A model generated the notes under the pieces. It saw only the letters and a list, made by a program, of their open reading frames with translations, had not been told where the DNA came from and searched no databases. Below are positions 1 to 64,000 of a stretch of DNA of 64,000 nt, in pieces (within the stretch, counting starts at the first letter, position 1; every line of letters begins with the position of its first letter). The position numbers were made by a program, and so were the translations under genes. The stretch spans positions 7,709,001 to 7,773,000 of the forward strand of contig JARWIR010000010.1 of assembly GCA_029959085.1 (NCBI GenBank). The letters run 5' to 3'. Origin of the DNA: Nemophila menziesii (lineage: Eukaryota > Streptophyta > Magnoliopsida > Boraginales > Hydrophyllaceae).

Positions 1-144
1 AATCCAATTCCCTCTTCCCCCACATCAATTAGCCTTTACCCATCTCATATTCCACCATGCTCTTCAAATCTTAAGCCTCAAAACATCAAAGTTCTAAGCC
101 TTAGCTTCTCACTATTTGAAGTTTTGAGTTTGGGGTGGAAAGAG

Positions 145-530
145 ATGTCTATCAGAACCGCTTTCATGTGCTTATCGAAAGAATTCTCCAAGAAACAGAA
201 ACACTTTTGGTGTTGTTCAAGAACAAGCTATGGAGATCCCTAATCCGAGGTTAAAGCTGCATCCAAGAGGAAAAATATCTGATTAAGGCTAATCCGAAGA
301 AGAGGAAATTGATTGATGAACCAGAAAATGAGGAAAAGATTAATCCTATGATGAGTTGGAATCGAAGATTAAAGTGTTGAAAAAAATATCGGATGCGATA
401 ATTGATATTTTGGGAAACGTTACAAACAAGCTGAACTTTATCTGTTCAAAACACAACTTACGATGTCTAGACACGAGATAAGGTTCATGGACGCAACACC
501 GACAACCAGCCACACGCTAGTTCAGATACG
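145..530 (+). pseudogene. Decayed second ORF (ORF2) of element C
   Basis: An ATG at 145 follows a TTTGAGTTTGGGG tract, as in intact element A, where ORF2 starts just after such a tract. The first codons resemble the N-terminus of ORF2 in A and G, but the frame is soon lost through stops and frameshifts. Lysine-rich coding remnants can be followed to roughly 500. No product is expected. The assignment rests on position and weak similarity. Confidence 0.45.
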
Positions 531-583
531 TTTTCTAATCCTTCTCATTTAGTGTAGATTATTTTATTGCTTTGAGTCTTTTC

Positions 584-603
584 GAGTCGTGGGGACACGA
601 CTC
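584..603 (+). other. Conserved GNRA-type hairpin (element C)
   Basis: GAGTCGTG-GGGA-CACGACTC forms a perfect 8-bp stem closed by a GGGA loop. It is followed within a few bases by an internal PPT-like tract (606-624). The same hairpin and tract occur at 6843, 16981, 25716, 41607 and 52248 in sister elements. Confidence 0.7.
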
Positions 604-1974
604 ATTTTTGAGTTTGGGGTGGGGTTCGTTGCCTCATCCCAGTTTTATGTGTTATGTGTTTTATTTGCTTTCAATAAAATAATTTTCGGAGTTGTGTTTG
701 ACTATAGAAGATTTTAAATGTCCCTTTAAGCATACTTTTGGTAAATCTATGATAGTAAATAGTGGACTTTAGGGATTGATATAAAACGCATTTAGAATTG
801 CATGCAAACATAGGTAATTAATAGGAAAAATTAATGAACAATGCAAATGAAGTAAGCTTGTACTTAAGGAATATGTTTGGTGTGTAGAACGTGAAATCAT
901 AATTAGTAGAGAACCCACCTAGATATGAACTAAAGACGAGCTATGTACTTAGGAAAATGATAGGGGCAGTTCTTTGTTAGCCATTTGTGCCTTTTTAGCC
1001 TTCTATCCCGTGTATTAATTATTATCCGTCTTAGCCCACTTTGAGCCTTTAGCCTTTTTCTTTGTAGCCACGATATAAGCCATTATCCCTTAGATTATTA
1101 GGCATGACCATATGACCCGCACTTGAATCACAATCCTGAGACATGTCTCGAGCTTGAGTTTGGGGTGGTGGGTCCACTTATGGGGAATTTATTAGGTAGG
1201 GATTGATGTGCTTTGTATTGTAGCACAATTGTAGATGATTTATACTTGTAACCCTTTGCCGGAAATGAGAAAAAAAAGTGAAAAAGAAAGAAAAAAATTA
1301 AAAAATTCAAAAATCCATACAGTAGGAACCGGGAACCCGGTTTCGTCAAAACCGGGAACCCGGTTTGCGTCTGTACAAAAAAAAGAGAAAAAGGAAAAAA
1401 AGAAAAGAAAGAGAAAAATACGAATGAATAAAACACCCGGCAAAGTGGAAATTTTCTGAAAAATTATCTTGTTTATAGTGGGTAGACATGGGACGCTAAA
1501 TTGTTGCGTATATGGGTGAGTGAGAACATCTTTTGAGCGTTAACTCAAGCTCCAAGACATTGTTGATGGTAAGTAAGGAGAGAGCTAAAAGCTCACTTCA
1601 AATTTACCAAATATACATCCACACCGTCCTTAAGCCATTATTAAAACCATAAAGACCTCGTGATTCTTAAGTACATAGTGAATTTCTGATTCTGTTGATA
1701 GGGAGTACACTAGGTGGAGCGTTCAAAGCGATTAAGGATTAATGACCACCCTATAGCCATCATACAGAGATGAATACAAGTGTAATCTTGAAGCATTGCG
1801 ACTTTAATTTTATGATTGAGATTATATGTGTTTGATTTTGCATTATAGATGTATGTGTATATTATTTTCTAGAGTTTACTATATGAGATTTATCTTAAGA
1901 CTTGCTTTAGGTGTATTTGCTAACTTCTACTTGTTTACACGATTACTTCTACCCCTTTGTTTTGTTTTGTTTTA
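604..1974 (+). other. 3' noncoding module of element C
   Basis: No coding potential is seen. The segment aligns in order with the region between ORF2 and PPT in elements A, E, F and G. It holds the GAGTTTGGGGTGGTGGGTCC tract near 1152, a CTTTGCCGG/CCGGCAAAG inverted repeat at 1254-1262 and 1437-1445, and conserved blocks such as the one around 1530-1690. Short lysine-rich or phenylalanine-rich reading frames at 1128-1459 are by-products of the purine-rich sequence. Confidence 0.7.
1329..1370. repeat. Two adjacent AACCGGGAACCCGGTTT palindromes
   Basis: The near-palindrome AACCGGGAACCCGGTTT is present twice, separated by a few bases. It lies inside the long inverted repeat at 1254-1445. Sister elements have an unrelated purine-rich core at this position, so the palindrome pair is specific to C. 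Confidence 0.75.
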
Positions 1975-2010
1975 CTTTGTCGGGACGACAAAGGTTTGAG
2001 TTGGGGGTCT
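1975..2010 (+). promoter_or_regulatory. PPT-adjacent hairpin and polypurine tract of element C
   Basis: CTTTGTCG-GGA-CGACAAAG (1975-1993) is a perfect 8-bp stem. It is followed by GTTTGAGTTGGGGGTCT, which abuts the TG of the 3' LTR. The tract is in the position of a plus-strand primer. Elements of the other LTR class have TTGTATCG/CGATACAA here, with pairing kept. Confidence 0.8.
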
Positions 2011-3550
2011 TGATGTCTCCCTAATTGTTCTTATTTTCGACCCTTGGGAGACATCATTTTTTGATGTTTAAATGAATATTTTGATAGACTTTTGAGTTAA
2101 AAATGCAATAATCCGGAATTCCTATTTTATTTCTAGTATTTTTGATTTATTAAACTTTTGCGCGTAATCTTGTGTATTTTAGTGAAAAGTTTGTAGGTTT
2201 TGAATATTATCTAGGAATGGAATCCGAGAAGAGAGTCAAAGATCGTGATATGGAGTCAAAGCTTGAAGATAATCCCGAAAGAATTTTATTTTGGAGCTGC
2301 AAAACTGGAAAACAGGCCAAAGATTGCTAAATTCAAGGCACTTACGAGTTGATTTAGCCTCTGACCTTTGAAGAGAATATGTTCCTTATCGAGTTACGGA
2401 AATTTAGCAAGTGATTTCAGGTCAATCGGAGTTATAACGAATCAGCTAGAGCTGTTTTAGGGGAGCTGGTGCAGCAGTTACGGGATTTTGGGCTTAGAAA
2501 ATGGGCTTGGACTTTTAATTAGTGATTTAATCTTAGGTCCAAGCCCTAATCCGTTTTTCCTCTTATAAAAGGAGTTTTGGACTTCTATTTTTCATACAAT
2601 TCACTTTTTACAAGATTACACATCAGAGAGAAGCAACAGAAGGAAGAAAGAATAAGCTGCAAGAGGTGGAGAGGGTCTATATCTCCGTTCTCAGCCATTC
2701 GAATTCCGGAAATTAGGTTTTCTTTATTTTTAATTTTGTAATACATTATGAATTCCATTTCAATTAATTTAGTTTTCTTATTAATTAGTATGAGCTAATT
2801 CCATTATAGTACTTGAGATTGCTTTATGGGTGAATCCCAATTCTATTGAATTTCTATGTCTGAATTATGGTTTGTGTTAAATTAAATTAAATTGGGTCTT
2901 TTACTCTTTTCGATAAATTGAGATTATTTACTGTTTTTTGGAGTAGCTAACTAAGAACAGGTGTTAGTATCTAAGCTATTCCACATATGTGGCGTGTGAT
3001 CATCCTGACGGAGGGTTTAGGTACGGATTTATTTATTCAATCTAAAATAGAAGCTATTGATTCTGAAGAACTTAGCTAATTTTAGGGCCAATGTGGTAAT
3101 TAACTTAAACATCTAAAAGTGGATCATATTTACCCTGACGGGACTAGTGACACTCTAGGATAGCCTTATAGTCCACCCTGACGGGGGTATAAGGAATTTA
3201 GAATCCCGACCATTGTAATTGACCAATTTAACCCTTAAACAGCATAGGTTTCGAAATAGGATTAGGAGGATCCCTTGCGTTCTTAAGTGCTACTTTCTCA
3301 TATTTGCGTTTCACATTCATTTACTTGCGTTTTAATATTTAATTGCATTTTCCATTTAGTCTTTCATTACTTAGAAATAATAAAAACAAACAATCAATCA
3401 TTATATCTTTATTTGCTTCCCTAAGTGCAACCATTCATTATTCGATAAGCATTATAGTTAACCAATCCGTCCCTGCGAACGATCATAGAATCACTTATTA
3501 CTACTTGGGACAACCGTACACTTGCGGTTGTTAGAACACACAAAGGACCA
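2011..3550 (+). repeat. 3' LTR of element C
   Basis: Begins TGATGTCTCC directly after the PPT and ends ...GGACCA at the LINE junction. At about 1540 bp it matches the family's usual length. A TATA box (TATAAAAGG) lies near 2565. After it the first ATG is at 2748, opening a 13-codon frame that ends at a GTATGA donor at 2788. The right end diverges from its relatives after 3528, so the exact end is approximate. The adjacent CCGTA would be one half of a TSD. Confidence 0.8.
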
Positions 3551-3559
3551 CCGTATCTG

Positions 3560-3815
3560 AAGAAACTAATCAATATTAATCTTACTCAAGAACAGACCAG
3601 GAGCTTGATTCAACATATAATTAATGAAGAAGTTAAAAATGCACTCTTTCCAATCAATGAAACCAAATATTCTGGACTTAGATGGTTTCACTTCATGTTT
3701 TTATCAAGAGGCGTGGAAGATAGTTGGGGATGATTTTTGCAATGCAATCAAGGGGACTTTTGAAAGTAATAATATGCTCAAACAAGTGAATGCAACTAAT
3801 ATGGCTGAGCAAATC
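3560..3815 (+). pseudogene. LINE reverse transcriptase N-terminal fragment
   Basis: Translation gives the plant-LINE block in which ...EEVKNALF... is followed by a DGFTSCFYQEAWKIVG-like segment and then KQVNATN. In plant LINEs these precede the RT fingers. A frameshift lies near 3680, between the EEVKNALF part and the DGFTS part. The RT active-site region is absent. Homology fades after about 3815 into an A-rich repeat. Confidence 0.75.
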
Positions 3816-3840
3816 GAGACCATAAAAACCATGTTGAACC

Positions 3841-4314
3841 AAAAAATTGGGAAAAAACGCACCAAAAAACTTAGAAAACCCGAACTAAAAAAACAAAAAA
3901 CCAAAAAATTGATTGGTTTGGTTTTTAATCTTTCAAAAACCGAAAAATTTCGGTTCTTTTCAATGTAGTATGCAAAATCCGAACCGATCTGAATCGTATA
4001 TTTTACATATAAATAGTTATTTATTAATAATGATATAATACTTACATTTCTTTCTTAATTGATAAGATATAATACTTACATACAAAAAAGAAAATATAAG
4101 CATTCTACTTATCCGAGAGGTATCAGAAAAAGGTTTCAAACATTACTAATAAAATAATAATGATATAATTATCCATTTTTTTTCAATAAAACATTGCATA
4201 GTTGATAATATAAATTTCATAGGTATGTATGCAAAAAAATAAATTTCATAGGTGGGATAAGAAGATGTCTTAACCAAAAAAAATTATAAGATATAACATG
4301 AAATCAAATCATAG
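3841..4314. other. AT-rich insert inside LINE J
   Basis: Low-complexity AT-rich sequence with a GGTTCGGTTT-like stretch (about 3850-3990). Two short direct repeats are visible: GATATAATACTTACAT-type copies near 4031 and 4067, and TAAATTTCATAGG-type copies near 4210 and 4242. No gene is seen. It replaces the central RT part of the LINE, so it is either an inserted small element or filler at a deletion. Confidence 0.4.
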
Positions 4315-4320
4315 TTGATA

Positions 4321-5765
4321 GATAGTCCACCTGTCTTGTTTAAGCGTATGAATACGGCCTTATTTGCAGCACAGGCGTGGCGAATCTTAAACAATCCTGA
4401 CACCCTAGCTGCTCGCCTACTTAAAGGTATTTATTTTCCGAAAACTACCTTTCTCGATGTTAAATTAAGACAATCTCGAACATGGTCCTGGGCTAGCTTA
4501 ATAGAAGGCCGAGATATGCTCAAAAAATATGGCCGATTTCAAATAGGTAACGGTAAATCGATTAATATTTGGAATGATAAATGGTTAGATACGCCGTGGA
4601 ATTCAGAACGTCCACAGGGTTGCCAATTAGAAAAACTCGATGAACTCTGGAATGCAGATCTTTCGACTTGGAATACAGAGTTAACTTGCGATCTCTTCCC
4701 CGCCCCTATTATTCCAGTAATACTCCGAACAAGGATTTTCCCGACTGAAGCTCCTGACAAATTCATATGGCCATATGCCAAGAATGGGGATTATGTTACG
4801 AAGACAGGATATAAAATTCTTACCGATCATGCTGTTTTCGAGGAACCACGTCAATCAATAGGTGTACCGGTGGCAGATATCCTTTGGAAAACCATTTGGG
4901 GGTCCAATGTACCTACAAAGGTTAGAATATTCTCTTATAAAGTTTGTAATAACGCAATCCCGACAGGTACAAATCTAGAAAAAAGGAAATGTGAAAGCCA
5001 GAGCAACTGTCGATGGTGCAATGCAGAACATGAAACAACGGAACATCTACTACTCAATTGTGTGGTATCAAAACTCATATGGGCCGGATCGGCTCTACAG
5101 ATACATGCGGACAACGTCGAGATGGACGTGGGCCACTGGTTTTTAAAAATGGTTGAAATATATACAACAGGAGGATGGCAAAAGGAGGTTGTAATTTCCT
5201 ACATCTTGATGATGCTGTGGAATCTTTGGAAAGCAAAAATGAAGAGTCGGCATTATAATTCAGATATCGATCCAGAATTAGTGATTCGCCATACTAACTC
5301 TCAAATCCAGGAACACTTTGGTACAAACTGGTTCAATAGAGAACATTCAAATCTCGACAATATCATGACGCCAATCTCCAGGAATACGAGTCCCGACTGT
5401 ACCACAACGCTCACATTTACCTGTGACGCGTCCTTTACACAAGCACATCTCCCCACGGGGATTGGAGTTATACAAATAAATAAAGCTGATGGATCAATGG
5501 TACAACATATGACAACGGCCAACTGTAATACTAGCATTGAAGGAGAAGCTCTGGCCATCATTAAAGCTTTGGAAATTGGACAACAATGGCCACAACGAGA
5601 GAAAACCTTTCTCTCGGATAACCTTGACTGGATTTAAGGTATTCAGCAAGTGTCAGCAGCTAGATGGGATCTTCGACCTTACATCAGACATATTCACAAA
5701 CTAGCGAGGGAATCGGGCCCCGTTTACTTCAAACACATTCCATGTTGAGATCAAGCATTTGACTG
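4321..5765 (+). pseudogene. LINE ORF2 C-terminal part: zf-RVT and RNase H
   Basis: Open from the 5' truncation to a TAA at 5635-5637. The first 100 residues match the region before zf-RVT (FNxALxAxQAWR and IGNGKSINIWNDKW types). The zinc-binding part of zf-RVT is CRWC-X7-H-X4-C at about 5010-5056. An RNase H domain starts near 5415 (CDASF, then EGEALAIIKAL, then SDNLD). RNase H continues in frame past the TAA to a second in-frame stop near 5744. Both stops are consistent with C-to-T changes (CAA to TAA, CGA to TGA), as expected for methylated, silenced DNA. An open TTG at 4315 is not a start. Confidence 0.85.
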
Positions 5766-5769
5766 ATAT

Positions 5770-5925
5770 GACCCAATGGTACTACCACGCCCAACGAGAG
5801 GTATACTGCAATATGACCCGTGTCAACAAGCGCGTCAACATTACTACAATATGGGAACTACATAGGGGCACGATATATTGTGCATAACCAGCGGTATACC
5901 GCATGATTCGGTGTTGTGAAGAAGA
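5770..5925. repeat. Remnant of the GC-rich palindromic domain (element D)
   Basis: Contains GCGGTATACCGC (about 5892) and related GGTATAC and ACCCGTGT motifs in the position held by the GC-rich domain in elements A, B, E, F and G. Less GC-rich and shorter than the others. Confidence 0.5.
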
Positions 5926-6330
5926 AAAGGGTCCTTTTGGACACCAACTACTCCAAACCTTATTCCTAGCCTCGTCCAACTTCACCAAAACATAAATATC
6001 AGCTCCAAACCCTGTTAAAACACCATTGAAGCTTGATCAAACCTTCACCAACTACACCAAAACAACATAATCATCATCTCTATCTTCCACAAACATATAA
6101 ACTTCATCAAATCCACATAACACCACAAAAAACCAAAGATTATCAAGTTTTCAGGATTTCTTCCATCACAAGCAATCATATATCATTCCTATATTCTTCA
6201 TAAAACACCATAAAAACACCACTAAATATCCTTATATACACAATAACCCAATGAAACACCTCTAATTCAGATACAAAGGATAAATCCATACTTGGTGCAT
6301 CTTTGAGTTGGGTTGTTGAGGTTTCGAGGC

Positions 6331-6520
6331 AAACTGATGCAATGGATTTCAAGAGGAAGAGATAAAACACGGAGAATAAGAAAGATATACCTGGGGCAAC
6401 AAAAGAACGAGCAATCCTTATTAGTGAGCCAGATTAGAAGAAACCAAAACCGAGTACCTAATCAACCACGAGAAAATACTATGATAAGGAGATTACCGAC
6501 CACTCCAAAGAAGAAATAAC
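6331..6520 (+). pseudogene. Short-type ORF2 remnant of element D
   Basis: Starts after a degenerate TTTGAGTTGGGTTG tract. The translated pieces DAMDFKRK and DIPGATKERA align with DALDYKRR and NVPGSTIEKA in the short ORF2 of element G (52448-52783). An in-frame TAA follows DFKRKR and further frame loss occurs after 6430. It lacks the central domain of the long ORF2. Confidence 0.5.
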
Positions 6521-7353
6521 TGATAGCCACCAATCGTAGTTCAACCTCGACTCCGCAAGAAGGACCAATTAGTGATGAGTTCGATATTTCGGACTGGGGA
6601 GAGAGGATGTTCACAAACATCAACAACATAAAGATAAACAGTTTAACATCATCCAGTACCAAGTAAAGCTAAACAAATAAATACACAAAATCATTTCCAT
6701 GCTTGGAAAATGAATCAAAGTCTCATGTTGATCATGAATTGGACAGCTCGGTCATAAGTCGAGTAACTTTCCTTGATCTCTCTCCTTTATTGCTTATGTG
6801 TTAGGTAGTTTAGTTTATTTTTTTGATTTATTGAGTCTTTTCGAGTCGTGGGGACATAACTCACTTTTGAGTTGGGGGTGGGGATTCATTGTCCTCATCT
6901 TCGATTTCGTGTTTTTGCATAAAATTTAAATTTTTTAGTGTAGGGATTCGACATGGAATATGGTAAATGCCTCTATTTAAGCATAATTTTTGTAACTCAA
7001 TGATAGTAAATAGTATGTTTTTGAACAACATCACAACTCGTTTAGTATATATGCATGAAATCATTAAGTAAATGATAGAAAAGATTGATAAGTAATGCGT
7101 AGAAGTCAAGTTTGATCTTAGAGAGCCTTAAGTGGTGTGTTGAACATGAGGTCTGAACTAGTTGATAACCCACTTAGAATATGAACTAAAATTGAAAATA
7201 TAACGAGGTATGGTAGTTAGGAAAATTAATAAGGCAGTTCTTTGATAAGTCACTTGAAGCCTTTCGCTTGCTAACACGATTTTAGTTGAATATTTATCCG
7301 TCTTAGACCCTTTCTAGCATGTAGCCTTCTTTTGTCGCCACATAAAACATACA
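6521..7353 (+). other. 3' noncoding module of element D, left part
   Basis: No gene. Contains a degenerate GNRA-type hairpin (6843-6862), the TTTTGAGTTGGGGGTGGGG tract after it, and blocks matching the corresponding part of element C (860-1090). Interrupted at about 7354 by an LTR. Confidence 0.6.
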
Positions 7354-7915
7354 TGGTGTATCCTTTTATGTGATATATTAATATAGTTATGAGACACCAT
7401 TTAGGGGTTTAAAGGACTTGGTTTGGGAATTTTACCCATTAATTGATGTATTGCACTTTCTTGTCTAGTTTTGGTTTTTTTGGACACATTGCTATTTCAA
7501 GAGATTTTGTGCATAATTTGTATGTTATTTGTGTAGCTCATAGGTAATTGGAAGATATACCACCTTGATATGATGTTAATAAGTAAAGAAAACAAGATTA
7601 CCCCCTAGTTATGGCGAAAAAGGAATGTTCGACCACTTCTAGAAAGGGAAAGCTTGTGCCGACAAGATTTGGAAAGTGCACTGGTCAAGGATCAACGCAA
7701 GATCGACAATGATTCTGGAGGATTACTTGGATATTAAACTAGGATTTGAAGTGAGGAGCACATAGTATTCAATGGTTCATGATTTGAAGCTGAAATGAAG
7801 AAGTTATGCTAAATGACGCTGCCGTGGTTCGTATCACAAATCTCTTTAGTTAAATGTATTTGGGTTGGATTAGGTCACTTAAAAGAGGCCCACAACCCAC
7901 AAAATGTTTTTATAC

Positions 7916-7957
<42 letters not shown>

Positions 7958-8975
7958 AAAAATAATATTAAAAACAGGTCTTAGAGTCATCTTGGAGCAA
8001 CCAACACATTTATAGAAGAAAAGAAACCCCTGGAGCCAAAGAAGAAGAAGAGGATAAAGGGTTTTGCACTAATCCCACCATTTTCATCATCCAGGCTCTG
8101 TTTGTAGTCGATCTTTAGAGTGATTTCATTCTATTTCGCATTTTAAACATGAGTTTCATAATTTTAATTAATAGTTTTCAATATATAGGTATGAACTAAA
8201 TATTTATTAGCTCGAGAAACACTTAATGTATGATCCCTAACTTTTAAATTATGATTATTATTGCGTTTTAGCATATTATTATTGAAATAAAATGAGTAGT
8301 TTGCATTTATTATATTTGTATTGGATGTTCCAGCCCTTACGAAGGCCAAGTAGTGTTTTGGATAATAGTATCTTGACTATCGCCCGTTAGGGTGGGGGGT
8401 TGGATTATAGAAAATAATATATAATTTTTTAGTGTGCTTTAATGAGATGGGAGGTCTTGACTAACCAGATAGTCAATTGGGTTAGGATTAATCTCGTTTG
8501 AAATTGTTATAGGGTCACTGAGGAGAGGTCCCTAGCATTTAGGATATCCCCCTATCCATCCAGGAGAGATTTAGGGAAATTTAGAATCCCGACTATTGCT
8601 AACATACCAATTCTCCCTTATATCAATAAATGTGTATGTCCATAGCTAGTGGAGACTACTAAAGACTCTCAAACTATCTTCTCATATAAGTATACTTATT
8701 TGTATTCTCATTCATTTAATTAATTATAATTTGTTTAATTTATTTGAACTTTAGTCCTCCTTAATTCCAAAACCAAAACAAATATCTTTTATTAGTTTAA
8801 TTAATTTAAACTCAACCCCTCTACGTTTTCTTAAAACATAAAAGAATCAGCCTCATAGTCCCCGTGGAGAACGATACCCTAATATTTACTTATTACTTGT
8901 TGACGATATGTATACTTGAGAGTGGTATCTACTTTGAGTGTTATTTGTTTATCATGCCTTTGGGAGCGACAACAC
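7354..8975 (+). repeat. Isolated LTR inserted in element D
   Basis: Starts TGGTGTATCC with a nearby inverted GAGACACCA, ends near GCGACAACACC, and lies between two adjoining parts of element D's noncoding module. It is diverged from the other LTRs, so the ends are approximate and no TSD could be confirmed. It still keeps the LTR mini-exon: an ATG at 8149, 13 sense codons and an AG|GTATGA donor at 8188/8189. Most likely a solo LTR. Confidence 0.6.
7919..7955. repeat. (TA)n microsatellite
   Basis: About 18 TA units, in the part of the LTR where sister LTRs carry TATAAATACACCC. The repeat has probably grown out of the TATA-box region. Confidence 0.95.
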
Positions 8976-9109
8976 CCCATAGTTTCCGTATGACTCGCAC
9001 TCAAATCACAATTCTAAGACAATCGTCTTTAGAGCTTATTTTTGGGTGGTGGGAATTTATTATGGGAAATACATTAGGTGGGAATTTTATGAGTTTGTAT
9101 GTGCGATAT
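8976..9109 (+). other. Noncoding module of element D, right part
   Basis: Resumes with the TATGACTCGCACTCAAATC block and a degenerate TTTTTGGGTGGTGGG tract, matching 1106-1180 of element C. Cut at 9110 by the 3' LTR of element E. Confidence 0.6.
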
Positions 9110-10745
9110 TGGTGGAGGCAAAGGTGTGATAAATAAGCAGATAAATAAAGAGAATAAAGGAAACACCCTTGACTACCACGAGAAACTCACTGCAAGTATT
9201 ACAGACCGTTTGCAAGTTTAATTAGTAAGTAAAGTTCGTTCACAGGGATTTAATCTGTTAGATATACTTGTGTAGATAAAGAAGTAGAGGAGAATTTACT
9301 TGTTAAATAGAATGACAAATAAAAGAAATTATATTTATTTGGTTTTTGGATAGAAAAGATAATAATGCAAATAAATAATATAACAAAGAATGGAGAGGAG
9401 AAATATAGCTTAGGGTTTCTAGTATGCATTTATCCTTCTAAAACTAATTCTAGCTATAAGGGTGATTAAAGCTCTTAGATAAGTAGCCAGGATTCTATAT
9501 TACTCCTAACCCCCTTCCTGGTGGACTTAGGTGGCGACCTAACAATTACCAGGGGATATGGGTAAGGGGACGATGCGCAATGATTGTTGGTTAATCTCAA
9601 ACCCTATTGACTATCTAGTTAGGCAAGACCTTCCAGATCACTACCGCACACTAGAAGTTTATGTGATGTTTCAATAATTAGACACCAATTCCAGGTGACT
9701 GTCCAACTTCTATTAATGGGGTAGTCTATACGCATGCATTCGCAAGAACTACGGTCAATAAATTAAAGCACATAAAACAAATATATGGTATAAGAAGCTT
9801 AATCAATTTAAAGGTTAATCCCAAATAAAATAAAAACAAATAAAGAATTAGAATCAAAGATTATACATATGCAAACCCAAGTTATGGGAAAATTAGTTTA
9901 TATCTAAAGACATAGAAATAAACTAAGGATAAAAGTAATTAGAAACAAATATAAGCTAAAGAATCTAATACAAATTACCCTAATAATAGAGGGATATGAT
10001 GGAGAAAAGGAGTTTGTGACTTTCCAATTTTTTGTCTTGCTCTCAACATGTCTTCTTGCTTCTATGGATGATTTCTAAGTGTAATAATAATCAAAGGCTG
10101 AGCAAAGACTTAGCCAATGTTAAGAACTGATAAAGGATATATTACCATGATAAGAGGGTGTATTTATAGGTGCTAAGAAGACCCTAGGTAGAAATTGGTG
10201 AGTAAAAGGCAAGTAATTTGAGTCCAAGCCCAACTCAAATTAGTTTCCTAAAATATCGGAGAGGATAAACACTGCTCACTGTTATTATCATATCTCCTTC
10301 GTTATTGGTCCGATTTTCGCCCACTTTATATCGAAACGACACCAGCGGAGAGATATACGTTTATGATTTTGAATGATCATCAAAATTCCAAGCCTATTTG
10401 ATGTTATCTTCACTTTAATGGATGTAGCGGCAGAATTTCAGATTTACATGACAGCTTTCCCTTTCCTATTTTATCTCTATTTCCTTTTATCTCTTGATTC
10501 ATTCCATCTCTTCTTTCTTTATCTCCTTAGAATTTATTTGACATCTAATTATATTCCATATATCTTTAAATCTTTACATTAACACACAAATTAAACTAAA
10601 TATGCTCTTAAAAAAATAAATCATCAAATCAAGACAATAAATAAGAATTTATTGAAATACGAATAAAAATCTATAATTAATTAATAATAAACACCTAAAA
10701 TGATGTCTACAACCTATATTATTATATAAAAATAGGGAGACATCA
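9110..10745 (-). repeat. 3' LTR of element E
   Basis: On this strand it runs from TGGTGGAGGC to GGGAGACATCA, and the PPT complement (AGAACCCCAACTTAAAG) follows at 10746. It is about 1.64 kb, and its blocks match the LTRs of B and F. The mini-exon ATG and donor seen in other copies are mutated here, consistent with an old element. The left flank is GATAT; the partner TSD is not found. Confidence 0.75.
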
Positions 10746-10781
10746 AGAACCCCAACTTAAAGTTGTATCGTCCCGATACAA
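10746..10781 (-). promoter_or_regulatory. PPT and PPT-adjacent hairpin of element E
   Basis: Complement of a GGGGTTCT-type polypurine tract at 10746-10762, followed by TTGTATCG-TCC-CGATACAA (10763-10781), a perfect 8-bp stem with loop GGA on the element's own strand. Confidence 0.75.
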
Positions 10782-10921
10782 TAATATAAAGACAAAGGAA
10801 AGTCTCTAAATACACACCTAATTCAATGAAGCACAGTGTAAAGAAGATAGTATAATATATAAAATAAAATCAAAGAAACTACTTAGAAAATTTCATGTAA
10901 TAATACTTACAAACTAAATTA

Positions 10922-12472
10922 CCTGTTGATGTCTCCTCATTCGTGATAGATTAATATTAGGATGAGACATCATATTTAGTGATTTAGAAGTCTTTCTAGT
11001 CGATTTTCTTGAGAATAACTACACTTTCCTATTTCTAGTCTTGATTTAGTAAATTATTATTTTTAGAGCATATTAGGTTAAATTATTTATTTAGTGTGAA
11101 ACTTTAAAGATAATTATGGAGATTAATTAGAGTCCAAGTCGAAGACTAAGAGATATGAAAAGAAGATAAGCATGTAAATTGAAGATAAGGAAAGAAAAGC
11201 TAAAAATATGGAAAAGGAAAAGCTGCCATAAATCTGAATTTCACCACCCAGGACCACAAATCAGCTTACATCTCAAAATAGGTGGGGAATTTGGAAGAAT
11301 GATCAGGAAAAAAGTTAAAGACCTTTCCGAGACGATGAATTTCGACTACTCATACGCGTGAAACGGATAAGAATTGAAGCTGTTAGGACCAAAACAAAAA
11401 CGGGCCTGATTTCATATTTTAGGGTTACGAATTTGAGTTGGGCTAGGAGTCCACTACTTACTTTCTCCTTCAAGAAAACAAAGCAGGTCTTCTATACACC
11501 TATAAATACACCCTTATATCACTTGTAAATCATCCTTGCCTCATAGTAATTAGTCTTTAGGGTTTTTATCATCAGAATTATTGTAGAGAGCAAGATGAAG
11601 TCTTTCATTATTTCTTTTAGTTTATTTCCTTCAGGTATGAACTAATTTTCCCATAGCTTGGGTTTTGCATCATGTATAATCTATGAATTCTAATTTCTTT
11701 CTATATAAGTTTCGTTGGTAATTATATGTTTTAATCTGATATTAGCTTCTTACTTATATATTTGTTTATGTGTTTTGATTTAATGACTGTTTTCCTTGCG
11801 GTGCACAATGTTTAGGATTACCTTAATAGTAGTTAGATGACCACCTTAGCTGGGTGTCTAATTATTGCAACACCACATAACGTCTAGTGTCGATATTGGT
11901 CTTGACAACACTAATTCTAACTAGATAGTCATTAGGTTATAATTTAATCACTATCACGATGTTTGGAAATTGATTGCTTAGGAACCTAGTAGCGTAGGAA
12001 AACCCTATTTAAACCAGCCTCGTTGTGTGTCTGTAGCCCCCTTAGTCGCTTTAAAGGTCTAAGGTATGGGAATTTAGAATCCTGACTAAGTATCTAAGAA
12101 CTAATTATCTCCCTTATTAACTAGATTTGATAAAAAAAATTAGAAGGATTAGTGCATACTAGCAAAACCTAAGCTATACTTCTCATCTCATATTTCTTCG
12201 TATTTCTTTTATTGTCTTTTATTTTCCTTAGTTTAATCATTAATCTCTCAATCACTCGTATTTATTTTCTGTCTTTTAATTAATTACTGTCTACTCGTTA
12301 TTAATGCTCATTCGTTTAACACACTAAGTCCCTGAGAACGAATTCAACTTTTCATTAGAACTTGCATACGTCCTGTAATACTTGCAGCACCGTGCTTGTC
12401 TAGGGTGAAAGTGCATTGTTTTCTGGCTTATATTTATCGTATTTTTATCACACCCTAGGCAACACCACCTGT
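10922..12472 (+). repeat. Solo LTR with CCTGT target-site duplication
   Basis: The LTR occupies 10927-12467 (1541 bp), TGATGTCTCC to GGCAACACCA. CCTGT occurs directly on both sides (10922-10926 and 12468-12472), and element E's sequence rejoins cleanly across it. There is no internal sequence, so it arose by LTR-LTR recombination. It keeps the TATA box, the mini-exon ATG at 11595 and the CAG|GTATGA donor at 11634/11635. Confidence 0.92.
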
Positions 12473-13509
12473 ACACTTGTCATACTCACAATCAACACGG
12501 TTCAAATTCAAGATCACATTAGCTTTGCAATGTACAAATGAGAGGTTCCTCACTTAGCTTACCCAGAAGGCTATAGATTGTTCATCGAACTTCACTAGTA
12601 TTCAAACATCCACATAACTACTCTCTAAGGGTTCAATAACTTCTAGATTACATAGAAAAGAATCATAAGGTCTTTAGGGTTTTAATGTTGGCTTAGGGAC
12701 GGTATGATAGTATATTTGGATAATTTAGAGTGGGATTTTAGATCTCTCCTCAGTAGCCATCAACGAATCACCCTAGAGCTTGAGTTACTCTCATAAAACG
12801 TTCTCACTCAACCCAATGAATTTATGCACTAATTAGCATCCCCATTAACCCAATACTAAAGCTTTAAGATGATCACATAAAAATTCCACTTTACCGGTCC
12901 AAATATTTTCAATCTTTTCATATTTTTTTTCTTTTGTAGTATAGCTATGACTCTTTTTTTGATGTGAGATATCATGTTATTCTTTTCTAATATTTTTCAT
13001 TTCATAACTTTTTTCATTTACTTTTACCCTGGCAAAGGGTTACAATAATAAAATAGTGAATCATCATCAAAATAGAGCACAATTACATAAGCTCAAAATC
13101 CCAACCCGATAGTAATTCCCATAATGGTGGACCCACCACCCCAAACTCAAGCTCTAAAACAACTGTCTATGCATCGCGATTCGACTGTGGGTCATATGGA
13201 AAAGTTCTAAAATCTAAAGGGATATGGCTTAGAATGTGGCTAAATAAAAAGGCTTTAGAAAGGCTAGAAGGGGCTGAGAAGGATTTAAATATAATAAATG
13301 GACAACAAGCTAAAAAGCAACAAAGGGATTATCAAATAACTGCCTTAATCACTTTCTAAACTATGCAATTTCGTTATTCTCTTACCTTTAGCACATTCAT
13401 CAAATGGGTTTATCAACTATCTCGGATCTCATGGCCTACACACCCCTCAAGGCCCCGTAATACCAGACATACTTCTACCGCGTTGCTTACTAATCATTTT
13501 TTAACTATC
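12473..13509 (-). other. 3' noncoding module of element E, continued
   Basis: No gene. Matches the module of A read in reverse: the conserved TGAACAATC block, the inverted-repeat arms near 12890 (TTTACCGG) and 13030 (CCTGGCAAAG), and the complement of the GAGTTTGGGGTGGTGGG tract near 13130. Ends at the TSD CTATC, where element F is inserted. Confidence 0.65.
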
Positions 13510-15527
13510 TGGTGTTGCCTAGGGTGAGATAAAATAATATAATAAAATATAGATAAACGATGCACAATTAACCCTAGATAAGCATGGTTCTGCAAGTATT
13601 ACAGGACGTATGGAAGTTTTAATTATAAGAAAGTTCGTTCTCAGGGACTTAGTGTGTTATACGAATGAGCAGATAGTACGAGTAGAAAGTAATTAATTAA
13701 AAGACAAAAAATAAATAAGATTGATTGAGAGATAATTAACTAAACTAGATAAAAGTAAAGACAATAAATTAAAATGAAAAAATATGAGATGATAGATATA
13801 GCTTAGGTTTTGCTAGTATACACTAATCCTTCTAATTATTTCTATCAAATTCTAGTTAATAAGGGAGACAATAGCTCTCAACTACTTAGGGGGTGTTTGT
13901 TTGCACTTAATGAGATCTTAATCTGGTTCATCAAGACACTGGATCAATAAGACTGTTTGTTTTTCCTTGCCAATTCAGATCTGAATGCCTTTTAATTGGT
14001 CTCTTTCATTAAGATTTCAAACTAAGGTGTCGTTTTTTTGAAGTAATAAGTGTGAATGCTGAATGAATAGCTGAATAGGACTTATTCTGTTAAAAGACAG
14101 TGTCTAAATGATTCAGACTTAGTTTGAAATCTTAATGAAATAGACCAATTAAGAGGCATTCAGATCTGAATTGGGCAGGAAAAACAAACAGGCTGATTGA
14201 TCCAGTGTCTTAATGAACCAGATTAAGATCTCATTAAGTGCAAACAAACACCCCCTATGTTTGAATCATTCAGACATTGCCTCTTAGCAGAATCAGTTCT
14301 ATACAGCTGTTCATTCAGCATTCATCACTTATTACTTCAAAAAAAAAAACGATACCTTAGTCAGGATTCTAAATTCCCATACCCTAGACCTTGAGAGCGA
14401 CTAGGGGGGATACGGCACAACCACGAGGTAGCCTAAACTTAGGGTTATCAAGCGCTACCAAGACCCTAAGCAATTCAATTCCAAACATGGTGATAGTGGT
14501 TAAAACAAACCCTAATGACTATCTAGTTAAAATCGGTGTTGTCAAGACCAATATCGGACACTATACGTTATGTGGTATTTCAATAATTAGACACCCCTTC
14601 CAGGAGACCATCTAACTACTATTAAGGAAGCCTAAAGTGATCAGGTTTAGGACATACAATAATTCAAATCACATAAACAAATATATGAGTAAGAAGCTAA
14701 TATCAGATTAAAACATATAATCCCCAAAGAAACTTAAATAGAAAGAAAATAGAATTCATAGATTATACATAATGAAAAACCCAAGCTATGGGAAAATTAG
14801 TTCATACTTGAAGGAAATAAACTAAAAGATTGAATAAAAGACTTCATCTTGCTCTCTACAATAACTCTAATGATATAAGCCCTAAGAACTAATTTATGTG
14901 AGGCAAGGATGATTTAGAAGTGATATAAGGGTGTATTTATAGGTTTTTAGAAGACCTAATTCGTTTTCTTGGAGTAGAAGACAAGTAATGGTATTCTAGC
15001 CCCCAACTCAAATTCGTAACCCTAAAATATAGAAAAGGTAACAATCAGCCACGTTTTTGTTTTGGTCATAACTGCTTCAAAACTTATCCGTTTGATGCGT
15101 TCCAATAGTCGAAACTGATCGTCTTGGAAATCTCTTTAACTTTTCTCTTGACCATTCTTCCAAATTCCTAACCAATCTTGAGATATAAGCCCTTTTGTGG
15201 TCGTGGGTGCTGAAATTCAGATTTATTTTGCAACTTTATTTTTCCATATCCTAGTTTTCCTTTCTTTTCTCCAATTTCCATGTATATCTTCTTTCCTTTA
15301 TCTCTTAGAATTGACTTGCCATCTAATTAATCTCCATATATATCTTTAAAGCTTCACACTAAATAAATAATTAAACCCATTATGCTCTAAAAGTAATAAT
15401 TCATTAAATCAAGACTAGAATAGGAAAGTGCACTATATATCATGTGAAAATCGAGTATTTAGACTTCTAAAACACTAAAAATGAAGTCTCCAACTAATAT
15501 TAATTCATGACAAATGGGGAGACATCA
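13510..15527 (-). repeat. 3' LTR of element F, containing a MITE
   Basis: Runs from TGGTGTTGCC to GGGGAGACATCA. Without the 468-bp MITE and its 3-bp duplication it is about 1.55 kb, like its partner at 23957-25494. The mini-exon ATG (14845-14847 on the reverse strand) is still 40 nt from the donor position, where the last exon base has changed. Confidence 0.9.
13886..14359. mobile_element. MITE with TTA target duplication and interleaved inverted repeats
   Basis: The insert is 13889-14356 (468 bp), with TTA on both sides. The sister LTR at 24318 has a single ACTTAGTCAGG, which proves the insertion. A 3-bp TTA duplication and GGGGGTGTTTG ends fit PIF/Harbinger-type MITEs. Inside, segment 13889-14025 is the inverted copy of 14118-14255, and 14026-14117 is the inverted copy of 14256-14356, so the arms are in order Y, X, Y', X' and not simply folded back. 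No transposase is present. Confidence 0.85.
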
Positions 15528-15563
15528 AGACTCCCAACTCAAAGTTGTATCATCCTGATACAA
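15528..15563 (-). promoter_or_regulatory. PPT and PPT-adjacent hairpin of element F
   Basis: AGACTCCCAACTCAAAG is the PPT complement. It is followed by TTGTATCA-TCC-TGATACAA (15545-15563), a perfect stem. The closing pair differs from A and E (A-T in place of G-C) with pairing kept. Confidence 0.78.
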
Positions 15564-17117
15564 TAATGATAAAAACAAAAGGGAAGTCTCTAACTACACA
15601 CCTAGGTCATTTAAGCACAATGGGAAAGGAGATAGTGGAATATATAGAATATATATAAAGCAACTACTCAGAATATTTCATGTAATAATATTTACAAACC
15701 GCATACCTGTATACTTCTCATATTCGCAGTCAACACGGTTTGAATCCAAGATTAGATTAGCTTCGTAATGTAAGAAGGATTGGAACTTTACTCAGTTTAC
15801 CAAGGAGCTATAGATTGTTCATCGAACTTCACTAGTATCCAAAGATCCACTTAACTACTCTCTATTGGCTCAATTACTTCTAGATTACATAGAAAAGAAT
15901 CAAAAGAACTTTAAGGTTGTAATGTTGGCTTAGGGACGGTATGATAAGTATATTTGGATAATCTAGAGTGAGCTTTTGGCTCTCTCCTCACTAGCCATCA
16001 ACGAGTCGCCCTAGAGCTTGAGTTACTCTCATAAAATGTTTCTCACTCAACCCAATGATTTACTTGATGCACAAGGTAGCATCACCAATAACCCAATTAA
16101 ATCATAAAGATGTTCACATAAAAATTCCTCTTTGCCGGTCTGAATATATATTCTTTTCACATCAATTTTTTTCTTTTGTATAGCTATGACTCTCTTTTTG
16201 ATGTTCGAGATATCACGCTATTTTTTCTTTTCTTTTCATGCTTTTTAGCTTTTTTCATTCACTAATACCCCGACGAAGGGTTACAATATAAACCTGTGAA
16301 TCATCATCAATATAATAAGAGAGCATAATTAATAAGCTCAAAAATCCCAACCCAATAACAATTCCCATAATGGTGGACCCACCACCCCAAACTCAAGCTC
16401 TAAAACAACTATCTATGCATCGCGATTCGAGTGCCGGTCATATGGAAAAGTCCTATAATCTAAAGGGATATGGCTTATAATTTGGTTAAATAAAAAATCT
16501 TTAGAAATGCTAGAAGGGGCTGAGAAGGATATAAAATATTAATTCAAATAACAGGGTGAGAAAGTTAAAAAGGCTTCAAGTGGCTTCAATATGAAAGAAC
16601 TGCCGTAATCATTTTCTACACCATGCAATTTTGTTATTCTCTTACCTTTAGCAAGTTCATCAAATGGGTTTGTCAACTAGCTTGGATCTCACGGCCTACA
16701 AACCACTCAAGGCTCCCTTAGATCAAACATACTTTCTATCGCATTGCTAACTAATCTTTTCTTTACTATCAATGTGTGTTTTCCTGCAAATACTCAAAGC
16801 ATACAAAATAAAATAGCTCATAAACATACTACTTACTATCATTAACTTACTGAGCTTATGTTTTTAAGCTATTAAACACACTCTATATCTAATTCCTATG
16901 TATCAAAAATTTGAATTTATACCTAAAAACAGAAAAATGGAGATGAGAGACAATGAATCCCCACATCCCAACTAAAAAATGAGCCGTGTCCCCACGATTT
17001 GAAAAAGACTCGAAAGAGACTCGAAAATGACTCGAAAAAGACTCGAAAAAGAAATTAAAATTAACAGATAACATATTTACATAAATGGTAAGGAAGAAAT
17101 AGAACATACTCTCGAGG
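15564..17117 (-). other. 3' noncoding module of element F
   Basis: No gene. Holds the complement of the GAGTTTGGGGTGGTGGG tract near 16375, inverted-repeat arms near 16130 and 16270 (one arm mutated), a degenerate GNRA-type hairpin (16981-17000) and, beside it, about five short GACTCGAAAA units (about 17007-17050). These units are expanded only in this copy. Confidence 0.65.
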
Positions 17118-18290
17118 CTATTGCCTCGTATTATCAACATCCAAGATAGGATTTGCTTGATCTTTATTTAGTTGCTCAAGGAGAGTCATGATTTGCACTT
17201 GATTGGTTTTGATTTGTGCCACATCTTTGGCTAAGGAAGTTTGAGGTGCTTCGACTTTGTTTAAAGGCTCCTCCATCTTCTCTTGCCAACTTTGCTCCTT
17301 TTCTTCTTTTGAGACATGCGTAAATCCCGCTCCTCTCAAGACTTTCATGATCCAAGCATCGTTAATAATGTTACTCTTTTTAAATTCCAGTTTCTCTTCT
17401 TCACCCAAAGTTACATTCGCTTTCCGCACAAGACACGTGATCATAGTAGGATATTTTACATTATAAACCGTTTTAGGAGAGACCGGAAATCGCATCACCT
17501 CCTCAAATATCAACTGTGCCACATCCACTTCTTCTCCTCTCAAAACACAATTCAAAAATTGAGCGTTCTTTTTACTTATGTCCCAAATTCTTGTGTTTCC
17601 AAATACGTTAGGAAAAAGGAAATCGTGCCAAACTTTAGCATCCGGTTGAAGATATTTGTAAGGCCAAGGTGACTTCATTTCTCCCTTATGTGATTTCACT
17701 TTCTCCTTGTCTAAAACATGCTCAAAAAGTAAATTCCAATCAAAGATTCTTTGTCTTTCCACCGCTTCTCTATACTTGCATGGTCCACCCAATTTCTTAA
17801 ACTAGAAGTGGTTTCTAATCGCTTCAACTGTGAAATGAACTATCTTTCCTCTAACTGGAACACAACCTTTACTATCTCGTCTAAAGAGGCCTAAATAGAA
17901 TTCTGAAACTAACTCATGACATAATTCAGAACGTCTTACCATGAATGTAGACCAACCCAATCTTTCACCAAGCTCCAAGAATCTCTTATACTCTCCTTTA
18001 CCAACTTCTTCATCGATTACTTTCTCATAAGCAAAATGTAGTTCCTTTAATTGTGTCTCTGCAGAAGCTATCATGGCCTTTGAAGCTTTCTCTTTGTCTT
18101 TGGGTGTAGGACTTTTGAATGGGAGAGGTTGTGTTGTCTTCTTCACAAAAAGTTTAAACTTTTTTCCTTTTGAATCAAACGTAGCTAGCTCGCCTCTCTT
18201 TACAATATCTATCTTACCCTTTGTGTTGGAACTGGAAATTTTATCACTTGATTTCTTCTCAATAGAACCCAATACCTTGATTTTCTTCAT
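17118..18290 (-). pseudogene. Long ORF2 of element F (plant transposon-protein-like), one stop
   Basis: Same protein as element A's ORF2, in one frame from ATG at 18290 to TAG at 17118, with a single in-frame TAG at about 17800-17802 (AAG in A). It keeps a lysine-rich N-terminus, the LGWSTFMVRRSELC block, the PWPYKYLQPDAKVWHDF block, YPTMITCLVRKA, and a C-terminal heptad region. The central part resembles the Pfam family of 'putative plant transposon proteins' (Transposase_32), recalled from family pattern and not searched. The stop codon sits in a GAGGC-AATA-GCCTC hairpin. Confidence 0.75.
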
Positions 18291-18764
18291 CTCTCTCTTC
18301 AGATAATGTCTCTGTTCTCTTAGTCATCTCAATTATCCTCCAACTCAAAGCTTTAACCACTCTTGAATTTTGAAACTCTTGATTATTGGTTGTACAAGCT
18401 TTATTTGAGTTAAAAAGGTGTTTTGATGATGAATCTCTATATGGGTAAGATGGATTGGTATGGATTTAAGAAATTGTTGGATGAATTTTGAAAATTTAGG
18501 CTTTTTATTATTGAATTCAATGTTTTTTGGTAAGATTGGTTGGTTGAATATTCTTTGTAATGATGTGGAGAAAATATTTTATGTGTTTTTATGGTGATTG
18601 GGTAGTGTTTTAATTTTTTTGGAAGGTTTGATGAAGCTTTAATGGAGTTGGGAGAGGTTTGGGGAAGAAAGATAGGCTTAAGGATTGTAAAATTTGCAAT
18701 AGACTAACCTTCCTCTTCTTTATAACCAAAACGCAACTTTTTCTCTCTCCAGCAGCGCTGACCG
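18291..18764 (-). other. Leader of ORF2 in element F
   Basis: No gene. A T/G-rich sequence on this strand (CA-rich on the element strand) matching the segment between the GC-rich domain and ORF2 in element A (39876-40317). A PPT-like tract complement (CCAACTCAAAG) lies near 18340. Confidence 0.6.
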
Positions 18765-19045
18765 ACTTACCGGCGGTATGGCCCGGTATACAGGTGCTGC
18801 TTCTCTTTGAAAATCATGCTTCGGCAAAAAACACGAATCGCGTACACGAGGGCTCGTTTATTGGTTGACCGGCATACCGGTGGAATGGGCCGGCATACCG
18901 GTGGAATGGGCTGGCATACTGGTGCGGTCAGCTTTCGAAATTCAACTCTGGCAAGGAACACGAGACACGTACACGAGGGCTTGTGTATTTGACCCGCCGG
19001 CTTACTTGTCATGTGGCCGGCATACCGGCGGTCAAATCAGAATAT
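18765..19045. repeat. GC-rich palindromic domain of element F
   Basis: Repeats of GCCGGCATACCGGTGG (about 18868, 18889, 18910 and 19013) alternate with a CACG...TACACGAGGGCT module (about 18830 and 18960), with a period of roughly 130 bp. CCGG-CATA-CCGG can fold on itself. It occupies the same position as the differently sequenced domains of A, B, E and G. Short open frames here reflect few stops in GC-rich sequence, not genes. Confidence 0.8.
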
Positions 19046-19190
19046 ACCACAAAAAAATTGTTTTTCCTCCCAAACTCCATTTCTTTGATACCTGAACATC
19101 AAACACACTAATACCTTTCTAAAATATGCAATATCAACTAAAAACAACTAATCTAACCATGAATTATAAACATAAAAACATAAAAATTGC

Positions 19191-19202
19191 GGGTTGTCTC
19201 CC
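19191..19202 (-). other. GGGAGACAACCC motif after the first ORF (element F)
   Basis: Complement of GGGAGACAACCC, about 50-60 nt downstream of the gag-protease stop. It also occurs at 31955-31966 (B) and 39316-39327 (A). It can form a small hairpin and resembles the GGGAGGCAACCC-type motif I recall downstream of integrase in related plant elements. Confidence 0.6.
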
Positions 19203-19251
19203 ATACAGCACTTTTATTTAACGTTTTTTAAAATTAGACGCGTTACCTCTA

Positions 19252-22200
19252 TCAAGATTTGAGAATATCGAATCCCCAACAACGAGCAACGCTATGAACG
19301 TCAACAAATCTCCTCTTAATGCCCTTCTTAGGCCTAATCTCTATCACCTTAGCTGAAACCACTTTAGTGACGATGAATGGTCCCATCCACGGGTCTTTGT
19401 AACTTCGTGGCCTATTTTCTGGTTTGTGGGCTTTACATAAAACTTCATGGCTGACCCCAAACTCAATGTTTGGCTCAGTATCCACATGCTTTTCACGGAT
19501 CTTCTCTTTAGGGTCTTTGTGATGTGAAAGGTTGTGGATGATAGGAATGGCGAGATCTGACTTCCTTGGTTTCTTACCCCAGACATAGAATGTCTCGGAT
19601 ACGTTTTTAGCTTGAAGGGTAATCGTCCCTTCTTGGAAGTTGATTATGCTTTGGCTAGTGGCCATGAAAGGCCTTCCAAGTATGATTGGAACCTGCTTAT
19701 CTGCATCGAAATCAAGAATAACAAAGTCGGTAGGGGTGGTTATATTACCTGATTGGACAAGAACGTCCTCCACTGTTCCTCATGTCTTGGTAACTAAGTT
19801 GTCAGCAAACTGCAACTTCACTGGAGCTTTCTCTGATTTTTGAAGTCCAAGTGTCTCGAACACGGACTTTAGCATAATATTCAAACCTGAACCCACATCG
19901 TACATGGCTTTTACCTTAAGCATACCATATATTTGAATAGGAAGGTTGAGACTTCCAGGATCTTTGAGCTTCAATGGTAACTCTTTCTCTTCTCTTCTTG
20001 AGACTCTTACAGTCTCTCTCTTGGTTTCTACACTCACTTCCTTCTCAGGAATAACTTGCGTAAAAACTTGTTGCGGTGTAAGCCTTTTCTTCGCAATCTC
20101 AACCATTTGGGCGTTGATATTTTCAGGAGTGTAAGCCTCTACAAATGTCTTGAGTTCAATGTCACCTTTCGGATTTGTATCAGGAATGGTTGATGACACT
20201 GTTTGAACAATTGGTGGCGTTTCCACCTTCTCTTCTTCTTTCTTTTCTTGCACAGCAGGTGCAACTTCAACTCTTGGTTCTTTTGAGGCTTTTTTTCCTC
20301 TTTCTCTTTAGCACTTCCAGCTTGTAACTCCATAACCGATCTAATCTCTTCTTGCATATCTCTCAGAAGCTGTATAAATTCAGATTTTTCTGAATCTTTG
20401 TCCTCATCCTCTTCAGAACAGTTAGAGTCCACGGGGCTAGACTTGGTTGGTTCTTCTTCGGTACTCAGAACTACCACGACACTTTTGGCAGCATGCGGTA
20501 CTTCCTTATTTTCTTCAATCTCAAGGCAAATAACCTTGCAAGCTTCGAACCCAACATTGGCATCACCTCCTTCTATAGCCTTCAATTCTTTTGTTCCATA
20601 ATATTTGTAAGAACTTTATTTATTTGTTCTACTTGCGTACTGGTGGGTCCTAGGGTGTTAGAAAATAATGAGATAAATAAAAGGAACCACAATACCGCAA
20701 GTGTACGGTTGTCCAAGTAATATCCAATAAATCGGGTTTCGTTCTCAGGGACGGATTAGGTTCAATCCAAATATTAATCAAGTAGTAAGAATAATTGTTT
20801 AACAGAAAAATAAAATAAAATATTTTTGTTTGGTTTTCTAAATTAAAAAGATGCAAATAAAATAAAGACTAAAAGTATATTAACTAGAAATAAATAAAGC
20901 AAATAAAAGGACTAACTTCAGATATGAGAGATACTTGAGTCTCGCAAGGAATCTACCTAATCAATATAATCTATGTTATGTTTAAGGGTAGAATTGGTAT
21001 TATAATATTAGTCAGGACTCTAATATCTCCTAGCCCCCTTTCGCGTGGACTTAGAAGCTATCCTAAAGTACTATAAACCCCTGTATGAGCGAATATGCCT
21101 CTTCGGATGATATGAATTTACCTCTTTGGCTATGTAATTAGTTAAGCATGTCGGTCAATAACGGACATTACACGGGTATTACCTAAGTCTCTATTCAAAA
21201 CCCCATGTCGGATGATCACTTCGCCACTAAAGTGAATAGCCCAAATACTAAAAGCTATTTCTAGTTGTTCCTAAAAGAAATAGTAATGAAAACAAAGTAA
21301 TATCCAATATATAAAACTCAATTCAATTTAAATAATAACAATCCCAAATTTCAAACATAGATTAATTAATTAAGGTTCATCCATTAATGCGATTCTCAAG
21401 TATATGGAAATTTAGCTCATAATAAAATTAAAGACTGAAAATAAATAAAAGGAATTCATATTCAAATACAAAAGATAAAATGATAACCTAAAGGGTAGGG
21501 ATGACTGTTGATGGAAGAACATGATTCTCCCAGCTCTAGTTTCTCCTCGGCTTCTTGCTCTGACTTGAAAACCTTAATCCTCTTGTGTAATTATTTGAAG
21601 TGTGTATAAAAGAGGAGGCTAAAGGGTGTATATATAGGTGTTAGGAAGCCTTAATTCGTTTTTACTTGGAGGGGAAGACAAGTTAAGAACTCTTTAATTC
21701 GCAGCCGTAAAATCTAGAAAAGTAAGATTTTGCTGCTGATTTGTTTTGGTCATATCTCCTTCAATACTTATCCGTTTGATGCGTTACAATAGTCGAAATC
21801 ACTTGTCTTGGAAAGTTCTATCCATAGGTACAGACCATTCGCTCAAATTCCTAGACAATATTAAGTTATGAGCTCGTCTTTGAACGTGGCTGGAATTTCA
21901 GATTTATTTGGCAGCTTTATCTTTTCCTTCTTTGCATATATCTTTCCATAATCTTTTTATTTCCATGTATATCTCTTTCCTTTAATTATTAGACTTGAAT
22001 TGGTCTCTAATTAATTACCATATATCTTTTAAAGCTTCACAATAAATAAATTATTAAACCGCATATGCTTTAAAAATTAATGAATCATTAAATCAAGACT
22101 AGAAATAAGAAAGTGCACTCTAAAATTAGAAACTTGAATAAAATACTTCCTAACACACTAAAAATACTCTAAGACTTTAATTATCACTTCTCCTCCTTGT

Positions 22201-23830
22201 ATTGGTTTTCATGAAATTCAAGACCCTACTAACTTTGCACTAAAAATAATCTAATTAACGCACAAAAGCTCTAAAAATGCAAATAGACTAATTCCAAGGG
22301 GAGAAAGTGTAATATGATGAAATAAGCATAAAAGTCTATCGAATAAGTCAAATATTCACCTAAAAGGATGTCTCCAAAGGGCTAATAATTAGAACAAATA
22401 GGGAGACATCACGTACCTAAAATCTGAATTGAAGCTTCTTGTTCTCTTAATTCTCGTTCTGCGAATGCATATTAGTGGTCATAAGATCCATAAAATTCTT
22501 CAATTGTTGATCACCCACGGCTCCTACGTGAGGATACTGTGGTAGAGCCTTCTGAGCTAAAGTCTCGGTATATGCATCATTAACAAGTTGTTGTGGAGGA
22601 GCAGGTCGATTATAATTCTGACTTTTATATTGACCTCTTGGTTGAAAAGAGTTATTCTGGGGACGAGGTTGATAATGACCAAGATTTGCGGCCCTTGTGG
22701 ATTTGAATATTGCATACCCGGATGATTCCTGTTACCAAATTGATAATTTCCTCAATTGGATATGAAATAAATAGATGTTGGATTTCCTTAGCACTCTTCC
22801 CATGTATGATTTGTAACCCCACACTGTTGACAACCTTGTGATTCTTGCACTACATTTGTTGCGGCTAAATTTCTCTGCATCTCAAGCTTAAGTTCTTTGA
22901 TTTGATTTTCTAATGCGTACAATTGAGCTGTGTTTGCAGTTTCTGCGTCTAATCAAAGCATACCTTTGGTGTTTGTAATAGGAGCTCACGAAAGTGGCCA
23001 ACTCCTTTCTGTTTCAATAATATTTTCCATACCTACAACGGCTTCTGCAGGATCCATGGACAAAATTTCCCTTTACAAGATTATCTCCCCTCAATCTACT
23101 TTCTCTATTGATACCTTGATGAAATATAGCTAACTGTAAAGATGGGGTGTAACCATGGAGTGGACATCTAGCTAACTTTTGTTGAAACCTTGTACATGCG
23201 TCTCCTACTTCTTCTCCAATCTCTTGACAGAACTTTGCAAGCTCGCTTTGGTCTTTGAGTCTCATAATCTTCGGATAAAAACGATTAAAGAATGCGGCTT
23301 GAAGTTCTGCCAATGTATTAATTGTACCTGGTGGTTGCCTATCTAGCCACTCGCCAGCTTTACCGGCCAGGAAGAACGAAAACATATGACAATACAGTTG
23401 CTCGCGTATAATGCCTGGAGTAACATAGGCATCACAAATCTGCATGAACTTCTGAATCGCTCTTACCAGATCTTTAACTGTTGCACCACTATAGAGTCTG
23501 ATATTCTGAAATTGACTGAGCATGCCCGGATCGGGCCTAAATTTGATATTCTGGATCTCTGGAGGACGATAACCTAATGGTTGAACATGAAACGGTACTC
23601 CCAAGCCTGGGAGGTCTTGCTCAACTCTGTTCTGATTATCATTATTTCCGTTAACTCCTACCGGTGGTGGTTGTTGTTGTCCCACAGGGATAAGTGGTGG
23701 ATCTACTGGATGTTGCACTGCCATAGCTCTTCTTAAGGCTCTTTCTTCTCTAATACGTATGTTATAAGCTGTGAAGCTCCTCTCGGTCTACGGTAGAGGA
23801 GGCCAGTGATTCACTGTTGAAACCTGAAAA
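19252..23830 (-). pseudogene. Gag-protease-integrase-tail frame of element F, broken and split by a solo LTR
   Basis: Coding parts are 22417-23830 and 19252-20635, separated by a solo LTR. Order: N-terminal arm (from about 23830), capsid-like gag domain (about 23060-23520), CCHC knuckle CQQC-X4-H-X4-C (22791-22832), acidic linker (20140-20600), aspartic protease with DVGSG and ILGRPFM, and an integrase C-terminal-like tail (about 19252-19470). Damage seen: a 1-base deletion near 23060, further frame loss near 22740, a frameshift near 20290 and a TGG-to-TGA stop at 19777-19779. No RT, RNase H or integrase core lies between protease and tail, as in A and G. Confidence 0.88.
20636..22416 (-). 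repeat. Solo LTR in element F gag, TSD CGTAC
   Basis: The LTR is 20641-22411 (1771 bp), from TGGTGGGTCC to GGGAGACATCA, with CGTAC on both sides (20636-20640 and 22412-22416). The gag linker rejoins across it (CGTACCTAAAATCTG, as in B at 33413). It belongs to the longer LTR class of element G. It keeps an ATG in the mini-exon position but, like G, lacks the GTA of the donor. Confidence 0.92.
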
Positions 23831-23933
23831 AGACTAAAGCAAACCACAAGCATAAATCTGGAAAAATAAAAATAAAAATTAATTAAAATCTACTTCTCGA
23901 AATAGATAGCCCACACGCTAACGAGACACAAGT

Positions 23934-23950
23934 CCCCGGCAGCGGCGCCA
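23934..23950 (-). promoter_or_regulatory. tRNA-Asp primer-binding site of element F
   Basis: CCCCGGCAGCGGCGCCA matches the 3' end of plant tRNA-Asp as I recall it, with one mismatch. It lies 6 bp from the 5' LTR and would prime minus-strand DNA synthesis. Confidence 0.88.
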
Positions 23951-23956
23951 AAAACT

Positions 23957-25494
23957 TGGTGTTGCCGAGGGTGAGATAAAATAATATAATAAAATATAGA
24001 TAAACAATGCACAATTCACCCTAGATAAGCACGGTTCTGCAAGTATTACAGGACGTATGCAATGATAAGAAAGTTCATTCTACGGGACTTAGTGTGTTAT
24101 ACGAATCAGCATATAGTACGAGTAGAAAGTAATTAATTAAAATATAAAAAATAAATAAGATTGATTGAGAGATAATTAACTAAACTAGATAAAAGTAAAG
24201 ACAATAAAATAAAAACGAAGAAATATGAGATGAGAGATATAGCTTAGGTTTTGCTAGTATGCACTAATCCTTCTAATTCTTTCTATTAAATTCTAGTTAA
24301 TAAGGGAGATAATAGCTCTTAAATACTTAGTCAGGATTCTAAATTCCCATACCCTAGACCTTGAGAGTGACTAGGGGGGCTACGGCACAACCACGAGGCA
24401 GCCTAAACTTAGGGTTATCAAGCGCTACCAAGGCCCTAAGCAATTCAATTCTAAACATGGTGATAGTGGTTAAAACAAACCCTAATGACTATCTAGTTAG
24501 AATCGGTGTTGTCAAGACCAATATCGAATACTAGAAGTTATGTGGTGTTTCAATAATTAGACACCCCTTCCGGGCGACCATCTAACTACTATTAAGGAAG
24601 CCTAAAGTGATCAGGTTTAGGACAGGCAATAATTTAAAACACATAAACAAATATATGAGTAAGTAGCTAATATCATATTAAAACATATAATTCCCAAAGA
24701 GACATAGATAGAAAGAAAATAGAACTCATAGATTATACATAATGCAAAACCAAGCTATGGGAAAACTTGTTCATACCTGAAGAAAATAAACTAAAAGATT
24801 GAATAAAAGACTTCATCGTGCTCTCTACTATAACTCTAATGATATAAACCCTAAGAACTAATTTATGTGAGGCAAGGATGATTTACAAGTGATATAAGAG
24901 TGTATTTATAGGTGTTTAAAATACCTAATTCATTTTCTTGGAGTAGAAGACAAGTAATGGACTTCTAGTCCAACTCAAATTCGTAACCCTAAAATATAGA
25001 AAAGATAACAATCATCCACGTTTTTGTTTTGGCCATAACTGCTTTAATACGTATCCGTTTGATGCGTTCCAATAGTCGAAACTGATCGACTCGGAAAGCT
25101 CTTTAACTTTGCTTTTGACCATTCTTCCAAATTCCTAACCAATCTTGATATATAAGCCCTTTTGTGGTCGTGGATGCTGGAATACAGATTTATTTGGCAA
25201 CTTCATCTTTCAATATCCTAGCTTTTCCTTTCTTTTCTCCAATTTCCATGTATATCTTCTTTCCTTTATCTCTTAGAATTGACTTGACATCTAATTAATC
25301 TCCATATATATCTTTAAAGCTTCACACTAGATAAATAATTAAACACAATATACTCTAAGAATAATAATTCATTAAATCAAGACAAGAAATAGGAAAGTGC
25401 ACTATATCATATGAAAATCGAGTATCTAGACTTCTAAAACACTAAAAATGATGTCTCCAACTAATATTGATTAATGACAAATGGGGAGACATCA
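23957..25494 (-). repeat. 5' LTR of element F
   Basis: 1538 bp, TGGTGTTGCC to GGGGAGACATCA, flanked outside by the TSD CTATC. On the element strand it keeps the TATA box (about 24900-24910 reversed), an ATG at 24816 and the CAG|GTATGA donor at 24777/24776, giving the 40-nt mini-exon. In this copy an extra base after the acceptor breaks the frame into gag. Confidence 0.9.
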
Positions 25495-25499
25495 CTATC

Positions 25500-25844
25500 A
25501 ATGTTTGTTTCCTGTTCATACTCAAAGCATAGAAAATAAAACAGCTCATAAACATATTACTTTTTATCATTAAGTTACTAAGATTATGATTCCAAGCTAT
25601 TAAACACACTCTACATCTAATCCCCTCTATCAAGAATATTAATTTATTCCTAAAAAAATAAATCACATAAAAATTGAGATGAAAGACAACGAATCCCCAC
25701 ACCCAACTAAAAAATGAGTCGTGTTCCTACGACTCGAAAACACTTACTAAAGAAATTTAGAAAATACTTAACAAATATTACAAGTACAGAAAGGATGGTA
25801 TGGAAGAAAGAAAACATACTCTCGAGGCTATTGCCTCGCTTGAT
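25500..25844 (-). other. 3' noncoding module of element E, resumed
   Basis: Continues from 13509 without loss beyond the TSD. Carries the GNRA-type hairpin at 25716-25735 (GGAA loop on the element strand, one mismatch in the stem) and the adjacent PPT-like tract complement. Confidence 0.6.
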
Positions 25845-26208
25845 TAAAACCCGGAATAGGGTGCAGTGCTTTACTTGTATGTCACCTTCTTGTATCACCA
25901 ATTCTGCTTTCCCTTACATCGTCTTATGCTCCATCCCAATCAATCACACTATATAAATCTCTTGTTTTTTTATTTTCTCCACTTCTTTTTCAATCATTCT
26001 CTCATGAGCTAAGGGTAAGTCCAGTACATGTGTTTTTACGGAAGCTAACAAGGCCTTTGAAGCTTCATTCATCTCGGGCATAAGAACCTTGATTTGCAGA
26101 GGTTATGGTGTCTTCTCCTTGAAAGTTGTAATCATTTTGCTCTTTGATTTCACCACATCATGCTTTCCTCTACTTTCTTGACCTGTATTACCCTTTTTCT
26201 TCATACTT

Positions 26209-27114
26209 GAACTTAAATCTTTCTTTATGGGAGGAAAAAATTGAAGGAAAATATATGGGAGACTTGGCTTACTTTATTGCTTGGCAAATCTGGAAAGCAA
26301 GAAATGATTTTATCTTTAAGGGTTTAACCCTTGACCCTCTGATCACGGCTAAAAATGCATTAATTGCCTATGATGAGTACTACTCAGCTATTGAGCATAC
26401 TACTGAGGCAATGGATAAATCCATATCTCTTGGTAAAGAAAAAGAGGATATTAATACTGGTAATAATATTCATAGTAAAGAGACACATATGAATAGGAAT
26501 CAAAGCTATATGTTAGAGGGTAGCAAACTTGATAACTGTAATAGTTGGAAACCCCCCCCCCCATTAGGCAAATTTAAGATAAATTGTGATGCCTCGTATA
26601 ATATTAATACTAACACAGCAGCTCTTGCTTGTATACTACGTGATTCTACAGGTTGTTTTTTGGAAGGGAAAGCTAAAATTATACAGGCTCATTCAATACT
26701 AGAAGCAGAAGCTAAAGGCATCTTGGAGGCTTGTGAAATGGTAAACAAGAGACCCAAAGGATCTGTAGAAGTAGAAAATGACTGTCTTGTGGCATTAATC
26801 AAGTTAATTCGGCTAATTGTAATAATTTTAGTTGTGTTAAACTTGTAGTTAAGAATATTCGTTTTTGTGCACTTAGGGACAAAATTTGTATCTCCTATAC
26901 TAGCAGAGAAAACAATAGAAATGCGGATTGGGTGGCTAAACAAATGCTAAAAGGCAAATTGTTTAGCCTTTGGAGTTTATCTCCACCTCCCCAATTACCC
27001 AACTTACTTAGGAATGACTTTGAAACAATATGTGTAGGTTGACTTGTAATTTCTTTTGGGACTTTATTGAATGCAAGTTTATTTTCGACTAAAAAAAAGA
27101 ACTTTAACCTTTCT
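26209..27114 (+). mobile_element. LINE I: 5'-truncated LINE with poly-A and TSD
   Basis: The body is 26226-27098. It is flanked by imperfect 16-17-bp direct repeats beginning GAACTT (26209-26225 and 27099-27114) and ends TTTTCGACTAAAAAAAA, so it is a typical target-primed LINE insertion into element E. It encodes only the end of ORF2 (zf-RVT tail and RNase H). Both the protein and the 3' terminus match LINE K (60354-64000), so they are one family. Confidence 0.88.
26240..27041 (+). pseudogene. LINE I RNase H domain, frameshifted
   Basis: Reads from a segment after zf-RVT (AWQIWKARNDFIFKG) through the linker to RNase H (GKFKINCDASY, LEAEAKGILEAC, VENDCL). It loses frame near 26800, and the remainder (SYTSRENNRNADWVAKQ to the C-terminus) continues in another frame to a TGA at about 27041. 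A run of ten C residues near 26553 encodes the proline stretch. Closely parallels 60402-60965. Confidence 0.85.
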
Positions 27115-27170
27115 CAATCTTCTTTTCTCAATAGAACTTAATACCGTACTTTGATTCTTCTTCATCTCAT

Positions 27171-27604
27171 AACAGTAGATTATATTTTTGTTATTTTCGT
27201 CATCTCAATTGACCTCCAACTCAAAGCATCTTTGAACACTTTTGAAATTTGTACCCCTTGATTTTAGGTTGAACAAGTGTTATTTGGGTTAGGAAAGGTG
27301 TAAGATGATGTTTCTCTATGTGGATAGGATGAAATCTTGCTTGATTGGTATGGATCTAAGAATTTGTTAGATATAATTTGGAAATTTTGGTTTTAAATTT
27401 TTGGATTTTAGGTGGTTTGATATGATATGGGTAGCTGAATCTTCTTTATAATGAAGTAGAAAGAATTTGGATATTAATTCATGGTGATTGGGTAGTTTTT
27501 TATGTTTGGTGAAGGTTCGTAGAAGCTTTAATGGAGTTAGAGAAGCTTTGGGGAAGAAATAGAGGCTTAAGGTTTAGAACTTCATAATATAACTAACCTT
27601 CTCA
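27171..27604 (-). other. Leader of ORF2 in element E
   Basis: No gene. Matches 18291-18764 of element F; contains a CCAACTCAAAG tract complement near 27218. Confidence 0.55.
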
Positions 27605-27970
27605 TCTCAACCCTTCTTATAACTCAATCAAGCGGCGTTGTGCAGTGCACCGGACTTGACTTGGGGTGTACCGCATGAAAAGTCTGTTGGACCCCGTGCC
27701 ACGGTCTTGACAAAACGGTGTAGGATAGGAGGCCTCGGCAAGGAACCTAATTTGTCATAATGTTGTGATTGTCTTCTGGTCATGCGGTGCACCTGACTAG
27801 GCCTGCGGTGTACCGCACAGATCTTCTTTTCGGGACCGTCATCACGGTCTAGTGCGAATGATGATACGTTCTTCTACGCTAGACTGTTTTTTCTTAATCG
27901 TGCCACGATATCTTCTGCTGCGGTATATCGGAGCACTTGTGCGGTGTACCGCATAAAGCTATGTTTTTTG
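27605..27970. repeat. GC-rich palindromic domain of element E
   Basis: Contains GCGGTGTACCGCA-type palindromes (about 27805 and 27940), GCGGTGCACC and GGTGTACCGCATG variants, and CCGTGCCACGG/CCGTCATCACGG modules. More decayed than in A and G. Confidence 0.7.
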
Positions 27971-28169
27971 CCAATTTGTTGCGTTTCTTATTTCTAACTC
28001 AGTTTCTTAAGTACCTACACATCAAAAACACGAATACCTTCCTCAATACTGCAATATCTACAAAAAACAACTAATCTAAATATAAATTAATCACATAAAA
28101 CATAAAAAATGGTAGGTTGTCTTCCGTACAACACTTTTGTTTAATGTCTTTCAAAGTTAGTCGTGTTAC

Positions 28170-28946
28170 CTCGATAATATCTTATTATATAGCCTCCCAA
28201 CAATGAGTTAGGTTATGAACATCTACTATCTGAAGTTTGTGACCCTTGTTAGCTTGTATTTCAATCTATTTTGCTAAAACCACTCTTGTAACTACGAATG
28301 GACCCATCCATGAATTCTTGAATCCGTGGTCTATTTTCTCTCTTGGGGGCTTTCCATGCAACCTCGTCACCAACCCCAAACTTACTTTTGATCCTCTTGT
28401 TCATGGGCTTATTGTGGACTTTATCTTTAGCTTCCTTTGTCACAACTCGGAGTGTTGGGAATTCAAGTAACACCTTATGCTTTTTATCCACAAAGTGGCA
28501 TGTTTCAGATTCTTCTCCGATTCGAAGAGTCACGGTTCCCTTATAAACATCAGTTATGCTGTTACTTGTTTCCAAGAATGGGCGTCCAAGTATCAATGGA
28601 ACGTATTGACCTGCAATGCTATCAAGAATAACTAAATCTGTAGGTATAGCTAAAGTCCCTACTTGGACAAGCACATCTTCAATGACTCCCTATGGCTTTA
28701 TCGTGGTGTTATCTAGGAGAAGCAAATTGATATCTTTTTCTTTGGCATCTCCCATGCCTAAATTCTCGAACATATTATTGGGCATGATATTCCTTCCTTA
28801 ACCCAAGTCACTATTCGCTTTAGCTTCGAAGTTACCACCTATATTGATTTGGAGGTAAAAGGCTCCCACATCTTGCATCTTTTGTGGTAGCCTTTTTGAA
28901 ATTGTTGTCAAGCTTTCTTTAGTAAGGTCCACACTCTCGATCTAAA
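28170..28946 (-). pseudogene. Protease and integrase-tail remnant of element E
   Basis: Contains the downstream half of the protease (VILDS..., PLILGRPFLETS), a linker and the integrase C-terminal-like start (FGVGDEVAWKAPKRENRP), open from 28674 to 28261. Upstream remnants (NIMPNNMFENLG) are in the same frame but with a TAG near 28690. The tail after RPRI is shifted. Cut at 28947-28951 (CCTCT) by element B; gag remnants resume at 45612. Confidence 0.75.
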
Positions 28947-28951
28947 CCTCT

Positions 28952-30492
28952 TGGTGTCGCCTAGGGTGTGATAAAATAAGATAAATAATAAGTCAGAAAA
29001 CAACGCACTCTCACCCTAGACAGGCATAATACTGCAAGTATTACAGGACGAATGCAAGTTTTAATGATAAGTTGAATTCGTTCTCAGGGACTTAGTGTGT
29101 TAATCGAATGGGTAGAAATAACGAGTAAGAAGTAATTAATTAAAAGACAGGAAAATAAAGAGAGAATAATTCGAAATAACTAATTAAACTAAGGAAAATA
29201 AAGACAGAAAATTAAATACGAAGAAATATGAGATGAGAAGTATAGCTTAGGTTTTGCTAGTATGCACTAATCCTTCTAATTCTTTCTATCAAATCTAGTT
29301 AATAAGGGAGATAATTAGCTCTTAGATACTTAGTCAGGATTCTAAATTCCCATACCTTAGACCTTGAGAGCGACTATGGGGGCTACGGACACACCACGAG
29401 GCTGGTTAAAATAGGGGTTACAAGCGCTACCAAGGCCCTAAGCAATCAATTTCCATACATGGTGATAGTGATTAAATTATACCCTAATGACTATCTAGTT
29501 AGAATTAGTGTTGTCAAGACCAATATCGACACAAGACGTTATGTGGTGTTTCAATAATTAGACACCCATCTAAGGTGATCATCTAACTACTATTAAGGTA
29601 ATCCTATACTCGTGCACTAGCAAGGAAAACAATCATTAAATCAAAACACATAAACAAATATAAAGGTAAGCAGCTAATATCAGATTAAAACATGAAATTC
29701 CCAAAGAAACTTAAATAGAAAGAAATTAGAATTCATAGTTTATACATGATGCAAAACCCAAGCTATGGGAAGTTTAGTTCATACCTAAAGGAAATAAACT
29801 AAAGGAAATAATAAAAGACATCATCTTGCTCTCTACAATAACTTTGAAGAAGAAAACCTTAAGAACTAATTAAAATGAGGAAAGGATGATTTCACAAGTG
29901 ATATAAGAGTGTATTTATAGGTGTTTAGAAGATCTAATTCGTTTTCTTGAAGGAGAAGGTAAGTAGTGGACTCCAAGCCCAACTCAAATTTGTAACCCTA
30001 AAACATGAAATCAGGCCCATTTTTGTTTTAGTCCTAGCAGCTTCAATACTCATCCGTTTGACGCGTATGAGTAGTCGAAATTCATCGTCTCGGAAAGATA
30101 TCCAACTTTGCTCCTGACCGTTTCTCCAAATTCCACACCGATTTTGAGATATAAGCTGATTTGTGGTCGTGGGTGTAGAAATTCAGGATCAAGGCAGCTT
30201 TTCCTTTTCCATGTTTTTAGCTTTTCTTTCCTTATCTCTAATTACCATGCTTATCTCTTTCCATATCTCTTAGTATTTGACTTGGACTCTAATTAATCTC
30301 CATAATTATCTTTAAAGCTTCACACTAAATAAATAATTAAACCCAATATGCTCTAAAAATATTATTTTACAAAATCAAGACTCAAAATAGGAAAGTGTAC
30401 TATTTCTCAAGAAAAACGATTAGAAAGACTTCTAAATCACTAAAAATGATGTCTCGTCTTAACATAAATCTATCACAAATGAGGAGACATCA
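28952..30492 (-). repeat. 3' LTR of element B
   Basis: 1541 bp, TGGTGTCGCC to GAGGAGACATCA. Keeps the TATA box and the 40-nt mini-exon (ATG at 29824, donor TAG|GTATGA at 29785/29784, reverse strand). Confidence 0.92.
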
Positions 30493-30528
30493 AGACCCCC
30501 AACTCAAAGTTGTATCATCCCGATACAA
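30493..30528 (-). promoter_or_regulatory. PPT and PPT-adjacent hairpin of element B
   Basis: AGACCCCCAACTCAAAG is the PPT complement. At 30510-30528 the stem reads TTGTATCG-GGA-TGATACAA on the element strand, where one pair has become G-U and pairing in RNA is kept. Confidence 0.78.
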
Positions 30529-31554
30529 TAAAGATAAAAACAAAGGGAAGTCTATAAATACAGCTAGGTAATTTTCAACACAATGGGAAGAACATAGCAG
30601 AATATATAGAATCGACATAAAGCAATTACTCAGAAAATTTCACGCAGTAATATTCATAAACTCCATACCTGTACACTTCTCATATCCATAGTCAACACAG
30701 TCTTGAATTCAAGATCAGATTAGTTTCGCAATGTAAGAAGGATTGGGACTTTACTCAGTTTACCAAGGAAGCTATAGATTGTTCATCGAACTTCACTAGT
30801 ATTCAAAGATCCACTTAACTACTCTCTAATGTCTCAATCACTTCTTAATTACATAGCAAAGAATCACAAGGTCTTTAAGGTTGTAATTTAGGCTTAGGGA
30901 CGGTATGATAGTATATTTGGACAATTTAGAGTGAGATTTTGGCTCTCTCCTCACAAGCCATCAACGAATCGCCATAGAGCTTGAGTTACTCTCATAAAAC
31001 GTTTCTCACTCAACCCAAAGAATTCTTTGATCCACAATTTAGCATCCCCAATAACCCAATTAAGGCATAAGACGTTCACATAAAAATTCCACCTTCCCGG
31101 TCCGAATATATATATTTTCTTTTCAGATCAATTTTTTCTTTTGTATAGCTATGACTCTCTTTTTAATGTTGAGATATCACGCTATTTTTCTTTTCATATA
31201 TATTTTTTTTCTTTTCTTTTTATGCCCTTGTTGGCAAATTTAGCTTGTAGCTTCTTTTTCATTCACTATTACCCCGGCAAAGGGTTACAATATAATCCTG
31301 TGAATCATCATCAATATAAAGAATAGATCACAATTAATAAGCTCAAAAATCCCATCCCAATAACAATTCCCATAATGTGGACCCACCATCCCAAAATAAA
31401 GCTCTAAAACAACTGTCTATGCATCGCGATTCGAGTGCGGGTCATATGATAAGTCCTATAATCTACAGGGATATGGCTTATAATGTGTTTCAATAAAAAT
31501 CTTTAGAAGGCTAGAAGGGGATGAGAAGGATATGGCATATAAATCAAATAACAA
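30529..31554 (-). other. Truncated 3' noncoding module of element B
   Basis: No gene. Matches the A and F modules through the inverted-repeat arms (about 31098 and 31271) and the GAGTTTGGGG-type tract (degenerate near 31390), then stops near 31555, where about 2 kb including ORF2 is missing. Confidence 0.65.
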
Positions 31555-31800
31555 GGGCCCGGCATACCGGTGCTGCTGTTGTTCAACTTTGGGACCTCTC
31601 GGCAATGAACACGTGGCGATACCCGTGGCCACGAGTTTTTCTCTGGCCGGCATACCAGAGATTTCTCCTGGCATACCGGTGGTATAATTTCTCGATATTG
31701 GACCTCTTGGACGCGTGGCTTACCCCGTGGGCTCGGGTTTTCTACTCGCCGGTATACCGGAAATATCGGCCGGCATACCGGCGAGGCAGTCTGAATATAT
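31555..31800. repeat. GC-rich palindromic domain of element B
   Basis: Alternates GGCCGGCATACC(A/G)G units (about 31558, 31634, 31669, 31747 and 31769) with a CACGTGG...CCCGTGG...CACGAG module (about 31608 and 31712). Related to the F version but not identical. Confidence 0.8.
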
Positions 31801-34800
31801 CCAAAACTCGCGTTTTTCCTCCCGAACTCGATTTTTCTAACACCTAAACATCAAAAACACTCATACCTTTCTCAAATATGCAATATCAACTAAAAACAAC
31901 TAAACTAAACTCAATCTAAAAACGTAAAAAGCATAAAAACATAAAAAAAATTGCGGGTTGTCTCCCGTACAACACTTTTATTTAACGTCTTTCAAAGTTA
32001 GACGCGTTACCTCTATCAAGATTTGCGAATATAGCCTCCCCAACAACGAGTTAGGCTATAAAAGTCAACTAATCTGCGCTTGATCCCCTTCTTGGGTCGA
32101 ACTTCTATCACCTTGGCTGAAACAACCTTAGTGACAATGAATGGTCCTATCCACGAGTCTTTGAAACTACGTGGCCTATTTTCACGTTTGTGAGCTTTCC
32201 ATAGAACTTCATGGCCAACCCCAAACTCAATGTTTGGCTCAGTATCCACAGGTTTTAACTGGATCTTCTCAGGAGGGACTTTGTGATGTGAAAGGCTGTG
32301 GATGACATGAACGGTGGGATCTAACTTCCTTGGTTTCTTACCCAAGACATAAAAGGTCTCGGATATGTTATTAGCATGAAGGGTAATGGTCCCTTCTTGG
32401 AAGTTGATGACACTTTGACTTATGGCCATGAAAGGTCGTCCAAGTATGATTAGAACCTGCTTATCTGCATCAAACTCAAGTATAACAAAGTCAGTAGGGA
32501 TGGCGATACTACCTGCTCGGACTAGAACGTCCTCCACTGTTCCCCATGTCTTGGTAACTGAGTTGTCAGTGAACTGCAACTTCACTGGAGCTTTATCTGA
32601 TTTCTGAAGTCCAAGTCTCTTGAACATGGACTTAGGCATAAGATTCACACCAGAACCCACATCGTACATAGCTTTCACCTTGAGCATACCATTTATTTGA
32701 ATAGGAAGGTTAAAACTTCCCGGATCTTTGAGTTTCATTGGCAGCTCTCATTCACTTCTTCTTGAGAATCTCAGGTTCTCTCTTGGGACTTCTACACTCG
32801 CTTCTTTCTCAGGAATAACTTGCGTAAAAACTTGTTGCGGTGTAAGCCCTTTCTTCGCAATCTCAAGCATTTGGGCGTTGATATTTTCAGGGGTGTACGC
32901 CTCTACAAATGTCTTGAGTTCAGTATCATCCTTTTGATTTGTATCAGGAATAGTTGGTGACACTGTTTGAACAACAGGTGGCGGTTCCACCTTCTCTTCC
33001 TCTTTCTCTTCTTGCACAGCAGGTGCAACTTCAACTTCAACTCTTGGTTCCTCCTTTGAGGCTTCTTCCTCTTTCTCTTTAGCCAGCTCAGCTTGAAACT
33101 CCATAACCGATCTAATCTCCTCTTGCATATCCTTCAGAAGCTGTATAAATTCGGATTTTTCTGTATCGTCCTCCACATCACTCTCAGAACAGTTAGATTC
33201 CGCGGGGCTAGACTTGGTTGGTTCTTCTTCGGTACTCGGAACCTCCACGGCACTAACGGCAGCATATGGTACTTCCTTCTTTTCTTCTTCAATTTCAAGG
33301 CAAATAGCCTTACAAGCTTCGAACCCAACATTGTCATCACCTCCTTTGATAGCCTTCAATTCTTTTTGTTCCATTATATTTGTTAGAACCTTGGTCATTT
33401 GTTCTACTTGAGTACCTAAAATCTGAATTGAGGCATCTTGTCTTTGTAACTTTTGGCCCTGAGTGTTCATTGTCGTGGTCAAACGGTCAAAGAGTTTTGC
33501 TAATTGTTGATTATCCATAGTTCCCTCTTGAGGATACGGTGGTAAAGCTTTATGATCTAATGAATCGGCATAGTCATCTTGAACAGGTTGTTGAGGAGGA
33601 GCATGTCTATTCTGATATTGATTTTGATACTGACCTCTTGGTTGGAAAAAGTTGTTCTGGGAACGCGGTGGATAATGACCAGGATTAATGACCCCCTGAG
33701 GATTTGAATACTGCATACCCGGATGGTTTCGGTTACCGAATTGATAACCTCCTCGGTTGGATATGAAATAAACAGATTGTGGATTTCCTTCGCACTCTTC
33801 CCAAGTATGATTATTAACCCCACATTGTTGACAACCTTGTGCTTCTTGTACTACATTTGTTGCGGCTAAATTTCTCTGCATCTCTAGCTTAAGCTCTTTG
33901 ATTTGATTCTCTAATGCGGATATTTGAGCTGAGTTCGCAGTTTCTGCATCTAAACGAAGCGTACCTCGGGTTTTTGTAACAGGAGCTCGCGAAGATGGCC
34001 AACTCCTTTCTTGTTCAATAATATTTTCCAAAACCTCGGTAGCTTCAGCAGGATCCATGGACACGAAATTCCCTTTCCAAATGTTATCCACCTTCAGTCT
34101 ACCTACTTCGTTAATACCTTCATAAAATATAGCTAACTGTAGAGATGGGGTATAACCATGGAGAAGACATCTAGCTAACTTCTGTTGAAACCTTGTCCAT
34201 GCTTCTCCATCTTCTTGACAAAACTTTGCAAGCTCGCTTTGGTCTTTGAGTCTCATGCTCTTCGGATAAAATCGGTTAAAGAAAGCGGCTTGAAGTTCTG
34301 TCCATGAATTAATTGTCCCTGTTGGTTGCCTATCTAGCCACTCACTAGCTCTACCGGTCAGAAAGAACGAAAACATGTGACAATACATTTGCTCGCGTGT
34401 AATGCCTGGAGTAACATAAGCATCATAAATCTGCATAAACTTCTGAGTCGCTCTTACCGGATCTTGAATTGTTGTACCACTATAGAGTCCAAAACTTGGA
34501 AACTGACTGAGCATACCCGGATCGGGTCGAAATTTGATGTTTTGGATCTCCGGAGGACGCTAACCTATCGGTTGAACATGAAACGGCACTCGGAGGCCAG
34601 GAAGGTCTTGTTCAACTCGGTTCTGATTAACATTGTTTTTCCCGTTACCTCTTCCTAGTGGATGTTGTCCTCTAGGTGGAGGTGGTCCTCCTGGTGGAAC
34701 GGAATGGTAATCCTCCAGGTGGGATCACAAGTGGTGGATTTAACTGCTCTTGTACGCCTGCTGATGTCTCCTCATTTGTGATAGATTTATATTAAGATGA

Positions 34801-35318
34801 GACATCATTTTTAGTGTTTTAGAAGTCAATAATGTCGATTTTCTTGAGTTTTAGTGCACTTTCCTGTTTTGTGTCTTGATTTGTAGAAATAATGTTTTTA
34901 GAGCATATTGGGTTTAATTGTTTATTTAGTGTGTAGCTTTAAAGATAATTATGGAGTTTAATTAGAGTCCAAGTCAAAGACAACAACTTATGGAAGGAGA
35001 TATGCATGGTAATTGGAGATAAGGAAAGAATTGCTAAAAAGATGGAAAAGGAAAAGCTGCCTAAATCTGGGATTCTGCAAAGATAGGCGTTTTTACCTAA
35101 TAAAGAGGCCGAATTTGGTAGATTACTCCTAAAGGGCGTAGGAAATTCTGTTGCGATTCTTTTGGTATCTTGTGGAGCAAAATCGGACCAATAATAAAGA
35201 AGTTATGACCAAAACAACGCAGCAGTGTTTATCTTTATTTCCATACGAATTTGAGTTGGGCTAGAAGTCCATTACCTTAACTCTTCCTCAAGAAAACGAA
35301 TTAGGTCTTCTAAACACC

Positions 35319-35326
35319 TATAAATA
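35319..35326 (+). promoter_or_regulatory. TATA box of the 5' LTR of element A
   Basis: TATAAATA within CACCTATAAATACACCC, conserved in nearly all LTRs of the window. No ATG occurs between it and 35413, so an mRNA started about 30 nt downstream would have its first AUG at 35413. The copy in the 3' LTR is at 43666. Confidence 0.8.
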
Positions 35327-35412
35327 CACCCTTATATCACTTGTAAATCATCCTTGCCTCATAGTAATTAGTTCTTAAGGTTTTATTCTTCCAGTTTATT
35401 GTAGAGAGCAAG

Positions 35413-35452
35413 ATGATGTCTTTTATTATTTCTTTTAGTTTATTTCCTTCAG
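35413..35452 (+). CDS. Predicted LTR-encoded first coding exon of gag (element A)
   Basis: ATG at 35413 (with a second at 35416 and A at -3) opens 13 codons and ends in CAG|GTATGA at 35452/35453. Without splicing, translation stops at TAA three codons later. Joined to the T-rich acceptor at 36447/36448, the single leftover base completes a codon and enters the gag frame in phase. The downstream acceptor at 36455/36456 is also in phase. The gag frame itself has no ATG before 36549, although its conserved coding similarity begins about 30 codons earlier, which this start would explain. The same 40-nt ATG-to-donor spacing occurs in nine LTRs. This is a prediction, without transcript evidence. 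Confidence 0.65.
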
Positions 35453-36447
35453 GTATGAACTAAACCTCCCATAGCTTGGGTTTTGCATATGTATAATCTA
35501 TGAATTCTAATTCTTCTATCTAAGTTTCTTTGGGAATTATATGTTTTAATCTGATATTAGCTTCTTACTTTATATTTGCTTATGTGTTTTGATTTAATGT
35601 CTTTCCTAGAATTGATCACTTTAGGATTGTTTTAAGAGTAGTTAGATGTTCTCCTTGACAGGGTGTTTAACTATTGAACCACCACATAATGTCTAGTGTC
35701 GATAGCAGTTCTGACAAAACATACTTCTAACTAGATAGTCATTAAGGTTTGTTTTAACCACAGTATCACCAAGACTTGCAGTATTTGCTTAGGGCCTTAG
35801 TGGCGTTTGATAACCCTATTTTAAATCACTTCTTGGTTGTGACGTAGCCCCCTTAGTCGCTCTCAAGGTCTAAGGTAGTGGAATTTAGAATCCTGACTAA
35901 GTATTACCAAGAGCTAATATTCTCCCTTATGAACTAGATCTATAGATAGAATTAGAAGGATTAGTGCATACTAGCAAAACCTAAGCTATACTTCTCATCT
36001 CATATTCTTAATCTTTTACTTTATTGTCTTTATTTTCTTAGTTTTAATTTAGTTTTAATTCATAAATTCGAAAAACCAAATATTTATTTACTGTCTTCTA
36101 GTTATTTACTTTTACTCGTTATCTGTTCCTACGCGTTTAACACACTTAAGTCCCTGAGAACGAACTCTACTTATCATTAAAACTTGCATACGTCCTGTAA
36201 TACTTGCAGTACTGTGCCTGTCTAGGGTGAGAGTGCATAGTTTTCCATACTTAAATTGATCTTATTTTTATCACACCCTAGGCGACACCAAGTTTTTGGC
36301 GCCGCTGCCGGGGACTTGTGTCTCGTTAGCGTGTGGGTTATCTATTTCGAGTTTTAGTTTTTAATTAGTTTTTACTTTTCAGTTTTAGTTTAGTTTTAGT
36401 TTTTAGTTTTCCAGATTTACGCTTGGGTTTGCTTTAGTCTTTTTCAG
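35453..36447 (+). other. Predicted leader intron spanning LTR end and PBS (element A)
   Basis: GT at 35453 (CAG|GTATGA) and AG at 36447 (TTTAGTCTTTTTCAG|G) are good plant splice-site matches. The 995-nt intron would remove the rest of the LTR and the PBS, so a spliced RNA could make Gag but not be reverse-transcribed, while unspliced RNA would be the genome. The acceptor is kept in B (about 44749), F (about 23827), E (about 46764) and G (about 56540). Confidence 0.55.
36297..36313 (+). promoter_or_regulatory. tRNA-Asp primer-binding site of element A
   Basis: TGGCGCCGCTGCCGGGG, 6 nt inside the 5' LTR, is complementary to the 3' end of plant tRNA-Asp (from memory) with one mismatch. tRNA-Asp priming is typical of Athila/Tat-lineage Ty3/Gypsy elements. 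Confidence 0.9.
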
Positions 36448-36455
36448 GTTTCACA

Positions 36456-39266
36456 GTGTTTAATTCTTGGCCTCCCTTACCGGAGCCTGAGAGGAGCTTC
36501 AGAGCTTATAACAAAAGAATTCGTAAGGAAAGAGCCTCGAGAAGAACTATGGCAGACATTCAAGACAATGATCCGGAGTTAGTTTACTTTGCACCAGGAG
36601 GACCTCCTGCGTTTGTTCCACCTGGTGTACAACTGCCAGTAGGAGAAGGTAATGGGCAGAATAATCAACAAAACCGAGTTGAACAAGATCTACCTGGCCT
36701 TAACATACCATTCCATGTTCAACCCATCGGTTACCGCCCTCCTGAGATTCCGAATATCAAATTTAGACCCGATCCGGGTATGCTTAGTCAATTTCAAAGT
36801 TTCGGACTCTATGCTGGTACTGCGATTCAAGATCCGGTAAAAGCGATTCAGAAGTTTATGCAGACTTGTGATGCCTACATTACTCCTGGCATTACACGCG
36901 AGCAACTGTATTGTCATATGTTTTCGTTTTTCTTGACCGGAAGAGCTAGCGATTGGCTAGAAAGACAACCACATGGAACCATTCACTCTTGGAGAGAGCT
37001 TCAAGCCGCGTTCTTTAACCGATTTTATCCAAAGAGCATGAGACTTAAAGATCAAACCGAGCTTGCAAGATTTTCTCAAGAAGATGGAGAAACAGTGGGA
37101 GAAGCATGGACAAGGTTTCAACAAAAATTAGCTAGATGCCCGCTCCATGGTTATACACCTGCTCTACAACTTGCTATATTCTATGAAGGTCTTGATGACA
37201 AGGGTAGAGACAAGGTGGATAACATTGGAAAGGGTAATTTTGTGTCCATGAATCACAATGAAGCTTCCGAGGTGTTAGAAAATATTATGGAACAAGAAAG
37301 AAGTTGGCCTTCAACGCGAGCTTCTGCAGCAAAGACCCGAGGAACGCTTCGTTTAGATGCAGAAACCGCGAACTCAGCTCAAATATCCTCGTTAGAAAAT
37401 CAAATCAAGGAGCTGAGAATCGCGATGGAGAAGAATTTAGCTGCTACAAAGGTAGTTCAAGAGGCACAAGGTTGTCAACAATGTGGAGTTAACGATCATT
37501 CATGGGAAGAGTGCGAATCAAATCCGCAATCTGTTTACTTCATATCTAACCGATGGGGCAACCGCAACCATCCGGGTATGCAGTATTCAAATCCACAAGG
37601 GGCCGCTAATCCTAGTCAATATCAATCGCGACCCCAGAACAACTCTTACCAACAGAGAGGTCAGTACCAAAACCAATATCAGAATCGACCTACTCCTCCA
37701 CAACAACCTGCTCAAGACGCCTATACCGATACTTTAGATCAAAAAGCTTTACCTCAGTATCCGCAAGAAGGATCTATGGACAATACACAGATAGTACAAG
37801 CTCTAGAACGTTTGAACACAACTGTAAACGCTCAAGAGGAAAAAGTCCGAGGACACGATGCCATACTTCAGATGCTAAGTACTCAATTAGCCCAAATAAA
37901 CAAGCATCTAACAGAACAAAAGGAGGTAAAGGCAATCGAAGGAGGTGAAAACAATGTTGGGTTCGAAGCTTGCAAGGCTATATGCCTTGAAATCGAAAAA
38001 GAAAAGGAGGAAGCACCACATGCTGCCATTAGTGCCGTGGAAGTTCCCAGTATTGAAGAAGAGCCAACCGAGTCTAACCCCGAGGAGTCCGACTGTCTAG
38101 AAGTTTATCATCTGGAAAGCGATGAAGAGAGAGACGAGTTCATAGAGCTACTGAAAAAGGTGCAAGAGGAGATGCGATCGATGGTAGAGTATGCAGCGGA
38201 GTTAGCGAGAGAGAAAGAGGAAGAAGCCTCAAAAGAAGAATCGAAAGAAGAAGTGGCACCTGCTGTGCTAAAGGAGAAAGAAGAAGAGAAGGTGGAATCG
38301 CCACCTAGTGTTCAACCAGTGTCATCAACCATTCCTGATACAATTCCTAAAGATGACACTGTTCTCAAGACATTTGTAGAGGCGTACCAACCTGAAAATA
38401 TCAACGCCCAGATGCTTGAGATTGCAAAGAGAGGACTTACACCGCAACAAGTTTTTACGCAAGTTATTCCTGAGAAAGAGGCGAGTGTAGAGATCCCGAG
38501 AGATAACCTGAGGGTTTCAAGAAGAAGTGAGAAAGAGCTACCTACTAAGCTTAAAGATCCGGGAAGTTTCAACCTTCCTATTCAATTACATGGTAGGCTC
38601 AAAGTGAAAGCAATGTACGATGTGGGTTCTGGTGTGAATCTTATGCCTAAGTCCGTGTTCGAGAGACTTGGACTTCAAAAATCAGAGAAAACTCCAGTGA
38701 AGTTGCAGTTTGCTGACAACTCAGTGAAGAGGACATGGGGAACAGTGGAGGACGTCTTAGTCCGTGCAGGTAATATCGCCATCCCTACTGACTTTGTTAT
38801 TCTTGAGTTTGATGCAGATAAGCAGGTTCCGATCATACTTGGACGGCCTTTCATGGCCACAAGTCAAAGTGTGATCAACTTCCAAGATGGGACCATCACC
38901 CTTCATGCTAAAAATGTATCCGAAACCTTCTATGTCTTGGGTAAGAAACCGAGGAAGTTGGATCCCACCGTACCTATCATCCACAGCCTTTCACATTACA
39001 AAGTCCCTCCTGAGGAGATCCACTTAAAACCTGTGGATACTGAGCCAAACATTGAGTTTGGGGTTGGCCATGAAGTCCTATGGAAAGCCCACAAACGCGA
39101 GAATAGGCCACGAAGTTTCAAAGACTCGTGGATGGGACCATTCATTGTCACTAAGGTCGTTTCAGCCAAGGTGATAGAAATTCGCCCCAAAACTGGGGTC
39201 AAGCGCAGATTAGTTGACGTTCATAGCCTTACTCGTTGTTGGGGAGGCTATATTCGCAAATCTTGA
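36456..39266 (+). CDS. Gag-protease-integrase-tail polyprotein of element A
   Basis: A 936-codon open frame. Capsid-like Retrotrans_gag domain at residues about 120-265; CCHC knuckle C340, C343, H348, C353; Q/N-rich then acidic coiled linker (400-690); aspartic protease with DVGSG at 722-726 and ILGRPFM at 794-800; then an integrase C-terminal-like tail (about 865-936) with GHEVLWKAHK, SWMGPFIVTKV and CWGGYI. Canonical proteases have D-T/S-G; here the position after Asp is Val, and element G has DLGA. In a full Ty3/Gypsy element about 1000 residues of RT, RNase H and integrase core lie between protease and tail; none is present. Gag should package RNA in cytoplasmic particles. Residues are counted from the GTG at 36456, which is not a credible start: the first in-frame ATG is 36549, and the LTR exon at 35413 is the proposed start. 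Confidence 0.93.
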   Translation: MFNSWPPLPEPERSFRAYNKRIRKERASRRTMADIQDNDPELVYFAPGGPPAFVPPGVQLPVGEGNGQNNQQNRVEQDLPGLNIPFHVQPIGYRPPEIPNIKFRPDPGMLSQFQSFGLYAGTAIQDPVKAIQKFMQTCDAYITPGITREQLYCHMFSFFLTGRASDWLERQPHGTIHSWRELQAAFFNRFYPKSMRLKDQTELARFSQEDGETVGEAWTRFQQKLARCPLHGYTPALQLAIFYEGLDDKGRDKVDNIGKGNFVSMNHNEASEVLENIMEQERSWPSTRASAAKTRGTLRLDAETANSAQISSLENQIKELRIAMEKNLAATKVVQEAQGCQQCGVNDHSWEECESNPQSVYFISNRWGNRNHPGMQYSNPQGAANPSQYQSRPQNNSYQQRGQYQNQYQNRPTPPQQPAQDAYTDTLDQKALPQYPQEGSMDNTQIVQALERLNTTVNAQEEKVRGHDAILQMLSTQLAQINKHLTEQKEVKAIEGGENNVGFEACKAICLEIEKEKEEAPHAAISAVEVPSIEEEPTESNPEESDCLEVYHLESDEERDEFIELLKKVQEEMRSMVEYAAELAREKEEEASKEESKEEVAPAVLKEKEEEKVESPPSVQPVSSTIPDTIPKDDTVLKTFVEAYQPENINAQMLEIAKRGLTPQQVFTQVIPEKEASVEIPRDNLRVSRRSEKELPTKLKDPGSFNLPIQLHGRLKVKAMYDVGSGVNLMPKSVFERLGLQKSEKTPVKLQFADNSVKRTWGTVEDVLVRAGNIAIPTDFVILEFDADKQVPIILGRPFMATSQSVINFQDGTITLHAKNVSETFYVLGKKPRKLDPTVPIIHSLSHYKVPPEEIHLKPVDTEPNIEFGVGHEVLWKAHKRENRPRSFKDSWMGPFIVTKVVSAKVIEIRPKTGVKRRLVDVHSLTRCWGGYIRKS

Positions 39267-39315
39267 CAGAGGTAACACGTCTAACTTTGAAAGACGTTAA
39301 ACAAAAGTGCTGTTC

Positions 39316-39327
39316 GGGAGACAACCC
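39316..39327 (+). other. GGGAGACAACCC motif after gag (element A)
   Basis: TTCGGG-AGACAA-CCCGAA (39313-39330) forms a 6-bp stem about 50 nt after the gag stop. The core is shared with B and F. The A version has extra pairs (TTC/GAA) that differ from B (C/G), so pairing is partly kept. Confidence 0.65.
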
Positions 39328-39486
39328 GAAGTTTTTTTTATGTTTTCATGTCTTTTACATTCTTAGTTTAAGTTTATTTTAGTTGTTTTTAGTTGATAAT
39401 GCATATTTGAGAAAGGTATTAGTGTTTTTGGTGTGTAGGAATCAGAGAAATCAAGTTAGGGAACGCGAGGAAAATTTTTGGAGCGC

Positions 39487-39875
39487 AAGAAAGCACCCCG
39501 CGGACTACCCTCACGGACTACCCCATGGTCCGCAGGGATGGTCCGCGAGGTCAAAACCCGTACCACGGGTAGCTACCGCGGGTTTAGGTCAGAAACACGA
39601 AAAAATTCCACGGACCACCCCGCGGTGCACCGTGCCATGGTCCGCGCCCCAGAAACCCGTACCACGGGTTGACTACCACGGGTATTTTGACGGAGCAGCT
39701 ACAGAAGCCGCGGTGTACCCCGCGGTACACCGGACCCTAGTCCGCGAGCCAAAAAACCCGTACCACGGGGTCCTACCACGGGTTTAAGTCAGTAAGCAAA
39801 AATTTTCGAGCATCAGATGTCACGGACTACCCCGCGGTGCACCCCATGGTCCGCAGGGGTAGTCCGCAGCGCCGC
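39487..39875. repeat. GC-rich palindromic tandem domain of element A
   Basis: The module ACCCGTACCACGGG(T/G) occurs at 39556-39570, 39655-39669 and 39756-39770, a period of about 100 bp. Between the copies lie CCCCGCGG, GCGGTGCACC, CCATGGTCCGCG and GCGGTACACCG palindromes. A fourth, partial unit ends near 39870. The domain stands out in an AT-rich element and could fold into serial hairpins. Open frames across it (39383-39787, for example) arise from the scarcity of stops in GC-rich repeats. Confidence 0.9.
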
Positions 39876-40317
39876 CAGAGGAGAGAGAAAGTTACGGGAT
39901 TGAGTTATAAAGGAGGTATTGAAGCTATTATTCCGAATTTATTAAACCTTAACCCTCTCTTTCTACTGCACAACTCTCCTAACTCCATTGAAGCTCATCA
40001 AAACCTTCACCAATCACCAAAACACTACCCAATCATCAAGGAAAACACATCAAACCTTCTCTCCACATCATTACAAGAGAGAATCAAGCTACCAATCATC
40101 ACCAAATTCATTCAAATTGAAGAATCAAAGAGCCAAATTTCACAAATTCATCACACAATTTCTAAAAATCCTAGCCTACCCATTACAAATCATCCTCACC
40201 CACATAGAGATTCATCACCAATTCACCCATCCTAGGACAAATCAAGCTTGTTCATCCATTAATTCAAGAGTTAAATTTCAAGGGTTGCTAAAGCTTTGAG
40301 TTGGGGGTTAATTGAAG
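39876..40317 (+). other. CA-rich leader of ORF2 in element A
   Basis: No convincing gene. Rich in ATCAA/ACCAA and CATCA words. Ends with a PPT-like tract TTTGAGTTGGGGGTT (40295-40309) just 8 nt before the ORF2 ATG. Two CA-rich overlapping frames (39837-40299) have low-complexity products and no counterparts in sister copies. Confidence 0.6.
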
Positions 40318-41511
40318 ATGACTAATAGAACATCAATCTTATCTAGCAAGAGGGAGGTGAAGAGTAACAAGGGATTGGATTTAAACAAGAAGAAATCAAT
40401 TGACAAAGGAGCTAGTTCTGAATCAAAGGGTAAAGATAAATTGAAGAGTGGGAAACCTTCGTATGATAGTAATGGTAAAAAGCTTTATTTTTATGCAAAG
40501 GAAAGAACACTACCTCAACCAGATCCTATACCTATAGAGAAAGTGGATACTTCAAAGGCCTTGAAGATTTCTGCAGAGAAACAATTAAGAGAACTACCAT
40601 TTGCCTATGAGAAAGTATTCAAGGAAGAAATTAGAGATGGAGATTACAAGAGATTCTTTGAGCTTGGTGAGAAGTTGGGTTGGTCTACGTTCATGGTAAG
40701 CCGTTCTGAATTATGTCCTGAATTAGTTTTGGAGTTCTATCTAGGCCTCTTTAGCCGAGATAGTGATTGTGTTCCGATTAGAGGAAAGTTAGTTCCTTTC
40801 ACAGTTGAGGAGATTAGGAACCACTTCAAGTTTCAGAATCTGAAAGGTTTTTGCAAATTTGAGGAAGCAGTTGCTAAACGAAAAATCTTTGATAAGGAAT
40901 TACTTTTTGAGCATGTTTTAGACAAAGAGAAAGTGCAATTACATACGGGAGAATTGAAGGCACCTTGGCCTTACAAATATCTTCAAGCAGATGCTAGAAT
41001 TTGGCATAATTTCCTTATCCCTAATGTCTTTGGAAACACACGAACTTTGGAGGTGACCATGAAGTACGCGCTACTGTTGGACTGTATTTTGAGAGGAGAA
41101 GAAGTTGATGTGGCACAGTTGATCTATGAGGAGGTGATACGATTCTCGGTCTCTCCTAAATCGGTTTATAACGTTAAATTTCCAACTATGATCACGTGTC
41201 TTGTGCGAAAAGCGAATGTAGTATTGGGTGAAGAAGAGAAACTCGAGTTTAAGACGAGTTATATTGATAATGCTTGGATCAAAGAAAGCCTTCGAAGAGC
41301 GGGTTCTACTCAAGTCTCGAAGGAAGAAAAGGAGCAATCTTGGCAAGAGAAGATGGAGGAGCGTTTAACGAAATTTGAAGCAGCTCAAACTTCTTTAGTC
41401 AATGATGTGGCACAAATCAATGCTAATCAAGTGCACATCATGAAACTCCTTGAGCAATTAACGAGAGGTCCAGCAATTCCAATCTTGGATGTCAATGATG
41501 CGAGGCAATAA
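40318..41511 (+). CDS. ORF2 of element A: plant transposon-protein-like, 397 residues
   Basis: Intact from ATG at 40318; an in-frame TTG at 40312 only extends the open frame. Layout: Lys/Ser-rich basic N-terminus (about 1-75), a globular region (about 80-320) with LGWSTFMVSRSELC, VPIRGKLVPFTVEEI, PWPYKYLQADARIWHNF, RGEEVDVAQLIYEEV and FPTMITCLVRKA, and a C-terminal heptad region (about 340-385) likely to form a coiled coil. The pattern resembles Pfam Transposase_32, 'putative plant transposon protein', often found in Athila-type elements; this is recognition, not a search. It has no transposase catalytic motif, signal peptide or membrane segment, so it does not look like an envelope protein. 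Intact in A, damaged in F and E, shortened in G and D. Function unknown. Confidence 0.88.
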   Translation: MTNRTSILSSKREVKSNKGLDLNKKKSIDKGASSESKGKDKLKSGKPSYDSNGKKLYFYAKERTLPQPDPIPIEKVDTSKALKISAEKQLRELPFAYEKVFKEEIRDGDYKRFFELGEKLGWSTFMVSRSELCPELVLEFYLGLFSRDSDCVPIRGKLVPFTVEEIRNHFKFQNLKGFCKFEEAVAKRKIFDKELLFEHVLDKEKVQLHTGELKAPWPYKYLQADARIWHNFLIPNVFGNTRTLEVTMKYALLLDCILRGEEVDVAQLIYEEVIRFSVSPKSVYNVKFPTMITCLVRKANVVLGEEEKLEFKTSYIDNAWIKESLRRAGSTQVSKEEKEQSWQEKMEERLTKFEAAQTSLVNDVAQINANQVHIMKLLEQLTRGPAIPILDVNDARQ

Positions 41512-41516
41512 GCCTC
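41499..41516 (+). other. Hairpin around the ORF2 stop codon (element A)
   Basis: CGAGGC-AATAA-GCCTCG places the TAA stop in the loop of a 6-bp stem. The equivalents in F (about 17114-17131) and E (about 25825-25842) keep the stem with TAG in the loop. Confidence 0.6.
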
Positions 41517-41606
41517 GAGAGTATGTTCTCTTTCTTCCTTACCATTTCTGTAAATATGTCTATCTGCTAATTTTAATTTCTGTTTTCGAGTTTTTTTTTT
41601 TTTTTC

Positions 41607-41626
41607 GAGTCGTGGGGACACGGCTC
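41607..41626 (+). other. GNRA-type hairpin (element A)
   Basis: GAGTCGTG-GGGA-CACGGCTC. One pair is a T-G wobble relative to the perfect stems in C and G. Precedes an internal PPT-like tract by a few bases. Confidence 0.72.
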
Positions 41627-42324
41627 ATTTTTGAGTTGGGGGTGTGGGGATTCGTTGTCTCTCATCTCCATTTTTCTGTTTTTGGGTGAAATTAAAATTT
41701 TTGATGCATGGGAATTAGATGTAGAGTGTGTTTAATAGCTTGAAAGCATGAGCTCAGTAGATTAATGATAGTAAGTGATATGTTTATGAGCTATGTATGT
41801 GTATGCTCTGAGTATTTGCAGGAAAACACACGTTGATAGTAAAGAAAAGATTAGTGAGCAATGCGATAGAAAGTATGTTCGATCTCAGGGAACCTTGAAA
41901 GTGTGTAGGCCGTGAGATCCAAGCTAGTTGAAAAACCATTTGATGAGAGTGCTAAAGGTAAGAAATTTTCTAAATTACATAGTGTAGAAAGTGATCAAGG
42001 CGGTTCTTTCATATTTTGAAGCCTTTGAAGCCTTTTTATACCTTCTCACCTTGTGATTTTTGAGTTTAAAAGTTATATCCTTCTTAGCCCCTTCTAGCCT
42101 TTCTAAAGCCTTTTTATTGAAACATATTATAAGCCATATCCTTTAGATTTTAGGACTTTTCCATATGACCCGCACTCGAATCGCGATGCTTAGACAGTTG
42201 TTTTAGAGCTTGAGTTTGGGGTGGTGGGTCCACCATTATGGGAGTTATTATGTTGGGATTTTTGAGCTTATTATTGTGCTTTGTGCTTTATATTGAGGAT
42301 GCTTTACAACATTGTATTGTAACC

Positions 42325-42509
42325 CTTTGCCGGGGTAATAGTGAATGAAAAAGAAGCTTCGAGCTAATTTTGCCAACAAGGGCATTAAAAGAGAAAATAT
42401 ATATATGAGAAAATTAGCATGATATCTCAACATTAAAAGAGAGTCATAGCTATAGAAAAGAGAATTGATTTGAAAAGAAAAGAAAATATATATATTCGGA
42501 CCGGCAAAG
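42325..42509 (+). repeat. Long inverted repeat CTTTGCCGG...CCGGCAAAG (element A)
   Basis: Arms at 42325-42333 and 42501-42509 flank a purine-rich core with GAAAAG runs. Element C keeps both arms (1254 and 1437) around a different core. Degenerate arms are visible in B, E, F and G. Confidence 0.7.
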
Positions 42510-43072
42510 TGGATTTTTATGTGAACATCTTAAGCTTTAATTGGGTTATTGGGGATGCTAAATTGCGCATCAAGGAATTCATTGGGTTGAGTGAGAAACG
42601 TATATGAGAGTAACTCAAGCTCTAGGGCAATTAGTTGATGGCTAGTGAGGAGAGAGCCAAAAGCTCACTCCAAATTATCCAAATATACTATCACACCGTC
42701 CCTAAGCCTACATTACAACCTTAAAGACCTTGTGATTCTTTGCTATGTAATTGAGAAGTGATTGAGCCATTAGAGATTAGTTAAGTGGATCATTGGATAC
42801 TAGTAAGGTTTGATGAACAATCTATAGCTCTCAAGGGGAACTGAGTAAAGTCCCAATCCTTCTTACATTGCGAAACTAATCTGATCTTGAATTCAAGCCG
42901 TGTTGACTGTGGATATGAGAAGTGTACAGGTATGTAGTTTACAAATATTATTGCATGAAATTTTCTGAGTTATGTGCCTTAGGTTTATTCTATATATTCT
43001 GCTATGTTTTTCCCTTGTGTTGAGAATTTTATAAGTGTGTATTTCTAGACTTCCCTATGTTTTTATCTTTTA

Positions 43073-43108
43073 TTGTATCGGGACGATACAACTTTGAGTT
43101 GGGGGTCT
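43073..43108 (+). promoter_or_regulatory. PPT-adjacent hairpin and polypurine tract of element A
   Basis: TTGTATCG-GGA-CGATACAA (43073-43091) is immediately followed by CTTTGAGTTGGGGGTCT, which ends at the LTR TG. The tract would prime plus-strand synthesis. Pairing of the hairpin is kept in seven elements with different sequence. Confidence 0.85.
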
Positions 43109-44637
43109 TGATGTCTCCTCATTTGTGATAGATTTATATTAAGATGAGACATCATTTTTAGTGTTTTAGAAGTCAATAATGTCGATTTTCTTGAGTTTTA
43201 GTGCACTTTCCTGTTTTGTGTCTTGATTTGTAGAAATAATGTTTTTAGAGCATATTGGGTTTAATTGTTTATTTAGTGTGTAGCTTTAAAGATAATTATG
43301 GAGTTTAATTAGAGTCCAAGTCAAAGACAACAACTTATGGAAGGAGATATGCATGGTAATTGGAGATAAGGAAAGAATTGCTAAAAAGATGGAAAAGGAA
43401 AAGCTGCCTAAATCTGGGATTCTGCAAAGATAGGCGTTTTTACCTAATAAAGAGGCCGAATTTGGTAGATTACTCCTAAAGGGCGTAGGAAATTCTGTTG
43501 CGATTCTTTTGGTATCTTGTGGAGCAAAATCGGACCAATAATAAAGAAGTTATGACCAAAACAACGCAGCAGTGTTTATCTTTATTTCCATACGAATTTG
43601 AGTTGGGCTAGAAGTCCATTACCTTAACTCTTCCTCAAGAAAACGAATTAGGTCTTCTAAACACCTATAAATACACCCTTATATCACTTGTAAATCATCC
43701 TTGCCTCATAGTAATTAGTTCTTAAGGTTTTATTCTTCCAGTTTATTGTAGAGAGCAAGATGATGTCTTTTATTATTTCTTTTAGTTTATTTCCTTCAGG
43801 TATGAACTAAACCTCCCATAGCTTGGGTTTTGCATATGTATAATCTATGAATTCTAATTCTTCTATCTAAGTTTCTTTGGGAATTATATGTTTTAATCTG
43901 ATATTAGCTTCTTACTTTATATTTGCTTATGTGTTTTGATTTAATGTCTTTCCTAGAATTGATCACTTTAGGATTGTTTTAAGAGTAGTTAGATGTTCTC
44001 CTTGACAGGGTGTTTAACTATTGAACCACCACATAATGTCTAGTGTCGATAGCAGTTCTGACAAAACATACTTCTAACTAGATAGTCATTAAGGTTTGTT
44101 TTAACCACAGTATCACCAAGACTTGCAGTATTTGCTTAGGGCCTTAGTGGCGTTTGATAACCCTATTTTAAATCACTTCTTGGTTGTGACGTAGCCCCCT
44201 TAGTCGCTCTCAAGGTCTAAGGTAGTGGAATTTAGAATCCTGACTAAGTATTACCAAGAGCTAATATTCTCCCTTATGAACTAGATCTATAGATAGAATT
44301 AGAAGGATTAGTGCATACTAGCAAAACCTAAGCTATACTTCTCATCTCATATTCTTAATCTTTTACTTTATTGTCTTTATTTTCTTAGTTTTAATTTAGT
44401 TTTAATTCATAAATTCGAAAAACCAAATATTTATTTACTGTCTTCTAGTTATTTACTTTTACTCGTTATCTGTTCCTACGCGTTTAACACACTTAAGTCC
44501 CTGAGAACGAACTCTACTTATCATTAAAACTTGCATACGTCCTGTAATACTTGCAGTACTGTGCCTGTCTAGGGTGAGAGTGCATAGTTTTCCATACTTA
44601 AATTGATCTTATTTTTATCACACCCTAGGCGACACCA
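43109..44637 (+). repeat. 3' LTR of element A
   Basis: 1529 bp, same length as the 5' LTR and apparently identical to it. Mini-exon ATG at 43760 and donor at 43799/43800. Right flank CCTGC is the TSD. Confidence 0.96.
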
Positions 44638-44871
44638 CCTGCTATAGCTCTTCTTAAGGATCTTTCCTCACGAACACGTTTATTATAAGATCTAAATCTC
44701 CTCTCAGGCTCCGGTAACGGAGGCCAAGAATTAAACACTGTGAAACCTGAAAAAGACTAAAGCAAACCACAAGCGTAAATCCGGAAAAACAAAAACTAAA
44801 TACTGAAAAATAAAAATTAATTAAAAACTACTACTCGAAATAGATAACCCACACGCTAACGAGACACAAGT

Positions 44872-44888
44872 CCCCGGCAACAGCGCCA
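44872..44888 (-). promoter_or_regulatory. tRNA-Asp primer-binding site of element B
   Basis: CCCCGGCAACAGCGCCA, 6 bp from the 5' LTR of element B. One mismatch to the tRNA-Asp end, at a different position from that in A. Confidence 0.88.
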
Positions 44889-44894
44889 AAAACT

Positions 44895-45611
44895 TGGTGT
44901 CACCTAGGGTGTGATAAAATAAGATAAACAATAAGGCAGAAAACAACGCACTCTCACCCTAGACAGGCACAGTACTGCAAGTATTATAGGAAGAATGCAA
45001 GTTTTAATGATAAGTTGAGTTCGTTCACAGGGACTTAGTGTGTTATTCGAATGGGTAGAAATAAAGAGTAAGAAGTAATTAATTAAAAGACAGGGAAATA
45101 AAGAGAGAATAATTCGAAATAACTAATTAAATTAAGGAAAATAACGACAGTAAATTAAATACGAAGAAATATGAGATGAGAAGTATAGCTTAGGTTTTGC
45201 TAGTATGCACTAATCCTTCTAATTATTTCTATCAAATCTAGTTAATAAGGGAGATAATTAGCTCTTAGATACTTAGTCAGGATTCTAAATTCCCATACCT
45301 TAGACCTTGAGAGCGACTAAGGGGGCTAGGGACACACCACGAGGCTGGTTCAAATAGGGTTTACAAGCGCTACCAAGGCCCTAAGCAATCAATTTCCATA
45401 CATGGTGATAGTTAATCTCCATAATTATCTTTAAAGCTTCACACTAAATAAATAATTAAACCCAATATGCTCTAAAAATATTATTTTACTAAATCAAGAC
45501 TCAAAATAGGAAAGTGTACTATTTCTCAAGAAAAACGATTAGAAAGACTTCTAAATCACTAAAAATGATGTCTCATCTTAACATAAATCTATCACAAAGG
45601 AGGAGACATCA
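44895..45611 (-). repeat. 5' LTR of element B with large internal deletion
   Basis: Only 717 bp, against 1541 bp for its partner. Both ends are intact (TGGTGTCACC and GGAGACATCA). The partner's segment from about 29469 to 30292 is missing at a GTGATAG|TTAATCTCC junction near 45414. This removes the TATA box and the mini-exon, so element B has no working promoter. The deletion must post-date insertion, since both LTRs are normally copied from one template. Confidence 0.9.
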
Positions 45612-46870
45612 CCTCTACACTCTTACTCTTCTTGGACGGAATCTCTTTGAAGACTTTTGGTGTTGTAGGATCTTTATCAATTACTTCGAGTACAAGAACA
45701 ATGATCTTTTTCTAGGCTTGACGTTTCAAATTCAGTATCACCACTAGGATATGTAATGATAAGGTGGTGATAGTAGCGGATGTGTAGGCAGTATCTCCAC
45801 CTTGTTCTAATATTTTCCAACCTCTTTAACCCTATCTCTGATTGTTACTTTGTCTAAATTAAACTTTGTGGGTTCTTCTAGTGTTGGAATTACTTCACTT
45901 CTTGCATCCTCACTAACCCAATCATCAATTGTTACCTCGTTCATGTGAAATTCGATTGGTGATGATGGTTGTGTAGGTGGCAGTTTCACCTTACATTCTC
46001 CTTCTTGCACCTTTTGCCGTTTGTCTCTTCTTCCTCCGTCTCTTTTTGTACTTCAATAACCACATGCTTGAATTCTTGATAAACCTATTTCGCATTTTGA
46101 TCTTTTACAATCACTTCTTCTTAGCTAAGCTTGATTGGTTCTTTTATGGTTGAAACTTTGAACCCAACATTGCTATCGCCGAGTTTGTATGTAATTCTTG
46201 TTGTAACTTTTGATTGATTGTAGTGACTTGCATTAATCTTTGCTCCACCGCTTGAATTTGTTGGTGCATGAGTTGCACTGTTGATATTGCGGAATTGACC
46301 CTTGCGTCACTTTCTTTCCTTTTATCGGTTGAATCTCTGATAAATTTTGCAAGAGCATCTTTTGAATTAATTAATTCAGTGGAGTGCTCTACATCTTTTT
46401 CATATAATTATTTCAAGCTGGTTAATGTTGATTCCATGATATTTTCTAGGGTTTGTGAGAGCTCATTGTTGGAATATTCTTGCGGATTATCCATGAGTTG
46501 TGGTGGAGCTCGAGCATCTTCACAAATCTTGCAACCCTGGGTGAATTGTGCCTTTAATGCTTCTAAGTTTTTATCACATATCAACTCCCTTTGAGTATTA
46601 TTATTGGTCCAGTGGCGTAGGTTGATTGTGGTTGCGGTAATTGACTTTGATATGTGGGGTTCCCAAATGTTGATCTCGGGAACACACACTTTTCCTAATG
46701 GTGCCCTGGCAACCCACAGTGTGAACATCGATCCATAGATGTAAAAAAAATCTCCGTACCTAAGGAACCTGAAATAGATTAAAAAGAAAACACGTAAAAC
46801 TAAAAATAAATAAAAACTTCTACTCTAAATAAACACAAATACAACTAACTTAAAGATAAAATTACCTAGG
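45612..46870 (-). pseudogene. Gag remnant and leader of element E (no capsid domain)
   Basis: Decayed acidic linker (45612-46400), a coiled region (46408-46600), a zinc knuckle near 46685-46725 reading CSHC-X4-H-X4-C with a stop at the aromatic position, then directly the gag leader with an acceptor-like TATTTCAG|G (about 46764). The capsid domain that should lie between knuckle and leader is absent. The knuckle spacer differs from A, B and F, so E belongs to a more distant subfamily. Ends near 46870 without PBS or 5' LTR. Confidence 0.65.
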
Positions 46871-48481
46871 TGAGTATTTACATACTTCCCTTTGTTTTTA
46901 TCTTTATTGTATCGGGACGATACAACTTTGAGTTGGGGGTCTTGATTTCTCCTCATTTGTGATAGATTTATGTTAATATGAGACATCATTTTTAGTGATT
47001 TCGAAGTCTTTCTAATCGTTTTTCGTGAGAAATAGTGCACTTTCCTATTTTGAGGTTTAATTTAGTAAAATAATATTTTTAGAGCATATTGGGTTTAATT
47101 ATTTATTTAGTGTAAAGCTGTAAATATAATTATGGAGATTAATTACAGTCCAAGTCAAAGACAACAAGATATGGAAAGAGATAAGCGTGGTAATTGGAGA
47201 TAAGGAAACAAAAGCTAAAAACATGGAAAAGGAAAAACTGCCTTAATCCTGAATTTCTGCACCTACGACCACAAATCAGCTTATATCTCGAATTCGGTGT
47301 GGAATTTGGAGAAACGGTCAAGAGAAAAGTTGAAGATCTTTCTGAGACGATGAATTTCGACTACTCATACAAGTCAAACGGATGAGTATTGAAGCTGCAA
47401 GGACCAAAACAAAAACGGGCCTGATTTCATGTTTTAGGGTTACGAATTTGAGTTGGACTTGGAGTCCACTACTTACCTTCTCCTTCCAAAAAACGAATTA
47501 GGTCTTCTAAACACCTATAAATACACCCTTATATCATTTGTAAATCATACTTGCCTCATAGTAATTAGTTCTTAAGGATTTATTCTTCAAGTTATTGTAG
47601 AGAGCAAGATGATGTCTTTTATTATTTCCTTTAGTTTATTTCCTTCAGGTATGAACTAAACTTCCCATAGCTTGGGTTTTGCATCATGTATAATCTATGA
47701 ATTCTAATTTCTTTATATCTAAGTTTCTTTGGGAATTTCATGTTTTAATCTGATATTAGCTGCTTACCTTTATATTTATTTATGTGTTTTGATTTAATGA
47801 CTGTTTTCCTTGCGGTGCGCAACGTTTAGGATTACCTTAATAGTAGTTAGATGATCACCTTAGCTGGGTGTCTAACTATTCAAACACCACATAACGTCTA
47901 GTGTCGATATTGGTCCTAACAACACTAATTCTATCTAGATAGTCATTAGGGTATAATTTAATCACTATCACCATGTATGGAAATTGATTGCTTAGGGCCC
48001 TAGTGGCGTAGGATAACCCTATTTGAACCAGTCTCGTGGTGTGTCCGTAGCCTCCTTAGTCGCTCTCAAGGTCTAAGGTATGGGAATTTAGAATCCTGGC
48101 TAAATATCTAAGAGCTAATTATCTCCCTTATTAACTAGATTTAATAGAAAGAATTAGAAGAATTAGTGTATACTAGCAAAACCTAAGCTATACTTCTCAT
48201 CTCATATTTCTTCGTATTTAATTTACTGTCTTTATTTTCCTTAGTTTAATTAGTTATTTCGAATTTATTCTCTATTTATTTTCAGTCTTTTAATTAATTA
48301 CTTCTTACTCGTTATTGCTACCCATTCGATTAACACACTAAGTCCCTAAGAACGAACTCAACTTATCATTAAAACTTGCATTCGTCCTGTAATACTTGCA
48401 GTACTGTGCCTGTCTAGGGTGAGAGTGCGTTGTTTTCTGACTTATTATTTATCTTATTTTATCACACCCTAGGCGACACCA
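46871..48481 (+). mobile_element. 3' end of a further + strand element: PPT and 3' LTR
   Basis: A 70-bp internal piece holds the hairpin TTGTATCG-GGA-CGATACAA (46907-46925) and the GAGTTGGGGGTCT tract. The LTR follows at 46943-48481 (1539 bp, TGATTTCTCC to GGCGACACCA). Everything upstream is replaced by the opposite-strand element E, so the junction at about 46870 is a rearrangement. Mini-exon intact: ATG 47609, donor 47648/47649. May be the missing 3' end of element D (same strand), not proven. Confidence 0.82.
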
Positions 48482-49082
48482 CTCCCATATACAAAAGTTG
48501 TTATAGCACTTATGTTCATAATCAATTTTGCAATGTGTAATTTTTTGCAGCTGTTTATAATTTAAATACTAGTGTCTTCTTTGGTCAATAAAGTTGGACC
48601 CCCTTTAGTAGCTTCAGGATCTACGGTGTATAGTAATTAACTTAAGTTCACTAGCTAATTGTTTAATAACATTACAATATTTTTTAGTTTCTACAAGAAG
48701 ATTACCTGTAGATTATGATTAGCGCAGATGTCCTTTAGTGTTTGGACTGTCAACGTGTTGCCGATACCATCACAATTCCAAATAAATTGTATCATTCTGC
48801 ATTTCGGGGTTGCTTTGGGGAAATCCCGCAATCCCGTTCTTCTGCTATCTTCTCAAATCTTCGATTTAAATCCTCCATGTATTCTTCGCTAAGCTTATTA
48901 TCAAACAACTTCTTTTCTACTGGGTGGCATTCCTCATACCTTAATTTTCCTAAACGGATGATTTAGTTGACCTTGTTCCACTTTATGTATGTAAGTTTTA
49001 CTCATTCCTCATGTCTTATGGTTCTTTTATTATTTCTCCCTCCCTTATTAAGCTTCTTGACAATTTATGTCATCAGATTATT
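48482..49082 (-). pseudogene. LINE H: end of ORF1 region and start of endonuclease
   Basis: On the reverse strand an ATG at 48795 opens the plant LINE endonuclease start (IWNCDGIGNTLTVQTL, then VIFL and an in-frame stop where relatives read ETK). Upstream (about 48800-48960) is an acidic helical stretch (EECHPVEKKLFD, NRRFEKIAEER) expected at the end of ORF1. Cut by the LTR end at 48481. Continues across element G at 58406 (TSD TTATT). Confidence 0.65.
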
Positions 49083-50851
49083 TGGTGGGTCCTAGGGTGT
49101 TATAAAATAAAGTGCAAAAATAAAGGAACCACTTAACCGCAAGTGTACGGTTGTCCCGAGTAATATATGATAAACAAGTTCGTTCTCAGGGACGGATTAG
49201 GTTCAACCCAAATATCAATCAAGTAGTAGGAATAATTGCTAAACAGAAAAATAAAAGATAGAATTTTTGTTTGGTTTTTGGAAATTAAAAGATGCAAAAT
49301 AAAGTAAAGACTAAAATTAAATTAACAGAAAGGAAATAAAGCAAATAAATGACTAACTTCAGATAGGAGAGATACTTGATCCTCGCAAAGGAATCCACTT
49401 AATCAATATAATCTATGCTATGTTTAAGGGTAGAATTGGAATTATAATATTAGTCGGGACTCTAATATCTCCCAGCCCCCTGTCGGGTGGACCTAAAAGC
49501 TATCCTAAAGTATCATAAACACCTGTATGGTCGAATATGGCTTTTCGGATGATAAGATTTTACCTCTTTGGCTATGTAACTAGTTAAGCCTGTCGGTCAA
49601 TAACGGATATTACACGGGTATTACCTAGATCTGTATTCAAACCCCTCTGTCGGATGATCACTTCGCCACTAAAGTGAATAGCCCAAATACTAACAGCTAA
49701 TTCTAGTTGTTCCTAAAAGAATTAGTAATGAAAACAAAGTAATATCCAATATATAAAACTCAATCCTATTTAAATCTAAATAATCTCAAATTCAAGACAT
49801 AGATTAATTAATTAAGGTTCATCCCTTTAATGCGATTCTCAAGTATAAAGAAATTTAGCTCATGATGAAATTAAAAACTAACATAAAAGAAAAGGAATTC
49901 ATGTTCAAATACAAAAGATAAATGAAAAACCTAAACGGTTGAATGACTATTGTTGGAAGAACAGGATTCCTCCAGCTTCTAGCTTCTTCTCTCCTTCGTG
50001 CTCTGACTTGAAAACCTTAAGCCTCTTGTTTTATTCTCTGAAGTGTGTGAAAGTAGGAGGTTAAGGGGTGTATTTATAGGTGTTGGATGACCCTAGGTCG
50101 AATTTGCTTGGAGTGGAAGACAAGTCAAGGACTCTCAAATTCGTAGCTCTAAAAGATAAGATTCTGCTGATTTGATTTGGTCATATCTTTTTCAATACTT
50201 ATCCGTTTGAGAAGTTCCAATATATGAAACTGCTTGTCTTGGAAAGAGCTTTCTATTGGTGCAGACCACTCGTCCAGAATCTTAGCCAATCTTTTATTAT
50301 GATTTAATCTCTAAAACTTGGCTGGATTTTCAGATTTCAAAAGGCAGCTTTATCTTTTCCTCCTTTGAATAAATCTTTCCTAAATCTTCTTATTTCCATA
50401 TAAATCTTCTTTCCTTTCATCTTTATCTTGACTTGGTCTCTAAGTAATTACCATTTATCTCTTAAAGCTTCACATTAAATAAATAATTAAACCGCATATG
50501 CTTAAAAAGAATAAATCAAGAAATCAAGAAATCAAGAAATCGGATAGGAAAGTGTACTCTAAAAATAGAAACTCGACTCAAAATCATTTCCTAACACTCT
50601 AAAATACACTAAGACTTTATTCTCACTTTTTCTCTTTGGATTGGTCTTTCATGAAATTCAAGAACCAATTAACTTTGCATTAAAAATAGTCAAATTTAGG
50701 CACAAAAGCTCAGATTCTGCAAATAGTTAATTTCCAAGGGGAGAAAGTGCAATATGATCAAATAAGCCTAAAAATCAATAAAATAAGTCATTTATTCACC
50801 TAAAAGGATGTCTCCAAGGGGCTAATAATTAGAACAAATCGATAGACATCA
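49083..50851 (-). repeat. 3' LTR of element G
   Basis: 1769 bp, TGGTGGGTCC to GATAGACATCA. Same class as the solo LTR at 20641-22411 and the 3' LTR of element C. TATA box near 50078 (reverse strand). Confidence 0.93.
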
Positions 50852-50887
50852 AGACCCCAAACTCAAAACTTTGTCGTCCCGACAAAG
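50852..50887 (-). promoter_or_regulatory. PPT and PPT-adjacent hairpin of element G
   Basis: AGACCCCAAACTCAAAA is the PPT complement; then CTTTGTCG-TCC-CGACAAAG (50869-50887), a perfect stem with the same sequence class as element C. Confidence 0.8.
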
Positions 50888-52447
50888 TAAAATAAAAACA
50901 AAGGATCTTTTAGGTGAACGCAGAAGGTAGAATCTAGTAAATAATCCCAAAGCAAAGCTTAAAACAAATTTCATATAGTCTAACCTAGGAATTAATATAC
51001 ACCTACACTTATCATGCAAAATCAAATACAAAACAATATCAATCCAAAATTAATTTCACAATACTAGAAGGTTACGCTTAATACTTATCTCAAGATGGTG
51101 GCTATAGGGTGTTCCTTGATCTTTACTTGTTTTGAACGCTCCACTTAGCATATTCCCTATTAACTCACTGTGCATCTAGGAATCACGAGGACTTTACGGT
51201 TTTAGCATAGGCTGAAGGACGGTATGGTATGTATATTTGGTAAATTTGAAGTGAGCTTTTGGCTCTCTCCTCACTTACCATCAACAAACTGTCCAAGAGC
51301 TTGAGTTTACACTCGAACAACATTCTTACTCATCCCAGTTGACGCACTTAATTAGCGTCCCCAAATTAACCCAATAAGCACTAAGGATGATTCACTTAAA
51401 AAAAATCACTTTGCCGGTCCGAATATATTTTCTTTTCAAATCATTCATTTTTTTTTCTTTTTATTTTGTATAGCTATGACTCTCTTTATGATGTTGAGAT
51501 ATCATGCTATTTTTCATAGTTATGCCTATTCATAACTTGAGCTTGAAGCTTCTTTTCCATTCACTATTACCCTGGCAAAGGGTTACAATATAATAAACCT
51601 GTGAATCATCATCATGTATAGCACAAAGCCTCATTGATAAGCTCAAAAATCCCAACCCAATGTAAATTCCCATATAGTGGACCCACCACCCCAAACTCAA
51701 GCTCAAGACAGGAAGTCTCAGGATCGTGATTCAAGTGCGGGTCATATGGTCATGCCTAACAATCTAAAGGGATATTGGCTTATAATGTGGCGACAAAAGA
51801 AAGGCTTAAAGGCTAAAAATTTGTCTAAGAAGGATAAAACTAATTCAGGGATAGACAGCCAAAAAGGATTCAAAGGGCTAACAAAGAACTGCCTCTATCA
51901 TCTTCCTATCTACACAACTTGTCTCTAGTTCCTACCTAAGTGGGTTCTCTACTCATTTAGATCTCACGTTCTACAAACCACCTATTATCCTTAAGCACAA
52001 GTTTACTTCTTTTGCATTGTTCATTAATTCTTCCTATCAATTATCTCATATTTGCATGCAATCAAAGTGTGTTTTATACTAACTCCTAAAGTCAACTATT
52101 TTCTATCATTAATTCATGAAAATCATGCTTGATGGGGGCATTTAAAATTCTCTACAGTCAACGCAACCCTAAGATTAATTTTATTGAAAGCATGTAAAAC
52201 ACAAAAAATTGGGATGAGGCAACGAACCCCACCCCAAACTCAAAAGTGAGTCGTGTCCCCACGACTCGAAAAAGACTCAATAAAGCAATAAAATTAAACT
52301 AAACTACCTAATTAGTGCCTACCATCAATTAAGAAGAAGAATTAGTCGGGATACCTGGCCATGAAGATCTATCGTGTCCTCCTCCGAAGGGGGAGAATAA
52401 TTATCAATATCCATGTACAAAGTTACCTCTTCCAATGTTGACTTAAT
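50888..52447 (-). other. 3' noncoding module of element G
   Basis: No gene. Contains inverted-repeat arms near 51410 (CTTTGCCGG) and 51572 (CTGGCAAAG), the complement of the GAGTTTGGGGTGGTGGG tract near 51680, a PPT-like tract complement (ACCCCACCCCAAACTC) near 52225 and the perfect GNRA-type hairpin at 52248-52267. Confidence 0.65.
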
Positions 52448-52783
52448 CTATGTAATTCCCTTCCAAAGTGCTCCGATGTCTAGCCGTAAAAGTTCGAATT
52501 CTTGTTGCAAATTGCGAGCCCATGGAGGAATGCCAGAATTAGTTTGAGAAGAAGAAGAACCTTGAACTTGAAATTGTATCTTGTCTGTAGGCTTTGATGA
52601 TACCCTCATCCTTGCTGTTAATTTCCCTTGTTGTGGTGGTGCAGGTGCCTTTTCTTCATGTGTTTCTTCAATAGGCTCATCAAGATTGATGGCCTTTTCG
52701 ATTGTTGAACCAGGCACATTCTTGTTCTTCCCTAGGATACAACACCTCCTCTTATAATCCAAAGCATCTGTTCTGTTTGTCAT
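52448..52783 (-). CDS. Short ORF2 of element G, 111 residues
   Basis: Open from ATG at 52783 to TGA/TAA-side end at 52448. Begins MTNRT like the long ORF2 of element A. It then has a basic DYKRR segment, an acidic/proline-rich middle and a C-terminal amphipathic stretch (PPWARNLQQEFELLRLDI). The whole central domain of the long form is missing, so only the termini are shared. Element D (6331-6520) has the same short type, so the shortening is inherited and not a private deletion. It may be a retained short protein or a relic. Function unknown. Confidence 0.6.
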   Translation of the reverse strand: MTNRTDALDYKRRCCILGKNKNVPGSTIEKAINLDEPIEETHEEKAPAPPQQGKLTARMRVSSKPTDKIQFQVQGSSSSQTNSGIPPWARNLQQEFELLRLDIGALWKGIT

Positions 52784-53147
52784 GGTTGATTTGACCCCAA
52801 ACTCAAGTTTAGACCAAGGAGAGAATAAAGTTAAGAAAACTTGGTATAGCTTGCGTTTCTTGCTTGGATTGTATGAAGGAAGTTGTTTTCTTGATGAATC
52901 TTGGAAGAACTCTTGAAAGCTTGATGATCTTGATTGTGTTTAATGGTGTTTTGTGATGAATTTGATGAAGAGGTTATGTTTATGGAGGATGGAGGAGAGA
53001 TTTGATGATGTTAATGTGTTTGTTGTGAAGGTTTAATCAAGCTTCAAGGTGTTTTTATAGGGTTGGGAGCTGGAAATTTCGTTTGGAAGAGGCTAGGGTT
53101 TATCTCTTTAAGGTTAGAAGTTGATTGGGCTTTGAACTCTTCACAAA
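52784..53147 (-). other. Leader of ORF2 in element G
   Basis: No gene. T/G-rich on this strand with ATGATG/GATGAA words; corresponds to 39876-40317 of element A. A tract complement (CCCCAAACTCAAG) lies at about 52795, just before the ORF2 ATG, as in A. Confidence 0.55.
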
Positions 53148-53520
53148 TCGCCTGGCGCGGTGCATACCTGCGGTGCATGGGGTATACCGCGGGGGTACAC
53201 CGCAGCGCTGTGGTGTATATTTTTTCGCTTCTGCCTTGTACCCGTGCTAGCACCCCGTGGCACGCGTTTTTGCCATGCGGTGCAGGGGTGCGGTGCATGG
53301 GGTAGTCCGCACGTGCTCCGTGAAAAAACCCGCGGTGCATACCCCGTGGCACGCGTTTTGGGCGTGCGGTATAGGGTGCGGTGCACCGCGCCAATCAGCA
53401 TCTCTTTTTCTCGCCTCTGGATAAGACCCGTGGTGCGCGACCCTTGGTACGGGTTTTTGGGGCGCGGTACATCCCTGCGGTATAGAGGGTACACCGCGGG
53501 GGTAGTCCGCGCCAGACTTG
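53148..53520. repeat. GC-rich palindromic domain of element G
   Basis: On the element strand, CGCGGACTACCCC, GCGGTGTACC and CCGCAGGGATG alternate with AAAACCCGTACCAAGGGT-type modules. The word order is the same as in element A even though the LTRs belong to different classes. The long open frames in several phases here are by-products of base composition. Confidence 0.82.
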
Positions 53521-53728
53521 AATTTCTCCCAGAATTTTTCCTAGCACCCCAAACTCGATTCCTGCATTATTAACACAATACCCTTTTTATTTCTTTAAAA
53601 GTAGACACTAAAACTTGACACTAACTTAGAATTATACACTAGGAATTGAAAAACTTAAAGCAATAAACTAATATACAATGAAATGGATTTTGTTTAACGT
53701 CGTTAAGCTCGACGGGTTACCTCTCGAA

Positions 53729-56512
53729 TCATTTTTTCACATAACCTCCCCAGCAGTGAGTGAGGTTATCAACGTTTGCTACACGGAATTTGCATCCCTT
53801 AGCTTTTATTACCACCAATTGATTTGAAATAACCCTTGTGACCATGAACGGTCCTTGCCAAGAACTCTTGGCTTCGCACGTTTTTGGAGGAGGATTAGGC
53901 TTCTTCAATGCAACCTCTTCGCCTACTCTGAACCCCCTTTTCTTTCTCTCTTTCTTAGGTTCTTTGGGAACCTTCATAGCTCGCCTCTTCTCTTTTATCT
54001 TTGCACCGTCAAGGAACCACAAATCTGGTTGTTTCTGGTCAAGGTGTGGGTTTTCCTTAGGATCTTAATAGAGAAACCACGGATTTGGTGGTTTCTTTCT
54101 GAGCTCTCTTTCCTCCATTCCTTCGGTTTCCACAACCTTAGTTGGCTCCTGTTCAATCACATCAATCCGGAAGCAATCCTCCTTGGAATCCGGAAACTTC
54201 ATTGGCTTAAACACGTTAAATTTCACCTCCTCGTCTTGGATACGCATAATCATTTCACCGTTCTCTACATCAATCAAAGTACGCCCCGTGGCTAGGAATG
54301 GTCTTCCCAAAATAATGGGGACATTCCTATCCACGTCGTAATCAAGTATAACAAAATCAACATGAAAGATTAACGTACCGAGGACATCTTCTAGTCTTCC
54401 CTCTGGATGTACGAGGGATCTGTCAGCCATTTGCAAAACCATAGAGGTGGGTTTTGCGTTTCCTATCTTCAACTTTTCAAACACTGATTTGGGCATGAGA
54501 TTAATACTTGCTCCCAAATCACACAAAGCTTTCCCTTGCCACTTAGCACCAATGGAAATCGGGATCGTAAAACTTCAAGGATCAAGTAATTTGGGTGGCA
54601 ACTTACTTTGGCATATAGCACTACACTCTTCAGGCAAACCCACCATTTCATTCTCAAGATACTGACGCTTGCTGGTGATAGCTCTTTTTAAGAATTTCAT
54701 GTATTTCGGTACACCTTTGATAGCCTCTAAGAAAGGTATATTAATGTTAAGCTTACCCACCATGGTCATGAATCTCTGATATTCCGCAGTATCTCCTTTC
54801 TTCTGAACTCTTGAAGGGAATGGTGGAGGAGGACGGACTTCTATAGCATCTTTCTTTTTCGGATTTTCCGGAATCTCCTCCACTTCAATTATTTCAGGTT
54901 CATCTTCTTTCTCTTCCACCTCTTTTACCGGTTTCTCTTTCACAGTTGTTTCTTTTTCTTTCATAACGGGAAAAGGTGGGGGTGGAAGATTCTTACCACT
55001 TCTAAGAGAGATCGCGTTACATTCTTCATATGGTTTAGGTTTTTCAGTATCACTCGGTAATTGTCCCTGTCGGCGCTGATTTAATTGCTTTTCCATCTGA
55101 GCTATTTGATTTTCCATCAATTTAAGTGTTGTGGCCGTGGATTGTTGAATTGTGATTAGTGTTGTCAAGGTTTGTTGCATATCTAATGCACCCTCTTGAG
55201 GTTGAGCAGGTAGAGCTTTCTGGTTCATGGTGTCGGCATAAGCATCTTGAGGAGGTTGTCTTTGAGCTTGATTTCCGTAAGCTTGTCCACCTTGGTAGTT
55301 GTTCTAAGGTATTGGTTGAAAATTATTGCCTTGGGGGCGTTGTTGATATGCATGTTGCGGATTAGCGGCCCCATTTAGATTTGAATATTGGAAACCCGGA
55401 TGGTTTCTATTCGGTTGATAACCTTGACCACATGCGTTATAATTTCCTCGGTTGGATACAAACATTACGGATTCTGGATTATTTTGACAGGTCTCCCAAT
55501 CATGATCTTCTGTACCGCATTTAGAACACCCATAAATTTCTTGTGTAACATTAACTTCTGCTCTTTTACTTGCAACACTCTTTGTAACGGCTATAGTAAG
55601 TTGTTTCAGTTGTTGCTCGAGCTTGTTTTCCATGGCGGTGACTTTTTCTTCAATTGATGCAGTGTTTCCACCTCGAACAGGTGTTCGTACAGTGTTCCAA
55701 CCAAGCTCATTTGTTACCGTTCTATTCAAAATAATCTTCGCATGAACTGGTTGTACCTGTAGGAATCCACCACCACAAAGTAAATCTAGATCCTTTCTTG
55801 AAGAGCCATCAAGTCCTCGGTAAAATATCTTCATCTGTTGAACTTCTGTGAGGCCATAATCAGGGACTCTTCTTAAGCAAATCTGAAATCTCTTCCAACT
55901 TCTACCCAAAGTCTCGTCTTGATCTTGTTTGAATGAAGTTAGTTCAACTTGCGCATCCAATCTCATATTCGTTGGGTAGTATCTATCGAAGAACGCGGTT
56001 TGTAATGCGTCCCATGTTGTAATTGTTCCGGGTTCTTGAGAATCATGCCACTCACTTGCTCCATCAATAACAAAGTATCTAAAATTAGCAAAATACATTT
56101 GCTCTTTAGTTACTCCTTGCGTAATATAAGAATCGCAAATTTGCATGAACTTCTGTACAGCACGGATCAGATCTTCGCTAGGTGCTCCTCGGTAATTGCC
56201 ATAACTTTGAAACTGAGATAGCATACCAGGATCGGGTCTGTATCTCGCGACATTACTATCTGCAGGGCCAATTCCGAGGGCAGGAGCTCGAAACAGAGCT
56301 TATTCAGGGCCATTGATGAACCACGGATCATTATTCTGAGCAACGGGAGCAGCTGGAGGGTTGAGTTGTTGTTGATTGTCAATTGGGTCTTCAGCCATTG
56401 TTTCTTTTGCTAATTGCTCCTCTAACTCTTTTGATTTAGTGTATCTCTTTCTTTTGTTTGCTTCACGAACTAGGTTTTCGGGATTTGCAAGAATCACGAT
56501 ATCTTCACGCAT
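53729..56512 (-). pseudogene. Gag-protease-integrase-tail frame of element G, four stops
   Basis: A single 928-codon frame from ATG at 56512 to the stop at 53729, broken only by in-frame stops at 56300, 55304 (TAG), 54575 (TGA, in the DPGSF motif) and 54065 (TAA). The N-terminal arm is basic. Capsid-like gag lies at about 55780-56230; the CCHC knuckle CSKC-X4-H-X4-C near 55492-55533; a proline-rich/acidic linker; protease with the usual plant CDLGASINLMP (about 54490-54526) and IILGRPFLATG; and an integrase C-terminal-like tail (FRVGEEVALKKP, SSWQGPFMVTRV, CWGGYV). Length and layout equal those of element A, showing that the direct protease-tail fusion is ancestral to both LTR classes. Confidence 0.9.
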
Positions 56513-56634
56513 AAACCAAAACCTGTAAACCTGAGAAAGAAAAACAACCCAAAGCGTAAAATTGAAAAATAAAACTAAAACTAAACTAACAATTAAACTA
56601 CTAAAAGATTAACACCGGGGTCACACGCTACCGT

Positions 56635-56651
56635 CCCCGGCAGTGGCGCCA
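56635..56651 (-). promoter_or_regulatory. tRNA-Asp primer-binding site of element G
   Basis: CCCCGGCAGTGGCGCCA, 6 bp from the 5' LTR; two differences from the recalled tRNA-Asp end, one of them a G-U-compatible change. Confidence 0.85.
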
Positions 56652-56657
56652 AAAACT

Positions 56658-58405
56658 TGGTGGTTCCTAGGGTGTTATAAAATAAAGTGCAAAAGTAAAG
56701 GAACCACTTAACTGCAAGTGTACGGTTGTCCCAAGTAATATATGATAAACAAGTTCGTTCTCAGGGACGGATTAGGTTCAACCCAAATATCAATCAAGTA
56801 GTAGGAATAATTGCTAAACAGAAAAATAAAAGATAGAATTTTTGTTTGGTTTTTGGAAATTAATAGATGCAAAATAAAGTAAAGACTAAAATTAAATTAA
56901 CAGAAAGGAAATAAAGCAAATAAACGACTAAATTCAGATAGGAGAGATACTTGATCCTCGCAGAGGAATCCACTTAATCAATATAATCTATGCTATGTTT
57001 AAGGGTAGAATTGGAATTATAATATTAGTCGGGACTCTAATATCTCCCAGCCCCCTGTCGGGTGGACCTAGAAGCTATCCTAAAGTATCATAAACACCTG
57101 TATGGTCGAATATGGCTTTTCGGATGATAAGATTTTACCTCTTTGGCTATGTAACTAGTTAAGCCGGTCGGTCAATAACGGACATTACACGGGTATTACC
57201 TAGATCTGTATTCAAACCCCCTTGTCGGATGATCACTTCGCCACTAAGGTGAATAGCCCAAATACTAACAGCTAATTCTAGTTGTTCCTAAAAGAATTAG
57301 TAATGAAAACAAAGTAATATCCAATATATAAAACTCAATCCTATTTAAATCTAAATAATCTCAAATTCAAGACATAGATTAATTAATTAAGGTTCATCCC
57401 TTTAATGCGATTCTCAAGTATAAAGAAATTTAGCTCATGATGAAATTAAAAACTAACATAAAATAAAAGTAATTCATGTTCAAACACAAAAGATAAATGA
57501 AAAACCTAAAGGGTTGAATGACTATTGTTGGAAGAACAGGATTCCTCCAGCTTCTAGCTTCTTCTCTCCTTCGTGCTCTGACTTGAAAACCTTAAGCCTC
57601 TTGTTTTATTCTCTGAAGTGTGTGAAAGTAGGAGGTTAAGGGGTGTATTTATAGGTGTTGGAGGACCCTAGGTCGAATTTGCTTGGAGTGGAAGACAAGT
57701 CAAGGACTCTCAAATTCGTAGCTCTAAAAGATATGATTTGGTCATATCTTTTTCAATACTTATCCGTTTGAGAAGTTCCAATATATGAAACTGCTTGTCT
57801 TGGAAAGAGCTTTCTATTGGTGCAGACCACTCTCCCAGAATCCAAGCCAATCTTTTATTATGATTTAATCTCTAAAACGTGGCTGGATTTTCAGATTTCA
57901 AAAGGCAACTTTATCTTTTCCTCCTTTGAATAAATCTTTCCTAAATCTTCTTATTTCCATGTAAATCTCCTTTCCTTTCATCTTTATCTTGACTTGGTCT
58001 CTAAGTAATTACCATTTATCTCTTAAAGCTTCACATTAAATAAATAATTAAACCGCATATGCTTAAAAAGAATAAATCAATAAATCAATAAATCGAAATA
58101 GGAAAGTGTACTCTAAAAATAGAAACTCGACTCAAAATCATTTCCTAACACTCTAAAATACACTAAGACTTTATTCTCACTTTTTCTCCTTGGATTGGTC
58201 TTTCATGAAATTCAAGAACCAATTAACTTTGCATTAAAAATAGTCAAATTTAGGCACAAAAGCTCAGATTCTGCAAATAGTTAATTTCCAAGGGGAGAAA
58301 GTTCAATATGATCAAATAAGCCTAAAAGTCTATAAAACAAGTCATTTATTCACCTAAAAGGATGTCTCCAAGGGGCTAATAATTAGAACAAATCGGGAGA
58401 CATCA
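56658..58405 (-). repeat. 5' LTR of element G
   Basis: 1748 bp, TGGTGGTTCC to GGGAGACATCA. TATA box near 57650 (reverse strand). The mini-exon position carries an ATG and open codons, but the GTA of the donor is missing. Correspondingly, gag of G has its own ATG right after the acceptor. Confidence 0.93.
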
Positions 58406-58410
58406 TTATT

Positions 58411-59770
58411 TTGTTGTGTGTCGAGTGTTTTTTTCCTGACACACTTCTTCAATCCCCATTGATTCATCTAATTTATCATGCTATGTTTGTTTGGTTTCTT
58501 TGTGTTTTATATTTTAGTTATGGTGGGGTATCCTTGGCATAGTTGTGTTATCATAAGTGGTGTTATGCGGTGCTAATTTGGCCGAAGTGGTGGTTGGGTT
58601 TCCGGGGTTTGTTTTCAAATTGGGGGTTTCGGTACGATTATTATTAGGTAGAATAATCGAATTATGAATTATTGGGTTTTTATATGTGCTCAATGTTATA
58701 TTCAACTCACAAGTTTGAGGAGGTGGTATTTTTCCCCGTAATCCAAAATGGTGGCCCTTTTGCTGACTAGTTCCGCTCCTTCTTTGACATGTATTCTTGT
58801 TCCGCCAAATAAGTTTTCCATGTCAATTTTAAACTTTGTTGTTTATCTCTTGTTTTCCTTTTTCTTTGTTTACACTCTTTCTCGCAGAGTTATTTTTTTG
58901 TAGCAATTAAACTAAAAACATTCTCTACCTTTTCCTTTTTTTTTTGTCTTTTCAATTTTTTTATTAGGACATTACTTGGTCCCTCATACAAGGTATCTTG
59001 GCTAGACCTGCTTCCATTTGGTCACATTGACCTCTTTCCCAAATAGTTGTCTGAGTTTTTTAAAGCGAGTTGGTGAGTCTAATAGAGATCTTGATCCAAC
59101 TACCTAGTTTGGGCACTGCATTCTTGGTTGAATTGCAGTTTCTTTCTTCATGTTTGACATTTCTGCAACCATAACAAACTTGACCAAGATTTACAAACTT
59201 AAACCTCATCGAAATCAGAGTGTTTTTGTTTTCCCAAACATTGAAACCTGAGAGAATTGGCATATCCAAGTTCCAATCAATGAGAATTTGCTTGAAGCTT
59301 TGATCATTGATTAATCTTCCAAGAGGTAGCACAGTCTCATGAATTTTGCTAATAGGTTTGCATATTTCTCTTATTATCTTCTCATTTTATAGAGTAATTG
59401 GTAATCCAAAGACTTGAATCCACATAATAGTGTAGATTTCTTTGTTTATTTTTCTATTTCTATATTTGTTGATGGCTAAGTGTTTCCTTATGAGAGTCCA
59501 TGAACATTTTGACCATACCATGTCTTTTTTTGGCTACAAGCAAATTTGATTACAAATTTATTGGTTTCTTTCTTTTTGGTGTGAATCTTTTTACTTAAAT
59601 TCCAATATTTTTGGATGTTATTTCAAATAAAAGAGAACTTGATCCTTTCTCGATGGCGCAGTTTGGCTATCAGTTTGGATTCCTCTATCTTTTCATAGTA
59701 GTTGCTATTTTTAAGAGATAACATAACTTAATGTTATTTTTTCTTGATTAATTTATTGAAGTGTAGACTT
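58411..59770 (-). pseudogene. LINE H ORF1 (gag-like, CCHC zinc knuckle), decayed
   Basis: Reads right to left. An N-terminal part near 59400-59700 contains ESKLIAKLRHRERI and then IYTIMWIQVFGLP, as in plant LINE ORF1 (DUF4283-like). Then 59332-59060 is open with WENKNTLISMRFKFVNL and the knuckle CYGC-X4-H-X4-C (about 59135-59176), followed by KLGSWIK. A long Asn/Thr/Pro-rich low-complexity tail follows (open at 58514-58705). Several stops separate these parts. ORF1 binds LINE RNA. The fragment continues at 49082 on the other side of element G. Confidence 0.65.
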
Positions 59771-60353
59771 TAGTAAAAGAAGAGTTTAAAAAAGTGTAGC
59801 TTTTCAAAATGATGAAAAGTTGGCGAAAAAAATTAAAAACACACAACGAAACAGTGGGGACACCTTATGCCTTGGGGGCATGGCCCCCTTATTTTTCAAA
59901 AAAAAACTTACCCTTCATAGAGAAAAAAAATTATAAGTCCTTTAATATTTTCAAAATTTTTATTTTATACCTTTCTAATTTTCAAAATTTATATATATGG
60001 ATATTTTATTTCATTTTATAGTAAAATTAATATTATTTTGTATAATATAGGAATTTATAAGGTATATAATTTTAAAAAAAGTAATATAGAGTCTTTATTA
60101 CAACTTTTATATAATAAAGAGGTTTATAGTGCAATTTTGTATAATATTAGGACCAATTTTGTAAAATTTTTAAACCTATAGTGTAAAGAGGTAAGGATTT
60201 TTTTACGAGAATGTTGCCTCTGAAGCCTCTTTGGTCCCCCTACCATAAAATCCTGGCTCCACCCATAATGTCATGATAGATTTATCAGAGAAGATGGGAG
60301 GTAAATTGTTTTTTTTTTTTTTTGCTGTAGACACAAAACTATTCTCTTGCTAG
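59771..60353. other. AT-rich unclassified segment
   Basis: No gene. Contains a GGGGGC-ATG-GCCCCC hairpin (59874-59888), long A/T runs, and TAAAATCCTGGCTCCACCC near 60246-60265, which resembles a terminal word I recall from many plant DNA transposons. Possibly a small nonautonomous DNA element at about 59863-60270, but no convincing terminal inverted repeat was found. A T15 run lies near 60309. Confidence 0.35.
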
Positions 60354-60401
60354 TTTTTTTAGTCGAAAAAAAAACCTTCATTAAAAGCAAAATATTACAA
60401 G

Positions 60402-60965
60402 TTAATCAATTCCAGTTTGTTCAAAGTCAAGCTTAAGAAGCGCAGCTAATTGGGAAGAAGGGATCGAGCTCCAAAGGCCAAACAAGTCTCCTTTGAGTTT
60501 ATTTTTGGCCACCCAATCCGCTATCCTGTTTTTTGCTCTCTTAACATGAGAGATTTCAAGCTTATAAAGCTCCTTACAAAACATAATATTTTTAACCAAA
60601 ACCTTAGTTAAGCTAGACATATTACATTTAGCATTAATTTGATCAACTATTTTACAGTTATCACTTTCAATTTGGACACTTCCAGTTGGGTATTTTGAAG
60701 CCATAGCACAAGAAGCAAGAATTCCTCTTCCTTCTGCATCCTCTATTGAATAAGTGTTGATATCTTTCGCAAAACCTTCAAGCATTTGTCCTTTAGAGTC
60801 CCTTAATACACACACAAATGAAGCTTTGTTAGATTTTAAAATAACTGAAGCATCATAGTTTATTTTAAACTTCCCAGTAGAAGGGGGAGACCATTTATTA
60901 TTACTTATATTCTCGAAATCTGAACAATCATTGGAATATAAACAATTCAAATTCTCCCTAGCCAT
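60402..60965 (-). pseudogene. LINE K RNase H domain
   Basis: Open for 187 codons. RNase H blocks GKFKINYDAS, EDAEGRGILASC, IESDNCKIVDQI and RAKNRIADWVAK are present, so the acidic residues typical of RNase H (D, E, D, D) are mostly in place. Separated from the upstream zf-RVT frame by one in-frame TAA at 60966-60968, so the two were one protein. Confidence 0.88.
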
Positions 60966-61900
60966 TTAATTAGCTCTGATTGTATTGCCATAAGTGTTGT
61001 TTTGGGTAGCCTCAGTAGTTTTTAAGTTTGCACTTTTATACTCATCATAGGCTATAAGAATTTTCTGCATTGTACTAAGAGGGTCTGGAGTTATTCCTTT
61101 AAACAAGTACTCATTTCTTCCCTTCCAAATAAACCATACAATAAACATTCCAATTTCACCTAAATCAGGTAGAATATCGGCTTTATCAATAGAGCACAAT
61201 CTGAGGAATGAGATCCATTTAAGAAAATTGTAAGAGGGTTCCACAATTGAGACAAAAGATAAAGGGCTAGCAAGCCAGACAGCTCTGGCCCAGGAGCAAT
61301 GAAAAATCAAATGCTCAACTGTTTCTTCCTGTTTCCCACATATTTCACACAAAGGGGATTGAGAGGACCTCCTTTTATATCTATTTTGACTTGTAGCAAG
61401 CCCATTTTCACAGCATTTCCAAGCAAATTTTTTAATTTTTGGCATAATGTTAAGATGCCAAATAAAATCTCAGTCAATTGTTCCCAACTTAAATGAACTA
61501 GATCCCTTCTTACTATTGTTTTTCAATTCAAGAATTTGTTGATCCTTCCAAATCTGGTTATAACATTCCTTCACCGTCGACACATCTCCATTCATTGAAC
61601 AAGTCCAAAAGGGAGTGCAAATGCAATAAAATGGTGGAATGTCTAACTTACAGATGGTTGCTACAACCTTTTCCTTAAAATCTTCTTGTAATAAATTTCT
61701 ATTCCAACCCTCAGAAGGTAAAATTAAATCACAAACAAATTCAAGTTCACAACCCATTAGTTTGACTAAATGTAAATCAAAAGGGATCCATTTATCATTC
61801 CAAATGTTAATTTTTTCACCATTCCCAATAGTCCAGCGAATATTTTTCACAAAACAATTTTTAACTTCTATTAAACTTTTCCACCCCAAGAGCAGTTACA
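60966..61900 (-). pseudogene. LINE K zf-RVT region
   Basis: Two open parts. 61470-61889 has IGNGEKINIWNDKW, typical of the segment after the thumb. 60966-61445 has PKIKKFAWKC and the zinc-binding CEIC-X7-H-X4-C (about 61302-61355), then VWFIWKGRNEYLFKG. A stop or frame change lies at about 61446-61470. Confidence 0.85.
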
Positions 61901-63610
61901 TTTCAAAGAAGCATCTAAAATATCTGAATTAGGAAAGTATTTTCCTTTAAAAACTTTAAAGAGTAAAGAATCTTCATTTTTAAAGATTTTCCACACATTT
62001 GAGGCAAGTCAAGCAAGGTTTGGCGTATGAAAATCCTTAAATCCCAATCCACCATCATCTTTTGATGTCATTAAAGTTTTCTATTTCACCCAATGTCATC
62101 TAGATTCTCCCTGGTTGTTCCAATAGAAATTGGAAACATTAGAGGTTAAGTGATATGTTAGCTTTTTAGGGATAAAAAAGACAGACATTATATATTTTAG
62201 AACGGAACCAATAATAGCTTTAATAAGGATTTATTTTCCACTATTTGAAAGCATTTTTTTCCCAACTATCCATCCTTTTAATAATCATTTAAGTAAGCCA
62301 TTCCAATGATTTCACTTTAGAAATACCCCAAGAAGAAGGAATACCAAGATACTTACCCAAGTCTTGCAACTTGTCCATTCTAATTAAAGAGATCAACTTA
62401 TTTTTCACCTCAGAAGGAGTATTTTTGCTAAACAACACTCCACTTTTATTGAGGTTGACTTTCTATCCTGATGCATAGCAATACCAGTTAAGAGCTGTAA
62501 TGAAAATTTCAACATTATATTCATCTGCTTCAAGAAAAAACAAAGTGTCATCTACAAATAAGAGATGTGTAATCATAGGAGCTTTATTGGCTACCTTAAT
62601 CCCCTTAAGGAGGCCAATTTGAACATAATATTCAATGAAAAAAGAGAGAGCTTGCGTGACCAGACAAAAGAGGTAGGGGGATATAGGTTCTCCCTGCCTG
62701 ATTCCTTTTTGTGGAATCTCAGTGTCAAACAAATCTCCATTAATGTTAATTTTGTAAGTAACTGATGAAATACAATTACCTATCCATTCAATCCATTTAG
62801 ATTGAAAACCTATAGTCTTTATTATATCAAAAAGAAAGTCCCATTCAATACTCTCATAGGCTTTTCACATATCTGCTTTAACTACCAAGCAGTACTTTTT
62901 TGAACTTCTCTTATGTTTAAGGAAGTGACTGACTTCTTGAGCAATCAAAATATTCTCAAATATAGACCTTCCTAGAATGAAGGCTGTCTGTGTCTCAGAA
63001 ACAACATTATCCATCCAAGGTTGTAATATAGTAGATAAATTTTTTGAGATAACTTTGTAGATAAAATTTGCACAACTGATTGGTCTAAAAGAAGCAATCA
63101 TATCCGGGTTTTTTTAGGAATAAGAGCAATAATTGTGCTATTTATATCCTTTAATGAAGTATTATTCATCATAAAATCATCCACCAGTTCATAGAGATCA
63201 TTTTTAATTTCTTCCCAATTTTTTTTGAAGAAAACCCCTCCAAATCCATCCGGGCCTGGTGATTTATCACTACCTAGTGTCCAAACAGCATTTTTAATTT
63301 CCTCCATAGTTACTTTAGCAGTCAAACAATCATTCATGTCACTAGTAACAATTTTATTGACCCTATGTAAAATAGGCTCATAACATCTACTTCCATTTGA
63401 TTTATAGACTTTATTATAATAAGTCTTAATCTCTTGGATAATATCCTCCTTGTCAAGTAACCAATCACCATTCTCATTTTTAATTTGAGAAATGCGATTT
63501 ATATTTCTTTTTATCTTAGTAATAGCATGGTAGTATTTTGTATTTTTTTCACCCAATTTAAGCCAAGAATTTCTAGATCTCAAAGCCCAATACAATTCTT
63601 CCTTTTTCCA
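61901..63610 (-). pseudogene. LINE K reverse transcriptase
   Basis: Fingers: SDKSPGPDGFGG, then IIALIPKK (63098-63595). Then, after a frameshift in a homopolymer run near 63105-63115, MIASFRPISCANFIYKVISK (62865-63101). A TGA follows at the ADM.KAYE motif (62862-62864). Palm: KGIRQGEPISPYLF and the active-site FVDD (about 62560-62570; plant LINEs usually FADD). The thumb region continues with stops to GGLGFKDFHTPNLA near 62050. It would copy LINE RNA at the nicked target. Confidence 0.88.
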
Positions 63611-63616
63611 ATGCTT

Positions 63617-64000
63617 TTAAAGGTCATTGTTGAGCTTCTCCATCTTAATTTTTTTGTTTTCCAAAAAGGGACAGTTAAATAGCTTCTTAATCTGAGCTAG
63701 AGAAGCTTTTATGAGTAGTCTATTATTTAGAACTCTCTTCCTAGCCCAGAGAGAAACATATTTATTAATATGTTTGAGTTTAAGTCCAAATCTGATCACA
63801 CCTGAAATAGAATCAAATAATTTAGTTTTCCATTTATCCAAAATCAGTTTACAGAAAGAATCTTCAAACATCCAACTCTTGTTAATCATGCATCTATTAT
63901 TAGACAATAATTTAGAGATACCATGGTTCAATAAAATAGGAGAATGGTTAGATCCTACTGGAGGTAGAACAGAGCACCAAGAGTTTGGAAAGTAATTCAT
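63617..64000 (-). pseudogene. LINE K endonuclease C-terminal end and linker
   Basis: Open to the window edge. GSNHSPILL matches the final SDHSPI-type motif of the endonuclease/exonuclease/phosphatase fold. A basic linker leads, through one in-frame TAA at 63617-63619, into the reverse-transcriptase part. Confidence 0.8.

Follow-up and report, generated by a model that had tools for sequence, protein, structure and literature searches.

The conserved unit in the LTRs described here, from Nemophila menziesii, is a short ORF (sORF) ahead of a giant hairpin, rather than an exon ending in a splice donor. The LTRs have in common the start codon, the frame, the TAA stop, and the distance from that stop to a helix; a donor and a 40-nt spacing are not shared. 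Judged from the sequence and by analogy with plant viruses, it is likely that the LTR carries a leader of the ribosome-shunt type, whose sORF may, in the subfamily of element A, also donate its AUG by splicing. The elements probably make Gag by shunting over this leader, because the sORF-before-hairpin layout equals that of shunting plant viruses.

An sORF and a large hairpin in the LTRs of the window

The window is a 64,000-nt stretch of contig JARWIR010000010.1 (positions 7,709,001 to 7,773,000); its features are collected in Table 1. The original prediction held that a 40-nt exon in the LTR supplies the start codon of gag by an in-frame splice across the PBS. In element A the letters are as it described: the ATG at 35413 opens 13 codons up to CAG/GTATGA (the slash marks the putative splice boundary), the unspliced frame reaches TAA three codons past the donor, TTTTTCAG/G is present at 36447/36448 and would join in phase with the gag frame, and that frame is open 5' of its first ATG at 36549. 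All nine of the listed ATG-plus-40-nt sites were found in the window, and GT is kept in nine of nine rather than eight. Seven of these nine LTRs belong to one LTR family and two of the seven are the identical LTRs of element A, so the sites are not independent.

The 40-nt spacing with its donor did not hold up as a general LTR pattern, as other LTRs of the window had been omitted that are without the GT, the ATG, or the region. Three on the minus strand (sORFs starting at 57477, 49902, and 21459) have the ATG and 13 codons with no GT, the first 39 nt being followed by ATGAGCTAA. Both ATG and GT are lost in LTR 10745-9189 (minus), and the sORF region is deleted from LTR 45611-44895 (minus). The donor can be absent while the sORF, stop, and stem persist. 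Element D (called G originally; LTR 58405-56657, minus) does lack the donor and has its gag ATG 18 nt past the acceptor, as stated. Acceptors, described as kept in A, B, E, F, and G, were confirmed in A, B, and E, and D has a comparable motif; the acceptor of E is out of phase by 1 nt. Special conservation of the 40 nt was not borne out: within the one LTR family, 43% of all 40-column windows of the alignment are equally or more conserved, as are 27% of gap-poor windows, and the 40 nt are gap-free, like 23% of windows. In element A, the hairpin at 35471-35989 (~520 nt) contains all leader AUGs that are not in the sORF.

The ORFs of element A carry a PF03732 gag and a retroviral-type protease and lie between LTRs with a PBS, which we take to be of the tRNA-Asp type; this fits plant Ty3/gypsy elements (Athila/Tat side). 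A scan for RT, RNaseH, and integrase in two ORFs of A and seven of D found no RT or integrase domain. Elements A and D look non-autonomous, and the Athila/Tat-side lineage name is therefore a lead only. Caulimoviridae have no LTRs, a Met-tRNA primer, and a movement protein. Membership of element A in that family was rejected: identical LTRs flank it, its PBS is of another type, and no movement protein was found in the nine ORFs scanned.

Table 1. Positions of leader and gag features in the window
Feature	Position	Strand	Remarks
5' LTR of element A	34762..36290	+	identical 3' LTR at 43109-44637
TATA box TATAAATA	35319..35326	+	94 nt 5' of sORF ATG, no intervening ATG
sORF of element A, 16 codons, MMSFIISFSLFPSGMN then stop	35413..35463	+	first AUG past TATA box; first 40 nt are the proposed "exon 1"
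GTATGA, candidate splice donor within sORF	35453..35458	+	AG/GT in A subfamily only, among sampled loci
Basal helix of A, 5' arm	35471..35486	+	begins 7 nt past sORF stop
Basal helix of A, 3' arm	35974..35989	+	16-bp helix with 35471-35486
Pyrimidine-rich ACTTCTCATCTCAT, candidate landing site	35990..36003	+	adjoins stem
AUG-free stretch of A	35990..36548	+	spans U5 and PBS, from the stem base up to the first ATG of gag itself
PBS TGGCGCCGCTGCCGGGGA	36297..36314	+	element A
Acceptor-like TTTTTCAG	36440..36447	+	similar motifs precede gag also in donor-less loci
gag N-terminal extension, 34 codons without AUG	36447..36548	+	coding-like in A subfamily
gag-protease ORF from first own ATG	36549..39266	+	PF03732, PF13650
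sORF of element D, 15 codons, no GT donor	57430..57477	-	5' LTR 58405-56657; 3' LTR copy at 49855-49902
Hairpin of element D	56947..57421	-	basal arms 57421-57414 / 56954-56947, from 8 nt past sORF stop
gag ATG of element D	56510..56512	-	first AUG past hairpin; 18 nt past acceptor-like motif
sORF of diverged LTR (~2014-3550)	2748..2798	+	TTA/GTATGA
Hairpin of 2748 LTR	2807..3292	+	basal arms 2807-2818 / 3281-3292
sORF of LTR 22424-20641, no donor	21412..21459	-	hairpin next; in this copy an additional ATG separates TATA and sORF

The layout recurs in related LTRs of the genome

The 1.5 Gb genome contains 17,721 exact PBS sites, and 100 related 5' LTRs were chosen by PBS alone, first 60 and then 40 held out. 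With the called TATA box taken as a proxy for the transcript start, the sORF is the first AUG in 48/60 and 32/40 loci; in the first 48 it has 15, 16, 17, or 19 codons. A helix starting within 11 nt of the sORF stop and spanning under 600 nt, in folds begun past the stop, was found in 44/48 and 32/32 sORF loci and in 41/400 shuffled sequences. The sORF and helix thus occur together in 76/100 LTRs (44/60, then 32/40 held out), although these counts are not independent events because the loci share ancestry. The gap from stop to helix is 3-11 nt, mostly 6-8 nt, in the 44 loci, and 5-11 nt in the 32. When folds were begun at the sORF ATG instead, the helix was recovered in 78/80 loci, and a long-range helix of at least 5 bp starting inside the sORF was also present in 63/80; these models therefore do not clearly place the stop in single-stranded RNA. 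A loose pyrimidine pattern follows the stem in 44/44 loci. In 20 of the 100 loci (12/60, 8/40) the first AUG is not that of the sORF; inspected by eye, five of the 12 do have the sORF, but with another ATG ahead of it or with the TATA box called wrongly. Another 4/48 sORF loci fold differently.

The basal helix covaries and AUGs are avoided downstream

Among 13 diverse sequences, 96% of cells in the basal helix are paired, and 6/10 pairs and 26 cells have changed on both sides. The covariation score was reached by 0/1000 shuffles and was the best of 18,120 helix placements. The basal helix is kept as structure and not as sequence, through compensatory changes. For long-range pairing of the first 60 nt (partners at least 300 nt away), the observed level was reached by 0 (A), 0 (2748), and 1 (D5) of 100 shuffles. 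The stability of the whole leader is ordinary (MFE z -2.0 to -0.2). Taken by itself, the longest uninterrupted helix was reached by 0, 5, 11, 23, and 40 of 100 shuffles (A, 2748, D5, 8149, and H, respectively). LTR 8149 has another pairing partner and 4 distal ATGs versus 10 CATs; element H is decayed.

CAT counts served as the comparison for AUG counts. In the distal segment, from helix to PBS, there are 2 AUGs versus 321 CATs in 48 loci and 7 versus 258 in 32 held-out loci, while the hairpin has 365 versus 405 and 220 versus 243, and the 400 nt upstream of the TATA box have 258 versus 187. Within subfamilies, distal AUGs number 1 observed versus 9.0 simulated (A subfamily), 0 versus 4.7, and 0 versus 9.6; the A hairpin is also AUG-poorer than simulated (74 versus 94.6). 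The decayed element E has 4 ATGs in the last 600 nt versus 6.6 expected. Past the PBS, the first AUG opens one of two typical gag starts in 26/60 loci, with at most three open codons before it in 25/26, and in 12/60 it opens a frame under 25 codons that is not gag.

A probable leader of the ribosome-shunt type

According to excerpts of PMC5902531, PMC2241666, and PMC3291615, the plant pararetroviruses CaMV and RTBV (Caulimoviridae) and also RTSV have, like the LTRs here, a 5'-proximal sORF that stops a few nt before a large AUG-containing stem-loop, a helix whose pairing is conserved and not its sequence, and pyrimidine-rich sequence past the stem, which in the LTRs is a loose pattern. In these excerpts the distance from sORF stop to stem is 7 nt in RTBV and 8 nt in RTSV, the bypass in CaMV covers about 480 nt, and the shunt helix needs pairing with its sequence free, a pyrimidine tract following the stem. 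Unlike those leaders, the one described here is part of the LTR of an integrated retrotransposon whose PBS is of the tRNA-Asp type, has gag as the downstream gene, and is a shunt leader by prediction from sequence; its sORF has 15-19 codons versus 6-7 in the excerpts on RTBV and RTSV. Our literature search found no report of a shunt layout in an LTR retrotransposon.

By the layout of CaMV, RTBV, and RTSV, ribosomes loaded at the cap would scan to the sORF and translate it, terminate at the stem, and bypass the ~450-520 nt AUG-containing hairpin. After landing on the pyrimidine-rich sequence of U5, they would scan on across the PBS and initiate at gag. Since a shunt allows both, one unspliced RNA could be genome and Gag mRNA.

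Possible splicing of the sORF in the A subfamily

The original prediction made the spliced RNA the Gag mRNA and the hairpin merely an intron. As a rule for these LTRs this fails because most sORFs (29/48) have no donor; of the others, 10 have AG/GT and 9 have other bases before GT. In the A subfamily it is plausible, as an add-on to the shunt leader resembling that of RTBV. There the splice from 35452 to 36448 over the PBS would make the LTR ATG plus 13 codons exon 1 of gag, joining the sORF AUG to N-extended Gag, and we put this reading, with the splice acting alone or beside a shunt, a little short of an even chance. Eleven of 11 A-subfamily loci examined have [CT]AG/GTATGA after the 40-nt exon; the acceptor is in phase in 9/11 and the frame is open across the join in 8/9. 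No AUG lies within 30 nt of the acceptor-like motif in 10/10 AG/GT, 5/9 other-GT, and 1/29 no-GT sORFs of the first 60 loci, nor in 6/7, 6/7, and 0/18 held-out loci, respectively, although the association of AG/GT with AUG-less acceptors is largely that of one clade. The 34-codon extension is coding-like: 302/642 pairwise codon differences (47%) are synonymous versus 22% of random changes, and A versus B substitutions by codon position are 6:1:7. Among the sampled groups, the A subfamily alone combines AG/GTATGA, mostly no AUG beside the acceptor, and a conserved gag extension.

Against this stand L026, L053, and window element E, which are 1 nt out of phase, the lost donor region of element B, and a stop codon in one of 14 extension sequences. 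In 28/29 donor-less sORF loci a T-rich AG has a first AUG within 30 nt; because the acceptor-like motif is kept where the sORF donor is absent, it may serve some other splice. The splice also leaves unexplained the helix covariation, the donor-less lineages, and the avoidance of AUGs in the would-be intron, including that of the A subfamily.

Published precedents exist for parts of this scheme. In the excerpt of PMC5902531, RTBV sORF1 has a splice donor inside, like the A-subfamily sORF, and its splice to ORF IV supplies the start and first codons from the leader; the RTBV join is to a distal ORF, whereas here it would be to gag, across the PBS, and in the A subfamily only. Diaspora and Calypso/Athila-type elements are, in the part of PMC1142308 available, likewise Ty3/gypsy with a tRNA-Asp PBS 5 bp past the LTR and a long leader. 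That part gives five predicted donors in the Diaspora LTR, acceptors beside the gag start, and an ORF whose first 30 residues are unlike known gags; it states that, as of 2005, an intron 5' of gag was unreported for any LTR retroelement and, unlike the present account, describes neither sORF nor hairpin. BARE, in the excerpt of PMC3735527, resembles the proposal in its separate RNA pools for Gag and genome and its splicing for Gag, and differs in having the intron at the end of gag, two TATA boxes, and membership of the Copia superfamily.

Other explanations of the leader

It is rather unlikely that, in the A subfamily, shunted ribosomes dispense with splicing and start N-extended Gag at the near-cognate GTG at 36456. 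As a start codon GTG is weak, and such a start leaves unexplained why the AG/GT donor was seen only in the A subfamily; the GTG is nevertheless kept in 11/11 A-subfamily loci and in A, B, and E, and element E retains the GTG frame although its acceptor and GTG are 1 nt further apart through an insertion. In the excerpts on the shunting viruses, initiation at non-AUG codons after landing is reported for RTBV (ORF I at AUU) and suspected for RTSV.

A second promoter 3' of the hairpin, giving a short Gag mRNA with an AUG-free leader and leaving the sORF and hairpin with roles in the genomic RNA alone (packaging, dimerisation), would account for the distal AUG avoidance, and BARE offers a precedent with its paired TATA boxes (PMC3735527, in part). 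We consider it improbable: the sORF as first AUG and the 6-8 nt from stop to helix would be unexplained, and inspection by eye revealed no conserved TATA box at the stem base. Chance or a relic, that is, a T-rich leader with a fortuitous open frame and fold, is disfavoured and very improbable: T-rich codons favour open frames, and neither the conservation of the 40 nt nor whole-leader stability is unusual, but held-out recurrence (32/40 versus 41/400 shuffles for the helix), covariation, and strand-specific AUG avoidance argue against it.

Discussion

The sequence layout leads us to a fuller proposal, which is tentative and somewhat doubtful as a whole: a very large plant LTR family would use an sORF-dependent shunt over a ~500-nt hairpin in the LTR for Gag, and one subfamily would also splice the sORF into N-extended Gag, removing the hairpin and PBS. 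If both are true, the 16-codon ORF would decide between genome and Gag-only message, because it would be at once shunt ORF and start exon.

Little is known of how the long AUG-rich leaders of plant LTR retrotransposons are translated, a question raised in 2005 in the Diaspora paper (PMC1142308, in the part available). A pararetrovirus-like shunt leader in integrated LTR elements would be a concrete, testable answer. An origin of the CaMV stem arms from retrotransposon LTRs has been proposed, an idea that the excerpt of PMC2241666 cites with doubt; the layout described here suggests either convergence or an old connection of pararetroviruses with the retrotransposons of plants. The order of sORF, 7 nt, stem, and AUG-free stretch provides a scanning rule for other plant genomes. 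A solo LTR of this kind would bring a promoter, a start codon, an sORF, and a hairpin, and could affect nearby host genes.

A nest of related LTR retrotransposons

Related plant LTR retrotransposons lie nested in the window, and we take their PBS to be of the tRNA-Asp type; as a lead, the lineage may be placed on the Athila or Tat side of plant Ty3/gypsy. In element A, our reference copy, the gag-protease ORF matches PF03732 and PF13650, no RT domain was detected in the two ORFs scanned, and the element appears to be non-autonomous. The seven ORFs scanned in element D yielded gag and protease only, again with no RT domain. By eye, within the 36549-43108 part of element A, the end of the gag-protease ORF contains a stretch resembling an integrase C-terminal tail.

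Positions of elements and leader features in the window
Feature	Position	Strand	Remark
Element A	about 34757-44638
LTRs of element A	34762-36290 and 43109-44637		identical
sORF of element A	35413-35463	+
Basal helix of element A	35471-35486 / 35974-35989
Last leader AUG of element A	35929		within the hairpin
First gag ATG of element A	36549
Second ORF of element A	40312-41511		PF20167 match
Element B	28952-45611	minus	appears split by insertion of element A
5' LTR piece and PBS of element B	45611-44639	minus
Remainder of element B	34699-28952	minus
Element D	49083-58405	minus
ORF with zf-RVT match (PF13966)	4315-5637		LINE-like remnant

A short ORF with a fixed stop is the common feature of the leaders

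The original prediction read the first 40 nt of a short ORF (sORF), opened by the first AUG after the TATA box, as gag exon 1, with a GTATGA donor at 35452 joined to an acceptor at 36448. On re-reading, the letters it gave for 35413-36460 are correct, and all nine of its sites with an ATG and 40-nt spacing are present, with GT in 9/9. The nine fall mostly in one LTR family, and conservation of the 40 nt within it is not exceptional. In three more window LTRs the ATG is retained with its 13 open codons and without GT, one further LTR lacks both ATG and GT, and another has the region deleted. A constant 40-nt exon with a conserved donor is rejected as the common feature. Common to the window copies are an sORF with M(N/S) at its end and a stop at one place, the stop being lost in element E. 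The AUG-free segment between TATA box and sORF carries little or no weight as evidence: in the genome-wide sample its count is zero by construction, as the first ATG is what defines the sORF there, and shuffles of this segment, in the window only, were weak (P 0.08-0.46).

The layout was sampled in the source genome (1.52 Gb, 361 contigs), in which the PBS with an upstream T-run occurs 17,721 times. The first 60 listed PBS places were fetched, blind to sORF and hairpin, followed by a held-out set of 40; all 100 loci are on a single contig, within its first 8.1 Mb. The TSS was inferred from the TATA box, and all findings are DNA-based. In 48/60 loci the ATG nearest downstream of the called TATA box opened an sORF ending ATGA[AG][CT]TAA, with a length of 15, 16, 17 or 19 codons, a TAA stop in 48/48 and A at -3 in 46/48. 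By eye, five of the remaining 12 (L028, L033, L036, L064, L065) do contain the sORF; in them an additional ATG lies upstream or the TATA box was mis-called. Under the same criteria the sORF was found in 32/40 held-out loci, one of which (L089) keeps only the last two codons.

A subgroup of loci (L023, L058, L087, L108) has an 8-codon sORF (MSLL..) and folds less regularly; in L023 and L058 this sORF begins about 30 nt past the TATA box. The subgroup is possibly a variant of the same layout. The sORF peptides are hydrophobic and rich in F, I, L and S (11595, 14847, 24816, 29824, 35413, 43760, 47609 and others), which may be no more than an effect of the T-rich leader, or may point to a function of the peptide.

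A predicted basal helix closes a large hairpin just past the sORF

Folded as a whole, the leader of element A gave a single giant hairpin beginning just past the sORF stop; the shuffle controls below belong to separate folds. Folded from the sORF, nine LTRs have a like helix: A, C1, E, B3 and K of the A group; M22k and the two LTRs of element D (D5, D3) of the D group; and the LTR at 2748. Its 5' arm begins 7-8 nt past the usual stop site, with the partner about 470-520 nt away. Weaker helices in D5, M22k and 2748 extend into the sORF end, the LTR at 8149 paired elsewhere, and H paired weakly. Compared with 100 dinucleotide shuffles each, the leaders were of ordinary overall stability (z -2.0 to -0.2); 0, 5, 11, 23 and 40 shuffles matched the longest uninterrupted helix of A, 2748, D5, 8149 and H, respectively. 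Pairing of the first 60 nt with partners at least 300 nt away was matched by 0, 0, 1, 5 and 55 shuffles in the same order. A search of Rfam gave no match at gathering score in the window.

Among the sampled loci, the first long-range helix began at most 11 nt past the stop and spanned 452-522 nt in 44/48 of the first sample, and the helix was present in 32/32 of the held-out loci (gap 5-11 nt, span 447-523); such a helix occurred in 41/400 shuffles of ten representatives. These folds began past the sORF stop, so that pairing within the sORF was invisible to them. Begun at the sORF ATG instead, folds contained the helix in 78/80 loci, and 63/80 also had a long-range helix of at least 5 bp beginning inside the sORF, so that the stop is not clearly single-stranded in these models. 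sORF and helix occur together in 76/100 loci.

Covariation was assessed in an alignment of 10 representatives of 44 loci (85% identity) and three window sequences; the clustering excluded four of the 48 loci, with spans >600, which stay in the AUG and CAT totals below. A whole-hairpin alignment omitted C2 because of an insertion. The basal stem was the only helix linking both hairpin ends in the RNAalifold consensus. Across its 10 pairs, 96% of cells are paired, with 6 pairs and 26 cells changed on both sides, and it ranks best among 18,120 ten-bp helices tried. The covariation score, paired fraction and double-changed cells were each reached by 0/1000 shuffles, and the number of double-changed pairs by 52/1000; shuffles overstate this significance because the sequences are related. 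Sliding one arm by 1-3 columns, which retains the relatedness, reduced pairing to 22-45%. Taken separately, the A and D groups have a nearly invariant basal helix and thin covariation (double changes in 4/158 and 2/156 pairs).

AUGs are avoided between the hairpin and the PBS

In element A no AUG occurs from the stem base to 36548; dinucleotide shuffles predict 4.2 in 35930-36548 (P 0.0095). The counterpart segment of element D has 0 against 5.5 expected (P 0.001), and the last 600 nt of element E, which is decayed, have 4 against 6.6 (P 0.15). A shows no depletion of CAT and D a mild one (4 vs 7.6 expected, P 0.058); the distal parts of the 2748 and 8149 LTRs contain 0 ATG and 13 CAT, and 4 ATG and 10 CAT, respectively. 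Over the 48 loci of the first sample, AUG:CAT was 365:405 in the hairpin and 2:321 from stem base to PBS, as against 258:187 in the 400 nt preceding the TATA box; the 32 held-out loci gave 220:243 and 7:258 for hairpin and distal segment.

Observed substitutions were placed at random in three subfamilies (10, 9 and 13 loci), giving 9.0, 4.7 and 9.6 distal AUGs, whereas the loci contain 1, 0 and 0 (P 0.002 and 0.014 for the first two; for the third, 0 of 500 simulations went as low). These P values are optimistic because substitutions are shared by descent. CAT had no such deficit. Within the hairpin, AUGs were not deficient in two groups and somewhat so in the A group (74 vs 94.6 expected). 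The A subfamily, too, thus seems to be subject to AUG avoidance, which a pure splice model would not require.

The gag start and a possible splice confined to the A subfamily

Two typical gag starts account for the first AUG after the PBS in 26/60 loci (by eye, MR[RS]R.. in 15 and M[EA]NPRRLEL.. in 11); they stand behind a T-rich AG motif and are preceded by at most three open codons in 25 of the 26. In 12/60, also by eye, the first AUG after the PBS opens a frame of <25 codons. Three loci (L030, L031, L067) have a 6-codon frame (MIK[K]FN) from this AUG, just behind the T-rich AG motif, as a second short frame ahead of gag.

The A subfamily lacks the AUG beside this motif. Of its 11 loci, picked by eye from the first 60, 7 have a gag frame that stays open for exactly 37 codons ahead of its first ATG, and the part past the acceptor resembles the gag start of other lineages by eye (PPLPEPERSFRAYNKR vs PPILSNPESLIRLANRRR). 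The extension was compared in 14 sequences, A and B plus the 12/100 loci fitting an in-phase 102-nt pattern, so that their phase agreement is by selection. Of the 642 pairwise codon differences, 302 are synonymous, where random changes would be so in 22%; variable columns are distributed 8:6:12 by codon position, and a stop occurs in 1/14. The extension is therefore probably translated, judging from these substitutions, and something upstream must start translation.

Splicing from the sORF would supply such a start. Among the sampled loci AG/GTATGA was seen in the A subfamily only, the splice phase fits in 9/11 A-subfamily loci, 8 of which have an open frame across the join. A nearby AUG was absent in 10/10 loci of the first 60 with AG/GT in the sORF, vs 5/9 with other GT and 1/29 without GT; the held-out values were 6/7, 6/7 and 0/18. 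A rival to the splice is a start at the near-cognate GTG at 36456, whose frame element E retains though its acceptor is out of phase.

Relatives in other records

The PBS pattern occurred in six stretches of viral contigs, which look like chance matches, none of them with a gag match; no gag relatives were found in viral contigs, and a protein search returned 0 of 2865 candidates at E<=0.001. The genome-contig search gave one bacterial match (L008) and one record that looks like plant contamination, Streptomyces clavifer BMWJ01000030.1 (L007:1-3922). The LTR in this record has the same PBS and a strong donor-like site, TCTAT/GTAAGTGAGTTAATTTTC, without an open start exon; the sORF-hairpin layout was not found in it, the first frames being 1 and 4 codons with no adjacent helix. 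In the source genome (G000), at least 26 copies of CAGGTATGATTTTTAA lie within a 0.72-Mb stretch of C46 (19.92-20.64 Mb) and at least 6 in C60, perhaps as a tandem gene or repeat array.

Likeness to pararetrovirus shunt leaders

The literature searched, in which subscription papers were thinly covered, gave no report of a plant LTR retrotransposon with a shunt or with an intron ahead of gag, and the portion seen of a 2018 review names LTR retrotransposons for frameshifting only. As described in excerpts of published work (PMC5902531, PMC2241666, PMC3291615), the shunt configuration has a 5'-proximal sORF that ends just ahead of a large stem-loop, at its basal helix; past the stem-loop lies a landing site containing a pyrimidine tract. 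The same excerpts place the sORF stop 7 nt from the stem in RTBV and 8 nt in RTSV, give a bypass of about 480 nt in CaMV, and state that pairing in the shunt helix matters and its sequence does not. A splice donor within RTBV sORF1 fuses sORF1 to ORF IV, according to an excerpt of PMC5902531. The leaders described here, known from DNA alone, closely resemble those of the pararetroviruses in spacing, in size and even in the embedded donor.
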